Part shown: in pieces, positions 1 to 64,000 of the stretch
How positions within the stretch are numbered: position 1 is the stretch's first letter
Layout: every line of letters starts with the position of its first letter
NCBI GenBank assembly: GCA_029252555.1
Contig: JAQXBF010000008.1
Span: 1 to 64,000, forward strand
DNA from: Porticoccaceae bacterium
Lineage (GTDB): Bacteria > Pseudomonadota > Gammaproteobacteria > Pseudomonadales > Porticoccaceae
Direction of reading: 5' to 3'
DNA length: 64,000 bases
Made by a program: the position numbers and the translations under genes
Notes under the pieces: model-generated
Told to the model about the DNA's origin: nothing
The model's input: the letters and a program-made list of their open reading frames with translations, nothing else
The model's database searches: none

Positions 1-72
1 GCCCGGTCTCGGAATCGAACCAAGGACACGAGGATTTTCAATCCTCTGCTCTACCAACTGAGCTAACCGGGC
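1..72 (-). tRNA. tRNA-Phe (GAA), discriminator/CCA end lies off the window
   Basis: Reverse complement GCCCGGTTAGCTCAGTTGGTAGAGCAGAGGATTGAAAATCCTCGTGTCCTTGGTTCGATTCCGAGACCGGGC: 7-bp acceptor, D-loop, GAGGA-TTGAAAA-TCCTC anticodon arm, GGTTCGATTCC T-loop. Confidence 0.96.
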
Positions 73-142
73 TTCGCAAACTACTTTTGCGCATCTCGAA
101 AGAGGCGCGTATTAAAGCGCTTGAATAGCAGTTCGTCAAGGG

Positions 143-415
143 TTATTCGGCAGGCGGGACGTATCCTTCAGCTTGATCGACCTCTTCGCCATCAAAGAAC
201 TTTTCCCGTTGCTCTGAGAGGTAGGTTCGAGCCGTCAAATCCATCATATTCAAGCGCATTTCGTTAATTAATGTAGTCTGGTGAGTCATCCACTCCGCCC
301 AAGCTTGTTTAGAAATATTACTATAAATTTCCTCGCCTTTGGGGCCGGGAAAAGGAAGCATATCCATCCCGGGCAATTCTTGCTTAAGTTTGCGACATAA
401 AACGGTTCTCGCCAT
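143..415 (-). CDS. yggX: Probable Fe(2+)-trafficking / oxidative damage protection protein
   Basis: 90 aa, MARTVLCRKLKQELPGMD...PGPKGEEIY...YLSEQREKFF, typical YggX. Confidence 0.95.
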   Translation of the reverse strand: MARTVLCRKLKQELPGMDMLPFPGPKGEEIYSNISKQAWAEWMTHQTTLINEMRLNMMDLTARTYLSEQREKFFDGEEVDQAEGYVPPAE

Positions 416-436
416 GGCTGACCTCCAAGTGATGGG

Positions 437-1474
437 TTATAGGTGTATAAGCGCTACAATAGGTGCTGGCATACCCAATGATAGTGGATTCTGCGGGTTA
501 TACCAGACCTGATTATCGCCCTTGGCGACGGCACAGCTGCGATCAATGGCATTGAGCACAATCGGCTGATAATCGAGATGAAAATGACTGAAAGTATGCC
601 GCTTGCCCGGCTGTATCTCATGGTCCACAAGCTCTAACCCCAGTTCGACACAACGTTGAGTAATATCTTGCTCAGATTCCACCTGAGGCAGCACCCAGAG
701 CCCGCCCCAAAGGCCCGAAGGAGGGTTCTGCTGCAATAATAACTCTCCCTGCTCATTGTGAATTAAAAGAAAACAGGTTGTTCTGACCGGTATTTTTTTC
801 TTTGGCTTTTTTCCCGGGTAATGGGTTTGATTGCCCTGCGCCAAGGCGACACAGCCGCTAGCCAATGGGCACCGGCCACAGCTGGGAGATGATCTGGTGC
901 AAAGGGTTGCTCCAAGATCCATCATTGCCTGGGTGTAATCAGCAATGCGAGTGGCCGGCGTATAGGTCTCGGCAATCAGCCACAGCTTTTCCACCACTTT
1001 ACTTTGACCTGGCCAGCCCTCGGTGGCGGAAAATCGCGCGAGTACTCGCTTTACATTGCCATCCAATATGGTCGCTGGAATTTTAAAGGCGATAGAGCTG
1101 ATAGCTCCGGCAGTAGAGCGGCCAATACCAGGCAGCTCACATAGGCCATCAATGCTGTTGGGAAACGCCCCGGCAAAGTCATCGCATACTAACTGCGCTG
1201 TCTTGTGTAAATTGCGGGCGCGGGCATAGTAACCCAGTCCTGTCCAATGATGCAGCACATCGTCCAATTGTGCTGCGGCCAATGCCTGTACAGTCGGGAA
1301 ACTGGCCATAAACCGCTCAAAATAGGGAATAACGGTACTGACCTGAGTCTGCTGCAGCATAATTTCAGAGACCCAAACCCGATAGGGGTTAATATCCTGC
1401 TGCCAAGGCAGGTTGCCCCGGCCATGTTGGTCAAACCAGCTGAGAATCGCCTCCTGAAAATCTGCCACCTGCAT
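437..1474 (-). CDS. mutY: A/G-specific adenine glycosylase
   Basis: HhH-GPD (MLQQTQVSTVIPYFERF, LPGIGRSTAGAI), C-x6-C-x2-C-x5-C FeS cluster, C-terminal NUDIX-like domain; adjacent to yggX as in many gammaproteobacteria. Confidence 0.96.
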   Translation of the reverse strand: MQVADFQEAILSWFDQHGRGNLPWQQDINPYRVWVSEIMLQQTQVSTVIPYFERFMASFPTVQALAAAQLDDVLHHWTGLGYYARARNLHKTAQLVCDDFAGAFPNSIDGLCELPGIGRSTAGAISSIAFKIPATILDGNVKRVLARFSATEGWPGQSKVVEKLWLIAETYTPATRIADYTQAMMDLGATLCTRSSPSCGRCPLASGCVALAQGNQTHYPGKKPKKKIPVRTTCFLLIHNEQGELLLQQNPPSGLWGGLWVLPQVESEQDITQRCVELGLELVDHEIQPGKRHTFSHFHLDYQPIVLNAIDRSCAVAKGDNQVWYNPQNPLSLGMPAPIVALIHL

Positions 1475-3303
1475 CAGTTAAGCTTGCGCTTAAGAAATTC
1501 ATTGAGCAGGCTTGTTAATGGGTCGTCTTTTTTATCTGACCTCTTTAGTAGTTGTTCACCAAGCTTCTCAAAGGCAGTGTTTTTTAGCAGGTCTTTTAAC
1601 ACTCGCTCATCGGGCTTGCAGGAGGCAGAGCCACCATCAAATTTACCTTTACATATAAAAGGTATCTGACGATTCTGCAGCCGCTTATTCACTGCACAGC
1701 CATTGTTGCTTGTGGTTGCCGCATCAAGCCTAGCATTGGCGGCAATACTGTAGTTCTGCTTGATTAGCCCAATGCTTCCGCGGCCAATAATATTAAGATT
1801 GCCCGTTGCTGTGCTGTATTCATTAATATTTAGATTGCCCTGGCTAAGCTGAAAGCTACCACGCAAATTCTCTAGGTCTGTGCCAGTGGACCAATTTTGC
1901 TTGGCTTGCTCAGAACTGCCAAACAGTGCCGCTGCATTACAAAAAGCCTGCTCAATGTTAAAGTCAGCATAACTTGGTGAGCGCAACTCGAACTTGCCGA
2001 CCCCAGAGAACGATTTAAGAATGCTAGCTGTTGAGTTGCCAGAACCCTGAATATTGGTATCCAGATTTAATCTGCCGGTCAGTGCTGAATAGTCTGCAAT
2101 AGCGGGTAGCGCCAATGCCAGATCTATATTATTAAAAGAGGGCTGCAGGCTAAAGCTAGGAGCCGCGGGCCGCATATCCAATCTGGCAATAGCATTAACC
2201 TCGCCATTAAAAACATCTGCATTTAGTGAAGTAAGGCTCAACACTCTTTGATTGCCAAATAGGTTACCGTAGAAATTGTCGATGACAAAACCATCAAACT
2301 GAATCTTGTTGATACTTACCTCCACCTGACTCTGGCCCTGCCATAGGGCAAAGGGGATAGCTAATGGCGCAAACAGGCTGCTGTTGTTAGTACCAGCATC
2401 GGCCACAGGCATATAGTCGGCCACTCTAAACAGATTTGCGGAAATCTTGGTAGTGAGTTTATTGCGAGGCTGATCGACAAGCATATTCACTTCAATTGGT
2501 TGACCATCCAGAGTCAACAGGTTGCTGATCTCGGCATTGGTATCGTCTATGGTGAAGCCGCTGCTGATACTTAGCTCAAACAGGGCCGAGGGTTTGGTGG
2601 TCTCAGTCAAAGCCAGCTCGGGGAGGGCTTTTTCAAAATTAGCCAACTGCTGTTGCAGATTAAAGCTATTGGTTTTAAAGTTTCCCTGAATCCATTTTAG
2701 GTTATTACTCGCTTCGATTTTGCCATTGATTTCAATCTGGTTAATGCGCAGCTGTAAATCAGACAGCACAAGCCGGTCGATAGTCTGGCCATTGGCACTC
2801 ATGGCAATATCTGTTTCTAGGGAGAACTTCTGACCCCCAAATGCTCTGGCAGAAACGGCCAGGGGAAACCTTTTGCCTGCAAGGGAAATATTGCGGCTCG
2901 AGAGGCTGATATGACTCAATTGCACCGGTAAATTGTTCAGGGCTTTATAGCGCACCTGCCCTCCGCTGATTTGCACGGAGCCCATTGGGATTTGGCTTGG
3001 GTCGCCACTGATTGCAAGTAGATCAGTCCAGGCGACAGTGAGGGTTAGACTATCTAAGGTGCCAGAAGTGGCAAGCTGGTCGGAAAAGCGAACCTGCCCA
3101 ATGCTGATACCGGGCTGGGGAAAAAAGGTCCAGGCTAGATCGCCGTCAATGGCGAGATTCACTCCTTGCTGACGAGCCAGAGATTCGATATCTGGCTTGA
3201 AGCCATTAACATCGACAGCAAACGAGATGTAGATTATTACAGCAGAAAATAAAGTGACCACAACGATTGTGCCGGTGACCACCCATTTAAATAAATTTTT
3301 CAC
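1474..3303 (-). CDS. AsmA family protein
   Basis: N-terminal TM, ...VDVNGFKPDIESLARQQGVNLAIDGDLAWTFFPQPGISIGQV..., C-terminal AsmA-like region; GTG at 3303 is a more plausible start than the TTG of the ORF track. Confidence 0.85.
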   Translation of the reverse strand: MKNLFKWVVTGTIVVVTLFSAVIIYISFAVDVNGFKPDIESLARQQGVNLAIDGDLAWTFFPQPGISIGQVRFSDQLATSGTLDSLTLTVAWTDLLAISGDPSQIPMGSVQISGGQVRYKALNNLPVQLSHISLSSRNISLAGKRFPLAVSARAFGGQKFSLETDIAMSANGQTIDRLVLSDLQLRINQIEINGKIEASNNLKWIQGNFKTNSFNLQQQLANFEKALPELALTETTKPSALFELSISSGFTIDDTNAEISNLLTLDGQPIEVNMLVDQPRNKLTTKISANLFRVADYMPVADAGTNNSSLFAPLAIPFALWQGQSQVEVSINKIQFDGFVIDNFYGNLFGNQRVLSLTSLNADVFNGEVNAIARLDMRPAAPSFSLQPSFNNIDLALALPAIADYSALTGRLNLDTNIQGSGNSTASILKSFSGVGKFELRSPSYADFNIEQAFCNAAALFGSSEQAKQNWSTGTDLENLRGSFQLSQGNLNINEYSTATGNLNIIGRGSIGLIKQNYSIAANARLDAATTSNNGCAVNKRLQNRQIPFICKGKFDGGSASCKPDERVLKDLLKNTAFEKLGEQLLKRSDKKDDPLTSLLNEFLKRKLN

Positions 3304-3314
3304 AATCACCAACG

Positions 3315-3369
3315 GTTTAAGGGTTGCTTTGAGGACCTCATATTACATCAAAGAGAACAACCCTTAAAC
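3315..3369. other. Large inverted repeat between the TonB receptor and asmA
   Basis: GTTTAAGGGTTG (3315-3326) / CAACCCTTAAAC (3358-3369) perfect 12 bp, plus inner CTTTGA/TCAAAG. Confidence 0.6.
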
Positions 3370-3389
3370 ACAGGTAAAAGACCAGCTCT

Positions 3390-5723
3390 CTAGAAAGAGT
3401 AGCTAGCTCTTAAACCGATATTTCGGCCGGCCATTGGCACTTCATCTTTAACAAATGAGCTATGGTTTCTAGCCGCTTCGTCTAGTAGATTTTTACCAAA
3501 CACAGAAAGGGTTAACTCATGTCCTGGGCTGGTCTCGATTGTTTTTGATAGATTTAAGTTCAACATGCTAAACCCATCAGTGACAGTCTCGTTGTCAGCC
3601 GTATCGGTCTGTGATGAAACGTCTTTGAGAGACAAGATAAATCTAAGCCCATCTTCCACATAGGAAACTTTATATAAGTCTCTTTCTGGGATAATGCGTG
3701 GGATGTTAGATCCGTCTTTAAACTCTCCTGAAACCGAGTCTCTTCCGTATGACAATGTTAGTGCCCCACGAGCCAGGTCAAAGGTCTTGCCTATTTCAAG
3801 CTCATAACCCTCAAATTCGGCATCCTGCTGAAGATAGTTGGCAAGAATTAAACCACCGTGATGCTCTTCCTCTTCATGCTCCTCATGTTCTTCCTCAGTC
3901 TCATCCATCAGGTAGATGTAGTTATCTACATCATTTTGGAAGATTGTGAGGTCAGCAAAAAAGCCATCATTTTTGTAGCGAAGCGTCAGATCCATATTGT
4001 TCGATTTTTCAGATTTCAGGTCGAAATTACCTACTTCATTTCTACCTGTTGCCAGGTGTGGGCCATTCATTAAAAGCTCTACCGCTGAAGGCGCTCGTTC
4101 CACAGAGGAAAGACCTAAATTAAGCTCTAAACCATTAGCAATATCTCGGCTAAGGGTCATGGCATAGCTAGTGGTGCTGATATCCCGATCAAAATACTCT
4201 AGCTCTGCTTCATGCTCTTCGTCGTGCTCATCGTCATGATCGTCGTCATGATGTTCTTCGTGCTCATCGTGCTCATCGTGCTCGTCTTGATGGCTGACAG
4301 AACCTTTTCTGGAGATTTGGTCATGTCTAACACCGAAGTCGAAATGGAATAGGTCGAACTCCTTGCTTAAAAAGTACCCAATGGTGAACTCTTTGCTTTC
4401 CGTTGGGTTAATAAAGGCTTCATCACCAACAACAGAGACGTCCTCAACGACATAATTTAGTGCGACTTTCTGAGACAGGGAATCGTTACCTAAATCAAAA
4501 ATGGCACCATATTCTTTGGCTTCATTACTGAAGGTTGTTGGACCCTCTTCATGGTGCTCGCCTTCATGCTCTTCTCCCTCATGTTCCTCGCCCTCATGTT
4601 CCTCGCCCTCATGCTCTTCTTCGGCATGCTGCTCAGTGTGAGAGTAATCAGAGTCTCTGAAATGGTAATCAATTTTTGTTAACCAATTGTTACGCACAAC
4701 ATAAGAACCCTCTAAATTGACGATGCTAGATTCAGTTTTAGAAAAGATTCTTTCACCTTCATGCTCGTCATGGCCACCTTCTTCTGCATGGTCATCGTCA
4801 TCATGGCCATCTTCGTCGTCATGCTCATCATGCTCATCATGCTCATCTCCGTGCCCTTCGTGACCTTCGCCATGATAGGGAATGCCGTACATGTTTTCGG
4901 TATCGCTAGCAGAAATGCCAAAATATCCCCAGTCTCCAGTCTTGGAGATACCTATTCTTTTAGAGGTAGACCCAGTATCAGAGTTTGGTAAAAAGCCCAT
5001 ATCTTCTTCATGCTCTTCACCTTCGTGCTCCTCTCCCTCGTGCTCTTCGCCTTCATGCTCCTCATCATGATGTTCTTCTTCATGATGAATAACCGCGCCG
5101 TTTGGAATGTCGAAGTTACCAAACTGAGAGTCTTTGTAGGCAAGGCTGATATTCAAGCCGCCAAGATTGTCTTGGTAAGAGAAGTCATGGGAGTCACCAT
5201 TATTGACCGACTGAGCTTCAGCACCCAGTCTAAACTTTGACTCTGCAAAGTCTGTTCTGGCAATTGTATTATCAACCACATTGACGATTCCGCCGATGGT
5301 ACCATTGGAATACAGTAGTGAGGATGGGCCTCTAATGATTTCGATTTGTTGGATGTTATTCAGATCAACATCATTGACATGATCCGGCCCCAACCCTGAA
5401 ACGTCTCGGACTACTCTGCTGTTATTTAGGACCTTTACTCTGGTTCCCGACAAACCGCGGATAATGGGCTGGCCAACAGCCGCGCCATAGTCACTTGAGG
5501 AAATACCCACCAAGCCATCAATGCTGGCACCAATGCTTTGGCTGGCGTCGTTAGCAATAGTCTGGCCAACGATAATATGCAGCGGGTTTGAGATTGCGTC
5601 TACTGAGCTATCGATCAACGATGACGTAATAATAATTTCTTCCATTTCCTGAGTGAGAGCACTGCAGGACAAACTCATAAGGGCAGCTGCCAGAGGCAAC
5701 CTACCAGTCATTAGCTTTTTCAT
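3390..5723 (-). CDS. TonB-dependent outer-membrane receptor with His/Glu/Asp-rich loops (ZnuD-like candidate)
   Basis: Plug domain (GATVGQPIIRGLSGTRVKVLNN-like, GPSSLLYSNGTIGGIVNVVDN), C-terminal beta-strand ending in RASYSF; multiple HEGEE/HDDDH tracts. Confidence 0.9.
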   Translation of the reverse strand: MKKLMTGRLPLAAALMSLSCSALTQEMEEIIITSSLIDSSVDAISNPLHIIVGQTIANDASQSIGASIDGLVGISSSDYGAAVGQPIIRGLSGTRVKVLNNSRVVRDVSGLGPDHVNDVDLNNIQQIEIIRGPSSLLYSNGTIGGIVNVVDNTIARTDFAESKFRLGAEAQSVNNGDSHDFSYQDNLGGLNISLAYKDSQFGNFDIPNGAVIHHEEEHHDEEHEGEEHEGEEHEGEEHEEDMGFLPNSDTGSTSKRIGISKTGDWGYFGISASDTENMYGIPYHGEGHEGHGDEHDEHDEHDDEDGHDDDDHAEEGGHDEHEGERIFSKTESSIVNLEGSYVVRNNWLTKIDYHFRDSDYSHTEQHAEEEHEGEEHEGEEHEGEEHEGEHHEEGPTTFSNEAKEYGAIFDLGNDSLSQKVALNYVVEDVSVVGDEAFINPTESKEFTIGYFLSKEFDLFHFDFGVRHDQISRKGSVSHQDEHDEHDEHEEHHDDDHDDEHDEEHEAELEYFDRDISTTSYAMTLSRDIANGLELNLGLSSVERAPSAVELLMNGPHLATGRNEVGNFDLKSEKSNNMDLTLRYKNDGFFADLTIFQNDVDNYIYLMDETEEEHEEHEEEEHHGGLILANYLQQDAEFEGYELEIGKTFDLARGALTLSYGRDSVSGEFKDGSNIPRIIPERDLYKVSYVEDGLRFILSLKDVSSQTDTADNETVTDGFSMLNLNLSKTIETSPGHELTLSVFGKNLLDEAARNHSSFVKDEVPMAGRNIGLRASYSF

Positions 5724-5799
5724 AATATGTTCCTTTAAAAAATAACACCTGCGCCGAGTAAACGGCCCAGCTTCGTCCCAATAAGGGAATACTGCTTAT

Positions 5800-6069
5800 T
5801 TAAAGGTTGTGAGGGGGTGCGCGGGCAAACTGGCAACCTCTGACGCGGTTGCTGACAGTCTTTTTGACATGAATACTTTTGGGGGTTGCGGCTTTGCTTA
5901 CAAAAGCTCTGCTACTTTCAGCCGCAACCGCTGCCGAGGAATTCTGCAATACAGAGACCGAGCAGCTAGTATCCTCATGGTCGCTGTGGCTGTGGGAGAC
6001 AGCCGTCGTCGAACCAAGCCCGATAATCAGGGATAGCGCGATGGCAAATAGCGTGTGAAACCGTCTCAT
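5800..6069 (-). CDS. Small exported protein with His/Asp motif (HSHSDHED), upstream of the TonB receptor
   Basis: Signal-peptide-like MRRFHTLFAIALSLIIGLGSTTAVSHSHSDHED; start revised from 6135 to internal ATG at 6069; same strand as receptor. Confidence 0.5.
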   Translation of the reverse strand: MRRFHTLFAIALSLIIGLGSTTAVSHSHSDHEDTSCSVSVLQNSSAAVAAESSRAFVSKAATPKSIHVKKTVSNRVRGCQFARAPPHNL

Positions 6070-6195
6070 TGGATATTTTAAGCTCAGCAAAAATAATTGA
6101 CTAAATTGGTGAGGGATTTTAACCCTTTTTGGCAATGTAGCAACCTAAAATTTGCAGTATAATGCTACCTGTTAATGCATAGCTTGGAGAAGTTC

Positions 6196-6789
6196 ATGGC
6201 TGATCGCATCGCGACAGTGACCCGCAACACCCTGGAGTCTCAAATTACTATTACTGTTAATTTGGATGGCACCGGGCAGGCCAATCTGCAGACCCCGGTA
6301 CCGTTTCTGAACCACATGCTGGACCAAATTGCCCGGCATGGTCTGGTGGATCTGGATATTCAGGCCACTGGCGACACAGAGATAGATGATCACCACACAG
6401 TAGAAGATATTGGCATCACATTGGGCATGGCTATCAGCGAAGCCATTGGCGATAAAAAAGGCCTGACCCGTTACGGCCACGCTTATGTACCATTAGATGA
6501 AGCCCTGTCTCGGGTGGTGATGGACTTTTCTGGCCGTCCCGGCCTGATTATGAAAGCTGACTTTGTGCGCAGCCATGTGGGTACCTTTGATGTAGACCTA
6601 GCCCGTGAATTCTTTCAGGGCTTTGTAAACCATGCGCTGGTAAGCCTGCACATTGATAACCTGCGTGGCGCCAACGCTCACCATCAGGTTGAGACCATTT
6701 TTAAGGCCTTTGGCCGTGCCCTCCGCATGGCCGCATCTGCCGATGAGCGTATGGCTGGTGTAATGCCTTCTACTAAGGGTACGTTGTAA
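6196..6789 (+). CDS. hisB: Imidazoleglycerol-phosphate dehydratase
   Basis: [22 protein letters not shown]...[14 protein letters not shown], typical HisB; start revised to ATG 6196. Confidence 0.95.
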
Positions 6790-6799
6790 GCGTACCCTT
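6775..6799 (+). terminator. Hairpin overlapping the hisB stop codon (weak terminator/attenuator candidate)
   Basis: AAGGGTACG-TTGTAAG-CGTACCCTT, 9-bp perfect stem followed by TCTTC rather than a clean U tract. Confidence 0.4.
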
Positions 6800-6832
6800 T
6801 CTTCTGTACCGCATTTTAGTTGTGTTTGATTT

Positions 6833-7483
6833 ATGAGTGATTTTCGTAGCCATATAGCCATTATCGATTATGGGATGGGCAACCTGCATTCCGTGGCCAA
6901 AGCACTGGAGCATGTCAGCCCCGGAGCCAAGGTGGCCATTACCGCTGATCGGGCTCAGATCGAAGAAGCCGATCGCGTGGTATTTCCTGGCGTTGGCGCA
7001 ATTCGTGACTGCATGAGTGAAATTCAGCGCCTGAATATTGGTGCAGTGGTGAGCAAGGCAATAAAAACCAAGCCGGTTCTGGCCATTTGCGTGGGCATGC
7101 AGGCGCTGCTGGAAAGCAGCGAAGAAAATGGCGGCATCGATTGCTTGGGGCTGTTACCAGGGCAAGTGAAGTTCTTTGGTGACAGCCTTTTAGATACTCA
7201 GGGCGGTAAGCTAAAAGTGCCCCATATGGGCTGGAATAATGTCAGACAGAGCATCGACCACCCAATGTGGCAGGGCATAGAGCAAGACAGCAGATTCTAT
7301 TTTGTGCACAGCTACTTTGCCGATGCCCAAAATAATCCCAATGTGGCAGGCACCTGTGATTACGGAGTCGACTTTGCCGCGGCGCTGAGTCATAAAAACC
7401 TGTTTGCAGTGCAGTTTCACCCGGAAAAAAGTGCCAATGCTGGGCTGCAATTGTTGCGAAATTTTTGTGAATGGATGGGTTAG
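6833..7483 (+). CDS. hisH: Imidazole glycerol phosphate synthase subunit HisH
   Basis: [50 protein letters not shown]. Confidence 0.95.
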
Positions 7484-7550
7484 ATCCTTCGCTATGCTCA
7501 GGACCCCAAGAGCCTAACCCCCACCTCGTAACTTAACCCGTGACAAAAAC

Positions 7551-7859
7551 ATGACCGAAACCACAGATCAACAAACCCTAATCGCCCGCCTCAATAGCGA
7601 AACAGCCAAAATCAGCTGGATAGAACTGCAAAAGCACTACGCGTCTGGCAATGTCTTGGGCGTAGCCCCCAGTGCCGATCTCATTAAAGTAGCCATTGCC
7701 CTAAACCAAGATAACGCCCCGCAGATACAAACTTGGTTAGGGGACAAATCTGTATTTGAAATTGCCGACCAACAAGCAATGGATTGGTACGAAAACCAGA
7801 CTATACTTTGGGCTCTGGTTATACCGCCCTTTGTCTTGGTGCAGGAGCCTAAAGCTTAA
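7551..7859 (+). CDS. DUF2288 family protein
   Basis: 102 aa, ARLNSETAKISWIELQKHYASGNVLGVAPSADLIKVAIALNQDNAPQIQTWL..WALVIPPFVLVQE, family pattern recognised by eye. Confidence 0.75.
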   Translation: MTETTDQQTLIARLNSETAKISWIELQKHYASGNVLGVAPSADLIKVAIALNQDNAPQIQTWLGDKSVFEIADQQAMDWYENQTILWALVIPPFVLVQEPKA

Positions 7860-7917
7860 AAGATCGTTATAAATGACCCATTGGACGGGCCATTTCAATC
7901 GCACAAGGAGTGTCAAC

Positions 7918-9093
7918 ATGTATACTCAGCTCAGTGACGAGCAACAATTTATCCAACAAACTGCCCAGCGTTTTGCTACCGATGAGCTACTGCCCTTTGC
8001 ACATCTATTGGATAAGGAGCAATTGGATCAAGGGCAATCGAACCCAGAACAGGGCAGAGCCAAGCTGCTAGAAAATCTGAGCAAGCTCGCCGATCTGGGT
8101 TTTATGGGTTTAGATATCTCTTCTGAATATGGCGGCACCGAAGCCTTCAGTGTGGCGCTGACAGAATTAGGCCGGGGCTGCGCCTCAACAGCAGTGCCTG
8201 TATCAGTCACCAATATGGTCGCCGAGGTTATTAAGGCCTGTGGCACCGAATCCCAAAGACAAAACTGCCTGCCCAAACTCTGCTCTGGTGATTTTGCTGT
8301 GGGCGGACTTTGCTTAACGGAATCAACTGCAGGCTCCGACCCCTCAGGTATGCGCTGCCGAGCGGTTAAACAGGGCGAAAATTGGCTGCTCAATGGCAGC
8401 AAGCTGTATATCACCAGTGCCGAATATGCCGGGCTATTTGTCGTCTGGGCCCTCACTGACCCTGAGGCACCCAAAGGCAAAGGGATTAGCTGTTTTTTGG
8501 TGCCAGCAGATACACCGGGGCTATCCATAGGCAAGGCAGAACAAAAGATGGGCCAGCGCGGCTCATCTACCAATGAGGTGTTATTTGAAGACTGCTGTAT
8601 ACCAGCCGATGCTATATTGGGCACTGAGAATCAAGGCTTTAAAATAGCCGTTAGTCAGCTGGCCGGCGGGCGTATAGGGGTGGGCTCATTTGCCCTTGGC
8701 ATTGGCCTGGCTGCAATGGACTTTGCCCGCGAGTATATTGTCTAGCGCCAGCAATTTGGGCAGTCTCTGTCCAACTTTCAGGGCCTGCAATGGATACTGG
8801 CAGACCGTTACACAGAGCTTGAAGCAGCGCGGTTATTATTGATGCAGGCCGCCAGCAAAAAAGAGTTAGGGTTGCCCTATGGAAAAGAAGCTTCAATGGC
8901 TAAGGTATTTGCCAGCGAAAAAGCCAATACTGCCTGCTACAGTGCACTTCAGATGTTAGGGGGTAATGGTTATAGTGCAGAGTATCCAGTAGAGCGCTGG
9001 TCTAGAGATGCTCGTATCACAAGTATTTATGAGGGCACCAGTGAAATTCAACGAATTATAATTGCCCGTGAATTATTAATGGAAATTGTTTAG
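7918..9093 (+). pseudogene. Acyl-CoA dehydrogenase with one in-frame TAG stop at 8743-8745
   Basis: N-terminal ORF (ends 8745) and 8746-9093 continue in the same frame: ...[47 protein letters not shown]...[21 protein letters not shown]; no frameshift. Confidence 0.85.
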
Positions 9094-9102
9094 GAATTAG
9101 CG

Positions 9103-9876
9103 ATGAATCTAACCAATAAAGTAGCAGTTGTCACAGGCGGTGCCTCAGGCCTTGGCCGTGCCGCCGCACAAGAATTATCCGATCGCGGTGCCACCCTGGT
9201 TATTATTGATATGAATGCCGAAGCAAGCGCCAAAGCAGTGGAGGAGTTGGGTGCCGATAACACCCACTTTATCTCATTGGATGTGTCCAATGGCCCAGAT
9301 GTTGAGGCCGCCTTCGATAAAATTACCGCTGATCTGGGGCGAGTGGATGTCTGTGTTAACTGCGCCGGCATTGGTGTCGCCATAAAAACCATTGACCGCG
9401 AAGGCAACCCTCACAACCTCGACCATTATCGCAAAGTGATCGAAGTGAATCTGATTGGCACCTTCAATATCTCCCGCTGTGCCGCTGCTGCCATGGCGCG
9501 CAATGAGCCAGATGAAAAAGCCGAGCGCGGTGTGATTGTTCACACAGCGTCTATCGCAGCCTTTGATGGCCAGATGGGCCAAGTGGCTTACTCAGCGACC
9601 AAAGGTGGCATTGTGGGTATGACCTTGCCCATGGCTCGCGACCTAGCTGCCATCGGCATTCGCGTCAACACCATCGCCCCCGGCGTAATGGCTACCCCGC
9701 TGATGCTGGGTGCCCCGCAGCAGGTGCAAGACGGTATTGTCTCTGGAATCCCTTTCCCCAAACGTTTGGGAGAGCCCTCAGAGTTTGGTCAGCTAGTGGT
9801 CCATATTGCCGAGAACAGCTACCTGAACGGTGAGACCATCCGCCTCGATGGCGCGGTGCGCATGCAGCCTCGCTAG
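9103..9876 (+). CDS. SDR family dehydrogenase (3-hydroxyacyl-CoA dehydrogenase type-2-like)
   Basis: VTGGASGLGRAAA, NCAGIG, YSATKGG, APGVMATPLM. Confidence 0.88.
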   Translation: MNLTNKVAVVTGGASGLGRAAAQELSDRGATLVIIDMNAEASAKAVEELGADNTHFISLDVSNGPDVEAAFDKITADLGRVDVCVNCAGIGVAIKTIDREGNPHNLDHYRKVIEVNLIGTFNISRCAAAAMARNEPDEKAERGVIVHTASIAAFDGQMGQVAYSATKGGIVGMTLPMARDLAAIGIRVNTIAPGVMATPLMLGAPQQVQDGIVSGIPFPKRLGEPSEFGQLVVHIAENSYLNGETIRLDGAVRMQPR

Positions 9877-10388
9877 TGATTATTCGCAAGGCCGAACAAA
9901 CCGACTTCGATGCTATCTGGCCAATTTTTCACCAGATAGCCTCAGCCGGGGATACCTATGCCTACAGCCCGGATATCACCCAGCAAGAAGCCCAACGCGT
10001 CTGGATGGATTTGCCCACAGCGACCTATGTGGCTGAGCAAGATGGCCAGGTTCTGGGCACCTATTACATCAAAACCAATCAGGCTGGCCCCGGCGCCCAT
10101 GTGTGCAACTGCGGCTATATGGTAGCGGCGGATGCCCGTGGTATAGGGTTGGCCACAGCAATGTGTGAGCATTCCCAGCAGGTAGCGGTTGAGCTTGGTT
10201 ACAAAGCCATGCAGTTTAATTTTGTGGCAGTGACTAATGTGGGTGCGGTGCGGCTGTGGGAGAAGTTGGGTTTTGAGACTGTTGGGTGTTTGTCAATGGC
10301 GTTTAATCATCCGGCTGAGGGGAATGTGGATGCGTTGGTGATGTATAAATGGCTGGCTGATAGAGATTCTTCGCTGCACTCAGAATGA
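9876..10388 (+). CDS. GNAT family N-acetyltransferase
   Basis: MIIRKAEQTDFDAIWPIF...NCGYMVAADARGIGLATAMCEHS...RLWEKLGFETVG; GTG start overlaps SDR stop. Confidence 0.88.
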   Translation: MIIRKAEQTDFDAIWPIFHQIASAGDTYAYSPDITQQEAQRVWMDLPTATYVAEQDGQVLGTYYIKTNQAGPGAHVCNCGYMVAADARGIGLATAMCEHSQQVAVELGYKAMQFNFVAVTNVGAVRLWEKLGFETVGCLSMAFNHPAEGNVDALVMYKWLADRDSSLHSE

Positions 10389-10473
10389 CTCGGAGGATTT
10401 CACGGTGACATTAAAAAGTCATCCTGTACCCAAAACGCCTCGCGGGGCATGCTAAGCGCAGCGAGGTATCTCC
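10365..10473. repeat. Dispersed intergenic repeat (AGATTCTTCGCT..CTCAGAATGAC / CGCAGCGAGGTATCT family)
   Basis: GAGATTCTTCGCTGCACTCAGAATGAC ... AAGCGCAGCGAGGTATCT; related copies near 7484, 18100, 20311, 23272 and 28940. Confidence 0.55.
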
Positions 10474-11562
10474 CTAAGCCCCGCCCAACCATTCAATAAC
10501 CGCCTCTCGCGACCCTCTAAAAACCACCAAATCTTTCTTCTTTTCCAGCTGGTAACTGTACATAGGGTCGTAATACTCTTTCGTCAGCACCGCCAACCAA
10601 TGCCGATGGCTGGCAAAGTTATCCTGATGCTGAGTAGTAATAGCATTATCCATAGAGGCCAAAAGTACCTTAGTGCGCTGGCCACCTAAACGCTTCTGCA
10701 CCCGCAACAAACTCTCGCGCAAATAGCGGGCAAACTCCTCTTCTCCAGTGCCCCCAAAAAAAGCCATGGTTTTTAAATAGCGCTCCACCACATATTCCTG
10801 CCACAGCCGTTCTAGGCGCTCCTCAAAACCCATCTCAATTACCACAAAAGAACTCTCAGCCATGCGGTCGGCGAAATAATGGGGGATATGCCGAGCACCA
10901 ATATTGCGGCTCTCATCTTCCAGAACAATAGTCGATGCTGGCAACCTGTTCTCAACCTTCAGTAGATCAATGGCAATACGGTTTTCAAAATCAATCTGCG
11001 CTGGCTGCTCACCCAAAGGCCGACCAAAACTAGAGCCCTTGTGATTTGCAGCCCCCTCAAGATCAATAGCATTTGCCAACTGATCAATAATCTCGGTTTT
11101 GCCGGTGCCAGTCATGCCCGACAAAATGGTAAAGCGATTATGAGCGCAGTAACCCATTAGATATTGATACAGAAACTCCCGCAACGATTTATAGCCACCC
11201 TCAACCTTTGGGCATTCAATACCAGCCTCTGCCATCCATTGCTGGCTTAACTCAGAGCGCAAACCACCCCGCGCACAATAGAGGACAGCATTAGGGTTGG
11301 CCAACATAAAATCCTGCCAGGCTGTTACTCGCTGTTGTTTCACTTTACCACTGACTAAGATGTGGCCCAACTCAATGGCAGATTGCTGGCCATTATTTTT
11401 ATAGCGAACCCCCACTTGATGGCGCTCATCATCCACCATCAAAGGCAGATTCACCGAAGAGGGCAAAGCACCAGTCACAAACTCCACCGGCGCCCGCACA
11501 TCAATCAGCGGAATATCATCTAGCAGTAGCTGGCGATAATTATTGGTTTTAGGCAAGCTCAC
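10474..11562 (-). CDS. mnmH: tRNA 2-selenouridine synthase
   Basis: Rhodanese domain ([21 protein letters not shown]) plus P-loop ([13 protein letters not shown]). Confidence 0.94.
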
Positions 11563-12605
11563 TCAACAACCTTTATTTGGGGCATTTGGTTGGTTGCGGC
11601 CAGCTCACCAATAGGCAGGTGATAACAGCCAGCTTGTTTGAGCAATTGGCTAACTTGATCAGCATCCGCAGGACCAACTGCCACCAACAGCCCGCCACTG
11701 GTTTGAGGGTCGCAGAGCAGCATTTGGCTCTGTGTATCTGTGCCCAAAATATACTGGCTAATGCTGTCCCAATTGCGAGTGCTGCCGCCGGGCACACAAC
11801 CCTGCTCAAGATAATCAATAACCGAGCTATCTAATAAGGGCACAGCGGCAAGATTAACTGATGCCTCTAAATCACTACCTTGACAAATTTCCAGCAAGTG
11901 CCCCAGCAAGCCAAAGCCGGTCACATCAGTCATAGCCGTGACGCCGTCAATCACAGCAAGCTTTGCACCGATGGTATTGAGCTTCATCATGCTCTCAACA
12001 GCCAAGCGGGAATGCTCAGCTTTTAACTTACCCTGCTTTTCAGCAGTGGTGAGAATGCCCACACCAATAGGTTTAGTGAGAAACAGCAGATTGCCCGCGT
12101 TGGCAGTGCTATTTTGTTTAAGGTTTGCAAGGTCTACACGACCAGTGACCGCCAGCCCAAAAATCGGCTCAAGTGAATCAATAGAATGCCCACCCGCCAG
12201 ATGAATCCCTGCCTCACCGCAGGCATGGCGGCCGCCATCGATCACCTTTTGCGCCACCTCAGCAGATAGTAGCTTGACCGGCCAGCCCAAAATAGCAATC
12301 GCCATCATCGGCGTGCCACCCATGGCATAGATATCACTAATGGCATTGGTTGCCGCAACACGTCCAAACTCAAAAGGGTCATCGACAATGGGCATAAAGA
12401 AATCTGTGGTGCTGATAACCCCAGTGCCATCGCCCAAGTCATAGACAGCGGCATCGTCTTTTGTGCTGTTGCCCACCAGCAGGCATGAATCTTCTGGCGC
12501 TATATAGTTAGTCTTTAAAAAAGTCTCCAATACACTGGGGGCAATTTTGCAGCCGCAACCGGCGCCGTGGCTGTACTGGGTGAGTCTGATTCTACTGTCG
12601 GGCAT
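11559..12605 (-). CDS. selD: Selenide, water dikinase (selenophosphate synthetase), Cys form
   Basis: [21 protein letters not shown]...[45 protein letters not shown]. Confidence 0.96.
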
Positions 12606-12672
12606 AACATCCTGATTTGGTTGTTGTTTTATCCGCCTAGAGTACTTGTTTTTGAGGGGGAGGTCATAAAAA

Positions 12673-12972
12673 CTAAGAAGGAATATTTTCTGAATTTAGA
12701 TCCTCTATAAGATTTTCATTGAGGTCTCTGCATATTCTATCCATATCTGGGAATAATGAGGAATGGCTTATTCCGAGGATTTTTAATTCATTTCTTATTT
12801 TGGTTTTTAATGGTTTTTCCATTGGAATATTGGTAACGCGTATATTTCCCAAAGGCGGGTTAGGTGTTTCGGAATAAATAAAGCACCCTTGTTGGACAGC
12901 CACTCTCCCTGTTATGTGGGGAGGGCGGTAAGCAAAGTTAGGTTGACTACCGAATAAACTTTCATCAGCTAT
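12673..12972 (-). pseudogene. C-terminal remnant of an FRG-domain protein
   Basis: Open frame after a TAG at 12973-12975 reads ...LFGSQPNFAYRPPHITGRVAVQQGCFIYSETPNPPL...KTKIRNELKILGISHSSLFPDMDRICRDLNEN; RPPHxxxRVxxQQGxF and GISxSSLFPDMDxIxRDL resemble FRG-domain C-terminal motifs; N-terminal part absent. Confidence 0.6.
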
Positions 12973-12999
12973 CTAGTCATGTGTCCGTTTGCCGTGGGC

Positions 13000-13025
13000 T
13001 AGAAAAAACTTACCAGTTTTTTCTA
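13000..13025. other. Perfect 11-bp hairpin
   Basis: TAGAAAAAACT-TACC-AGTTTTTTCTA. Confidence 0.6.
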
Positions 13026-13206
13026 CTGTGGGGTCCGAAGCAAAAAACCAAGCAAATAAGAGGGTTAGCTGTAAAATCTAGCAGGCGTGCAGCCAACCCG
13101 TGATGTTGCATCAAGCAGAGCCATTCAATATCGCTGCTTGGTAGATATTGGTTGCTAAAAAGACATAGGATGTAGCTAGGTATCCTCAGTTCTCTTTTAC
13201 ATAAAG

Positions 13207-14217
13207 TTAACTATGCAATTCTCGCCTACAATACTCACTCGGCGTCAATCCAGTCCAATGCTTAAACGCCCGAGTAAACGACCTAGACTCCGTAAACCCC
13301 ACAATATCCGCCACCTGTTCCACACTTAATTTCTCATTCACCAATTTCTGAATCGCCACCTCCCTGCGCAAATTATCCTTAATTTTCTGATAACTAGTCG
13401 CACTCTCCTTAAGCCGTCGATGCAATGTCTGACTGCTAATCCCTAACTCTTTAGCTAACTGATGCATCGGCGCAAACACCAATCTATCCGGATGACGCTG
13501 CCCAATAATCCGCTCTATCTTTGCCTCTAATGTGCTATCCGACCCCGGAATAGTCATCACATCTGCGGGTGCATTCTGCACATAGGTTGCCAATTCTTGA
13601 TCCGAGCGCACCAGTGGTTTATCCATATACTGGGCATCAAAAATCAGCCGGTTGGCACTGCGATTAAACTGCAGTTGGCTGGGGAACATAATCTGTAGTT
13701 CGTCGCGGTGCTGTGGTGAGCTAAAGGTAAAGTGAGTCTCTTGCAGGCGGATGGGTTGGCCGATATACCAGCTTGGGAAGCGGTGCCAGATAACCAGCCA
13801 GAACTCGGCCATAAAGTGCTCTGGGTCTAGATGGGGTTGGGTCATTTGGAAGCTCAGAACGGCATTGCCTTGGGAGTGAGATAGCTTCATGGGGATATCG
13901 TTGCTAACCAGATTATAAAAACTCACGGCCTTGTCTAATAGCTCTCCCAATGTGCTGCAATGGCTGACCAGCTGGGCCATGGTCGCAAATAGGCCTACCT
14001 TGCAGTTGGTTTGGGTAAAGCCCATAAACTCATCATCGAGGGTTTCTTGCACGGTTTTAAATAGCCGCGCCACCTGATCTGTATGCACTCGCTGGCCAGT
14101 GATTTTAATCACTGCGGGGTTTATGCCTGCGTGTTCCAGAGCTTGCTGCTGGGGGTGGTTGTTTTCTCTCAACCCGTGCATACAGCTAATCACATGGTGG
14201 TTACAAATGGTGGCCAT
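13207..14217 (-). CDS. AraC family transcriptional regulator
   Basis: Arabinose-binding-like N-terminal domain plus C-terminal HTH (LSVEQVADIVGFTESRSFTRAFKHWTGLTPSEYCR); divergent from mcm. Confidence 0.9.
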   Translation of the reverse strand: MATICNHHVISCMHGLRENNHPQQQALEHAGINPAVIKITGQRVHTDQVARLFKTVQETLDDEFMGFTQTNCKVGLFATMAQLVSHCSTLGELLDKAVSFYNLVSNDIPMKLSHSQGNAVLSFQMTQPHLDPEHFMAEFWLVIWHRFPSWYIGQPIRLQETHFTFSSPQHRDELQIMFPSQLQFNRSANRLIFDAQYMDKPLVRSDQELATYVQNAPADVMTIPGSDSTLEAKIERIIGQRHPDRLVFAPMHQLAKELGISSQTLHRRLKESATSYQKIKDNLRREVAIQKLVNEKLSVEQVADIVGFTESRSFTRAFKHWTGLTPSEYCRRELHS

Positions 14218-14414
14218 CGTCAGCCCCTAAAAGACATAATTTGTGAGTTTAAGGTCAATTTATACCATTAAAAGGCATTTAATTGGAAATTAAATGGCAA
14301 TAAATGTGAGTTTGGCTGTTAGAAATAGACCTACTATAAGTATCAGTAGTGCTGCATAGTGCCGTCCAACGTGCATTCTAGAGTGCACCCATTGAATATT
14401 ACGCCGGAGTTAAG

Positions 14415-16547
14415 ATGGCAGTTAACAAGAAAGTTGCTGATTGGGAAAAGCTGGCAACCAAAGAGCGCAAAGGTGCATCGCCAGAAGATTTACTGTGGCA
14501 AACCCCTGAGGGTATTGAGGTGAAGCCGCTGTATACCGCGGAGGATACTGCTGGGCTGGAGCATATGGATAGCCTGCCGGGTTTTGCGCCGTTTAAACGT
14601 GGCCCCAAGGCAACCATGTATACCGGTCGCCCCTGGACGGTGCGCCAGTATGCAGGCTTTTCTACTGCGGAAGAATCCAATGCGTTTTATCGCAAAAATC
14701 TGGCAGCGGGCCAGCAGGGTCTGTCGGTGGCTTTTGATCTGCCCACTCACCGTGGCTATGACTCCGATCACCCGCGTGTGGTGGGCGATGTGGGCAAGGC
14801 CGGTGTGGCGATTGATTCTGTGGAGGATATGAAGATTTTATTTGATGGTATTCCATTGGATAAGGTCTCGGTCTCTATGACTATGAACGGTGCGGTGCTG
14901 CCGGTGATGGCCAGCTATATTGTCGCGGCGGAAGAGCAGGGTGTTGGCCCTGAGCAGCTTGCGGGCACATTACAAAACGATATTTTGAAAGAGTTTATGG
15001 TGCGCAACACCTATATCTACCCACCGGCACCTTCGATGCGCGTGGTGTCAGATATTATTGGTTACACCGCCAACTATATGCCCAAGTTCAACTCCATTTC
15101 TATCAGCGGCTACCATATGCAGGAAGCCGGTGCCACCAATGTGCAGGAGTTGGCTTACACCATTGCCGATGGTATTGAGTATGTGCGCACGGCGATTGAT
15201 AGCGGTATGGATGTGGACAAGTTTGCTCCGCGGCTGTCGTTCTTTTTTGCCATTGGCATGAACTTCTTTATGGAGATTGCCAAGTTGCGTGCGGCGCGGA
15301 TTTTATGGGCCACGTTAATGGAGGAGAAGTTTGCGCCAAAAGATGATCGCTCGCTGGTGTTGCGTACCCATTGCCAGACCTCTGGTGTGAGCCTGACCAG
15401 CAAAGACCCCTATAACAATGTAATGCGCACCACCATCGAAGCTATGTCTGCGGTATTGGGTGGCACTCAGTCATTGCATACCAATTCTTTTGATGAAGCC
15501 CTGGCACTGCCCACAGAATTCTCCGCGCGAATAGCCCGCAATACTCAGCTGGTGATTCAGGAGGAGACGGGTATTACCAATGTGGTGGATCCACTGGCCG
15601 GTTCTTATTATGTGGAGTCTTTGACTGACGAGTTAGTTAAAGCGGCCCGCGAGATTATTGATGAAGTCGAAGAGCTGGGCGGTATGACCAAGGCGGTGGA
15701 AACCGGCATGCCCAAGCTGCGCATTGAAGAGGCAGCGGCCTTGCGCCAGGCGCGAATTGATCGCGGTGAAGAGGTGATTGTTGGGGTTAATAAATACCAG
15801 CTTGAGGTCGAACCTGAGATTGATGTGCTGGATATTGATAACAGTGCGGTGCGTGAATCTCAAGTAGCGCGTTTGCAGCAGGTGCGTAGCGCCCGTGATT
15901 CTGATGCCTGTCAGCAGGCGCTTGATACGCTAACCGAAGCGGCTAAAACCGCTGAAGGTAATTTATTGGCACTGGCGGTAGATGCTGCCCGCGCCCGTGC
16001 AACCGTGGGTGAGATTTCGGATGCGCTGGAATCTGAATGGGGCCGCCATAAGGCGATCCAGCGATCGATTAGTGGTGTCTATAGTTCTGCCTATCAAGAT
16101 GATGAGGGTTTTATGAGTATTAAAAATAAGGTTGAAGCCTTTGCGGATAACCATGGTCGTCGTCCGCGACTGCTGGTGGTGAAAATGGGTCAGGATGGCC
16201 ATGACCGCGGTGCCAAGGTGATTGCCACGGCTTTTGCGGATCTGGGTTTTGATGTGGATGTGGGGCCTATGTTTCAAACGCCGGAAGAGGCGGCCCAGCA
16301 AGCCATTGAAAACGACGTGCATATTATTGGTGTTTCTTCGCAGGCGGCGGGGCATAAAACATTGGTGCCGCAGTTAATTGCTAGCCTTAAAGAGCTGGGT
16401 GCTGAGGATATTATTGTGATTTGTGGTGGTGTGATTCCGCCTAAAGATTATGATCAGCTTAGGGCTGATGGGGTGGCGGCTATTTTTGGGCCTGGCACCA
16501 ATATTCCCGAGGCGGCTGAGGCCGTGCTTGAGCTGGTAAAGGAATAA
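14415..16547 (+). CDS. Methylmalonyl-CoA mutase (catalytic and B12-binding domains)
   Basis: [68 protein letters not shown]-terminal [29 protein letters not shown]. Confidence 0.97.
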
Positions 16548-16549
16548 TC

Positions 16550-18082
16550 ATGAAAGAAATACTAGAGCAATTGGAAGAGAAACGCAGCCGCGCCAGACTG
16601 GGTGGCGGGCAAAAACGTATTGATGCCCAGCATGCCAAAGGCAAGCTCACAGCACGAGAGCGTCTTGACCTTCTTCTAGACGAAGGCAGCTTTGAAGAAT
16701 GGGATATGTTTGTTGAACACCGCTGCACTGACTTCGATATGGATCAGCAACATGTACCGGGCGATGGCGTGGTGATTGGCTACGGCACCATTAACGGCCG
16801 TTTAGTCTTTGTATTTAGCCAAGACTTTACCGTTTTTGGTGGTGCACTTTCTGAAGCCCATGCGGAAAAAATCTGCAAGCTAATGGATCAAGCCATGAAA
16901 GTTGGCGCGCCAGTGATTGGCCTTAACGATTCCGGTGGTGCCCGTATTCAGGAGGGTGTTGCTTCGCTGGGTGGCTATGCCGAGGTGTTTCAGCGCAATG
17001 TAATGGCGTCGGGGGTGATCCCACAAATCAGCATGGTGATGGGCCCTTGCGCTGGCGGGGCAGTGTATTCCCCGGCTATTACTGATTTTATTTTTATGGT
17101 TCAAGACAGCAGCTATATGTTTGTCACTGGCCCGGATGTAGTTAAAACCGTGACCCATGAAACGGTGACGGCTGAAGAGTTGGGCGGTGCCAATACTCAT
17201 TCCAGCAAATCTGGTGTAGCGGATCTGGCCTTTGATAATGATGTGGATGCGCTGCATAAGTTGCGCCGCTTTATAAATTATCTACCGGCCAATAATCGTG
17301 AGAAGCCACCGGTCTGGCCAACGGCGGATGAGGCTGATCGGGTTGAGATGTCGCTGGATACGCTGGTGCCCAGTGATCCGAACAAGCCTTACGATATGAA
17401 AGAGTTAATTCTAAAAGTGGCCGATGAAGGCGAGTTTTTTGAGCTCCAGGTCAGCTATGCAAAAAATATTATTACCGGCTTTATTCGTATTGAAGGGTCA
17501 ACCGTCGGCGTGGTGGCTAACCAGCCAATGGTCATGGCTGGCTGTCTGGATATTGATGCTTCACGCAAGGCGGCGCGATTTATCCGTTTCTGCGATGCTT
17601 TTAATATTCCGGTGTTAACGCTGGTGGATGTACCCGGTTTTATGCCCGGCACCAGTCAGGAATATGGCGGCATTATCAAGCATGGTGCCAAGCTGTTGTA
17701 TGCCTATGCTGAGTGCACAGTGCCCAAGGTAACTTTGATTACCCGCAAGGCTTATGGCGGCGCCTATGATGTAATGGCATCTAAGCATTTGCGCGGTGAT
17801 GTCAATTTGGCCTGGCCCACAGCAGAGATTGCGGTGATGGGGCCCAAGGGTGCGGTGGAGATTATTTTCCGTAAAGATATTGGTGATCAGGACAAGATTG
17901 ATGTGCGCACTGAAGAGTATCGCCAGAAGTTTGCCAACCCGTTTATTGCTGGCAAGCGCGGCTATATAGACGATGTGATTATGCCCCATAGTACGCGCAA
18001 GCGGGTGGCGCGGTCTCTGGCTATGCTGAAAAACAAAAGCATAGAAAATCCCTGGCGCAAGCATGGGAATATTCCGCTGTAG
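16550..18082 (+). CDS. Acyl-CoA (propionyl-CoA) carboxylase beta subunit
   Basis: Carboxyltransferase: [51 protein letters not shown]; operon context. Confidence 0.94.
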
Positions 18083-18325
18083 ATATGTATTTTGTCATCT
18101 TCAAGCTCTTCTAAGGTCACCCTGAAGTTCTTCCACGGTCATCCTGAGGAGCCGCGACAGCATCTCTGCTGTCGACGGTCACAGCGGTTAGCCAGCAACC
18201 TAAGTATTCAGGATTGGGCACATTTCGTCAGGCTTATAAAAAAAGAAACTGTGTGATGGATGGGTGATTTTTATTTGGGAATAAGCAAAAACTGATGCGA
18301 ATAAAGTTTTAAGGGTGAAGGATTT

Positions 18326-20308
18326 ATGTTGAAGAAAATATTAGTGGCCAACCGCGGTGAAATTGCCTGTCGGGTTTTTGCTACTGCCAAAAAAATGGGT
18401 ATTGCCACTGTGGCGGTTTATTCTGATGCCGACGCCGATGCGCTGCATGTGCAGATGGCCGATGAGGCTGTGAATATAGGCCCAGCGGCTTCCGCGGAAA
18501 GCTATCTGGTAATTGATAAGATTATTCAGGCCTGCAAAGACTCGGGTGCCGATGCGGTGCATCCGGGCTATGGATTTCTCTCGGAGAATTCTAAGTTTCG
18601 CGATGCGCTGGATGATGCGGGTATTGTGTTTATTGGCCCAGGCAAAAAAGCTATTGAATCTATGGGAGATAAAATCACCTCCAAGCTGATTGCTGAAAAG
18701 GCCGGGGTGAACTGTATTCCTGGCTATACCGATGTTGTGCGCGATGCCGACCATGCGGTGGCGATTAGTGCTGAGGTTGGTTACCCAGTGATGCTAAAAG
18801 CCTCGGCCGGTGGTGGCGGTAAAGGTATGCGTGTGGCTTGGGATGAGGATGATTGCCGCGATGGTTTTGAGCGCGCGACCAATGAGGCCCGTTCCAGCTT
18901 TGGCGACACCAGAATCTTTATTGAAAAATATATTCAACAGCCCCGCCATATTGAAATTCAGGTAATGGCCGATGGCCATGGCAATGTGATTTATCTGGGT
19001 GAGCGGGAGTGCTCGATTCAGCGCCGCCACCAAAAAGTTATTGAAGAGGCGCCATCGCCCTTTTTGGATAAGGCGACTCGCCAGAAAATGGGTGAGCAGA
19101 GTTGCGCTCTGGCTAAGGCGGTTTACTATCAGTCGGCGGGCACGGTGGAGTTTATTGCCGATGCAGATATGAACTTCTACTTTCTTGAGATGAATACCCG
19201 CTTGCAGGTTGAACATCCGGTAACTGAGTTGGTTACTGGTCAGGATTTAGTCGAGATGATGATTCGAGTGGCGGCAGGTGAAAAGCTTTCGCTGGCTCAG
19301 ACAGATGTGACCCTTACTGGCTGGGCGATGGAATCCCGTGTGTATGCCGAGGACCCATTCCGCAACTTTATGCCTTCTATTGGCCGACTCTCTGGCTATA
19401 GAGAGCCGCAAGGCGATGGCGTGCGAGTGGATAGCGGGGTCTATGAGGGCGGTGACGTATCTATGAACTACGACCCCATGATCTCTAAATTAATTACCTA
19501 TGGCGATAATCGTGAGCAGGCCATTGATCGTATGGTCGATGCGCTGGACGCCTATTATATTCGTGGCGTAAATCATAATATTAGCTTTCTTAATGCACTG
19601 ATGGTGCACCCACGTTTTGTGGCGGGGGAGTTGACCACCAACTTTATTGCAGAAGAATTCCCAGATGGTTTTAATGCGGATTTAGTGCCACAAAATAATC
19701 CGGCGATTGCAATCGTGGTGGCCGCGGCTGTGCATCAGGAATATCGCGAGCGCTCGGCGCAAATCTCTGGGCAGACAGAGCGACATGAATACAAGATTGC
19801 CACCGATTGGGTGGTAATTGCCGGGGGTGATGAAACCCCGGTTTCAATCACGCTGACTATGTCGGGCTTTTTGGTGTCTATTGATAATGCAGATTACGCA
19901 GTTGAAACTGATTGGGCCTTGGGCGAGCCTTTATTTGAGGCTTATATTAATGATCAGTCGGTCTGTGTTCAGGTGGAGCGGCATGGCTCTGGCTACAAGC
20001 TGTTTTATCGCGGTGCAGAGATTAATGCTCAGGTGCTGTCACCCAGAGCGGCGGAACTTAATCGGCTAATGCTGGAAAAAGTCCCCCCGGATACGTCCAA
20101 ATTATTGCTCTCGCCAATGCCCGGCTTACTGGTGAAGCTAGCGATGCAGGTGGGTGATCAGGTTAAAGCCGGTGAAGAGCTGGCAGTGGTGGAAGCCATG
20201 AAAATGGAAAATAGTCTTAGGGCTGTGCAAGATGGTATTGTAGCTGAAATTTCGGCTGAGACGGGCGATAGCCTGATGGTCGATCAGGTTATTATGGCGT
20301 TTGAGTAG
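18326..20308 (+). CDS. Propionyl/acetyl-CoA carboxylase alpha subunit (biotin carboxylase + BCCP)
   Basis: KILVANRGEIACRVFATAKKMG, GGGGKGMRVA, EMNTRLQVEHPVTE, C-terminal VEAMKMEN biotinylation site. Confidence 0.96.
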   Translation: MLKKILVANRGEIACRVFATAKKMGIATVAVYSDADADALHVQMADEAVNIGPAASAESYLVIDKIIQACKDSGADAVHPGYGFLSENSKFRDALDDAGIVFIGPGKKAIESMGDKITSKLIAEKAGVNCIPGYTDVVRDADHAVAISAEVGYPVMLKASAGGGGKGMRVAWDEDDCRDGFERATNEARSSFGDTRIFIEKYIQQPRHIEIQVMADGHGNVIYLGERECSIQRRHQKVIEEAPSPFLDKATRQKMGEQSCALAKAVYYQSAGTVEFIADADMNFYFLEMNTRLQVEHPVTELVTGQDLVEMMIRVAAGEKLSLAQTDVTLTGWAMESRVYAEDPFRNFMPSIGRLSGYREPQGDGVRVDSGVYEGGDVSMNYDPMISKLITYGDNREQAIDRMVDALDAYYIRGVNHNISFLNALMVHPRFVAGELTTNFIAEEFPDGFNADLVPQNNPAIAIVVAAAVHQEYRERSAQISGQTERHEYKIATDWVVIAGGDETPVSITLTMSGFLVSIDNADYAVETDWALGEPLFEAYINDQSVCVQVERHGSGYKLFYRGAEINAQVLSPRAAELNRLMLEKVPPDTSKLLLSPMPGLLVKLAMQVGDQVKAGEELAVVEAMKMENSLRAVQDGIVAEISAETGDSLMVDQVIMAFE

Positions 20309-20310
20309 AG

Positions 20311-20412
20311 TTTAGAGATTCTTCATATTCGTTCAGGATGACAGATGGGGATGTTCCGGATCACTCCACAATGTAACCCCGACAGAGCGAAGCGACGAGG
20401 TATCTAACAATC
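20311..20412. repeat. Dispersed intergenic repeat copy
   Basis: AGAGATTCTTCATATTCGTTCAGGATGACAG ... GAGCGAAGCGACGAGGTATCT. Confidence 0.55.
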
Positions 20413-20432
20413 CCTTACACAAGAGGCATTAA

Positions 20433-21398
20433 ATGTTAGCACAGCAAATTATCGCCGGTGACCGCAGGGCATTGGCCAAAGCCATTACTCTGGTTGAATC
20501 GACCCGTGCCGATCATGCTGAGCAGGCTGTAAAACTGTTAGAGCAACTGATGCCTGAGACTGGTAAGTCTATTCGTCTGGGTGTATCCGGTGCACCGGGG
20601 GTGGGCAAGTCCACTTTTATTGAATCGCTAGGCAACTACCTGACTGAGCAGGGTCACAAGGTAGCCGTGTTGGCAGTAGACCCAACTTCTGCCCTGAGCG
20701 GCGGTTCTATTCTGGGTGATAAAACCCGTATGGAAACTCTGTCGGTAAACCCCAAGGCTTTTGTGCGCCCATCGCCAGCCGGCAAAACCCTGGGCGGTGT
20801 TACGCGCCGCACCCGTGAATCTCTGCTGCTTTGCGAAGCCGCGGGCTACGATGTAATTATTGTCGAGACAGTGGGGGTGGGCCAATCTGAAACCGCTGTG
20901 TCTGATATGACCGATATGTTTTTGTTGTTGCTGTCCCCGGGTGGCGGCGACGATCTGCAGGGGATTAAACGGGGTATTATGGAGCTGGCGGATCTGGTGC
21001 TGGTCAATAAGGCCGATGGTGATCAGGCCAGTCTAGCCGACCAAACGGTTTCGGATTATCGCGCGGCACTGTATTTTATGCAGGCGCGTACACCCAGTTG
21101 GACAGCCCGGGTGAATGCTTGTTCAGCGCTCAATAATGAAGGCGTTGACCAGGCTTGGATAGTGATCAAAGAGTTTCAGGCGGCACTTACAGAGTCTGGT
21201 GAATTGGGCTCGCTGCGCGCGCAACAGGCTCGTGCCTGGATGTGGGCTGAGACCGCTGAAGAGTTGCTTGCTGGATTAAAAGGCCACCCCGAGGTTAAGT
21301 CGTTGGTGCCAGCCTTGGAAAAGGCGGTATTGGCAGGGGATATGCCGGCGATTGTTGCGGCTCAGCGCCTGATTGCACATTACAAAGGCAACCAGTAA
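20433..21398 (+). CDS. meaB: Methylmalonyl-CoA mutase-associated GTPase MeaB
   Basis: LGVSGAPGVGKSTFIE, VLAVDPTSALSGGSILGDKTRM, ETVGVGQSE. Confidence 0.96.
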   Translation: MLAQQIIAGDRRALAKAITLVESTRADHAEQAVKLLEQLMPETGKSIRLGVSGAPGVGKSTFIESLGNYLTEQGHKVAVLAVDPTSALSGGSILGDKTRMETLSVNPKAFVRPSPAGKTLGGVTRRTRESLLLCEAAGYDVIIVETVGVGQSETAVSDMTDMFLLLLSPGGGDDLQGIKRGIMELADLVLVNKADGDQASLADQTVSDYRAALYFMQARTPSWTARVNACSALNNEGVDQAWIVIKEFQAALTESGELGSLRAQQARAWMWAETAEELLAGLKGHPEVKSLVPALEKAVLAGDMPAIVAAQRLIAHYKGNQ

Positions 21399-21443
21399 GT
21401 TTATAATTGCCCTTGAGTTAATTATCTATGAGTGGACCAAGGC

Positions 21444-22034
21444 ATGACTGAAAAAAACCTGGCTAGTAAAAATATAGCGGGCTTATTACACGCCAATGAT
21501 GCCTTTGCCAAGACCTTTGATCAGTCTGACCTTCCCGCAGTGCCGAGCAAACATTTTGCTATCGTCACCTGCATGGATGCCCGCATGGATCCCTCTGCTT
21601 TTGCTGGCCTCGCTGCTGGCGATGCCCATGTTATTCGTAATGCCGGTGGCCGCGCCACTGAAGACGCCATTCGCTCGCTGGTTATTTCTCACAAGTTTTT
21701 AGGCACCACAGAATGGTTTGTTATTCAGCATACTCATTGCGGTATGGCCACGGTAACAGATGAGGAGATTGGCGCGCTATTGGAACAGGATTTGGAGACG
21801 GCGGTACTTGATGGCGAGCGCTGGTCAAACCCGCAGCGAGACAGCAGCGAAAATACCAAGCCCGGCTCTGATCTGGGTAAATGCCTAAGCTGGTATACCA
21901 TTGACGATCTGCGCGAGTCGGTAGTGAGTGATGTAAAACTAATCCAAGATCACCAGCTGGTGCCCAGCCATATTAAGGTGCATGGGTTTATTTATGATGT
22001 TAAAACCGGGCTGCTTGTACCAGTCGCGCCTTAA
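21444..22034 (+). CDS. Beta-carbonic anhydrase
   Basis: FAIVTCMDARMDPSAFAGLAAGDAHVIRNAGGRATEDAIRSLVIS...IQHTHCGM: C-x-D-x-R and H-x-x-C zinc ligands. Confidence 0.93.
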   Translation: MTEKNLASKNIAGLLHANDAFAKTFDQSDLPAVPSKHFAIVTCMDARMDPSAFAGLAAGDAHVIRNAGGRATEDAIRSLVISHKFLGTTEWFVIQHTHCGMATVTDEEIGALLEQDLETAVLDGERWSNPQRDSSENTKPGSDLGKCLSWYTIDDLRESVVSDVKLIQDHQLVPSHIKVHGFIYDVKTGLLVPVAP

Positions 22035-22073
22035 TTTTTCTTTACTCCCCTATCTTAAAGAGGTCCTAAAATA

Positions 22074-23270
22074 ATGAAAAAATTCGGACCAGGCCTGCTT
22101 GTGACGGCCGCTTTTATTGGCCCTGGTAGCATCGCTACCGCCAGCGCCGCTGGTGCCAATACCGGTTTTGTATTGCTGTGGGCACTTTTGTTTAGCCTTG
22201 TTGCCACTATGGTATTGCAGGAGATGGCTGCCCGGCTGGGCCTAGTCTCTGGCAATGGGTTGTCTCAGGCCCTGCGCACCACCTTTAGTAACCCTGTTAT
22301 AAGCCGCACGGCAGTCATTTTGGTGGTAGCCGCCATCGGTGTGGGCAACGCTGCCTATGAAGCGGGCAATATTTCCGGTGCGGCACTGGGCCTACAAACC
22401 CTGTTGCCATTACCAGCCTCTGCCAGTGCATTGGTGCTGGGCGGTTTGGCGGGGCTGCTATTGGCCGGTGGTGGTTATAAATTGCTAGAGCCCATTTTGA
22501 TTGTGCTGGTGCTAATCATGAGCATGGTGTTTGTGGTCACTATGCTAATGATTGATCTAGATTTTGGCGCCATGCTAGCAGGCATGTTTAAGCCGAGTAT
22601 TCCGGCTGGGTCTGCTATGACGGTGGTGGCTCTGATTGGCACAACTGTCGTGCCCTATAACCTGTTTTTGCATGCCAATATTGTGCAGGAGAAGTGGCGG
22701 GGCGTTAGCACCGAGCAGGCGATTTCAGAGTCTCGCACCGATACAGTTATTTCGATTGGTCTGGGCGGGTTGATTACTCTGGCCGTGATGAGCACCAGTG
22801 CGGTGGCATTTTTTAATACCGGTGCAGAGTTTTCTGCGTCATCTCTGGCCACACAGCTTGAGCCGGTGCTGGGCACTGCGGCTAATGCTTTGTTTGCCTT
22901 TGGATTGATGGCGGCGGGTCTGACTAGTGCGATCACGGCACCGCTGGCAGCGGCCTATGCGGTAAGTGGAGCCATGGGCTGGCCGACAGATTTTGCTGAT
23001 AGGCACTTTAAGGCTGTTTGGGTGCTGGTACTGGCGGTGGGTACGTTGTTCGCGGCATTGGGTACCAAGCCCATTGCGGCGATTTTATTTGCTCAGGCGA
23101 CTAATGGGTTGCTGTTGCCGGTAACGGCGGTGTTTTTGATTATTATTATGAACCGGGCTGATTTGTTGGGGGAGTATCGCAATCGGTTGGTGAGTAATCT
23201 GTTGGCGGTTGCGGTGGTGGCTGTGGTGACTGGGCTGGGGCTTTGGAATATTGTTAGGTTGTTTGTGTAG
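22074..23270 (+). CDS. Nramp-family transporter, non-canonical metal-site motifs
   Basis: FGPGLLVTAAFIGPGSIATASAAGANTGF...LIGTTVVPYNLFLHANIVQEKW; Nramp fold, but GPGS replaces DPGN. Confidence 0.88.
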   Translation: MKKFGPGLLVTAAFIGPGSIATASAAGANTGFVLLWALLFSLVATMVLQEMAARLGLVSGNGLSQALRTTFSNPVISRTAVILVVAAIGVGNAAYEAGNISGAALGLQTLLPLPASASALVLGGLAGLLLAGGGYKLLEPILIVLVLIMSMVFVVTMLMIDLDFGAMLAGMFKPSIPAGSAMTVVALIGTTVVPYNLFLHANIVQEKWRGVSTEQAISESRTDTVISIGLGGLITLAVMSTSAVAFFNTGAEFSASSLATQLEPVLGTAANALFAFGLMAAGLTSAITAPLAAAYAVSGAMGWPTDFADRHFKAVWVLVLAVGTLFAALGTKPIAAILFAQATNGLLLPVTAVFLIIIMNRADLLGEYRNRLVSNLLAVAVVAVVTGLGLWNIVRLFV

Positions 23271-23318
23271 GCTGAGATTCTTCGCTGGGCTCAGAATCTC
23301 AGAATGTAAGGATCTAAT

Positions 23319-23348
23319 AAAAAAAGCGGCTAAAGAGCCGCTTTTTTT
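23319..23348. terminator. Bidirectional rho-independent terminator between convergent nramp and nrdJb
   Basis: AAAAAAAGCGGCT-AAAG-AGCCGCTTTTTTT. Confidence 0.93.
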
Positions 23349-23365
23349 ATTACTGAACCATCAGC

Positions 23366-24046
23366 TCAACCACATTTGGAATCACCACAGTTCAAGCAAG
23401 TCATACAACCATCCATCAAGATAACGGCTTTAACGCTACATTTTTTGCACACTTCTGCTGTGGGCGGAAAATCGCTGACTTCTCCCGTTGGAGCAGCCGC
23501 GCCTTCAAACTCTGCGCGCTTATCGTCCATAATTTTTTGCTGGTGTTCGGGGATCTCTGGCGCTTTTAGCATACCGATCTTTTGCAGGTGGTCTTCAATG
23601 GCCCACCCTATCTCTGCAACCAATGAGGGCATAAATTTGCCGCCGGGCTTGAAGTAGCCGCCCTGGGGGTCAAACACTGCCTTCATTTCTTCCACCAGGA
23701 AGGTGCAGTCGCCGCCTTTGCGGAATACGGCTGACAGTACTCTTGTCAGCGCAACAATCCACTGGAAGTGATCCATGTTTTTGGAGTTGATAAACACTTC
23801 AAATGGGCGTCGCAGCTCGTGGTCTGTGCCCTGATTCAAAATAATATCATTGATTGTCAGGTAGAGCGCATGGTCAGACATTGGCGTCTTGATTTTGTAG
23901 GTGCTACCAGCCAGCTCTTCAGGGCGCGAGACTTTCTCGTGCATCTGAATAATATTACTTTCAGCTTCTTTGGTGGCCGCTTCCTGAACCTGTTCTTCGG
24001 TGGCTACTTTGTAGCCAACAATTTTCTGTGAAATTTTCTTGTTCAT
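23366..24046 (-). CDS. nrdJb: B12-dependent ribonucleotide reductase, C-terminal (TSCPD/zinc-ribbon) subunit
   Basis: FEVFINSKNMDHFQWIVALTRVLSAVFRKGGD...C-terminal CKKCSVKAVILMDGCMTCLNCGDSKCG; adjacent to the catalytic subunit. Confidence 0.9.
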   Translation of the reverse strand: MNKKISQKIVGYKVATEEQVQEAATKEAESNIIQMHEKVSRPEELAGSTYKIKTPMSDHALYLTINDIILNQGTDHELRRPFEVFINSKNMDHFQWIVALTRVLSAVFRKGGDCTFLVEEMKAVFDPQGGYFKPGGKFMPSLVAEIGWAIEDHLQKIGMLKAPEIPEHQQKIMDDKRAEFEGAAAPTGEVSDFPPTAEVCKKCSVKAVILMDGCMTCLNCGDSKCG

Positions 24047-24107
24047 TTCGTTCCTCTTACTATTCCTTCTATTCCTTTCTGTTACTGCGGAATAAATTTA
24101 ATGGGCT

Positions 24108-26258
24108 TTAGAATTTACCGTAGTAACCTTCTTTCAAAGCGTCGAAAAGATTGGCCGCTGTGTGGGTCTCTCCGTCGTACTCTACTTCTTCGTTGCCTTT
24201 GAATTCGACTGTTGAGCCGTCTTCTAAGGTGAAGCTGTAGGTGGTATTTTCCAAATCTTTCTCGGTGACCAGCACGCCCTGAAATGCTTCCGGGTTAAAG
24301 CGGAACGTGGTGCAACCTTTTAGGCCTTTCTCAGCGGCATAGAGATAGATATCTTTAAAGTCTTCGTAATCACAATCCGTGGGCACGTTGATTGTTTTGG
24401 AGATAGAAGAATCTACCCACTTCTGCGCTGCTGCCTGAATATCAACGTGGGCTCTGGGCATAATGTTCTCGGAGCTCATAAAGTAGTCGGGCAGGGCCTC
24501 CTCTTCACTGGTGCCGTAGGGCATCGCATTTTCATTAACCAAGGTGCGGTAGGCCAGCAGCTCATAGGAGAATACATCGACTTTCTCTTTTGACTTCTTG
24601 CCTTCGCGAATCACATTGCGCGAGTAGTGGTGAGCAAAACTTGGCTCGATACCATTACTTACGTTATTGGCCAGAGACAGTGAAATGGTGCCTGTGGGTG
24701 CAATGGAAGAGTGGTGGCTAAAGCGACAGCCTTCTTCGATCAGTGACTCAACTAGCTCTGGTGCTACAGACGCAACGTTTTGCATATAGCGGCTGTACTT
24801 GGCCATCAATACTTTGCCTTTGAGCTTGTCGCCTACTTTGATGCCATCTTTGACCATCTCTGGCTGCTTGAATAGCATAGCGGCAGTGACATCAAACTCG
24901 TCATCCATAATGGGTGCGGGGCCTTTCTCGCGGGACAGGTGCAGGCCAGCTTTGAGGCCAGACACTGCCATATCGCGGGCAACGCGCTCGGTGAACTCTA
25001 GTGAATTTTGCTCGCCATACTTCATGCGCAGCATGGTGATGGTGGAACCCAGACCCAGGAAACCCATGCCGTGGCGCCGCTTGTATTCGATCTCTTTGCG
25101 CTGGCCATCCAGAGGCAGGCCATTGATCTCTACAACGTTGTCTAGCATGCGAGTAAATATTTCAACCACTTCGGCGTACTCGTCCCAGTCGAAGTAAGCA
25201 TCTTTGGTGAACGGGTTGCGTACAAATTTGGTCAGATTAACCGAGCCCAACAGGCAGCTGCCGTAGGGGGGCAGAGGCTGCTCACCACAGGGGTTGGTGG
25301 CGCGGATATCTTCGCAGAACCAATTATTGTTATTCTTATTGACCTGATCGATCAGAATAAAACCGGGCTCTGCATAGTCGTAGGTGGACGACATAATGGC
25401 GTTCCACAGCTTCTGAGCGCGAATGGTTTCGTAGATACGGCAGGCTACCAGACCTTCTTCATTGCTGGTGTAGCCGTCGGTGGTTGGGAATGGCTTCCAC
25501 ACCACATCGTCGCCTTTCAGGTCCAGACCGCCTTCGACCTCTTTGCTGCTGATAGGGAAGGTCAGGTCCCAGTCGCCATCGGCACGCACAGCTTCAATAA
25601 ATTCTTCGGTGATCAGTAGCGACAGGTTGAACTGACGCAGACGACCATCTTCACGCTTGGCGCGAACAAAATCAAAAACATCTGGGTGGCTCACATCAAA
25701 GGTTGCCATCTGCGCGCCACGACGGCCACCGGCTGAAGACACGGTGAAACACATCTTGTCGTAGATATCCATAAAGGACAGCGGCCCAGAGGTGTAAGCA
25801 CCCGCGCCAGAGACGTAGGCTCCTTTGGGGCGCAATGTAGAGAATTCGTAACCAATACCGCAGCCAGCCTTGAGCGTAAGGCCAGCTTCGAGGTTGCGTT
25901 CCAGAATGCCCTGCATGGAATCGGGCACTACGCCAGAAACAGTACAGTTAATAGTAGAGGTGGCTGGCTTGTAGGCCTGGGCACCGGCGTTGGAGATAAT
26001 ACGTCCAGCGGGGATTGCGCCATGCTTGAGTGCCCAGACAAATTTCTCTTGCCACTCTTTGCGTTTTTCTTTGCTTTCAACATCGGAGAGGGCCTTTGCC
26101 ACGCGCATATAAGTGGCGTTGATATCTTTATCAACAGGCTGTTCCTGCTTGTCTTTTAAGCGGTATTTTTTGTCCCAAATATCCAGGGACGCGTCTTGCA
26201 TTTTAATTTCTTGTTTCGCTGCAGTAGGTTTTACCGTCTTTAGTCTGGTTGCGCTCAT
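24108..26258 (-). CDS. nrdJa: Adenosylcobalamin-dependent ribonucleotide reductase, catalytic subunit
   Basis: ATSTINCTVSGVVPDSMQGI, NPCGEQPLPPYGSCLLGSVNLTKFV, SIAPTGTISL. Confidence 0.95.
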   Translation of the reverse strand: MSATRLKTVKPTAAKQEIKMQDASLDIWDKKYRLKDKQEQPVDKDINATYMRVAKALSDVESKEKRKEWQEKFVWALKHGAIPAGRIISNAGAQAYKPATSTINCTVSGVVPDSMQGILERNLEAGLTLKAGCGIGYEFSTLRPKGAYVSGAGAYTSGPLSFMDIYDKMCFTVSSAGGRRGAQMATFDVSHPDVFDFVRAKREDGRLRQFNLSLLITEEFIEAVRADGDWDLTFPISSKEVEGGLDLKGDDVVWKPFPTTDGYTSNEEGLVACRIYETIRAQKLWNAIMSSTYDYAEPGFILIDQVNKNNNNWFCEDIRATNPCGEQPLPPYGSCLLGSVNLTKFVRNPFTKDAYFDWDEYAEVVEIFTRMLDNVVEINGLPLDGQRKEIEYKRRHGMGFLGLGSTITMLRMKYGEQNSLEFTERVARDMAVSGLKAGLHLSREKGPAPIMDDEFDVTAAMLFKQPEMVKDGIKVGDKLKGKVLMAKYSRYMQNVASVAPELVESLIEEGCRFSHHSSIAPTGTISLSLANNVSNGIEPSFAHHYSRNVIREGKKSKEKVDVFSYELLAYRTLVNENAMPYGTSEEEALPDYFMSSENIMPRAHVDIQAAAQKWVDSSISKTINVPTDCDYEDFKDIYLYAAEKGLKGCTTFRFNPEAFQGVLVTEKDLENTTYSFTLEDGSTVEFKGNEEVEYDGETHTAANLFDALKEGYYGKF

Positions 26259-26524
26259 TACATGACCTTTTTATCGAATTAATCGAATTTCTATCGTTTT
26301 GTTCGGCTTAAGCTAGATATCAGTGGCCGTTCCTTTTGGTCGGCCGCTAACATTAAATCCGCAGGCTCTGGGCCTTGCACGATTTGTACGTTGAATTTAT
26401 TACGGGTTGATGCCCAAATTCCTCTTACTACAAATTTTAACCCAGCTTTCCCACTGCTTCCCCGAACTTTTTGGTGCGGTGCACCCAGTTCTTTTTATTG
26501 AGAAAACCCAACAGAGTTTATCCT

Positions 26525-26566
26525 ACATTTTGTGTTGTGCAAGCCCTAATCCACTATATATTGTGT
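26525..26566 (-). promoter_or_regulatory. Candidate pair of NrdR boxes upstream of nrdJab
   Basis: CCACTATATATTGTGT (26551-26566; 14/16 to ACACWAWATSTWGTGT) and ACATTTTGTGTTGTGC (26525-26540; 12/16). Confidence 0.5.
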
Positions 26567-26615
26567 TTTTTTTGTTTTTATCCCATAAAAGGCTCTGGCA
26601 AGCCTTTGCAAAAGT

Positions 26616-26624
26616 TGTGGATAA
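26616..26624 (-). promoter_or_regulatory. Perfect DnaA box upstream of nrdJab
   Basis: TGTGGATAA = reverse complement of TTATCCACA. Confidence 0.5.
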
Positions 26625-26899
26625 ATCGCTGTATTGTCCGTCGTTATTGGTGTGCAGGTGAACACTGACCACTGTGTATAAACCGGTCATAGATGTTCCC
26701 CGTAACTATCATTAACCTCAAACATTTGCGCTTTGATTTGAGGCAATGCTTGCCGTTTGTCATTAATTGTTCAGACCCCTGTTGGCGAGCCTAAAGTTGT
26801 ACCCTTGCAGTGACTTGGCTAAAATGTTCGCCTTTAAATAATCACCCGCATGATGGCTCCTCTTTGAGGGGGGTATTCTGCTCTCTGCTGAGGCAATTC

Positions 26900-28159
26900 A
26901 TGGATATTTTTGACTTCTCCGATGGCCGCGAAGGCTACTATGGGGAATACGGCGGTGTTTTCCTGCCTGAAATTTTACACGCCACTATTGAGGAGCTCCT
27001 AGAGTGCTTCCGCGAATGTAAAGCAGACCCCAAATTCTGGCAGGATTACGTGACCCTGCTGCAAAATTATTCTGGTCGACCTACACCTGTTACCCACTTG
27101 GAGAATCTAAGTCGTGAGCTGGGTGGCGCACAGATCTATGTTAAACGCGATGACCTTAACCACACCGGCTCCCACAAGGTAAACAATGTGATGGGGCAGG
27201 GCTTACTGACCCAGAGACTGGGTAAAAAGCGTGTGATTGCCGAGACTGGTGCCGGCCAGCATGGTTTTGCTACGGCCACCATGGCGGCGAAGTTTGGTTT
27301 TGACTGCAAGATCTATATGGGTTCTGTGGATGTGGCTCGTCAGCGGCCCAATGTGTTCTGGATGGAGAATCTGGGTGCCGAAGTGATTGCTGTCGAAGAT
27401 GGTCAGAAGACGCTAAAAGATGCTGTGAATGAATGTATGCGTGACTGGGTGACCAATATGGCAGACACCCATTATATTTTGGGTACTGCATGTGGCCCTC
27501 ATCCATTCCCGGAGATGGTCAGTTGGTTCCAGTCTATCATCGGTCTGGAAGCTCGCGAACAAATGCTAACCCAAACTGGGCGATTGCCAGACCGCGTCTA
27601 CGCCTGTGTGGGTGGTGGCTCTAACGCTATGGGGCTGTTCCAAGGGTTCTTTGATGATGAGAATATCGAGTTAATCGGCTGTGAAGCTGGTGGCGAAGGT
27701 GTTGGCTCCTATATGCATTCTGCGCGTCTGGCCTACGATGATGCCAGTGTGGGCGTGGCTCAGGGCTACAAAACTTACTTTCTGCAGAATGATGAGGGCA
27801 ATATGAGTGAGACTCATTCTGTTGCTGCTGGTCTGGACTATATAGGTGTTAATCCTATTTTTTCCCATCTACATGATCTGGGTAAGGTGCGCTTTGAAGC
27901 GGCCACCGATGCTGAAGTGAAAGAAACGTTAAAACTGACCATGCGCACTGAGGGCCTGATTCCGGCTCTGGAGAGCACCCACGGTTTTGTGGTTGCTTTG
28001 AAAGAAGCAGCAACTATGGCCAAGGACGAAATTGTGCTGGTTAATATGTCTGGTCGTGGCGACAAAGATATTTTCACCATTGCGGATGCGCTGGACGATG
28101 CCAAGTGGAAGTCATTTATTGGTGGTAAAGCAGATCAGTACCGTGCGGAGAAAAAATAA
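26900..28159 (+). CDS. trpB: Tryptophan synthase beta chain
   Basis: YGEYGGVFLPEIL, GRPTPVTHLENLSRELGGAQIYVKRDDLNHTGSHKVNN, AETGAGQHGFATAT, GGGSNAMG; start revised to ATG 26900. Confidence 0.95.
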   Translation: MDIFDFSDGREGYYGEYGGVFLPEILHATIEELLECFRECKADPKFWQDYVTLLQNYSGRPTPVTHLENLSRELGGAQIYVKRDDLNHTGSHKVNNVMGQGLLTQRLGKKRVIAETGAGQHGFATATMAAKFGFDCKIYMGSVDVARQRPNVFWMENLGAEVIAVEDGQKTLKDAVNECMRDWVTNMADTHYILGTACGPHPFPEMVSWFQSIIGLEAREQMLTQTGRLPDRVYACVGGGSNAMGLFQGFFDDENIELIGCEAGGEGVGSYMHSARLAYDDASVGVAQGYKTYFLQNDEGNMSETHSVAAGLDYIGVNPIFSHLHDLGKVRFEAATDAEVKETLKLTMRTEGLIPALESTHGFVVALKEAATMAKDEIVLVNMSGRGDKDIFTIADALDDAKWKSFIGGKADQYRAEKK

Positions 28160-28926
28160 TGGGGTTGGAAACTTTTATTGCGGAGCGCAAACAGGATAAG
28201 GAACTACTAGTAATGGCTCATGTGGTCTGCGGCTATCCTTCCTTTGACGAGAATATGCAAGAGTTGGAAATTATGGCGGAGGCCGGCGTTGACCTGGTGG
28301 AGCTGCAGTTTCCTTTCTCTGAGCCAAGCGCCGATGGCCCATTGTTTGTGCGCGCCAATGAGCAGTCTTTAAAAGCTGGCACTACGGTAGACCAGTGTTT
28401 TGAATTTATGAAACTGGTCAGCGAGCGCTTCTCATTTAAAGTGCTGATGATGGGTTACTACAATACGGTATTTAAGATGGGCGAAGATATTTTTGTTCAA
28501 CGCCTAAAAGAAGCTGGTGGTGTGGGTTATATTCTCCCGGATCTGCCGATTGAAGAGTCGGCTAAGCTCCATAGCCTTTCTGAACAGGCGGGGGTAGAGC
28601 CGGTTATTCTAATGACGCCCACTAGCAGCGATAAGCGTCTGGCTCAGTTAGGTGTTGCCAGTCGCGGAATGGTGTATGCGGTTGCGCGCAAAGGTGTGAC
28701 TGGTTCGAAAACCAGTATGGGCGATGATGTGATTGGCTTAATTGACCGCTGTCGCCAACATACTAATGTACCTGTTGGCGTGGGCTTTGGTATCGCTAGT
28801 AAGGCAGATATGGATTTCTTGCGCGGCTCTGCAGACCTGGCGATTGTGGGTACTGCGGCGTTAAAAACTTGGGAAGAGTCTGGGGCCGATGGCCTGCGTG
28901 CTTTTTTTGCGGAGCTTTTGGCTTAG
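28159..28926 (+). CDS. trpA: Tryptophan synthase alpha chain
   Basis: VDLVELQFPFSEPSADGP, GYILPDLPIEE, VGVGFGIASKAD. Confidence 0.93.
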   Translation: MGLETFIAERKQDKELLVMAHVVCGYPSFDENMQELEIMAEAGVDLVELQFPFSEPSADGPLFVRANEQSLKAGTTVDQCFEFMKLVSERFSFKVLMMGYYNTVFKMGEDIFVQRLKEAGGVGYILPDLPIEESAKLHSLSEQAGVEPVILMTPTSSDKRLAQLGVASRGMVYAVARKGVTGSKTSMGDDVIGLIDRCRQHTNVPVGVGFGIASKADMDFLRGSADLAIVGTAALKTWEESGADGLRAFFAELLA

Positions 28927-29041
28927 GTTTTGAGTGGTTGCGAATAACATCTGCGCAATCCTGAGAAGCGCGAAGGGTCTTCTAGAGGTATTTAGCCTTG
29001 CCTAATATGATGGTTGCTGGGAGGGGTATCCTCTAAGTAAA

Positions 29042-29788
29042 TCAATGCGCTTCTGCAACACTGAAACGCCAATCATTGATCACCTGAGATCGCACAGTCT
29101 TTAAATCCGGGATGTCTCCCAATACTGCATCCTCAATGCAAACCAAATGAACCCCATAATTGGATGCGATAGGATTTGTCCAGATGGGCAGGCTCTGTTG
29201 ATTATTTAAGACTTCTGACAGCAGTTTACTGGCAAAACCATCGCCAAATTCTCGGTCAACTCTGTCCCCCAGCGCATTGTTATACTGCGCCCTTAGATCG
29301 CTGCTATCTCCGGCTGGCAATGTCCCCTGTTTGATTTCTTCCTGAGCTTGCTGCGCTTTTAGGTAGGCTTGGCCGCCATGTTTGCTGCGGCTAAACAGTA
29401 TTTGGCGAAAGCTGAACTTGGATATTTCGCGATAGCTTGACTGGTTCTTCTGGTAATACTCAATCAGCTCTTGGTCTGTGGGTTGGCGCAGGGTGGTAAC
29501 ATTTTTGGTCAGGCCTGCGAGCTTGGCTTCCATGGCTTCAATATCAATGGGCTGGTCTAGATCTGGCCCCATTCCCTCTGTGGGCGGTGCTTCTTCACCG
29601 AATAAATCGAGCTCTATACGCTGTTCGAGCTGGGCTATATCAGGTAAATTTTGTCGGTTGGCATCCCAGTCTTTTTGGCTGTCTGGACCCTCTGCTGATA
29701 ACCATAAATAAGCAACCAGCAAACCAATGACAAGCATCGCAGCTGGCAATAGGCGCTTAACTAAGGGTTGTGGGGAGGGCGTTGTCAT
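29042..29788 (-). CDS. Membrane-anchored PpiC-type peptidylprolyl isomerase
   Basis: N-terminal TM; EISKFSFRQILFSRSKHGGQAYLKAQQAQEEIKQG...LPIWTNPIASNYGVHLVCIED parvulin-like pattern. Confidence 0.75.
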   Translation of the reverse strand: MTTPSPQPLVKRLLPAAMLVIGLLVAYLWLSAEGPDSQKDWDANRQNLPDIAQLEQRIELDLFGEEAPPTEGMGPDLDQPIDIEAMEAKLAGLTKNVTTLRQPTDQELIEYYQKNQSSYREISKFSFRQILFSRSKHGGQAYLKAQQAQEEIKQGTLPAGDSSDLRAQYNNALGDRVDREFGDGFASKLLSEVLNNQQSLPIWTNPIASNYGVHLVCIEDAVLGDIPDLKTVRSQVINDWRFSVAEAH

Positions 29789-29806
29789 GGGTGGAGTTTG
29801 ATCATC

Positions 29807-31225
29807 CTAGCGCTTAAAAATTTTGATCCATTGTCCAGCGACAGGCTCACCGCTGGGGTAGTAACCATTGATTATACGCAGGTCTTCAATATCCGTGGTA
29901 CTCAACTTTAAGGCTTTGGCCAGGCCTGCAAAAGTGGTTGCGCCTGTGGCTTTTACATAATGAATTGTCTGTGGCTTTTGACCCTGTATCTCGCGGCTGG
30001 AAATGGGGCGGAAGGTGTTGATAGAGTCGAGAAATACTTTATCTGTCTCGGCAAAACTGGACTGGTCTTTTACTTCGCCGCTAAAAAGATACGCATTGAG
30101 CTTGTAGTAGATTACGGCAATTCTGCTATCTGGTTTGCCGTCTTTTCCCGGCAATATGCCGGTAAAGCCTTTTAGGCGAGCTGGTGCTATAGTTTTACTG
30201 TCTATGAGTTGTGAAACTTTGAGGTAGTTATAGAGATATTCTTCAGGGCTCTGGGCTGTGCGGGCAATGGGCTGCATCATTAATATTGCGGTTTTATCTT
30301 CTGGCGATGCGCTAACCAGGGCCTGTGGATTATTGGTATCCTGCTCCCAGCCCTCCGGGAAATCGAGGCGCACTCGGCGAGTCATATCGGAGAAGCGTTC
30401 TGGTTTCTGTTCTTTGGCTAGAAAGTTTTCACCCCAGATGAGACCATTGGTCAGGCTCCGATATCTAGCTGCACCATTGTCTCTACTGACCTCTGCTTTG
30501 AAGGCATTAGCTTTGCTAACTACGGTGCGCAGTCGACTATCGTTCCGTGGGTGGCTGGCGAAAATACCATGATAGGTTAGCTTGGAGGCACCTCTGGACC
30601 TTGCCCGCTGTTTTTGCAGTGACTCGTAGTCTTTCATAATCGACAGCATGCTGATCATTTCGCTGGGGGCATAACCCAGCTTGGCCATATATTCGGCGCC
30701 CGCTTCATCTGCCTCCAGTTCATTGCGTCGACCATGCCCTTTAATCAGTGAGTTGGCGTAGGCCATGCCCGCTTCATAGACTTCATTACTGCCGGATAAC
30801 ACGGCGGCTATGGTGGACAGAATTTGAGCGCCCGCCGCCTGTCCTTCTTGTCCGCGAACATGGTTGCGGGTGATATGACCAACTTCATGGGCCAGTACCG
30901 AAACAAGCTGCGCTTCATTACTCACGTAATTCAGTAGGCCGCGGTTAACGTAGACATAGTTATCTCTGGTGGCGAAGGCATTTAGATCTGGTGAATCGAG
31001 CAGGGTGAAGGTGAATTTTTGTCCGACCATTTCCGACTGGGTGACCACCTCTTCGCCGAGCCTGACTATATAGGCCTGAAGTTTTTCGTCTTCGTAGATA
31101 TCTGTGCTTTCGGTAACCTCTTGATAAATATCTGCACCGCTAACAGCAGTCCAACCAGTTGCTGGCAGCAGCCCAAACAGGGCTGCTAGAACAAAGGTTG
31201 GTATTAGTTTAGTGGCTGTTAGCAT
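29807..31225 (-). CDS. M48 family metalloprotease (BepA-like) with C-terminal LysM-like segment
   Basis: Signal peptide; VSVLAHEVGHITRNHV zinc motif; C-term TTFAGLAKALKLSTTDIEDLRIINGYYPSGEPVAGQWIKIFKR. Confidence 0.9.
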   Translation of the reverse strand: MLTATKLIPTFVLAALFGLLPATGWTAVSGADIYQEVTESTDIYEDEKLQAYIVRLGEEVVTQSEMVGQKFTFTLLDSPDLNAFATRDNYVYVNRGLLNYVSNEAQLVSVLAHEVGHITRNHVRGQEGQAAGAQILSTIAAVLSGSNEVYEAGMAYANSLIKGHGRRNELEADEAGAEYMAKLGYAPSEMISMLSIMKDYESLQKQRARSRGASKLTYHGIFASHPRNDSRLRTVVSKANAFKAEVSRDNGAARYRSLTNGLIWGENFLAKEQKPERFSDMTRRVRLDFPEGWEQDTNNPQALVSASPEDKTAILMMQPIARTAQSPEEYLYNYLKVSQLIDSKTIAPARLKGFTGILPGKDGKPDSRIAVIYYKLNAYLFSGEVKDQSSFAETDKVFLDSINTFRPISSREIQGQKPQTIHYVKATGATTFAGLAKALKLSTTDIEDLRIINGYYPSGEPVAGQWIKIFKR

Positions 31226-31239
31226 ATTGTTTCTCTGCG

Positions 31240-31926
31240 TTAGGGTGCTGAGAAAAATGATTTAAGTTGATTGCCTAAACTGGTGCAAGCATTACTCTTG
31301 ACTGGCGTTAGCAGCGGTATAGGAGCAACGGCACCAATCAGGTATGAAGTGCCCTCTGAGTCTACTCGCAGACGGCCCATTTCCTGAAGATTGGTCATAT
31401 CCCACACAATAGCCTCGTAAACCGAGAGCTTGTCCCACTGAGCAAATCCGAAGCAACCTCCGCCGCCCGGACCAATAGCGCAGCTGATAGAGCCCCCTTG
31501 ATCTAGAGTCTCTGTGGAGCCATCTATCCACACCAAATACCGCACTGCTTTGCTATCGACCTGGCCTTTGATTAGTGGGTCTTGCATAAGTCGTTTGAGT
31601 CGCGGCAGGCCTTTGGGCGCTGTGCGTGGTTCGAACCAAGGGTAGATTGAGTCGATAAACTGTTGCTCGGGCACTATCCCTATATCGGCTCCCTGCATGC
31701 GTTTGGCAACACAATTAATAAATTCCCGATCAGTTTCATAATGGCCCGCATCTCGCCGACCCAACACCACGATCTTTTCATTGGTGTTGAGATCTATGGC
31801 TTCTCCAGTGGGGCGATATTCATCAATGGTGGTGGTGGCACTACAGCCGGCTAAACTGCCAACTATAAGGCCGAGTAAAAGGCCCTTTAAGGTATATTTA
31901 GAGCCCAGTTTGATTGTCGGTTTCAT
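31240..31926 (-). CDS. Putative lipoprotein of unknown function
   Basis: LLLGLIVGSLAGCSATTT lipobox; ATG 31926 overlaps the upstream stop (ATGA). Confidence 0.6.
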   Translation of the reverse strand: MKPTIKLGSKYTLKGLLLGLIVGSLAGCSATTTIDEYRPTGEAIDLNTNEKIVVLGRRDAGHYETDREFINCVAKRMQGADIGIVPEQQFIDSIYPWFEPRTAPKGLPRLKRLMQDPLIKGQVDSKAVRYLVWIDGSTETLDQGGSISCAIGPGGGGCFGFAQWDKLSVYEAIVWDMTNLQEMGRLRVDSEGTSYLIGAVAPIPLLTPVKSNACTSLGNQLKSFFSAP

Positions 31927-32552
31927 TTTGATTCCTCCAATATTTTCTGTTCCATCATCCAACCATAGATGGCGGGGATTCTATAGAAGTCGAGCATTAG
32001 TTTTGCGCCAGCATCGCGCAGGGCAATAATAGAGGCTTCTTCTATGGCATTAGATTTAGAGGCCATGAAGGCATCTGGAGTTTTGCCGTAGGCAGGCATA
32101 AACCAGCTATCGATTGTCTCGCCACTGGAGGTTTGTATCTCTAGGTTGTATTTGATCCAGACTTCAAACACATTGAGGTAGTTGTCGGAGGGAGTGGATA
32201 TCTGTACCTCCCGAACCGAGGGGATAATAACCAGTGAATTAGCTCCACTAATTTCTTCTGTGCTAGTGACAAATTCGACTTCGTTAAATAGGCCAGTAAA
32301 AGCATTGCTAAGAAGCTTCACTTGAGCCGTACCTATATCGATCACGGTATTTTTATTGGGCTCGGCTATGTAGGTTGAGAAGCTCTTATCAAAAACAATG
32401 CTGGCGGAGACTGGCTGGGGTTCAGCTAGTACCGTCGGGAAATCATTGTTGATCTGTACAGAGGCTGAGGAGCTGCAACCACTGAGTATTGCCAGTAACA
32501 AGATTGCAGCTGATAACCTTATCACGGTTTTATCTAATTTAGTTTTAAGCAT
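31923..32552 (-). CDS. Putative lipoprotein of unknown function
   Basis: LSAAILLLAILSGCSSSASV lipobox. Confidence 0.65.
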   Translation of the reverse strand: MLKTKLDKTVIRLSAAILLLAILSGCSSSASVQINNDFPTVLAEPQPVSASIVFDKSFSTYIAEPNKNTVIDIGTAQVKLLSNAFTGLFNEVEFVTSTEEISGANSLVIIPSVREVQISTPSDNYLNVFEVWIKYNLEIQTSSGETIDSWFMPAYGKTPDAFMASKSNAIEEASIIALRDAGAKLMLDFYRIPAIYGWMMEQKILEESK

Positions 32553-32565
32553 ATGTTTATACCCT

Positions 32566-33555
32566 TTAATTAAGGCTGTTTAAGCCGATAAAGGTTCCTC
32601 CATTGTTATAACTCAGTTCGCGCATTAGGGCGGCAAATTTTATAGCCGATGCGCTGGGGGTGCCCCCCGGGGGGAAATGCACCGGGAAACCGATGGCATG
32701 AACGCGAACCAGCCTGTCACTGCCGCGGTTTGCCTTGTTGAGTTTGTCTACTACCTGTACGACTCGGCGAATGGAACGACCCTGAAAGTCATCTCCCAAT
32801 GTATAAATACTGATTTTGCGTCCAGGCCGATAAAAGGTACGGATGGCCGCATTAATACCTTCGACCGGGCTGGAATTACTAAAGGGTGCCCAGTCCGCTA
32901 AGCGGTTGATGATATTTTTTCTCGTCTTCGGGCTATCTGCTATCCAGCGGCCTTTTTCGCCGGAGAACATATACTGACCCATATCGTTAAGCACCTGAAT
33001 GCCCTTGACCTCTGGGTAGATATCAAGAATATTCAGCATCTCTTTTTTCACTTTTTCCCAGGCCGCTACCTGCATGCTGCCGGAGGTGTCGATCACAAAA
33101 ATAATATAGTCGCTGTCTGCTGGTATGCCACCGATAAGCTGGTTTTGTTGTTGGAACTCTGGCCCCAGCAGCCTTTCCATCTCTTCGGATAATACCTGCA
33201 GCACTAATTGCAGCTGTTCTTTTTCCCGAGACTGAGACTGGGACAGCTGGTTGGACTGCTTTGACACACTGGCGAGTTTAGCTTTGAGCCGGGCGATTCT
33301 CTCTTTTAAGTCGGAGAGCTGCTCTTTGCGCGACTTTAGGCGTTCGTCGAGAATCACAGATTCCCCGCGAATATCGAATAGACGCTCCTGATACTCTTTA
33401 ACGGAACCCATTAACTGACGCTCTGCCTCTTCAAGAGCTGAGGGATCGCCCACTTTGGCGATGACCAGCAACAGCACTATGGCACCAAACCCACAGCTAA
33501 TAACATCCAGAAAGGACAGGCTGGCTTCTGGTAATTCTCTGCGCTGTTTCTTCAT
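32566..33555 (-). CDS. TM-anchored von Willebrand factor A domain protein
   Basis: LSFLDVISCGFGAIVLLLVIA N-terminal TM, coiled coil, MIDAS FVIDTSGSM; start revised to ATG 33555. Confidence 0.85.
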   Translation of the reverse strand: MKKQRRELPEASLSFLDVISCGFGAIVLLLVIAKVGDPSALEEAERQLMGSVKEYQERLFDIRGESVILDERLKSRKEQLSDLKERIARLKAKLASVSKQSNQLSQSQSREKEQLQLVLQVLSEEMERLLGPEFQQQNQLIGGIPADSDYIIFVIDTSGSMQVAAWEKVKKEMLNILDIYPEVKGIQVLNDMGQYMFSGEKGRWIADSPKTRKNIINRLADWAPFSNSSPVEGINAAIRTFYRPGRKISIYTLGDDFQGRSIRRVVQVVDKLNKANRGSDRLVRVHAIGFPVHFPPGGTPSASAIKFAALMRELSYNNGGTFIGLNSLN

Positions 33556-34607
33556 GGCCAGTCCCTCGAAGGAGCGATAAACGCGCCCTTGGTATTCAGA
33601 GCGATCTGCCAAAACAGCGCGGCGGCCTCTGGGTCACCTTCCATCGGAAACAGAATTGTATTAATGGGTACGCCGCTGGGAAACTCTTTCATCGCGGCAT
33701 TAAAATGCTTGCGCCGCTGCTGGCCAGTGACCATATATTTTCGCGGTGGTTTCTTACCTTGAGTCGGCAAACCATCGGTTAATAGGAATAAATTATCGGG
33801 CCGATCTTCAAAGTCTGCGATGGCACCAAAGGCATTGATTAGGCTGGTGCCTGAGCTCGGTGAGTAGTCTTTGATTCCCGCTACGGCATTTTCCAGTGCC
33901 AGAGAGTCTGCGGCATCTAGCCATTCGCCCTCTGTGCCAGGCACAGTAGTATGAGCTTCGGTGTTAAAAATATAGACTTGGAAGCGGCTGCTCGGGGGCA
34001 GCTGCGCTAGCAGCCATTCCAACGTGCGCAATGTCCACTGCCATTTCGGTGACTGCTTCTTTTGTTCATCGCCCATATTGCGCCGACGCACGGCATTCAC
34101 CACGGTGTCGGCAAGCATGCTTGCGGAGCCATCTACCAGTATCAGCACTCGCTCGCCTCCGAGCTTTAAGCCGGTGAGATATTGGCGATTTCCGTCGCCC
34201 TGAAACTCTCGTACCTTATCGCCAAACTCAACTTCTTCCATTTGCGCTGTCTCATCTCCGAGCTGCTCTACTTGGCGGCGCAGCTTGTCGAGATCGTTTG
34301 GATCGTTCTGAATACTTCTTTCTTGCTCTTCTAAGTCGGTGATAACCCGTTTTGATAGCCCCTGGGCTTCAACTAATTCGAGTTTGATCTCCTCCAGGCT
34401 ATTAAGCAGTTGGACTTTCTCTTCTTCTGCATCGCGGATATCCATCTGCAACATATCCACTTCGGCGGAGATGCGGATGTCTGGTGTCACCACTTCGGTG
34501 GCATTGTGCCGCAGGATTAAAAACAGCAACGTCACCGCGCCAAAGCCACAGGCCATAATATCCAGAAAGGATAAGCTGAAGGCAATATTGCGGCGCTTTC
34601 TAGGCAT
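33552..34607 (-). CDS. TM-anchored von Willebrand factor A domain protein (paralogue)
   Basis: LSFLDIMACGFGAVTLLFLIL N-terminal TM, coiled coil, MIDAS LILVDGSASM, LFLLTDGLPTQG. Confidence 0.88.
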   Translation of the reverse strand: MPRKRRNIAFSLSFLDIMACGFGAVTLLFLILRHNATEVVTPDIRISAEVDMLQMDIRDAEEEKVQLLNSLEEIKLELVEAQGLSKRVITDLEEQERSIQNDPNDLDKLRRQVEQLGDETAQMEEVEFGDKVREFQGDGNRQYLTGLKLGGERVLILVDGSASMLADTVVNAVRRRNMGDEQKKQSPKWQWTLRTLEWLLAQLPPSSRFQVYIFNTEAHTTVPGTEGEWLDAADSLALENAVAGIKDYSPSSGTSLINAFGAIADFEDRPDNLFLLTDGLPTQGKKPPRKYMVTGQQRRKHFNAAMKEFPSGVPINTILFPMEGDPEAAALFWQIALNTKGAFIAPSRDWP

Positions 34608-35862
34608 TGCTTACCTCTATAAGGCGCAGTTTATGGCCGGCCACCTGAAGCGTTTTTCCCGGCTGGCAGGCACTGGGTAACTGCACCTCTAAGCCATCTT
34701 CCTGATGCAGTATTTTGAATTGCCGATTTTCAACCACCGTGACAAATGCGGCGCGATTATCAATGGTACTCACCAAACTAAGCTGTTTGTCTTTGAGGTG
34801 GATGCTTAGTGGGTGATCCAGTGGATAGGCATGATTTTGATAAAGTACATGGGTAGCCTGATGGGCTTTCTTGGTAGCCTGGGTTTTTGCCTGAGTTGCG
34901 ATATCCAGTTCGCGGATGCGATGCAGTTCTTCGCTAGCGAGCTTTTCCTGAACACTAAAGCAGTTTTCAATGCCTGCATTTTGAGCCCAGAGTTCAGCGT
35001 CGGCAAATTGAGGCAATAGTGCTGGAATTAAACTGGCGCTATGGGAAAAACAGAGTTTCGCACTGCTGTGTTTTTTGATGATGGCATTAAGGCCATTGAG
35101 GCGCTGATGCAAAATCTCGGCAATCTGCTGTTTGCGCAACACCAGATTCAACTCTCCTTGGGGTGAGGGCAGGGTAACCGATATTTCGTCTTCCCAACCC
35201 AGCCGCATCAGCCAATGGGGCAGCTGGTCGTAGATCAACTGTTCACCATTGGACATATGCAGAGGGTCGTAGCGATAGTCGGCAATAAGCTGCTCGCTAA
35301 TATGTCGGGCGGCGGCGTTATACAGCTGCATGATTCCTAGGTCAGGAATAATCTCTTGATCTGCAATCTGTTGACGACCCTCGGCATTGGATACTCTGGT
35401 TATAACGGCTTGCTGAAGTTGGAGCTCGACTACTAAATTGGTAGTTTCTTGGCCTACACAGCAGGCCAGTGCGCTATCAATAACGGCGCTGATCTGCACG
35501 GGCACGGCGCTGGCAAGGCCCAGTAATAATGAAAGCTGCTCATCGGAAAAACTGCCGGGAACGCTAAGGATCAGGTTTTCTGGTGCCCCAGCATTATCGA
35601 CCAGCTGCTTGAGTTGGACAAAGGCGATATCTGCATGGTGTCTCGCCCAGCGCTGCTTGCTCGGAAGCGCCAGCTGATTAAATTGTCGCCAGTACTGGTT
35701 ATAACTGTGCTGAGGCTGCTGCCAGGCAATGGCTCGTGCGCGTTCACCAGTTTCTATACCGCTGGCTGTCAGCTGGGCAAAGCCGGGCTCGGCATGCACT
35801 GTGCCGTCCTCTGTCTGAATAATCAGATGTTGGTCATTAAGCTCTAATACAGCAACAGTCAT
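34600..35862 (-). CDS. Putative degenerate Hsp70/actin-like ATPase-fold protein
   Basis: VPGSFSDEQLSLLLGLASAVPVQISAVIDSALAC resembles the Hsp70 VPAYF...NEPTAAAL region; no clear phosphate-1 DLGTT motif. Confidence 0.45.
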   Translation of the reverse strand: MTVAVLELNDQHLIIQTEDGTVHAEPGFAQLTASGIETGERARAIAWQQPQHSYNQYWRQFNQLALPSKQRWARHHADIAFVQLKQLVDNAGAPENLILSVPGSFSDEQLSLLLGLASAVPVQISAVIDSALACCVGQETTNLVVELQLQQAVITRVSNAEGRQQIADQEIIPDLGIMQLYNAAARHISEQLIADYRYDPLHMSNGEQLIYDQLPHWLMRLGWEDEISVTLPSPQGELNLVLRKQQIAEILHQRLNGLNAIIKKHSSAKLCFSHSASLIPALLPQFADAELWAQNAGIENCFSVQEKLASEELHRIRELDIATQAKTQATKKAHQATHVLYQNHAYPLDHPLSIHLKDKQLSLVSTIDNRAAFVTVVENRQFKILHQEDGLEVQLPSACQPGKTLQVAGHKLRLIEVSNA

Positions 35863-35864
35863 GA

Positions 35865-36674
35865 TTATTTAGGCGCTTTTAAGAAACGCAGTAATTTGTT
35901 TTCACAGTACGCCTGTGAATCTAGCACCAGCCGCTCCTGAATAAGCTGTAGCTGGTGCATAAAGAACATCACGACCATGCTGATGAGCAGGGCGATAAAA
36001 GTCGAGTTAAAGGCGACGCCCAGACTACTGGTGACGCCGGCAATATTACCTTGCATGGCTTCGTGGGCTTGGCCCAGTGCAGCACCAATGCCGCGAACGG
36101 TGCCGATAAAGCCGATGGAGGGGATGGCCCAGGTGATATAGCGCACCATCGATAATTCTGAGTCGAGGCGATCATTCTCTGTGTCACAGACATTGGATAC
36201 GGCTTCGGTGGCAAATTGCACGCTGTCAGTAACCTGAAATCTGGTCAGCGCCGTTTGCAAGGCTCGGGGCAGCAGATAGCCTCGTTGCTCATCAGGCAGC
36301 GCTTGTAGTGGGCGAGTTAGTTGACCGGCATCATCTGGCAGCACACGCGAGCCCTCGGCAATAGACACCAGGGGTAGCTCGAGCATATGTTTCTCGCGAA
36401 TGCTGGTGCGCGTTTTATAGCCCATAATGGCGAGAGCCCAGAACATCAGAATAAAACAGGACTCCTGCTCGATATCTTTGATAACGATAAAAAATGATCG
36501 CGGCACTACATATTCTTCACCGGCTGCTGCCATTTCTGCATGCTGACGGATCGTGCTGTCGGCATTGGGTCGCACCACAGTAACAAAGATGGTGTGGATG
36601 ATAATCACCGATAGCAGCAGAGCCACTAGCTGGAAAAACATCTCGTTGGTTGCGCGATTGGCTGGGCTGTTCAT
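35865..36674 (-). CDS. MotA/TolQ/ExbB proton-channel family protein
   Basis: YITWAIPSIGFIGTVRGIGAALGQAHEAMQGNIAGVTSSLGVAFNSTFIALLISMVVMFFMHQLQLIQERLV. Confidence 0.88.
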   Translation of the reverse strand: MNSPANRATNEMFFQLVALLLSVIIIHTIFVTVVRPNADSTIRQHAEMAAAGEEYVVPRSFFIVIKDIEQESCFILMFWALAIMGYKTRTSIREKHMLELPLVSIAEGSRVLPDDAGQLTRPLQALPDEQRGYLLPRALQTALTRFQVTDSVQFATEAVSNVCDTENDRLDSELSMVRYITWAIPSIGFIGTVRGIGAALGQAHEAMQGNIAGVTSSLGVAFNSTFIALLISMVVMFFMHQLQLIQERLVLDSQAYCENKLLRFLKAPK

Positions 36675-36748
36675 AGTTTTATTCCTGTGTCTAAAATCGT
36701 TTTTATAACAAGGCTTCTATTTAAAACGGCACGTTTATAAAGAGTTAT

Positions 36749-36985
36749 TCAAATATCTGAGGGGAGCGGGACTGGAAAATCCTCAGATATCTCTTCAGTG
36801 GGCTTAAAGTCACTGTCTTCTGGTGGGGCGCTTTGTTCTGCTGTTTCTTCTGGTGCGCCCGCTAGTGTTTCTAACGGGCGTTCTTCAGCGCCAGCAGTTT
36901 CAATATTTTGCCCTCTATCCGATTCGGCTTGCTGCCCCATCACCATGGTTGGCAATACCAGTAGCAGTATTATTAAAAATCTCAT
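36749..36985 (-). CDS. Small exported acidic protein
   Basis: 78 aa, signal peptide MRFLIILLLVLPTMVMGQQA; start overlaps the stop of the upstream PEGA/SUMF1 gene (ATGA). Confidence 0.5.
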   Translation of the reverse strand: MRFLIILLLVLPTMVMGQQAESDRGQNIETAGAEERPLETLAGAPEETAEQSAPPEDSDFKPTEEISEDFPVPLPSDI

Positions 36986-39051
36986 GGCTTGGCTCCAGGC
37001 CTGTCCACATAGCGGGCGATTCTAAAGCCTACATCCAGGCGGCCCTCAGTGCCAGCGTCCCGATAGCTTAAGCGCAGTTCGGTGCGCGAACCCAGCGCCC
37101 AGCTGGCACCGCGTATTACATGGCGATTACCACTGGTGGGCCCAGTGGGATCAATCTCTGGCTCACCTCGATTGGGGCGTATATCGTAGTAGTCGTTGAC
37201 CCATTCGGAGACATTGCCGCTCATATTGTAGAGGCCATTACTATTAGGCTTGAAGCTACCAATATCTGAGGAGACAGGGTAGTTATCATTGTAGTTGGCA
37301 ATGGTGAAGCTGAGGAAGTTTGATGCGCTTTGGTCAGCGTAGTTATCCTGCACCTGCATTGGTGGGTAAAGATTACTGGCCCAAGGGAACACCTTCCCAT
37401 TGCCATTTTTATCGATTCTTGCGGCCCAAGCCCATTCTGCCTCAGTGGGCAAGCGGTAGCCGTGGGAGTTCCAATTAAAGCTGCTTACCGCACCGTCGGC
37501 TATTTCATAGAAAGGGGGTAGGCCCTCTTTACGACTCAGCCAGTTGCAGTAGAGTGCGGCCTGTTCCCAAGAAACTTTGGCCACGGGCTGACTATTCATA
37601 TCCAGTGACTGGGCCTTGATGGCAGAGGAACTGTGTTCTTGCCAGCGACGGAACTCAGTATTGCTAATTTCTTTACGCCCCAGATAAAACGGTCTTTGCA
37701 GGCCCACTTTGCGTTCAGCTTCATTAGCGCGGCGACCGGGCTGGCGGCGGGGAGCACCCATAGTGAATGTTTGATTGGGTTTGAATAGCTTGAGCTCTGT
37801 GCCCACAAAGCTTTTGATACGAGGCGGGCGAGAGGTCCAGTAGGCTTCTTCTACTGTCAGTAGCTTGATACTCAGTGCTTGCTGATGGCCGGGCCTTGGG
37901 GTGACGGTCAGAGATTTCGACTCGTAGCCTGCTTTTTTAATGGTCAGCGTATGGGGTTTTGCATTGAGGGATAATGTTCGACTGCCGGTTCCCTTAGGTT
38001 GGTTGTCCACCAGTATCTGCGCATCGCTGGGGCTAATGGTCAGGGCAATGCTGCCAATATTCGGTTTAAGATTTACATTCACCGCCTTGGTAGCTTCTGG
38101 CTCGAGGCTGGCTGATCTGGTTGCCTTTAGATAGCCTTCAAGAAACAGCTCAATGCGATATTTTTTAAATGGTGCCATGGGCAGATCAATTGGGGTGGTA
38201 CCAAGAAACTGATTGTCAACGGTTATCTTGGCACCGGCAGGTGCACTACTGATCTGTAATATTCCATCAGAAACAATCAGTGCTATAGGTGGATGGGTGG
38301 CACTGGTGCCAGCCTTTACATTGACCCGCTTTTCAAAGGACTTGTAGCCTTTTAGTTGCAGCCGTAAGTTGCTGCCAGTTTCCAAAACCTCTGTGACCAA
38401 CGGCGTCTGACCTATCAGGCGATCGTCGATATAGAGATTGGCACCCGAGGGCTCAGTGTTAAATTGCATTTCTCCCCAGGCAGGCAGCATTGAAACATTT
38501 ATCGACTGGGTGGTGCCCAGCCCGGCAATATCGATTTCTTGCTGCAGGGGAAAGTAGCGATACTTGGTGAATTCTATCTGGTGGGAACCACGGCTAATGC
38601 CTTTAATGGTGCCTGGCACCTCAGCTGCGGGTTCACCATCAATGCTGGCCGCTATTGCGGTTATATCTGAGCCAACTATAAGGTTGCCTGGCAGTGGCTG
38701 CAGCTCTAGTTTTAGATCCTGGGTGGCTTGCCCGCTAACAGTGATTGTTTGCACAAGGGGGTAGTAGCCTTCGGCACTGGCTTCGATACTGTACTCGCCG
38801 CTGAGCAGCAGGTAGTTATCACCGATATTAAAGGATAAACCACTGATATCGATCTCAGCATTTTGTGGCTCTGTCTGAAATATCACAGCGCGGGCAACAA
38901 ACAGATACAGCATAATAATGACGGCACTGGTGGCCAGAACCGCCAGTGCTAATACCCCGGGAGATACCGGCAAGCGGCTCTCGGTGCTTGCTGCATCTAG
39001 GGGTTTAAATTGTGTCGCTGATAGTGGCTGCTTATTATTTTTATCGGGCAT
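36982..39051 (-). CDS. PEGA-repeat protein with C-terminal SUMF1/FGE-fold domain
   Basis: N-terminal TM; repeats such as GEMQFNTEPSGANLYIDDRLIGQTPL and GILQISSAPAGAKITVDNQFLGTTPI; SUMF1 GYRLPTEAEWAWAAR...GLYNMSGNVSEWVNDYY...HVIRGASW...VGFRIAR. Confidence 0.88.
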   Translation of the reverse strand: MPDKNNKQPLSATQFKPLDAASTESRLPVSPGVLALAVLATSAVIIMLYLFVARAVIFQTEPQNAEIDISGLSFNIGDNYLLLSGEYSIEASAEGYYPLVQTITVSGQATQDLKLELQPLPGNLIVGSDITAIAASIDGEPAAEVPGTIKGISRGSHQIEFTKYRYFPLQQEIDIAGLGTTQSINVSMLPAWGEMQFNTEPSGANLYIDDRLIGQTPLVTEVLETGSNLRLQLKGYKSFEKRVNVKAGTSATHPPIALIVSDGILQISSAPAGAKITVDNQFLGTTPIDLPMAPFKKYRIELFLEGYLKATRSASLEPEATKAVNVNLKPNIGSIALTISPSDAQILVDNQPKGTGSRTLSLNAKPHTLTIKKAGYESKSLTVTPRPGHQQALSIKLLTVEEAYWTSRPPRIKSFVGTELKLFKPNQTFTMGAPRRQPGRRANEAERKVGLQRPFYLGRKEISNTEFRRWQEHSSSAIKAQSLDMNSQPVAKVSWEQAALYCNWLSRKEGLPPFYEIADGAVSSFNWNSHGYRLPTEAEWAWAARIDKNGNGKVFPWASNLYPPMQVQDNYADQSASNFLSFTIANYNDNYPVSSDIGSFKPNSNGLYNMSGNVSEWVNDYYDIRPNRGEPEIDPTGPTSGNRHVIRGASWALGSRTELRLSYRDAGTEGRLDVGFRIARYVDRPGAKP

Positions 39052-39230
39052 AGTATCTTTGGTATTTTTTTGTATGTAATTATCGGACTAGTCTGTATTG
39101 CGGCCAAGAGATTGCTTAATTTTGTCATTTATCTCTGCCAGCACCTACTGCGCTAATCTGTTCCCTATTGTGTTCGACTCCGTTTTCTTCCTTTTGTTTA
39201 CATCTAATACCTGCTGCGCGCCAAGTTGGA

Positions 39231-40652
39231 CTAGATTAGCTCATCACAGCTTACTCTTATTGGGGCATCAATGGGTGCACCGGTGATGGTAAATTCGACG
39301 CGGACATCTCTGTAACCCATGCGGGAGCCGGCGACTATGTAACGGCCGGGCTTTAATTTTAGCGATGTCTGCTCAAAGACGCCCAATTTGGCAACACGAA
39401 ATAAGGTTACCTCGGTTAGGCTGTTGGATTGGAGTACCACATCAACCGGTGTTCTTGATTGCTGTAGTACCAGACTAAGGTCGGCGACCTGTTGCTTTAA
39501 AACGGGCCCTGGGCTGGCGATACCGCTGGCATCTTTTAATAGCCGCTGGGCGCTCTGATAATTACTGGCAGCGGATAGTTTTAATGGGTCTGCCAGCACG
39601 CTTTCAAGCTGGTTATTTAATGCTGCGCGCACGCTGACCGGAATGGTTCTTACTTTGGCTTCCGTTAGGGATGGGTCAGTTTGCAATAATTCCTGATAGA
39701 GAATGAGAGCCTGCTGCCACTGTTCATTGCGCTCAAACTCTGCGGCCTGATGCATCTGGTTACTCACGGCCAGCTGAGATCGTTTTGTTTCTACCTGTGA
39801 CAGGGCCTGCGCTGGAGAAGAGTGGTTGTTATTGACCTTGGCTGCGAGATTAAAGGCGGTAGTGGCGGCATCAAACTGATTGCGATCCAATGCCCCAAAG
39901 CCGTCACTCATATGGCCACGAAAACGCTGCTCAGTAATGGCTTGATTGACCGATTTCAAGGCTACTGCGGCTTTTTGGTGTTGGTTATCGATACTGACTG
40001 CCTGCTGAAAATAGGCTTTGGCTGCAGCTAATTCATTGGTTTCAACTCGCTGTTGGCCGTTGTCCAGCGCCGTAATTAGACTCTCTAGTTGCTCTGCGCG
40101 TTGGGAGAGCTGCTGCGATCGGCTATCTTCAGGTGCAATGGCCATGGCAGTAGCTGAGGCCTCATGGGCTAGAACAATATCTGTTATCTGAGCATTTTCG
40201 ATGGCACTGATACCCTCTATCAGTGCGGCTTCGAGGATGGTTTGGCCGGTTTGCTCTAATGCTTGCAACTGGTTTAAGGAGTCTTGGTAGCTGGCTAGAG
40301 CCTCGCGGTAGTCGCCGTAGCCATATTGTTCGTCACCCTGATCAACAAGTGCGATGGCCTGTCGAAACTCAAAGTCTCCCCAGAACTCCACTGTCTGCTC
40401 TTTGAGCTCGTCGCGAACGGCGATAATTTGCGCCAACACTTTTTGAGAGTCCTGACGATATTTGGTTTTCTCTGCGGCGGTGGATGGGCTGACGGCGACC
40501 TTGACCGCCACTGGTTTCTCAGAAGCACTGGGGTCAGCGATCCAGGGGTCGGAGACAAAATTCGGCAATAGTAGTACCACCAGAACCACTAGCAACAATA
40601 AGCCGCCAATAATCAGTCTTTGTTTGCCTTCCTGTTGGCTGGGGCTGGTCAT
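39231..40652 (-). CDS. TM-anchored TPR-like protein with PEGA-like C-terminus
   Basis: TM IIGGLLLLVVLVVLLLP; helical repeats; C-term LKLKPGRYIVAGSRMGYRDVRVEFTI. Confidence 0.6.
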   Translation of the reverse strand: MTSPSQQEGKQRLIIGGLLLLVVLVVLLLPNFVSDPWIADPSASEKPVAVKVAVSPSTAAEKTKYRQDSQKVLAQIIAVRDELKEQTVEFWGDFEFRQAIALVDQGDEQYGYGDYREALASYQDSLNQLQALEQTGQTILEAALIEGISAIENAQITDIVLAHEASATAMAIAPEDSRSQQLSQRAEQLESLITALDNGQQRVETNELAAAKAYFQQAVSIDNQHQKAAVALKSVNQAITEQRFRGHMSDGFGALDRNQFDAATTAFNLAAKVNNNHSSPAQALSQVETKRSQLAVSNQMHQAAEFERNEQWQQALILYQELLQTDPSLTEAKVRTIPVSVRAALNNQLESVLADPLKLSAASNYQSAQRLLKDASGIASPGPVLKQQVADLSLVLQQSRTPVDVVLQSNSLTEVTLFRVAKLGVFEQTSLKLKPGRYIVAGSRMGYRDVRVEFTITGAPIDAPIRVSCDELI

Positions 40653-40654
40653 AA

Positions 40655-41935
40655 TTACAATGTCCCGCGCTCTTGTTTATATATTTTGGACAACAGCTCT
40701 TGCCACTGCTGATACTGGGCCTGCACTGTGCCAGTGAGAGTAACAGTGCGGTCTTCAAGTTCTATGACTTGGGGCGCGATCTCTGCTTCCAGAGATGAAC
40801 CCATTTCAGCCACGGATTCATTGTAGGCTGAGGCTTCCTGTTTCTTTTCTAGACCAGATTTAAGGATAAACCCACCCACAGCAGATGTAGCGGTGCTGGC
40901 ATCGCTGACAATTCTGCTCTCAGCTTGCGACCGACCGTATATGCCCGCCAAAATTGCGCCTATACCAGCGATAATGCGGCGGTTGCCCTGCTTGTCGAGC
41001 TGCCGTGCCTTGACCACTGAGTCGTAGGAGGAGCGGCGAAAATCCTGATAGGCCAGGTGCATCTGCTGAGAGAAGCCATCGTAGTAGTCTTGCATGGTGT
41101 CGACATAGAGGTAGTCGCGCTCGCGAATTTTGCGCACACGCATCAATATGCTGTCGTTCTCCGCAGGCAAGCGATCTATTTTTAAGGTGCCGTCGCGTCT
41201 TTCGCTAACATATTTATCAAATGCCTCTGGTGAGAATGATTTGGCAAAGCGCAATTCGGAGATGGTGCGCAGTTCTATGGCTTGCTCATCACTTAGTTTC
41301 TCGCGATAGGCCAGCAGATCGTTGGCGATGCGGACAAACAGATTTTGGAAAGGATCGCCAAGCCTTTTAAGGCGGCGATCGTAGGCGTATTTGCCAGTGG
41401 TCTGTTTATAGTTCTTAGCGAACCATTTTTTACCGCTGCTATCTTTGACCTGCATATCTAGGTCCATGGTTTCACCGTCGGACTGGAGAATGGTGCCGGT
41501 GATATACAGATCCATAACTACGTTGTCGCTTGGGGTAACACGAATAGCCCCCCAGGCACCGCTTTTCTCCATCACTTTGGCCAGCTGATTGGAGAAGTAG
41601 ATGGCTTCTGCAAAGCGCACCTCGGGAAATACAGTATCTTCTTCATCGGTGAGATAAAGGCCATCATTTAAAGTGGGGATGCCTACATCTAATAACGCAG
41701 CTTCAGAAATTTGCTGGCTGGGCGTACGCAGCACCAGAGCGGTGGAAGAGGTGATCTTGTCAGTGGCAGCTAGGGCGGGCGAGGCGGTTATCGCCAAAAT
41801 AACGCAGCAAGCGAACAGGGTTGCCGCGGTAAGTGGGCGGTGCCCTTTAGCTATGGCCGAGCCTTTGGCTGTGCAGTAGCCTCTATATGAGGCACCCTGA
41901 TATGGTCTGTTAATCCCTGAAGTGGTGGTTTCCAT
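40655..41935 (-). CDS. Exported protein of unknown function
   Basis: 426 aa, hydrophobic LFACCVILAITASPALA signal near N-terminus (true start uncertain), 2-bp gap to next gene. Confidence 0.5.
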   Translation of the reverse strand: METTTSGINRPYQGASYRGYCTAKGSAIAKGHRPLTAATLFACCVILAITASPALAATDKITSSTALVLRTPSQQISEAALLDVGIPTLNDGLYLTDEEDTVFPEVRFAEAIYFSNQLAKVMEKSGAWGAIRVTPSDNVVMDLYITGTILQSDGETMDLDMQVKDSSGKKWFAKNYKQTTGKYAYDRRLKRLGDPFQNLFVRIANDLLAYREKLSDEQAIELRTISELRFAKSFSPEAFDKYVSERRDGTLKIDRLPAENDSILMRVRKIRERDYLYVDTMQDYYDGFSQQMHLAYQDFRRSSYDSVVKARQLDKQGNRRIIAGIGAILAGIYGRSQAESRIVSDASTATSAVGGFILKSGLEKKQEASAYNESVAEMGSSLEAEIAPQVIELEDRTVTLTGTVQAQYQQWQELLSKIYKQERGTL

Positions 41936-41993
41936 AGTTGTTCCCGTTTATCCCTATATTTTAGCTATCCAACCTTTTTATACTGAGTTTAAG

Positions 41994-42785
41994 TTATTGA
42001 TTTTTTATACGTCGATATTCGTCCCATAGTCTTTCGCGCAGCACTGGATCCGTCTCTTTCATTGCGGCATCGCGAATTTGACGCTGAACTATATCATCAC
42101 CTTGGCCATCATCTATATCCTCTGGAATTGGAATAGCCTCGCCCTCTTGCCCTTCAGCGCCAGAGGAGCCGCCAGTTTGCTGGCCTGAGCCTTGGCTGCC
42201 TTCGCCCTCTGCGCCTTCAGCCGCGCTCTCTGATCCACCCTCTGCACCGGACCCTTCGGCGGCACGCTTTTCCAGTTCGGCATTGGCTTCGGCCATGCCT
42301 CCCTCGGTGACCTCTTCAAACAGAGGTTCATCACTGTCCATCTGCACACCGCTGCTGCCAGTGGGGCTGAGAATATCAATTTCATTGGCGCTACTTCCGG
42401 TACCGCCTACGGCATCATCAAAACCATCAAGAGAGTCCTCTAGGGCTTGATCCAAATCTTCAACAGACTCTCCACTGCCGGAACTCCCTGAGGAGCCATT
42501 GGCATCTTGGCCCTGGGCCCCACCGGCCTGCTCCCCGCCAGATTGTTGTCCACCGCCTGGCTGTTGACCTCCAGACTGCTGCCCACCAGAAGCTACGCCG
42601 TCAGATTGCTGGCCGCCACCGCTAGAGCCACCGCTGCTGCCAGAGGAGCCACTGCTCGAGCCCGAGGCACCTGATGAACTAGATGGTGGGCTGTAGGAGG
42701 GCATTTGGCAGGCACTTAACAGCAGTGCGATTACCACAGCTGTCGCTATACCGTAGAACCGATCTTTAAAGTTGGTAGCTATCAT
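41994..42785 (-). CDS. Gly/Ser/Gln-rich low-complexity lipoprotein
   Basis: VIALLLSACQMPS lipobox, then SGSSSGSSGSSGGSSGGGQQSDG...; start revised to ATG 42785. Confidence 0.6.
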   Translation of the reverse strand: MIATNFKDRFYGIATAVVIALLLSACQMPSYSPPSSSSGASGSSSGSSGSSGGSSGGGQQSDGVASGGQQSGGQQPGGGQQSGGEQAGGAQGQDANGSSGSSGSGESVEDLDQALEDSLDGFDDAVGGTGSSANEIDILSPTGSSGVQMDSDEPLFEEVTEGGMAEANAELEKRAAEGSGAEGGSESAAEGAEGEGSQGSGQQTGGSSGAEGQEGEAIPIPEDIDDGQGDDIVQRQIRDAAMKETDPVLRERLWDEYRRIKNQ

Positions 42786-42795
42786 TAAAATCCTT

Positions 42796-44052
42796 TTAGC
42801 TCTGCGGAGCTGGTTTCTCGTAGAAGATAACATGTTCAGCTTGTTCGGCCTGGCCAGCCGCAAGTCGCGGCCTAAAGCGTTGGTTCTTAACCTCTTTACG
42901 CAAGGCTTGCAGCTGCTCTTTTGATAAATCTGCGGAGGGGCCTACAACCGCTATATTCTGCGGCACCCCAAATTCTGACACCATCATGCTTACTTCTAAT
43001 TGCGCATCACTGGGCCCGTCAGCGACATCGGACTGGGAGCTTTTGTCCATTGTGAAACTAATTATTCGCGGCTTGCTGAACAACTCTTCGCGCAGCTGCT
43101 CAGATTGCTCTGTGTCTTCCAAAACATCATAGGCGAGTTGATAGGCCTCTGCCGCAGAGAACCTCTGCCCAAACACCAGATACCAGTCACCCAGTTCTGC
43201 GATAGCTATGGCTTGATCTACCTCTAAACTGCCTTCCTGCTGGACCAGAGACTCTACTACTCTTTCCAACGCCACCTTGCCGCGATGAAAGTGCCTGTGA
43301 GAGGTGCTTGAGGCAGCGCGGCTAGAGCTGCCACCGGTTGAAATGGTCATACCCGGCTGGCTGGGTTCTCCATGCTGCTTTATATGGTTGGCGATAAAGT
43401 ACTGTAGATAACCCAGGCGGCGGTATCGATCTGGTGTCGCTGGGTCATCGAGAGCTACGTCGGCATCAAGGATTAATTGCATGCGCATGGCAATGCGTTC
43501 TGAGATCACCAGATTGTCGTATCCACCATTGGCAGAGCGCTCTTCATAGCTAGTGAGATACCAATCGAGCATCTGATCAAGCACAGGCAACATGCGCACA
43601 TCATTTTCACCATAGGCTTTGGTATTGATGGTATAGAGGTTTTCCAATGCTTTTCGCGATTCTTTCCAGTTGCCTAGATAGCTCTCGGCATCTGCAATCG
43701 ATAGCAGGTAGGGTGCCTGAGATAGGCTGTTGAGACCGTAATTCACACGCTCAATCTGCATGCCTCGCTGAAAAGCTTGCCGGGCATCGGCATAGGATCG
43801 TTTTGAATACAGGGATTTACCCAGGCCCAAATAGAGATCTGAGAGTTCGGTAGAGTAGGCGCTGTACTCTGCTTCGACATTATTGATAGCATCAATATAG
43901 TCTTCGACAGGGTCTGAGACAGGTTGCTGCTCTTCGATGGTTTGGGTATGCACATTACCACTAAACAATGTGACTACTGATAGAATGTAAACCGTAAATA
44001 GACTGTATTTATAGGTTGGGGACATTTTGGCCATAGTTTCTGCGGTGGACAT
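42796..44052 (-). CDS. Exported TPR-like protein with TonB C-terminal-like domain
   Basis: Tetratricopeptide-like repeats; C-term AQLEVSMMVSEFGVPQNIAVVGPSADLSKEQLQALRKEVKNQRFRPRLAAGQAEQAEHVIFYEKP. Confidence 0.6.
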   Translation of the reverse strand: MSTAETMAKMSPTYKYSLFTVYILSVVTLFSGNVHTQTIEEQQPVSDPVEDYIDAINNVEAEYSAYSTELSDLYLGLGKSLYSKRSYADARQAFQRGMQIERVNYGLNSLSQAPYLLSIADAESYLGNWKESRKALENLYTINTKAYGENDVRMLPVLDQMLDWYLTSYEERSANGGYDNLVISERIAMRMQLILDADVALDDPATPDRYRRLGYLQYFIANHIKQHGEPSQPGMTISTGGSSSRAASSTSHRHFHRGKVALERVVESLVQQEGSLEVDQAIAIAELGDWYLVFGQRFSAAEAYQLAYDVLEDTEQSEQLREELFSKPRIISFTMDKSSQSDVADGPSDAQLEVSMMVSEFGVPQNIAVVGPSADLSKEQLQALRKEVKNQRFRPRLAAGQAEQAEHVIFYEKPAPQS

Positions 44053-44306
44053 TGCCAGCTCCTAAATAGACTAAAGAATTAGAGTCTTCACTTAAAGGCC
44101 GGTTCCATGGCAAGAACGTAGATTGAGCAGTGTTTTTGATTTTATTGTTCATCGCTGGCATCTTTTACTGCAAAATCATGGTTTTAGCTCATTAATACAT
44201 TATATAAATTTATTTTCCTGAAGGATTCTAGACACAGTTTACACTTTTGGCTGCTAGAATCTTCTTCGTTTTTCTGCAACATCACAACGGTAAATACAAC
44301 AGTATT

Positions 44307-45518
44307 ATGAATAAACCACTTGAAGGTCTGAGAGTTATTGAGCTGGGTCAGCTATTAGCAGGTCCCTTTGCCGGCTGTATGCTGGGGTATTTTGGTGCGG
44401 AGGTGATTAAAGTTGAGCCCCCAGGCGGTGACCCAATTCGCAATTGGCGTGAGGTCAAAGATGGTACATCCCTGTGGTGGCGGAGCCTGGGGCGTAATAA
44501 AAAATGTATCTCACTGAATCTAAAAACCGAACAGGGTCGTGATTTGGTTCGGGAGTTACTTAAGACTGCGGATATTGTGGTGGAAAATTTCCGTCCTGGT
44601 GTACTCGAGGAATGGGGGTTGGACCCAGAGAGCCTGAGAACTGATAAACCCGATTTAATTTATGCCCGCATCTCCGGCTACGGCCAGACTGGCCCCTACG
44701 CTAAAAAGCCGGGCTTCGCATCCGCTTGCGAGGCCATCAGTGGATTCAGATTTGTTAATGGTTACGCCGGTGAGGCGCCTGTGCGGCCAAATCTGAGTAT
44801 TGGTGACACGGTGTCTGGCCTGCATGCGGTGATGGGTATTCTCATGGCCCTGCGCTCTAGAGATCAGGCCAATGCCAAAGGTGAGGGTGGGGGTCAGGTA
44901 GTGGATGTTGCGCTTTACGAGTCGATGTTTAATTTATTGGAGGCGGTGATTCCTGAATATGACGGTGCCGGCGTTATTCGTCAGCCCTCGGGAACTACAG
45001 TCACGGGAATCGTGCCGACCAACACCTACAAATGTGCCGATGATAAGTTTTTGGTGATCGGCGGTAATGGTGACTCAATTTTTGCCCGCCTGATGGTTGC
45101 GGTAGGGCGTGAGGATATGTCTACCGACAGAAAATATGCCAGTAATGCCGAACGCGTGATTCACGAGGCAGATATTGATTTGGTGCTGGCTAACTGGTGT
45201 GCCGCTAACAGTCTTGCCAAGGCTATGGCTGTGCTGGAAGAGTATCGTGTGCCCTGTGGTCCGGTCTACAATGCCGCGGATATGATGGAAGATGAGCATT
45301 TCAAATACCGGGAATTATTTGAGGCGGTTGAAATTAATGGTGAATCCCTCAAAATCCCAGCCCTAATGCCTAAATTGCAGAGCACTCCCGGTGGCACGGA
45401 ATGGCCGGGGCCCGAAGTGGGGTCTCATACAGATGAAGTGCTGCAGAGTTTAGGTCTGGATACAGCCCGTATTGCCGACTTAAAAAGCAGCGGTATCGTG
45501 GCTGATGCACAAAGCTAA
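44307..45518 (+). CDS. CaiB/BaiF CoA-transferase
   Basis: MNKPLEGLRVIELGQLLAGPFAGCMLGYFGAEVIKVEPPGGDPIRNW; start revised to ATG 44307. Confidence 0.93.
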   Translation: MNKPLEGLRVIELGQLLAGPFAGCMLGYFGAEVIKVEPPGGDPIRNWREVKDGTSLWWRSLGRNKKCISLNLKTEQGRDLVRELLKTADIVVENFRPGVLEEWGLDPESLRTDKPDLIYARISGYGQTGPYAKKPGFASACEAISGFRFVNGYAGEAPVRPNLSIGDTVSGLHAVMGILMALRSRDQANAKGEGGGQVVDVALYESMFNLLEAVIPEYDGAGVIRQPSGTTVTGIVPTNTYKCADDKFLVIGGNGDSIFARLMVAVGREDMSTDRKYASNAERVIHEADIDLVLANWCAANSLAKAMAVLEEYRVPCGPVYNAADMMEDEHFKYRELFEAVEINGESLKIPALMPKLQSTPGGTEWPGPEVGSHTDEVLQSLGLDTARIADLKSSGIVADAQS

Positions 45519-45535
45519 TATTGAGAGAGAATCCT

Positions 45536-46654
45536 ATGACTATTACTTCATTTATGCCGCCGCAGCGCACCTTAATGGGGCCCGGACCCTCAGATGTAAG
45601 TGAGCGCGTACTTCATGCTATGGCCAGGCCCACTTTGGGGCATCTGGACCCAGCCTTTGTCGGCATGATGGATGAGGTAAAGTTTTTACTGCAGAGTACT
45701 TTCCAGACCAAGAACGAATTAACCTTCGCGGTTTCGGCACCGGGCTCTGCGGGCATGGAGTGCTGCTTTGCTAATTTGGTGGAGTGCGGTAACAAGGTAA
45801 TTGTCTGCCAGAATGGGGTCTTTGGCGGGCGCATGAAAGAGAACGTTGAGCGCTGTGGTGGCACGGCCATTATGGTTCAGGATGATTGGGGCACGGCAGT
45901 GGACCCGCAGAAGCTGGAAGAGGCGCTTAAAGCCCATCCAGATGCAGTATTGGTTGCCTTTGTCCATGCTGAGACATCCACAGGTGCTCAGTCAGATGCC
46001 AAAACATTGGTTGAACTGGCCCACCAGTATGATTGCCTGACTATTGTCGATGCGGTGACCAGTCTTGCGGGCTCCCCTCTGAAGGTGGATGAGTGGAATA
46101 TTGATGCCATTTACTCAGGCTCCCAGAAGTGTCTGTCGGCACCTCCGGGGCTGTCACCTGTGAGTTTTAATGAACGGGCGGCGAAGAAAATTCGCAATCG
46201 CGGCAGTAAAGTGCAGAGTTGGTTTCTCGACCTAAATCTGGTGATGGGCTACTGGGGCGGTGAGGGTAAACGCGCCTATCACCACACAGCGCCGGTTAAC
46301 TGCCTCTATGGTTTGCATGAGTCTCTGGTGATTGTGCAGGATGAGGGGCTGGCGAATTCCTGGGCTCGGCATCAGGATAATCATCTGGCTCTGCGCGCGG
46401 GCCTCGAAGAGATGGGTATTGGCTTTTTGGTGCCAGAGCAGGACCGCTTGCCGCAACTGAATACAGTTTATATCCCCGATGGTGTAGACGATGCTTTGGT
46501 CAGAACTCGTTTGCTGAATGAGTTTGATCTGGAGATCGGTGCTGGGTTAGGGGCTTTGGCGGGCAAGGTTTGGCGCATTGGCCTGATGGGTCATGCCAGC
46601 AACCAAAAGAATGTGGATTACTGTTTGAAGTCGTTACAGTCTGTATTAGCCTAA
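45536..46654 (+). CDS. Class V aminotransferase (alanine-glyoxylate / serine-pyruvate type)
   Basis: LMGPGPSDVSERVLHAMARPTLGHLDPAF...VDAVTSLAGSPLKVDEWNIDAIYSGSQKCLSAPPGLSPVSF. Confidence 0.93.
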   Translation: MTITSFMPPQRTLMGPGPSDVSERVLHAMARPTLGHLDPAFVGMMDEVKFLLQSTFQTKNELTFAVSAPGSAGMECCFANLVECGNKVIVCQNGVFGGRMKENVERCGGTAIMVQDDWGTAVDPQKLEEALKAHPDAVLVAFVHAETSTGAQSDAKTLVELAHQYDCLTIVDAVTSLAGSPLKVDEWNIDAIYSGSQKCLSAPPGLSPVSFNERAAKKIRNRGSKVQSWFLDLNLVMGYWGGEGKRAYHHTAPVNCLYGLHESLVIVQDEGLANSWARHQDNHLALRAGLEEMGIGFLVPEQDRLPQLNTVYIPDGVDDALVRTRLLNEFDLEIGAGLGALAGKVWRIGLMGHASNQKNVDYCLKSLQSVLA

Positions 46655-46658
46655 AAAT

Positions 46659-46694
46659 GGTGAAGGCCTGAGATAACTAACTCAGGCCTTCACC
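46659..46694 (-). terminator. Strong hairpin terminator for the M20 gene
   Basis: GGTGAAGGCCTGAG-8 nt-CTCAGGCCTTCACC 14-bp perfect stem, followed on minus strand by ATTTTTAG. Confidence 0.85.
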
Positions 46695-46697
46695 AGC

Positions 46698-48059
46698 CTA
46701 CTTACCCGATGGTTTAAGCGGCATTAAATCCATCAGCGCAACAACGCTGGCATGCACGCCAGAGGTTACTGCCGGCTTGGGTTCTATTTTAAATAAAGGG
46801 CTGTGATGGGACGCGATTGCCGGCCCTGTGCCATTGGCTGCTGCCTGTAAATCCTTTGTGCTGGTTCCACCCACAGAGAAATACACGCTGGGTATTGCCG
46901 GCTCTGTGGTAAAAAAGGGAAAATCTTCTGCGCCCATACCCTGGGAGGCGTAATTAGACACCTTATCTTCTCCCAACTCTGCTTGCCAAACCGCTCTCAG
47001 GCGTCTTACCAAGGCATCGTTATTAATTGTTGGTGGTGTCGACTCGTCTAAAACAACGGTTTCGGGCAACTTATCTTCCGGCAAGCCAGCAACTCGACCC
47101 ATATTGGAAGCGATGCGCTCAATACCTTCCAGTAATGTCTCCCTTGTCTCCAAATTAGTATTGCGCACCGTGAGCTGCAGCTCCGCACGGTCAGAAATAA
47201 TATTGTGCTTGGTGCCACTGTGGAAAGCGCCAACGGTTACAACTCCCGCCTCTCTAGGGGGCAACTCCCGGGACACTAACGTCTGCAGAGCCACCACAAT
47301 TTGGCTGCCCAGTAGGACTGGGTCTTTGCCCGCATGGGGTGAGGCACCGTGGGCGCCAACCCCATGGACAATAATATCTACAGTATCGGCACCAGCGAAG
47401 GGTGCGCCTTCTTGAACATTGACCTGTCCCGCGGTCAGGCCCGCAGAAACATGGAAAGCGAGGGCGTAGTCTGGCTGTCCAAAGCGTTTCCATAGGTTAT
47501 CTTGCATCATTATTCTGGCACCCATAACGCGCTCTTCGGCGGGCTGGCCAATCAGCATTAATGTACCGGACCAGCTGTCGCGGCGATCTGCCATCTGCTT
47601 GGCAGTACCAATCAGGCTTGTGATATGCACATCGTGACCACAGGCGTGCATTACCGGAAAAACCTTGCCGGTAATTGGGTCTAGTTGGGTCGCTGTGGAG
47701 GCATAGGGTAGGCCAGATTTCTCTTTTAGGGGCAGGCCATCCATATCCGCGCGCAACATCACTAAGGGGCCAGAGCCATTTTTTAACATAGCGACAATAC
47801 CGGTGCCGCCCACTCCTTCGGTAACCTCAAAGCCACTGCCGCGCAGGGCAATAGCAAGGTTCTTTGCGGTGCGCACTTCTCCGGTACTTAGCTCTGGGTT
47901 GCGGTGAAAATCTGTGAACATAGCGCCTAGCCGCTCTTTGTAATCGGCTTTAATAGACTGTAGTAACTGGTCTGCGCCTGCATTAAACGATAGCAGGCTG
48001 ATGAGGGTTGCCCCACTGATAAATCTGGATAAGTTATGTCTGATCATTTGTAGCCTCAC
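46698..48059 (-). CDS. Exported M20 family (M20D) amidohydrolase
   Basis: Signal peptide; MLRADMDGLPLKEKSGLPYAS, MHACGHDVHITSLIG, GAEDFPFF. Confidence 0.92.
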   Translation of the reverse strand: MRLQMIRHNLSRFISGATLISLLSFNAGADQLLQSIKADYKERLGAMFTDFHRNPELSTGEVRTAKNLAIALRGSGFEVTEGVGGTGIVAMLKNGSGPLVMLRADMDGLPLKEKSGLPYASTATQLDPITGKVFPVMHACGHDVHITSLIGTAKQMADRRDSWSGTLMLIGQPAEERVMGARIMMQDNLWKRFGQPDYALAFHVSAGLTAGQVNVQEGAPFAGADTVDIIVHGVGAHGASPHAGKDPVLLGSQIVVALQTLVSRELPPREAGVVTVGAFHSGTKHNIISDRAELQLTVRNTNLETRETLLEGIERIASNMGRVAGLPEDKLPETVVLDESTPPTINNDALVRRLRAVWQAELGEDKVSNYASQGMGAEDFPFFTTEPAIPSVYFSVGGTSTKDLQAAANGTGPAIASHHSPLFKIEPKPAVTSGVHASVVALMDLMPLKPSGK

Positions 48060-48114
48060 TCAGTTTTACAATAACGTTCTACTAATTTCCTAAATTTAAA
48101 AGTATTTATGTTGG

Positions 48115-49005
48115 CTAATTTTGCAGGTATGTATAGATAAAGTCACTCAATACATTACCTACCTGTTGCAGGCTATCAGCACTGCATTTATCAATGCTGT
48201 CTTCGGTGCTGTGCCAGTAATCAGGAAATGGATAGTGAATTAGGTCGACTACAGGTATGCCAGCCTTTAAAAATGGCACATGGTCGTCGGTAATATACTG
48301 GCCTCGGCGATCTTTAAAGGCGGTAGCTTTTTGTTTTTTGGCAATATCCCATAGCTGATCCATTAATGGGCCCGCGCGGGTTTGGGAGTGCTGTTCCCTT
48401 GGAATAGACAAGTTTTTATCGCAGACCATATCGACAATAACCCCTGCAGTGGGGCGATAAGCTGGGTTGGCCGCTATAAATTGGCTAGCTCCTATCGAGA
48501 ATGGGCGGTCGCCGATTCCACCCATATCCTCCAGATCGAAAAAGACTAGATCGACAGTCACTGGCGCTGGATTAGACGCTAATATCTGCGCTATTTCTAA
48601 AAGCACAGCCACTCCCGATGCTCCATCATTGGCACCTGCAATGGGCATATGGCGCTTACTCTTGTCTGAGTCATGTTCGGCTTGGGGGCGTGTATCCCAG
48701 TGCGCACCGAGCATAATTCTGTGGCTACTCTGGGTCTGACTTGGGAAGCTGGCCCAGAGGTTCGTGCCCTGTAGGCCGAATGCAGTAAAGCTTTGAGCCT
48801 TAAGTTTAGCGCCGAAGGGGGCCAGGCCGTTGTGGATATACTGGACGGTTTGTCGCTTGGCTTTTTTATTGCCAGGCTCTCTGGGGCCATAGGCCAGTTG
48901 ATTGGCAATATGCTCCATTGCCCGTTGACCGTCGAAATTTAATGGTTCAGCGGCTAGAGCGACCCAAAAAAAGGTAGTTAGTATCAGTATCCCTATTCGC
49001 GTCAT
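48115..49005 (-). CDS. Exported M28 family peptidase / glutaminyl cyclase-like
   Basis: LGAHWDTRPQAEHD..PIAGANDGASGVAVLLEIA...DLVFFDLEDMG...DDHVPFLKAGIPVVDLIHYPFPDYWHSTEDSIDKC. Confidence 0.9.
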   Translation of the reverse strand: MTRIGILILTTFFWVALAAEPLNFDGQRAMEHIANQLAYGPREPGNKKAKRQTVQYIHNGLAPFGAKLKAQSFTAFGLQGTNLWASFPSQTQSSHRIMLGAHWDTRPQAEHDSDKSKRHMPIAGANDGASGVAVLLEIAQILASNPAPVTVDLVFFDLEDMGGIGDRPFSIGASQFIAANPAYRPTAGVIVDMVCDKNLSIPREQHSQTRAGPLMDQLWDIAKKQKATAFKDRRGQYITDDHVPFLKAGIPVVDLIHYPFPDYWHSTEDSIDKCSADSLQQVGNVLSDFIYTYLQN

Positions 49006-49007
49006 TA

Positions 49008-50477
49008 TTATCCCTTGTCGGCGACGGCCTGCTGTTGTCCTTTATCTAGCTCTAGCAGTGCAATCTGAGAATAGCCATAAATAACCGCAATAATCGGGCA
49101 GATAATATTAAAGAAGGCAAAAGGTGCGTAAAGGAATGTGCTAACGCCGAGGGTTGCAGACATATAGGCACCACAGGTATTCCAGGGCACCAGGGCAGAG
49201 GTCAATGTGCCTGAGTCCTCAAGGGTACGGGATAGGTTGATGGTGCTAAGGTCGCGCTCTTCGTAGGATTTTACAAACATCTGGCCGGGAATCACGATGG
49301 AGAGATACTGGTCAGCGGCGAGGAGATTAGTGCCAATACAGGTACCTACGGTGGCGATAATAAGGTCTCCCGCAGACTTAACCCGGCTTAGGGCAGCTTC
49401 AACCAAACGCTCCAGCAAACCCGTACGTCTCATGGCACCGCCAAAGGCCATCGCATTAATAACCAGACCGATGGTGGTCAGCATATTGCTCATGCCCCCT
49501 TTAGATAACAGTGCATCCAAGGCTTCGTTGCCAGTGACCGAGTTGTAGCCGAGGAACATTGAGCTAAACAGTCCCTTAAATACTGCCGCACCTGCACTCA
49601 GGCTATCGTCATCTGCCAGTGCAATCACCACATCCGATTGGAACACTGCGGCAAACAGACAGCCTGCCACGGTGCCACAGATCAAGGTCGACAGGGCAGG
49701 GAGTTTTTTGATCGCCATGGTCAAGAGTAATATCAGGGGCACCAGCATCAATGGGTTGATAGTAAAGGTGTCTTGCATGGCCGCCTGAAGTATTTCGATA
49801 TCGTCGATCACTACATTGGAACCACTGCCGATGCCGAGAATAAAAAATAGAATTAGAGTAATAATGAAACCGGGGATGGTAGTCCAGAGCATATGTTGAA
49901 TATGATCAAATAGATTATTACTGGTTACCGCTGCCGCGAGGTTGGTTGTTTCTGAGAGTGGTGAGAGTTTATCGCCGAAATAGGCTCCGGAGATAATCGC
50001 GCCGGCACTGATTGGGAGGGACAAATCCAGTGCTGCGGCAATACCCATAAGGCCTATACCCAAGGTGCCAGCCACAGTCCATGAACTGCCGATACTAAAG
50101 CCTAGTAGAGCGCAGACCAGGCAGGCTGTGAGATAAAAATAGTCTGGGGACATTAGCTCAACCCCATAGTAAATCATGCTGGGCACTGTGCCAGAGAGTA
50201 TCCAGCTACCAATTAGCGAGCCGACCATTAGGAGTATTAAGATTGATTGCATTGACAGACTAATAGTGTCAATCATGCCCTGTTCAATTTCCTTCCAATC
50301 CAAACCATTTTTTATGCCGATCATGGCAGCTACCGCTGCCGCCATAATTAATGCCACCTGATTAGGGCCAAAGGAATCCAAGCCAAATACATAAACAGTG
50401 CCAGCGAGCATGCTGATTAAAACGATAACGGGAATCAGGGCGTCAAGTAAGCTAGGTTTTTTTATTGTTTTGCTCAT
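49008..50477 (-). CDS. NhaC family Na+/H+ antiporter
   Basis: ~11 TM, SSWTVAGTLGIGLMGIA, GAIISGAYFGDKLSPLSETTNLA. Confidence 0.92.
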   Translation of the reverse strand: MSKTIKKPSLLDALIPVIVLISMLAGTVYVFGLDSFGPNQVALIMAAAVAAMIGIKNGLDWKEIEQGMIDTISLSMQSILILLMVGSLIGSWILSGTVPSMIYYGVELMSPDYFYLTACLVCALLGFSIGSSWTVAGTLGIGLMGIAAALDLSLPISAGAIISGAYFGDKLSPLSETTNLAAAVTSNNLFDHIQHMLWTTIPGFIITLILFFILGIGSGSNVVIDDIEILQAAMQDTFTINPLMLVPLILLLTMAIKKLPALSTLICGTVAGCLFAAVFQSDVVIALADDDSLSAGAAVFKGLFSSMFLGYNSVTGNEALDALLSKGGMSNMLTTIGLVINAMAFGGAMRRTGLLERLVEAALSRVKSAGDLIIATVGTCIGTNLLAADQYLSIVIPGQMFVKSYEERDLSTINLSRTLEDSGTLTSALVPWNTCGAYMSATLGVSTFLYAPFAFFNIICPIIAVIYGYSQIALLELDKGQQQAVADKG

Positions 50478-50551
50478 AAGGCTGTTTATCGCTGCTGTTT
50501 AGTTGTGTGTTTAGTTATATTTTTTGAGGAGCTAAGTTACCAGTCTCCCAG

Positions 50552-50974
50552 CTATCTATCTACCTTACTTGAGAGGACAATATGACTGAGTGTTTTTTCT
50601 ACCCCGTCGAGGGTAGCTATGCGGTCAATGCTTTCGTCTAGTGCTTCGGTGGTCGCCTCTGTCACTTTGGCGATCAGGTCGTACTGGCCACTAATAGTAC
50701 AGAGCATATCGAGCTGCGGCAGCTTATGAACTTGGCGAACGATATCGGCGGTTTTTTTGGGTATCACCGAAATCATAATGTAGGCGCTGACCTGCTGCTG
50801 TTCATAATGGGGGTTAATAACGATGGTATAGCCTTGAATCACCCCTTTGCGCTCTAGTCTCTCCATGCTCTGTTGCACCGTGGCACGGCTAAGCCCCAAT
50901 TCATTGGCAAGGTCCGAGACTGTGCGGCGGCTGTTTTCCTGAAGAAGTCTAAGAAGCTGTTGTTCGTTTTTCAT
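50552..50974 (-). CDS. Lrp/AsnC family regulator
   Basis: LLRLLQENSRRTVSDLANELGLSRATVQQSMERLERKGVIQGYTI. Confidence 0.93.
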   Translation of the reverse strand: MKNEQQLLRLLQENSRRTVSDLANELGLSRATVQQSMERLERKGVIQGYTIVINPHYEQQQVSAYIMISVIPKKTADIVRQVHKLPQLDMLCTISGQYDLIAKVTEATTEALDESIDRIATLDGVEKTLSHIVLSSKVDR

Positions 50975-50995
50975 AGCAATTTGCCGATTTAATTT

Positions 50996-51053
50996 ACAAA
51001 GTGATAGTTAATAATAAACAATTTGGAAGGTTTGACAATACAAAGTGACAATT
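50996..51053 (+). promoter_or_regulatory. Direct repeats and TTGACA in the lrp/decarboxylase intergenic region
   Basis: ACAAAGTGATAGTT (50996-51009) and ACAAAGTGACAATT (51040-51053), 44 bp apart; TTGACA at 51032-51037. Confidence 0.4.
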
Positions 51054-51101
51054 TAAAACTCTACACTGGCGCCATACAACAGGTCTTAAAACAGGTGTGA
51101 T

Positions 51102-52277
51102 ATGAGTCAAGCTAGGGCAATTCAGCTGGAAAGCGAGAGCAAAACCCAACAGCGATTAATGGTGCAGGAAGATAGCCGCCAGCAAATCGCTTTTACTTCT
51201 GCTTATACCAAAGATTACAGCCAGCCTGTGCTGGCAATGTCTGAGCAACGGTTGCGCGCTAACGCCCGCGGTTTTATGGCGGCTATGCCAAGAGTTCGCA
51301 CTCACTTTGCCGTTAAGGCAAATGCCCATGCAGATATTTTGCAGATATTTAAGGAAGAGGGCACCTGCTTTGAAGTTGCCTCTATGGCTGAAGTTGATGC
51401 CATGCTTGAACTGGGCGTGGATATGGAGACCGTTTTTTACTCTAACCCAATTAAATCACCTGCCTCGGTTGTCTATGGGGCAAAAAATGGCATTGTTTGG
51501 TATTCCGTGGATACACCGGAAGAGGTGACCAAGATTGCGGCGATTAAACCAGATGCCAAGCTCTATCTGCGTATCGAAGTGAGCAATGAGGGCTCAAGCT
51601 GGCCATTGGCAGGCAAATTTGGTGCTAGCCCTGCTGGTGTTGAAGCGATTATTGAGACGGCTAAAAGCCTAAGTATGCAAATCTGTGGTGTTACCTTCCA
51701 CGTGGGTTCTCAGTGCAGCAATATTAATAATTGGGTTGAGGGTATTAATGCAGCAAAAGTATTGTTCGCCAAGTTATCTGGCCATGGTTTTGTGCCAGAA
51801 CTACTGAATATTGGTGGCGGCTACCCACTGCAATTTACCGGTGAAGAGCCGACCATCCAAGAGATTGGCGCGGCAATTAATAAAGAGCTTGAGTCTATTC
51901 CTGACAATATTCAGGTAATGGCGGAGCCAGGCCGCTTTTTAGTGGGTTCAGCAGGCTGTTTGGTGGCTCAGGTCGTCGGCATCGCTACTCGCGACGAAGC
52001 GCGCTGGGTTTATCTGGATACCGGTGTCTATGGTGGCCTGCTAGAGCTAAGCTTGGAATTCCCTATGAATATGATCAGTGAGCGCACCGGAGAGGCCGGA
52101 ACGTGGACCATAGCTGGGCCAACCTGCGATTCGATTGATGTGATGGGTCGCCATAAACTGCCCGCCAATACCGAAGCCGAAGATTTTATCTATTTGCCTA
52201 ATCTGGGCGCCTACTGCACAACCTGTGCCTGTGACTTTAATGGTTTCCCGACACCAGTTATGCATATGGTCGATTAG
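51102..52277 (+). CDS. Ornithine/lysine-type PLP decarboxylase (fold III)
   Basis: THFAVKANAHADIL, FHVGSQ, LNIGGGYPL, EPGRFLVG, GPTCDSIDVMGR. Confidence 0.9.
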   Translation: MSQARAIQLESESKTQQRLMVQEDSRQQIAFTSAYTKDYSQPVLAMSEQRLRANARGFMAAMPRVRTHFAVKANAHADILQIFKEEGTCFEVASMAEVDAMLELGVDMETVFYSNPIKSPASVVYGAKNGIVWYSVDTPEEVTKIAAIKPDAKLYLRIEVSNEGSSWPLAGKFGASPAGVEAIIETAKSLSMQICGVTFHVGSQCSNINNWVEGINAAKVLFAKLSGHGFVPELLNIGGGYPLQFTGEEPTIQEIGAAINKELESIPDNIQVMAEPGRFLVGSAGCLVAQVVGIATRDEARWVYLDTGVYGGLLELSLEFPMNMISERTGEAGTWTIAGPTCDSIDVMGRHKLPANTEAEDFIYLPNLGAYCTTCACDFNGFPTPVMHMVD

Positions 52278-52427
52278 GGCTAGTCGCCGTGATTAGCGGC
52301 GGCGGTTGAATCCAAACTCCATGAGATGACGTCTAATTACTGCTGATCCGGTATCGGACTGTGCTAATAATGTCGATTGTGGCCTGATTGCTCAAGTCAC
52401 ATCGGTTTTTTTAAATAGGTTTCCACT

Positions 52428-54248
52428 ATGTCTGCTGTTATAAAAATATCTAAATATCTGCTTGGTCTGTTATTGGTTATTACTTTTGGCCTGTACCTGT
52501 GGTTCTGGGCAATACCTGTTGGCATCAATAATTACATCAATAAGGTCACGGTTCAGTTGGCGATAGATTCGCCGGAGCTAATCACTTCCCTCGGCCTGAT
52601 TGATAATACCCCGCTAGATTTCCACAGCGGCAAGCTAGCTTCCTACACTGCGCAGGCTGAAGAGGAATCACTGACTGTTTTGCGCAATGCTCGCGTTGGG
52701 CTGGATAATTATGGTCCCAATGGGCTTGAGGGTCAGGAACTTTTAAGCTGGGAAATAGCTGCCTGGTTTTTTGATGATTTGATTCGCTCCTCCGAGCACA
52801 GGCACAGTGGTTATTTGGTCAATCAAATTTCAGGGCCTATGGTCAATTTGCCACAATTTTTGACTGATCAGCACCAGATTGTCGACAGTGAGAGCCTGGC
52901 TCGCTATGTCTCGAGGCTCAAAGAATTTGCCCGCGTGATTGCTGAGGTCAAAGTGCGAGTGAATGATGACCGCGACCACGGCACGGTGCCTCCGGATTTT
53001 ATTATTGAGAAAGCACTGGTGGGTATGCGTGCATTCTCTGATGCATCGGGGGAACAGAATGCGCTGATTTCCACATTGCCGGCCAAGTTAGAAAAGCTCG
53101 ACAATATCAGCGAGGCGCGCAAACAGGCGCTAACTCAGGAAGCCATAGAAATTGTCGATAGCCAGGTGATACCCCAGTATCAGGAAATGATCGAGCTATT
53201 TGAAGAGCTTCTAGTCACCAGCAACCACGACGCTGGTGTATGGCGTTTGCCTCAGGGCGAAGCTATTTACAATATCGCCCTGAAGTCGAATACCACCACT
53301 GACATGAGTGCCGACGAAATTCACCAACTGGGCCTCTCGGAAGTTGCACGTATTGAACTTGAAATGGGTGATATTTTGGTGGGCTTGGGCATGACTGAGG
53401 GGACTATATTCTCTAGAGTGCAAACTCTAATGACTATGCCAGAGCATAATTTCCCAAATACAGAGGCCGGCCGCACCGAGCAGATTGCCTATCTAAATAA
53501 GGTCAATGATCAGCTGATGGATTTGGCAGATAAACACTTTGTCACCATCCCGCCGCAGCCCTTGGAGATTCTCCGGGTACCTGTCTATTCTCAAGACTCC
53601 TCTCCTGGAGGTTACTACCAGCCACCAGCACTGGATGGTTCTACTCCCGGCCGTTTTTATATCAATCAAAAAGATACCGCAGATAATCCGCGTTGGAAAT
53701 TACCGACCTTTATGTATCATGAGGGCGCGCCTGGCCATCATTTTCAGATTTCCGCAGCCCAGTTAATCGAGAATGTGCCTCTGCTGCGAAAACTGAGCCC
53801 ATTTTCTGCCTACACCGAAGGCTGGGCTCTCTATGCCGAGCGAATCGCATTTACCGATATGGGCGTTTACGACGATGACCCGCTGGGTAATCTGGGTCGT
53901 TTGCAGGATGAAATGTTTCGTGCTGTGCGCCTGGTGGTGGATACAGGTTTGCACTCTAAGCGTTGGACCCGTGAAAAAGCTATCGACTATATGCGCTTAA
54001 AAACTGGGTTGACTGATGCTGAAGTCACCCGTGAAATCGAGCGTTATGTGGTTTGGCCTGGTCAGGCGACCTCTTACAAAGTAGGTCAGCAAGCCATGTT
54101 GGCGCTGCGTGCCAAGGCTGAATTGGCATTGGGCGATCAGTTTGATAGCAGGCAGTTTCATGAAGCAATTTTATCCAGTGGTGCTATGCCTCTGGCTATT
54201 TTGGAGTCTTCAATCGACGCCTGGATCGGTCAGCAAAAGCTTAAATAA
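52428..54248 (+). CDS. DUF885 family putative metallopeptidase
   Basis: N-terminal TM; FMYHEGAPGHHFQIS motif; C-terminal YVVWPGQATSYKVGQQ. Confidence 0.88.
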   Translation: MSAVIKISKYLLGLLLVITFGLYLWFWAIPVGINNYINKVTVQLAIDSPELITSLGLIDNTPLDFHSGKLASYTAQAEEESLTVLRNARVGLDNYGPNGLEGQELLSWEIAAWFFDDLIRSSEHRHSGYLVNQISGPMVNLPQFLTDQHQIVDSESLARYVSRLKEFARVIAEVKVRVNDDRDHGTVPPDFIIEKALVGMRAFSDASGEQNALISTLPAKLEKLDNISEARKQALTQEAIEIVDSQVIPQYQEMIELFEELLVTSNHDAGVWRLPQGEAIYNIALKSNTTTDMSADEIHQLGLSEVARIELEMGDILVGLGMTEGTIFSRVQTLMTMPEHNFPNTEAGRTEQIAYLNKVNDQLMDLADKHFVTIPPQPLEILRVPVYSQDSSPGGYYQPPALDGSTPGRFYINQKDTADNPRWKLPTFMYHEGAPGHHFQISAAQLIENVPLLRKLSPFSAYTEGWALYAERIAFTDMGVYDDDPLGNLGRLQDEMFRAVRLVVDTGLHSKRWTREKAIDYMRLKTGLTDAEVTREIERYVVWPGQATSYKVGQQAMLALRAKAELALGDQFDSRQFHEAILSSGAMPLAILESSIDAWIGQQKLK

Positions 54249-55461
54249 TCGATTTCCGACGCAGAGTCTCAAGCTCTAACTCTGTGTACTCGAGGTACTC
54301 CCCAAGTACTGTTTCTGTGTCATCCCCAATTTGTGGGGGTGGCACAGAATAATCAATCTCAGAGCGGCTGTAGTGAATGGGGTTGCCCACCAACTGTATG
54401 TCACCAGCGCGCTTATCTGCCATCTTGACCAGCATATTGCGGGCAAGAATCTGGGGGTCTTTAAACACCTGATCAATCGTATTAATAGGACCGCAGGGCA
54501 CCTCATGCTGCTCTAGCAGGCTTAGCCATTCTCCGCTATCGCGCTGACTTAAGCAGTTGCCAATAGCGGTGCAGAGCTGCTGTCGGTTCTCGACCCGTGC
54601 CGAATTAGTGGTGTAATCAGTGTTGTCTGCCCATTCCGGTTTACCCAGCACTGAGCAAAGGCGTTTAAACTGACTATCGTTGCCCACGGCTAAAATAATA
54701 TGGCCATTGGCAGTGGTAAAGGCCTGATAGGGAACAATATTTGGGTGGGCATTGCCAAGGCGCTCAGGCACCACACCACCAATCAGATAATTACTCGCCT
54801 GGTTGGCCAGCACTGCGGCCTGCACATCTAACAGTGCTAAATCAATATATTGACCCAAACCGGACTGATGACGTTCAAGTAATGCTCCCTGAATCGCATT
54901 GGCGGCATAAAGGCCAGTAAATAAATCTGTTACTGCAACTCCCACTTTAACCGGGCCTCCAGCCCCATGGCCTGGGGTGCCGGTTACGCTCATCAGGCCG
55001 CCCATGCCCTGAATTAAAAAATCATAGCCGGGGCGCTGGGCATAGGGGCCAGTTTGGCCAAAGCCAGTAATAGAGCAGTACACCAGCTTGGGATTGATGG
55101 CAGAGATTGATGGGTAGTCGAGACCATATTTAGCCAGGCCACCAACCTTATAGTTTTCAATCAGTGCATCGCACTGGCTGGCCAGTTGGCGAATAATCTC
55201 TTGACCCTCGGGTTTGGTGATATCCAAGGTGACAGACTGTTTTCCACGATTGGTACAGAAGAAATAGGCGGCGTCGGCTGTGTTGTGACCTGCTTTGTCT
55301 TTCAGATAAGGGGGCCCCCATTGGCGGGTGTCGTCACCCACATTAGGCCGCTCTATTTTAATAACCTCTGCACCCAGGTCAGCGAGCATCTGACCAGCCC
55401 AGGGGCCGGCCAGAATACGGCTCATATCCAGTACTTTATAACCAGCCAGTGGTCCGGGCAT
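54241..55461 (-). CDS. CaiB/BaiF CoA-transferase
   Basis: MPGPLAGYKVLDMSRILAGPWAGQMLADLGAEVIKIERPNVGDDTRQWGPPYL. Confidence 0.94.
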   Translation of the reverse strand: MPGPLAGYKVLDMSRILAGPWAGQMLADLGAEVIKIERPNVGDDTRQWGPPYLKDKAGHNTADAAYFFCTNRGKQSVTLDITKPEGQEIIRQLASQCDALIENYKVGGLAKYGLDYPSISAINPKLVYCSITGFGQTGPYAQRPGYDFLIQGMGGLMSVTGTPGHGAGGPVKVGVAVTDLFTGLYAANAIQGALLERHQSGLGQYIDLALLDVQAAVLANQASNYLIGGVVPERLGNAHPNIVPYQAFTTANGHIILAVGNDSQFKRLCSVLGKPEWADNTDYTTNSARVENRQQLCTAIGNCLSQRDSGEWLSLLEQHEVPCGPINTIDQVFKDPQILARNMLVKMADKRAGDIQLVGNPIHYSRSEIDYSVPPPQIGDDTETVLGEYLEYTELELETLRRKSII

Positions 55462-55466
55462 TAGCT

Positions 55467-56648
55467 TTAGCCGAAGGCCTGGATGTTGGTCTGGGCGCGA
55501 CCCAGAATCAAGGCGTGAACATCGGCTGTACCTTCGTAGGTATTGACCACTTCCAGATTAAGCATATGGCGCATGACTGGGTACTCATCGGAGATACCAT
55601 TGCCACCATGCATATCTCTCGCTATGCGGGCAATATCCAGCGCTTTGCCACAGTTATTGCGCTTCATCATTGAAATAAGTTCTGGTGCTAGCTCCCCGCG
55701 GTCTTTAAGGCGACCTGCGCGCAACGACCCCTGTAAGCCCAAAGCAATATCGGTCTGCATGTTGGCCAGCTTCAGCTGAATGAGCTGAGTAGCTGCCAGT
55801 GGCCGATTAAACTGAATACGATCCATGCAGTATTGGCGAGCGGCATGCCAGCAGTCTTCTGCGGCACCCATAGTGCCCCAGCTAATGCCGTAGCGAGCAG
55901 AGTTGAGGCAGCCAAAGGGCCCTTTAAGACCCTGTACATTGGGCATAAGTTGATCTTCGGGCACAAATACCTCGTCCATCACGATCTCACCAGTAATCGA
56001 CGCTCGCAGGGCAAGTTTGCCGTCGATTTTGGGTGCAGATAGGCCTTTCATGCCTTTGTCGAGAATAAAGCCGCGGATAATGCCGTCATCGGTTTTAGCC
56101 CAGACCACAAAAACATCGGCGATAGGGGAGTTGCTGATCCACATTTTGCTACCAGATAGCAAATAGCCGCCATCAACTGTTTTAGCGCGGGTTTTCATGC
56201 TGCCCGGATCTGAGCCTGCATCGGGCTCGGTCAAACCAAAGCAACCCACCCACTCACCAGTGGCCAGTTTAGGCAGATACTTCTCTCTCTGTTGTTCGGT
56301 GCCGTAGGTGTAGATGGGGTACATAACCAAGCTTGACTGCACACTCATCATTGAGCGGTAACCTGAGTCCACCCGCTCGACCTCTCTTGCCACCAGACCA
56401 TAGCAGACATAGTTTACACCGGAGCAGCCGTAGCCATCGATAGTGGCACCCAGCAGGCCCAGTTCGCCCATCTCATTAAAGATGGCTCGGTCCGTGGCTT
56501 CGTTTCTAAACGCATCGCGCACTCTGGGAAGCAGATTTTCTTGCGCATAGTTAGCCGCAGTATCTCGCACCAGCCGCTCTTCATCACTGAGCTGGTCATC
56601 TAGTTTAAAAGGATCTTCCCAGTTAAATTTTCCCCAATCACCTGACAT
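55467..56648 (-). CDS. gcdH: Acyl-CoA dehydrogenase, glutaryl-CoA dehydrogenase type
   Basis: [24 protein letters not shown]...[17 protein letters not shown]...[34 protein letters not shown]...[16 protein letters not shown]. Confidence 0.9.
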
Positions 56649-56649
56649 T

Positions 56650-58023
56650 TTAAGAACCCTTTACCTGATAATGTTGCGCGGTTGAATCCAGCGCTTTAGT
56701 TGCACGTTCGATTAATAGATCAATTTCTTCGTGGCTGCTGACAAATGGCGGTGAAATAATCATTGAGTCGCCCACCGCACGCATCACTAGGTTATTACTG
56801 ATACAGAATTCGCGGCACACGCTGCCAGATTTTTGCTCTGGCTCCAAGCGTTCGCGAGTCTCTTTGTTGCGCACCAACTCAATGGAGCCCAGCATACCTA
56901 AACCGCGCACATGACCCACAATAGGGTGCTCTGCCAGTGCCTGCCATTTGCTTTGCAAATAGGGGCCCATATCATTGGCCACATGATCAACCATATTCTC
57001 GCTTTCAATAATATCCAGAGTCGCGAGTGCGGCAGAGCAGGCGATAGGGTGACCGGAATAGGTAAAGCCATGGCCGAACTCACCGCCGGAACCGGTAATG
57101 ACGCTGGCGACTTTATCACTGACCATAACGCCACCCAGAGGTTGGAAACCATTGGTGACGGCTTTGGCAAACGTCATTAGATCAGGTTCTGTGCCGAAGG
57201 TCTGGCAGCCGAACATGTTACCAGTGCGGCCAAAACCACAGATCACTTCGTCGCTGATAAACAGAATATCCCGCTCTTTCAGAATACGGCTTACCTCTGG
57301 CCAGTAGCTATCTGGTGGCACGATCACTCCACCGGCCCCCTGAATAGGTTCGGCAATAAAGGCGGCGACATTATCTGCGCCTAACTCATCGATACGGGTT
57401 TCTAGCTCGCGCGCACATTGCAGACCAAATTCTTGAGGGGTTAATTCAGCGCCACTACAATACCAGTTGGGGTCAGCAATATGCTGAACATAGGGCAGGG
57501 TTTCGAACTGATTGTGGACAAACTCAAAGCCGCCGAGACTGGCCGAGGCGATGGTGCTGCCATGGTAGGCATTGGTTCTGGAGAGAATAATACGCTTCTT
57601 GGGCTTGTTTTGCAGATCCCAGTAGCGACGTACTAGACGGATATTGGTGTCGTTGGCCTCAGAGCCAGAGCCGGTGAAGAAGACATGGGTAAACTGATCC
57701 GGAGTCATTTGCACCAGACGATCTGCAAGCTCTACCGCCGGTACATTACTGCACTGGAAAAAATTATTGTAGTAGGGCAGTTCTTGAAACTGACGGCTGA
57801 CTGCTTCGGCAATTTTTGGCTGGCTATAGCCGAGGCTGCAGCACCAGAGCCCTGACATGGCGTCCAGTAGCTTGTTGCCATCGGTGTCGTGGATATAAAT
57901 ATGCTCGGCGCGGCTAATAATTCTGCCGGGCTTTTTTGCATAGTCGCCAAGGTCGGTAAAAGGATGCAGGTGACGGCGCGCATCTAATTGCTGCCACTGT
58001 TCAGTCGTTAGCATTTTGGTCAT
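56650..58023 (-). CDS. Class III (omega/putrescine-type) aminotransferase
   Basis: [75 protein letters not shown]. Confidence 0.93.
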
Positions 58024-58075
58024 GGCCGGGCTCTCAATTAGGGTAATTTAAGGCATGCTGCACGGGCTTGCGCAG

Positions 58076-58150
58076 TACCTAAAAGGGTTAATATCTAAGG
58101 GCTCTATTAGATACCAGAAATGCTCTATCGTCATGTACCCAAAAGGGTGG
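58076..58150. promoter_or_regulatory. Two candidate operators, ACCYAAAAGGGT, 60 bp apart
   Basis: TACCTAAAAGGGTTA (58076-58090), GTACCCAAAAGGGTGG (58135-58150). Confidence 0.4.
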
Positions 58151-58189
58151 GCAGGCCGCAACCTACCTCACTTATTCGGCTTGTTTAAA

Positions 58190-60193
58190 CTAGTTGCCGG
58201 CTTCATCGGCGCTATAGATTTTGCGCCCGTCAAACCAGGTTGATAGCACCCTAACATCGGATATCTGAGAGGCATTACCCGCGGCTTCCAAAGCTAGCAG
58301 GTCAGTATCTAAAATAACGAAGTCTGCTTTCTTGCCCGCTTCCAATGATCCAGTGATCTGCTCATTTTTTAGCATTTCCGCGCCATTAATAGTGTACGCA
58401 TCAAGTGCATCGGCTAGGGAAACCTTCTCCTCTGCGTTATAGATTTTGCCCGTTTCATCTTGCTGCCGGGTCACCGCTTTTTCAAGGTTAAAGAACGGAC
58501 GAGGCTCACGGGTATCAACTGGTGCGTCACTGCCTGCGGTTAACACCCCTCCTGCCGCTGCAATTGACCCGGCGGGGTAAGAGGCGCTAAAGCCATAGTC
58601 ATCGGGGTCAAATAAATCCTCTGCCGATTTTATGTGGCTCAAAAAGGGCGAAACGGTCATTAGATAGCCCGCATCTGGCTCAATCCAGGCAAAGGTAAAT
58701 GAAGGGTAGACATCAAGTTTGCCAAAACGTGGTATATCCTCTGGCGCAATAATCTGTGCGTGGGCCATCGACAGGTTGGCCTGAGAATCTGGGCTAGCAT
58801 TTCTAGCTGCCTCGAAGGCATCGAGAGCAAAGCGCACAGCCCGATCACCAATGGCGTGGCTGTGCACATTGATACCGGCATCGTAGAGAGCGAGGGTGTA
58901 GTCGTATAAAAACTCTGCCTCTTTTTCGAGTACACCCTTGCTCTTGGCACATTGAGCAGGTAAAAAACCATGCTCTTTAAAGAAGGCTTTTTTATCTGCG
59001 GCAGATTTAAGGGTGCGCCCCTGAGTGCAGGCGGCGGAGTCAGTGTTGACATAACTCTGCACACCGATAGCCCCAGTGTCCAAATCTGTTTTGAAGATAG
59101 GTTGCAAATAGTCATTCAGCACGGCAGCGTTGGGTAAGGTGGGTGGCATGGAGTAGGGGTCGCCCTCAATAACACCATCGATAAAGATTTTTGCGGTATC
59201 AACTTTAAAGTTGGCGATACCCTGATGGGTTGCCTGCACAGCCAGCATATCTGCGACCACAGCATCTACATCAATGGCTGCATCTGGATTTGGGCGGTAA
59301 TGTTCGAAGTCGGCATAAAACGCGATCGACATTCGGTAATTGAGAGGGCTGTCTTTGGCGGCGTTGGCAAAGCCAGTAATATCCTTGCTGGTTAACGCTG
59401 CATCCAGTACTGAGGTGATGCCATTGGATGCCAGTTTGTCGCTGATTCTGCTTACCAGTTCATTATCTATTTCAGGGTAGCCCCAAAGATTAGGCATATT
59501 GACTAATTTGCGCGCGTCTTCATTGACCGCACCATTGGGTTCACCATCGGCATCAACACCCACCAGCGCTGTGAAATCTGCAAATTCTGCGGCCAGACTC
59601 TCGACACTTAAGCCCACTTGATTACCATACTTATCAGTTGCCAGAGCCAGAGCATAGCTGTTAACTGCACCATGATGGCCATCATTGCCCAGCAACATAA
59701 TTGGGTGTTCTGTAGAAACCGCATCCAAGGCGGCGCGCATTGTTGGCAGGGCTTCTGTGGGTTCATTACCTGCTGTGTAAGACCATTGGTCAACACTGAG
59801 CCACTCGCCTGCTTCGAGTTTTTCCAGACAGGGTTTCAGACGCGGTACAAGATCTTGCAATGAAAAGGGCTCACTGGCCAGATCACAGCTATCAGTCTCA
59901 ACGATTCCGGGCAAATGGATATGCACATCGTGGAGGCCGGGAATAATCATCTTACCCTGTAGCTCAATAATTTCAGTCTGTTCGCCAACCATGGCCTGCA
60001 TGGCACTGTCTGAGCCTATGCCTATAATTTGATCGCCAGAAATGGCCATAGCGGTGGCCACAGACTGGTTGTCGTCAGCGGTGTAAATAGTGCCACCGGT
60101 AAAGACTTTATCTGCGTTATTTTTGACTGCTTCTTGGCAGCCGGTGAGGCCGATGATTGAGACAACAATGGTATTTATAGTTCTATTGAACAT
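58190..60193 (-). CDS. Lipoprotein amidohydrolase (YtcJ-like, amidohydrolase_3)
   Basis: SIIGLTGCQEA lipobox; ADKVFTGGTIYTADDNQSVATAMAI; MIIPGLHDVHIHLPG; NVHSHAIGDRAVRFALDAFE; AGSDAPVD. Confidence 0.9.
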   Translation of the reverse strand: MFNRTINTIVVSIIGLTGCQEAVKNNADKVFTGGTIYTADDNQSVATAMAISGDQIIGIGSDSAMQAMVGEQTEIIELQGKMIIPGLHDVHIHLPGIVETDSCDLASEPFSLQDLVPRLKPCLEKLEAGEWLSVDQWSYTAGNEPTEALPTMRAALDAVSTEHPIMLLGNDGHHGAVNSYALALATDKYGNQVGLSVESLAAEFADFTALVGVDADGEPNGAVNEDARKLVNMPNLWGYPEIDNELVSRISDKLASNGITSVLDAALTSKDITGFANAAKDSPLNYRMSIAFYADFEHYRPNPDAAIDVDAVVADMLAVQATHQGIANFKVDTAKIFIDGVIEGDPYSMPPTLPNAAVLNDYLQPIFKTDLDTGAIGVQSYVNTDSAACTQGRTLKSAADKKAFFKEHGFLPAQCAKSKGVLEKEAEFLYDYTLALYDAGINVHSHAIGDRAVRFALDAFEAARNASPDSQANLSMAHAQIIAPEDIPRFGKLDVYPSFTFAWIEPDAGYLMTVSPFLSHIKSAEDLFDPDDYGFSASYPAGSIAAAGGVLTAGSDAPVDTREPRPFFNLEKAVTRQQDETGKIYNAEEKVSLADALDAYTINGAEMLKNEQITGSLEAGKKADFVILDTDLLALEAAGNASQISDVRVLSTWFDGRKIYSADEAGN

Positions 60194-60285
60194 GTCTAAT
60201 CCCTCATTAAAATTTATTTTCTTTACTGCTACTTAATCACTGGGTAGATTCTGGTTAATACTACCGTTTTGAGGCACCTGCCGAA

Positions 60286-60300
60286 TACCCTCTATGGGTA
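60286..60300. promoter_or_regulatory. Candidate operator palindrome TACCC-TCTAT-GGGTA
   Basis: Perfect 5-bp inverted arms between divergent amidohydrolase and GS-like genes; related to the ACCCAAAAGGGT sites. Confidence 0.4.
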
Positions 60301-60375
60301 GTCAATGCATTTATCGTATTTTTAATATTGCGCGAAGTGCCATAATGTCGACCTTGGATAAACAGCGGAATCATC

Positions 60376-61713
60376 ATGGATCAGTTAGAACAATTTTTGC
60401 AACAACACCCGGATATCGAAATATTTGAAGTTTTGTTGCATGACCTCAATGGTATTCAGCGTGGCAAATGGCTTCCCCGCAAGCAGATAACAAAACTGTT
60501 TGACGGAGGCTATAAAATGCCTCAGACCACCTGTTCTTTGGATAGCTGGGGTCGTGATCTGGAGGAGTTAATCACTGCTACAGGCGACACCGATGGTATT
60601 TGTACTGCCGATATAAATACTCTGGCATTGGTACCTTGGGCCGATAGACCCACGGCTCAAATTATTGTCTCTATGGGTAGTTTTAGTGGCGACGAGCCCT
60701 ATCTGGGTGACTGCCGCGTCGTATTGAACAATATCTTAAAGCGTTTCGACAAACTGGGCCTGACACCAGTGGTGGCCAGTGAGATGGAATTCCATCTATT
60801 TGAACTGGACCGCGATCGATTTGGTGCCCCTCAGCACAGTCAGCGGGCGTTGGACGGCAGCCCGGCACTGGGTGGCCAAACCTATGGTTTAGATGCCATG
60901 CGAGATGCCGCACCATTGATGGACGCCATTAACAACGCAGCGAAGATTCAGAACCTGCCAGTTGATACATTGATTACAGAGTTTGGCCCGTCTCAGTTCG
61001 AGATTAATCTTTATCACCAGGACTGTGCCCTGCGCGCCTGTGATCAGGGCAGCATGTTAAAACGTGCGATTCGCCAGGTGGCGAGTAGCCATGATCGAGT
61101 TGCTTCTTTTATGGCCAAGCCCTTTACTGATCAAGTGGGCAATGGCATGCATATTCATTTCAGCCTTATAGATAGCCAGGGTAACAATGTCTTTGATAAT
61201 GGCACTGATACTGGGTCTGAGCTGCTTAACCAGGCTGTTGCGGGTTGCCTTGAAACCATGGGCGATAGCATGGCAATTTTCGCGCCCAATATAAATTCGT
61301 ACCGTCGTATGGTGCCCGGTTGTTATGCGCCACTGGCACCTAACTGGGGTTATGAAAATCGCACCACCGCGATTCGCATTCCCGGCGGTGACCATCGAGC
61401 TATTCGTATCGAACACCGTGTCGCTGGCGCAGATGCCAATATTTATTTAACTGTCGCCGTTATGTTGGCAGGGGTTCTTCATGGCATTGAAAATAAGCTC
61501 TCAGCACCAGAGGCAGTGGAAGGCGATGCAGGGGACGTTGAGGCTTTACTGCCCCATTTTTGGAATGATGCAATCAAAGCATTCGAAAAGTCAGAGTTTA
61601 TTCGCGATGCTTTGGGTTCTGAACTGCAAAGAACCTATGCCCAGAGTAAACGTATGGAGAAGCATGAGTTCGACAGCAGAGTCACGCTAATGGAATACGA
61701 TGCCTATCTTTAA
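60376..61713 (+). CDS. Glutamine synthetase family protein (gamma-glutamylpolyamine synthetase-like)
   Basis: VLLHDLNGIQRGKWLPRKQI...NGMHIHFSL...NRTTAIRIPGGDHRAIRIEHRVAGADANIYLTVAVMLAGVLHGIE. Confidence 0.9.
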   Translation: MDQLEQFLQQHPDIEIFEVLLHDLNGIQRGKWLPRKQITKLFDGGYKMPQTTCSLDSWGRDLEELITATGDTDGICTADINTLALVPWADRPTAQIIVSMGSFSGDEPYLGDCRVVLNNILKRFDKLGLTPVVASEMEFHLFELDRDRFGAPQHSQRALDGSPALGGQTYGLDAMRDAAPLMDAINNAAKIQNLPVDTLITEFGPSQFEINLYHQDCALRACDQGSMLKRAIRQVASSHDRVASFMAKPFTDQVGNGMHIHFSLIDSQGNNVFDNGTDTGSELLNQAVAGCLETMGDSMAIFAPNINSYRRMVPGCYAPLAPNWGYENRTTAIRIPGGDHRAIRIEHRVAGADANIYLTVAVMLAGVLHGIENKLSAPEAVEGDAGDVEALLPHFWNDAIKAFEKSEFIRDALGSELQRTYAQSKRMEKHEFDSRVTLMEYDAYL

Positions 61714-62240
61714 AGTTTGCGCTTAACCAGCAGGCTATCTATATCATTCTGAGAGAGTTTGGCTCGAGCAGCGGCTGTCTTCGAGGTGTTGGCGAAGGGG
61801 CCTACCAGCACCCGGTGCCAAACATCAGCAGTGCCAGCGCCAAAGGTTTCGACGCTGGCGGTCAGGTTTAGCAACAGTAGTTGCACCCGCAGGCCTTCAG
61901 CATCAGGTTTATTTCTAAATGAACCCACCTGCAGTAAATAGGAATAATTTTTCTTTACCGCTGGGCCACCGGTCTTTCCCTGTGCATCGTCTGGGATAAT
62001 AATTTCCGTGTCCTTTAGCATGTCGTGAAAGCTAAAGGTAAGGTTAGGTATTTCTGCCTCATCAGCGGCTTTTATAATGGCTCTGGTATCAGGTATTTCG
62101 CCGCTAAAAATCGCAGGCAAAAAATACATACCCAGAGCGCCAATGACTATGCCTGCAAAAAATGCTGGGGCAGAGGATGTACCTGTAGACTTACTCTGAT
62201 GTGAGCGAGTAGCAGATTTCCGTCGATAGTCGCGCGCCAT
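61710..62240 (-). CDS. SPOR domain protein
   Basis: MARDYRRKSATRSH, single TM, C-term YLLQVGSFRNKPDAEGLRVQLLLLNLTASVET..WHRVLVGPFANTSKTAAARAKL; start revised to ATG 62240. Confidence 0.88.
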   Translation of the reverse strand: MARDYRRKSATRSHQSKSTGTSSAPAFFAGIVIGALGMYFLPAIFSGEIPDTRAIIKAADEAEIPNLTFSFHDMLKDTEIIIPDDAQGKTGGPAVKKNYSYLLQVGSFRNKPDAEGLRVQLLLLNLTASVETFGAGTADVWHRVLVGPFANTSKTAAARAKLSQNDIDSLLVKRKL

Positions 62241-62324
62241 GTGTTGCCCCTCTATAGAATTGCCGTAATTGTAGGTGAAGGGGCGCGCTGTTAGCAAAAC
62301 AATCTCCCCTTGGATACGTTATTT

Positions 62325-64000
62325 TTATCGCTCCTGGGGGTCGACATCAATCGACCATCGCACTCGTCGCGCGTCTTTATGGTTTTCCAGCTGAGGTGCG
62401 AGCTGTGATAGCAGAGCTTGCAGTGCAGGCCGCTGTTCGGCCTCAACTTGCAAGACATATCGAAAACGCCCTGCACGCTTTTCCAGCATCGCTGGCAGAG
62501 GCCCTAAATAGCTCATATCTGGGCTGGGTGACGAAATGTTCTCGGCTAGCTGCCGGACCAGGCGCAAAAAATTCTCGGCGTCATTGGCGCGCTCAGCTTC
62601 AGCTCTAATCACCGCCATATGCCTGAAGGGTGGCAGTTGGCTAAATTGTCGTTGAGCGATTAACTGGGTCGCAAAATGCCCATAACCCTTATCCATTAGT
62701 AGCTCCAGCAGTGGATGGTCCGGTTGGTGGGTTTGAATAAATACTCTTCCGCGAACTTTACCGCGACCGCTGCGGCCGGCTACTTGGGTTAATAGTTGGC
62801 CTGTGCGTTCATGACCGCGAAAATCTGGGCTAAACAGACCGCTATCTGCATCTAAAATGGCGACCAAAGTGACATTGGCAAAATGATGGCCTTTGGCCAG
62901 CATTTGGGTGCCAATCAATATGCAGGGCTCACCGCTATCTGCGGTATCAAAGACTTCCTGCATGGCCCCTTTGCGTCTGGTGCTGTCGCGATCTACGCGC
63001 AGTACTTTGGTATCGGGGAAACATTGTTGCAGATAGGCTTCGCTGCGCTGGGTACCCTCTCCGGCAGCGATTAATTGGTGTCCCTGACAGCTGGGGCACT
63101 GTTGGGGGATGCGCTCCTGATAATCGCAGTGGTGACAGATAAGTCTTCCCCGAGCCCGATGCACAGTGAGCCGCGAATCGCATTGTTTACATTCTGCTGT
63201 CCAGCCACATTGATGGCATAGCAGTGCTGGGGCATAGCCGCGGCGATTGAGAAACACCAGCACCTGCTGTTGATTTTTAATAGTCGCGCCAATAGCGGCC
63301 AGTGTTGAGGCTGCAATACCAGACTCGACCCGCTCAGATTTTAAATCTACCATGTGCCAATCTGGCTGGACTGCGTCACCGGCACGGGTGCTGAGTATCA
63401 GATGCTGGTAGCGGCCACTGGCACAGTTATTTAGTGATTCTAATGAGGGGGTGGCAGACCCCAGTACAATGGGAATACCCTCCTGCTGGGCACGAACGAC
63501 CGCTAGATCTCGTGCCGAGTAGCGAAACCCTTTTTGCTGCTTGTAGGACTGATCATGCTCTTCATCCAGAATAATAAGCCCCGGTGATTTAAGGGGTGTA
63601 AAAATAGCTGATCTAGTGCCTAGGATAATAGAGGCCTCGCCTGTTTTAGCCTGCATCCAAGCGGCTAGACGCTGCTTATCTGTCAGGCCGGAGTGCAAGG
63701 TCACCATGGGCACATTAAAGCGATCGCGAAAGCGCTTTTCAGTTTGCGGGGTCAGGCTAATCTCTGGAATCAGTACCAGGGCCTGGCGCCCATAGCGGAG
63801 TATTTTTTCAATAGACTGGAGATAGACTTCTGTTTTACCACTGCCGGTGACACCGTCTAATAGATAGCTGTTAAAGCCGTGACTTTGTATGGCATCCATC
63901 GCTATCTGCTGGGAGCTGTAGAGTGGGAGATGATCGTGTCTGAGTAAATTTTCTGCAGGCCCAGCGGTCGGTTCGATGATCACAGGTTCGATCAGAGCCT
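62325..64000 (-). CDS. priA: Primosomal protein N' (replication restart helicase), N-terminus off window
   Basis: LLDGVTGSGKTEVYLQSIEKIL, LILDEEHDQSYKQQKGFRYSARDLAVVRA, zinc-binding Cys pairs CHQCGWTAECKQCDSRL...CHHCDYQ..CPSCQG. Confidence 0.95.
   Translation of the reverse strand, partial: ALIEPVIIEPTAGPAENLLRHDHLPLYSSQQIAMDAIQSHGFNSYLLDGVTGSGKTEVYLQSIEKILRYGRQALVLIPEISLTPQTEKRFRDRFNVPMVTLHSGLTDKQRLAAWMQAKTGEASIILGTRSAIFTPLKSPGLIILDEEHDQSYKQQKGFRYSARDLAVVRAQQEGIPIVLGSATPSLESLNNCASGRYQHLILSTRAGDAVQPDWHMVDLKSERVESGIAASTLAAIGATIKNQQQVLVFLNRRGYAPALLCHQCGWTAECKQCDSRLTVHRARGRLICHHCDYQERIPQQCPSCQGHQLIAAGEGTQRSEAYLQQCFPDTKVLRVDRDSTRRKGAMQEVFDTADSGEPCILIGTQMLAKGHHFANVTLVAILDADSGLFSPDFRGHERTGQLLTQVAGRSGRGKVRGRVFIQTHQPDHPLLELLMDKGYGHFATQLIAQRQFSQLPPFRHMAVIRAEAERANDAENFLRLVRQLAENISSPSPDMSYLGPLPAMLEKRAGRFRYVLQVEAEQRPALQALLSQLAPQLENHKDARRVRWSIDVDPQER

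Follow-up and report, generated by a model that had tools for sequence, protein, structure and literature searches.

A block of fourteen consecutive minus-strand genes (g01 to g14) in a SAR92/Porticoccaceae genome probably codes for a machine that spans the envelope and runs on the ion gradient of the inner membrane, and in which two VWA proteins, VWA1 (g09) and VWA2 (g10), would form the axle within a pentamer of the channel protein g07. The kinds of ion-driven 5:2 motor known to date are very few, and each of them powers a major envelope process. What is new here is the conserved cassette around the motor, which comprises a PEGA-SUMF1 protein with a PorK/GldK-like SUMF1 part devoid of the catalytic Cys pair, together with a pseudo-Hsp70 and an exported, possibly TolB/LptE-like protein, g03. 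Hundreds of marine bacteria have about 9-14 such genes in one block.

Gene layout

The block occupies positions 29042-44052 of the window, that is, the whole 64,000-nt stretch of DNA that was analysed (Table 1). All fourteen co-oriented genes of a preliminary description are present, with coordinates and strand verified, and its tight junctions were all confirmed. Neighbouring genes overlap by 4 bp at 36985/36982, 33555/33552 and 31926/31923 and by 8 bp at 34607/34600, and are 2 bp apart at 35865/35862 and 40655/40652; a gap of 179 bp precedes g05. The domain calls of that description (TPR, PEGA-SUMF1, MotA/TolQ/ExbB, the VWA pair, M48 and PPIase) hold in Pfam matches. Since promoter and terminator scans of the cluster found sites no commoner than in shuffled sequence, the operon structure is deduced from the junctions and from conservation.

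Table 1. Genes of the cluster and transmembrane (TM) segments of the VWA pair, in window coordinates
Feature	Position	Strand	Description
g01	42796..44052	-	Exported TPR protein, 418 aa; lineage-specific associate; TPR_12 E 7e-8
g02	41994..42863	-	Gly/Ser/Gln-rich lipoprotein, 289 aa; hydrophobic segment ends LLLSAC
g03	40655..41935	-	Exported protein, core; family-consensus lipobox LAGC; N-terminal domain followed by long helices
g04	39231..40652	-	Inner-membrane-anchored TPR protein, 473 aa, core; TPR_2; TM 13-31
g05	36982..39051	-	TM-anchored PEGA x5 + SUMF1-like protein, 689 aa, core; Pfam
g06	36749..36985	-	Small exported acidic protein, 78 aa
g07	35865..36674	-	MotA/TolQ/ExbB-family channel protein, 269 aa; PF01618 E 8e-14
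g08	34600..35862	-	Cytoplasmic pseudo-Hsp70, 420 aa; C-terminal beta domain, possibly FHA-like
g09 (VWA1)	33552..34607	-	One N-in TM bearing the invariant Asp16, then a coiled coil and a VWA domain whose MIDAS is intact
VWA1 TM segment	34512..34568	-	Residues 14-32, FLDIMACGFGAVTLLFLIL; Asp16 codon 34560-34562; hydropathy
g10 (VWA2)	32566..33555	-	One N-in TM bearing the invariant Asp17, then a coiled coil and a VWA domain
VWA2 TM segment	33457..33513	-	Residues 15-33, FLDVISCGFGAIVLLLVIA; Asp17 codon 33505-33507; hydropathy
g11	31923..32552	-	Lipoprotein, lipobox LSGC, 209 aa; associate
g12	31240..31926	-	Lipoprotein, lipobox LAGC, 228 aa; associate
g13	29807..31225	-	Exported, BepA-related M48 metallopeptidase; associate; PF01435 E 2e-32
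g14	29042..29788	-	TM-anchored PpiC-type PPIase; Porticoccaceae-level associate; PF13145 (Rotamase_2) 7e-6, at cut-off

Conservation of the gene set

The genes of the cluster co-occur far beyond chance and make up a real unit. The order and strand of g03 to g13 are the same in about 100 loci of the host's order. In the order-level loci with room to see the gene concerned, up to about 20 of which are the same genome entered twice, g09 is accompanied by g03 (59/59), g04 (76/76), g05 (82/82), g07 (86/86), g10 (92/92) and g11 (92/92), always on the same strand except for one case of g11 (91/92). The core genes g03, g04, g05, g07, g09 and g10 are also found together in other orders and in another class, and at the class/phylum level g04 is present in 24/24 loci, g05 in 26/26 and g07 in 26/27. 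g02 precedes g03 in most loci, including those of another class. The cluster is present in 93 of the 113 genomes of the family and, as a minimum count, in more than 580 loci of species-representative genomes from abundant marine lineages, where a fixed set of partners accompanies the motor. No plasmid carriage of the cluster was found, and within the family it occurs without either flagella or type IV pili.

The remaining genes are less widely kept. Order-level and class/phylum-level frequencies are 84/86 versus 13/27 for g06, 86/90 versus 14/29 for g08, 92/92 versus 9/28 for g11, 85/87 versus 7/24 for g12, 77/83 versus 6/22 for g13 (M48) and 21/82 versus 0/19 for g14 (PPIase); g01 lies upstream in most order-level loci, and some class-level loci have it on the opposite strand. 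g01 and g11 to g14 are lineage-specific associates outside the conserved core, and the M48 protease, the PPIase and the small lipoproteins, initially taken as parts of the machine, are mostly missing from the class/phylum-level loci.

Channel protein and VWA pair

g07 matches PF01618 (MotA_ExbB) with 51.9 bits against a cut-off of 22.9, and its nearest solved relative is TolQ. The pore residues Thr192 (codon 36099-36101) and Thr225 (36000-36002), in the two inner TMs, are conserved in 126/126 sequences. Both VWA proteins consist of a basic N-terminus, one TM with Asp at its start, a coiled coil and a VWA domain, the last of which matches Pfam weakly while retaining the MIDAS motif. The Asp is invariant in VWA1 (134/134) and VWA2 (131/131), and the distance from it to the TM end is about 16 residues in both, as in TolR/ExbD of the same genome. 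VWA1 and VWA2 fall into two fully supported clades with matching inner groupings, and their genes are always adjacent; judged from their sequences, they are evidently two ancient, co-inherited clades. No natural MotA-VWA fusion was found, the apparent double matches being cross-matches between VWA1 and VWA2.

The host genome has three ExbD-family genes, with TolQ/TolR and ExbB/ExbD pairs, all away from the cluster, and no ExbD, TolR or MotB gene is near the cluster; four further genomes that carry it likewise have no ExbD-family gene nearby. Together with the invariant Asp and the anatomy of a stator partner, this supports the VWA proteins as the putative partner of the channel, as had been proposed from the first reading of the DNA, although their TMs are not detectably homologous to that of ExbD. 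When 32 ExbD N-termini were compared with the VWA proteins and seven control TM/signal sets, the profile comparison (hhalign) gave the VWA TMs a probability of 2-5%, no better than control TMs of the cluster, and the ExbD N-terminal model (PF02472 family) scored about 0 bits on them. This lack of detectable homology was counted against the machine.

Other proteins of the cluster

g05 has five PEGA repeats and an FGE-sulfatase (SUMF1) domain (Pfam E 3.6e-43 and 7.7e-38), the latter matching structures of FGE (9e-17) more strongly than PorK/GldK (3.6e-14). The SUMF1 domain has no catalytic Cys pair; its sole conserved Cys column is C502, away from the C-terminal region that holds the catalytic pair in FGE. 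PorK/GldK act as partners to the GldLM motor, and the relation of the SUMF1 domain to them was counted in favour of the machine.

g03 has no sequence match in Pfam or PDB. Its AF2 model (pLDDT 77) has LptE and TolB as top Foldseek matches (E 0.002-0.18), which weakly suggests a TolB-N/LptE-like fold of the N-terminal domain. The degenerate Hsp70 assignment of g08, invisible to Pfam, is borne out by its AF2 model (pLDDT 90): Foldseek matches to DnaK/Hsp70 at about 1e-16 and superposition on chains of the nucleotide-binding domain alone (TM 0.6-0.74, rmsd about 4 A) confirm the predicted fold as that of this domain. The phosphate-binding motifs for ATP are missing from g08, with LELND and VVELQLQ at the places where Hsp70 carries DxGTT and DxGGGT. 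Its C-terminal domain has weak FHA matches (EmbR, EssC and KIF13B FHA regions, E 0.09-0.66). g13 scores 97.5 bits with the NCBIfam BepA model, below the cut-off of that model.

Proposed machine and alternatives

The observations behind the ion-driven machine are the conservation of the gene set, sequences compatible with the topology, the invariance of Asp and Thr, the ancient pairing of the VWA proteins and the absence of a nearby ExbD-type partner; from these we infer how it is assembled and in what stoichiometry, how ions flow, which way force is passed and what its cellular job is. The N-terminal TM helices of VWA1 and of VWA2 would lie inside a g07 pentamer and jointly form a heterodimeric axle (5:1:1). 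This axle would be moved by ions passing Asp16/Asp17 and the Thr192/Thr225 ring, and its coiled coils and VWA domains in the periplasm would hand the force to g05, g04 and the exported g02 and g03 near the outer membrane. In the cytoplasm, g08 would act as a regulator with a catalytically dead Hsp70 fold. The job of the cluster is most likely envelope force transduction. The chances seem about even that this represents a distinct class of PMF-driven machine, with a 5:1:1 VWA axle gripping a PEGA-SUMF1/TolB-N-like periplasmic assembly, a pseudo-Hsp70 switch, an envelope task outside Tol, Ton, flagella, T9SS and Zorya, and a seven-gene core (g02-g05, g07, g09 and g10) in at least two proteobacterial classes.

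As to its job, the ion-driven machine might in particular serve surface motility or secretion in analogy to the gliding/T9SS motors, as the 5:2-type motor and the PorK/GldK matches of g05 would suggest; this is unlikely, the match of g05 to FGE being stronger, the cluster containing no T9SS genes and no adhesin or translocon having been identified. Alternatively, the VWA proteins could be side-binding force transducers like TolA/TonB, with a TolR/ExbD protein encoded elsewhere as the axle of g07. The first of the vWA families in the in silico study of Williams-Jones et al. (2025; PMC12204202) is of this kind, and the genome does have ExbD-family genes at other loci. The VWA TMs, however, have neither the SHLS motif nor a His but the invariant Asp, no ExbD-family gene accompanies the cluster in this genome or in the four others compared, and the two proteins are an obligate pair, all of which makes this arrangement quite unlikely.

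It is very unlikely that g07, instead of being a motor, serves as a scaffold or as a regulated channel for ions in an envelope quality-control or lipoprotein-handling complex. The M48 and PPIase genes and the Hsp70-like g08 would fit such a complex, but the first two are mostly absent from class/phylum-level clusters, and the pore Thr and TM Asp, kept without exception, are hard to explain without ion passage. Defence systems are expected to be patchily distributed. A Zorya-like system for anti-phage defence or biological conflict on a MotA-type motor is highly improbable. In its favour are a very weak match of g07 to ZorA and the occurrence of vWA, Hsp70 and PEGA components in conflict systems predicted elsewhere (PMC7159879). 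That ZorA match, however, is sub-threshold and the only one to Zorya components, PADLOC gives no significant match, most genomes of the family have the cluster, its gene order is fixed, plasmid copies are lacking, and nuclease, helicase, MoxR and STAND genes are absent.

Comparison with known systems

Like the TolQR, ExbBD and MotAB 5:2 motors, the cluster combines a PF01618 protein having pore Thr with a partner whose single N-terminal TM carries an invariant Asp. It differs in that its putative axles are two distinct proteins, end in VWA instead of TolR/ExbD or OmpA-like domains, and have a TM not homologous by profile comparison. Tol-Pal shares the motor superfamily and the weak fold match of g03, whereas TolA, the TolB propeller and Pal are missing from the cluster in Pfam/NCBIfam searches and a TolQ-TolR pair is encoded separately in the genome. 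No MotB with a peptidoglycan-binding OmpA-like domain was found in the cluster by Pfam, and the cluster is present in genomes without a flagellin match (e.g. G538, G543 and G544); the initial view that it is neither Tol-Pal nor a flagellar stator thus stands. With GldLM/PorKLMN of type IX secretion and gliding it shares the SUMF1 relation and, by hypothesis, motor-SUMF1 coupling, whereas GldL/GldM and other T9SS genes are missing and g05 is an inner-membrane-anchored protein with PEGA repeats, not an outer-membrane lipoprotein. The MoxR-vWA ternary conflict system (PMC7159879) was ruled out, no MoxR, STAND or GTPase gene being present in the cluster. The AglRQS gliding motor of Myxococcus likewise has one channel protein and two different axle proteins (PMC9389320), although AglQ/S are MotB-like while the axles here carry VWA.

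The closest system is that of the 'transpore-helix' (TPH) vWA proteins, for which the section on them in Williams-Jones et al. (2025; PMC12204202) predicts, with AF3 models, a heterologous TM-vWA pair within a pentamer encoded by an adjoining TolQ-like gene, with no tolR/exbD. The gene arrangement of the present cluster is the same, as are the Asp in the TM helix, the absence of SHLS, the channel Thr ring and the occurrence in Proteobacteria, and its VWA proteins appear to belong to the same family as the Idiomarina proteins described there, matched by description and not by sequence. The independent AF3 prediction for this apparently identical family was counted in favour of the machine. The motor core is therefore not the undescribed system that it was first thought to be. 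PEGA-SUMF1, pseudo-Hsp70, g03 and the lipoproteins are unmentioned as neighbours in that section and its figure legend, and no description of a PEGA-SUMF1/vWA cassette was found among the papers searched. While the published prediction, as given in that section, ends at the motor, the conserved cassette shows which proteins accompany a vWA motor, and together with the two residues Asp16 and Asp17 it makes what these motors drive experimentally testable.

Conservation of the gene set

The fourteen genes of the cluster (g01 to g14, numbered from its 44052 end), their shared strand and all gene junctions named in the preliminary description were each reproduced, and the domain content proposed there is borne out by Pfam and NCBIfam. 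The assembly (40 contigs, 2.3 Mb, 97% complete) is most closely related, among named genomes, to HTCC2207/SAR92/Porticoccaceae.

The genes also keep company in other genomes, as a neighbourhood search found the cluster kept in the order and further loci elsewhere. A VWA1 (g09) search of 196 genomes of the order gave strong matches in 44, with a weaker VWA2 (g10) match adjoining each; a 45th match, in genome G179, was marginal. Gene order is identical in the neighbourhoods of 20 of these 44 genomes and 80 named GTDB loci. Within the order, counting only loci with contig room, of which up to about 20 are the same genome counted twice, g09 is accompanied by g03 (59/59), g04 (76/76), g05 (82/82), g06 (84/86), g07 (86/86), g08 (86/90), g10 (92/92), g11 (92/92), g12 (85/87), g13 (77/83) and g14 (21/82). 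At 33 further loci, which lie in other orders or another class or are paralogous copies, g09 keeps g04 (24/24), g05 (26/26), g07 (26/27) and g10 (29/29) beside it, and g08 (14/29), g11 (9/28), g13 (6/22) and g14 (0/19) are rarer. From both sets of counts, the core is g02–g05, g07, g09 and g10, with g02, too far upstream to be counted, judged from individual locus neighbourhoods; g06 and g08 are frequent members outside the core, and g01 and g11–g14 are lineage-specific.

The channel gene g07 occurs in 93 of 113 genomes of the family, and 13 of the 20 lacking it are ≤1.9 Mb. VWA2 is found at about 8% in the class (about 26 strong matches/321), matches beyond the class in the phylum search all belong to one family, and no copy of the cluster was found on plasmids. 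Divergent second copies of g03-g04-g05-g07-g09-g10 lie at L175, L201 and L202, in genomes (G107, G551, G608) that also have the main cluster. In two genomes (L163, L164), a TolQ-like gene lies a few genes downstream of the cluster, possibly in a yebC-ruvCAB-tolQ stretch.

Channel and VWA pair

The g07 protein is a PF01618 member; among solved relatives, TolQ comes closest in profile comparison (E 0.014), the alignment spanning the pore helices. T192 and T225, both inside the aligned pore stretch, do not vary in any of 126 sequences, and neither does Asn223 (126/126), two residues ahead of Thr225, where TolQ has a small residue instead; Asn223 could possibly bear on ion choice, Na+ or H+.

In both VWA1 and VWA2, a basic N-terminus and a single TM are followed by a coiled coil, then a VWA domain with nearly invariant MIDAS residues (DxSxS and a later Asp). 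An Asp right after F-L of the TM is present in 134/134 VWA1 and 131/131 VWA2 sequences, even in lineages in which the rest of the protein is largely divergent. At L190, L191, L195, L196 and L199, loci of another class, the VWA2 TM has no CGFG motif (FLDIISSAFAAVVLL) and the Asp is kept. The VWA helices of the cluster are SLSFLDIMACGFGAVTLLFLI and SLSFLDVISCGFGAIVLLLVI, and the TolR/ExbD helices of the same genome are VVPYIDVTLVLLVVFMI and LTPMLDVVFIMLIFFIV; profile comparison of these TMs gave nothing above control TMs, and the likeness is positional only. In a tree of 30 pairs, VWA1 and VWA2 split with 100/100 support and their subgroups match, and therefore the pair is ancient and co-inherited. 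Two different axle proteins per channel would suggest a VWA1/VWA2 heterodimer.

The genome has four more MotA/ExbB-family genes and three ExbD-family genes, among which one adjacent pair, read as TolQ-TolR, lies on contig C25 and another, ExbB-ExbD, on contig C39; an own-genome search placed none of the three ExbD-family genes near the cluster. The main proposal of the preliminary description, that the VWA proteins are the channel's partner, is probably right.

Partner proteins

Besides an N-terminal TM and five PEGA repeats, g05 carries a SUMF1 domain matching structures of FGE (9e-17) and PorK/GldK (3.6e-14), from which the catalytic Cys pair is absent. By Foldseek, g03 begins with a TolB-N/LptE-like domain followed by long helices; its top 14 ranks are all LptE and TolB chains, and the modelled likeness is suggestive only because E is 0.002–0.18. 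The g08 fold is that of the Hsp70 nucleotide-binding domain (pLDDT 90; ~1e-16), missing the phosphate-binding motifs and followed at the C-terminus by an additional beta domain that matches FHA weakly; no signal peptide was seen in g08, which would be cytoplasmic.

Other features of the window

The repeat-bearing TonB-dependent receptor possibly serves metal (zinc) uptake. By gene content, the selU/selD-like pair suggests 2-selenouridine use, and the mutase, MeaB-like and reductase genes suggest host reliance on cobalamin.

Positions of features in the window
Position	Strand	Feature
3390-5723		TonB-dependent receptor, long His/Glu-rich repeats (HEGEEHEGEE)
10474-12605		selD-like gene adjoining selU-like gene; Cys (GAGCGCK) at usual Sec/Cys position of SelD
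14415-21398, 23366-26258		propionyl-CoA carboxylase, methylmalonyl-CoA mutase, MeaB-like gene, apparently B12-dependent ribonucleotide reductase
29042-44052	minus	g01–g14 cluster
36006-36008	minus	codon of g07 Asn223

Comparison with known motors

The observation of the cluster is sound, and the cluster probably belongs with the ion-driven motors of the MotA/TolQ/ExbB family. Its description as undescribed holds in part: the motor core had already been predicted, and the delimitation of the conserved cassette round it is new here. In Williams-Jones et al. (PMC12204202), TM-tethered vWA genes are reported in heterologous pairs adjoining tolQ-like genes, without tolR/exbD, and an Asp-bearing 'transpore helix', a Thr ring and AF3 models are given for vWA motors; this prediction covers the central part of what is described here. 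PEGA is not mentioned in that paper, nor are SUMF1, Hsp70 or lipoprotein neighbours in its vWA-gene section. Two other recent papers on the motor family (PMC12505986, PMC12905483) make no mention of vWA motors, and a search covering few subscription papers or preprints found no experimental paper. In T9SS, the GldLM motor has GldK/PorK as a periplasmic partner (PMC9389320), and thus a non-enzymatic SUMF1 domain next to a 5:2-type motor has precedent. If Tol, Ton and GldLM are a guide, the job of the cluster would most likely be envelope force transduction at the outer membrane.
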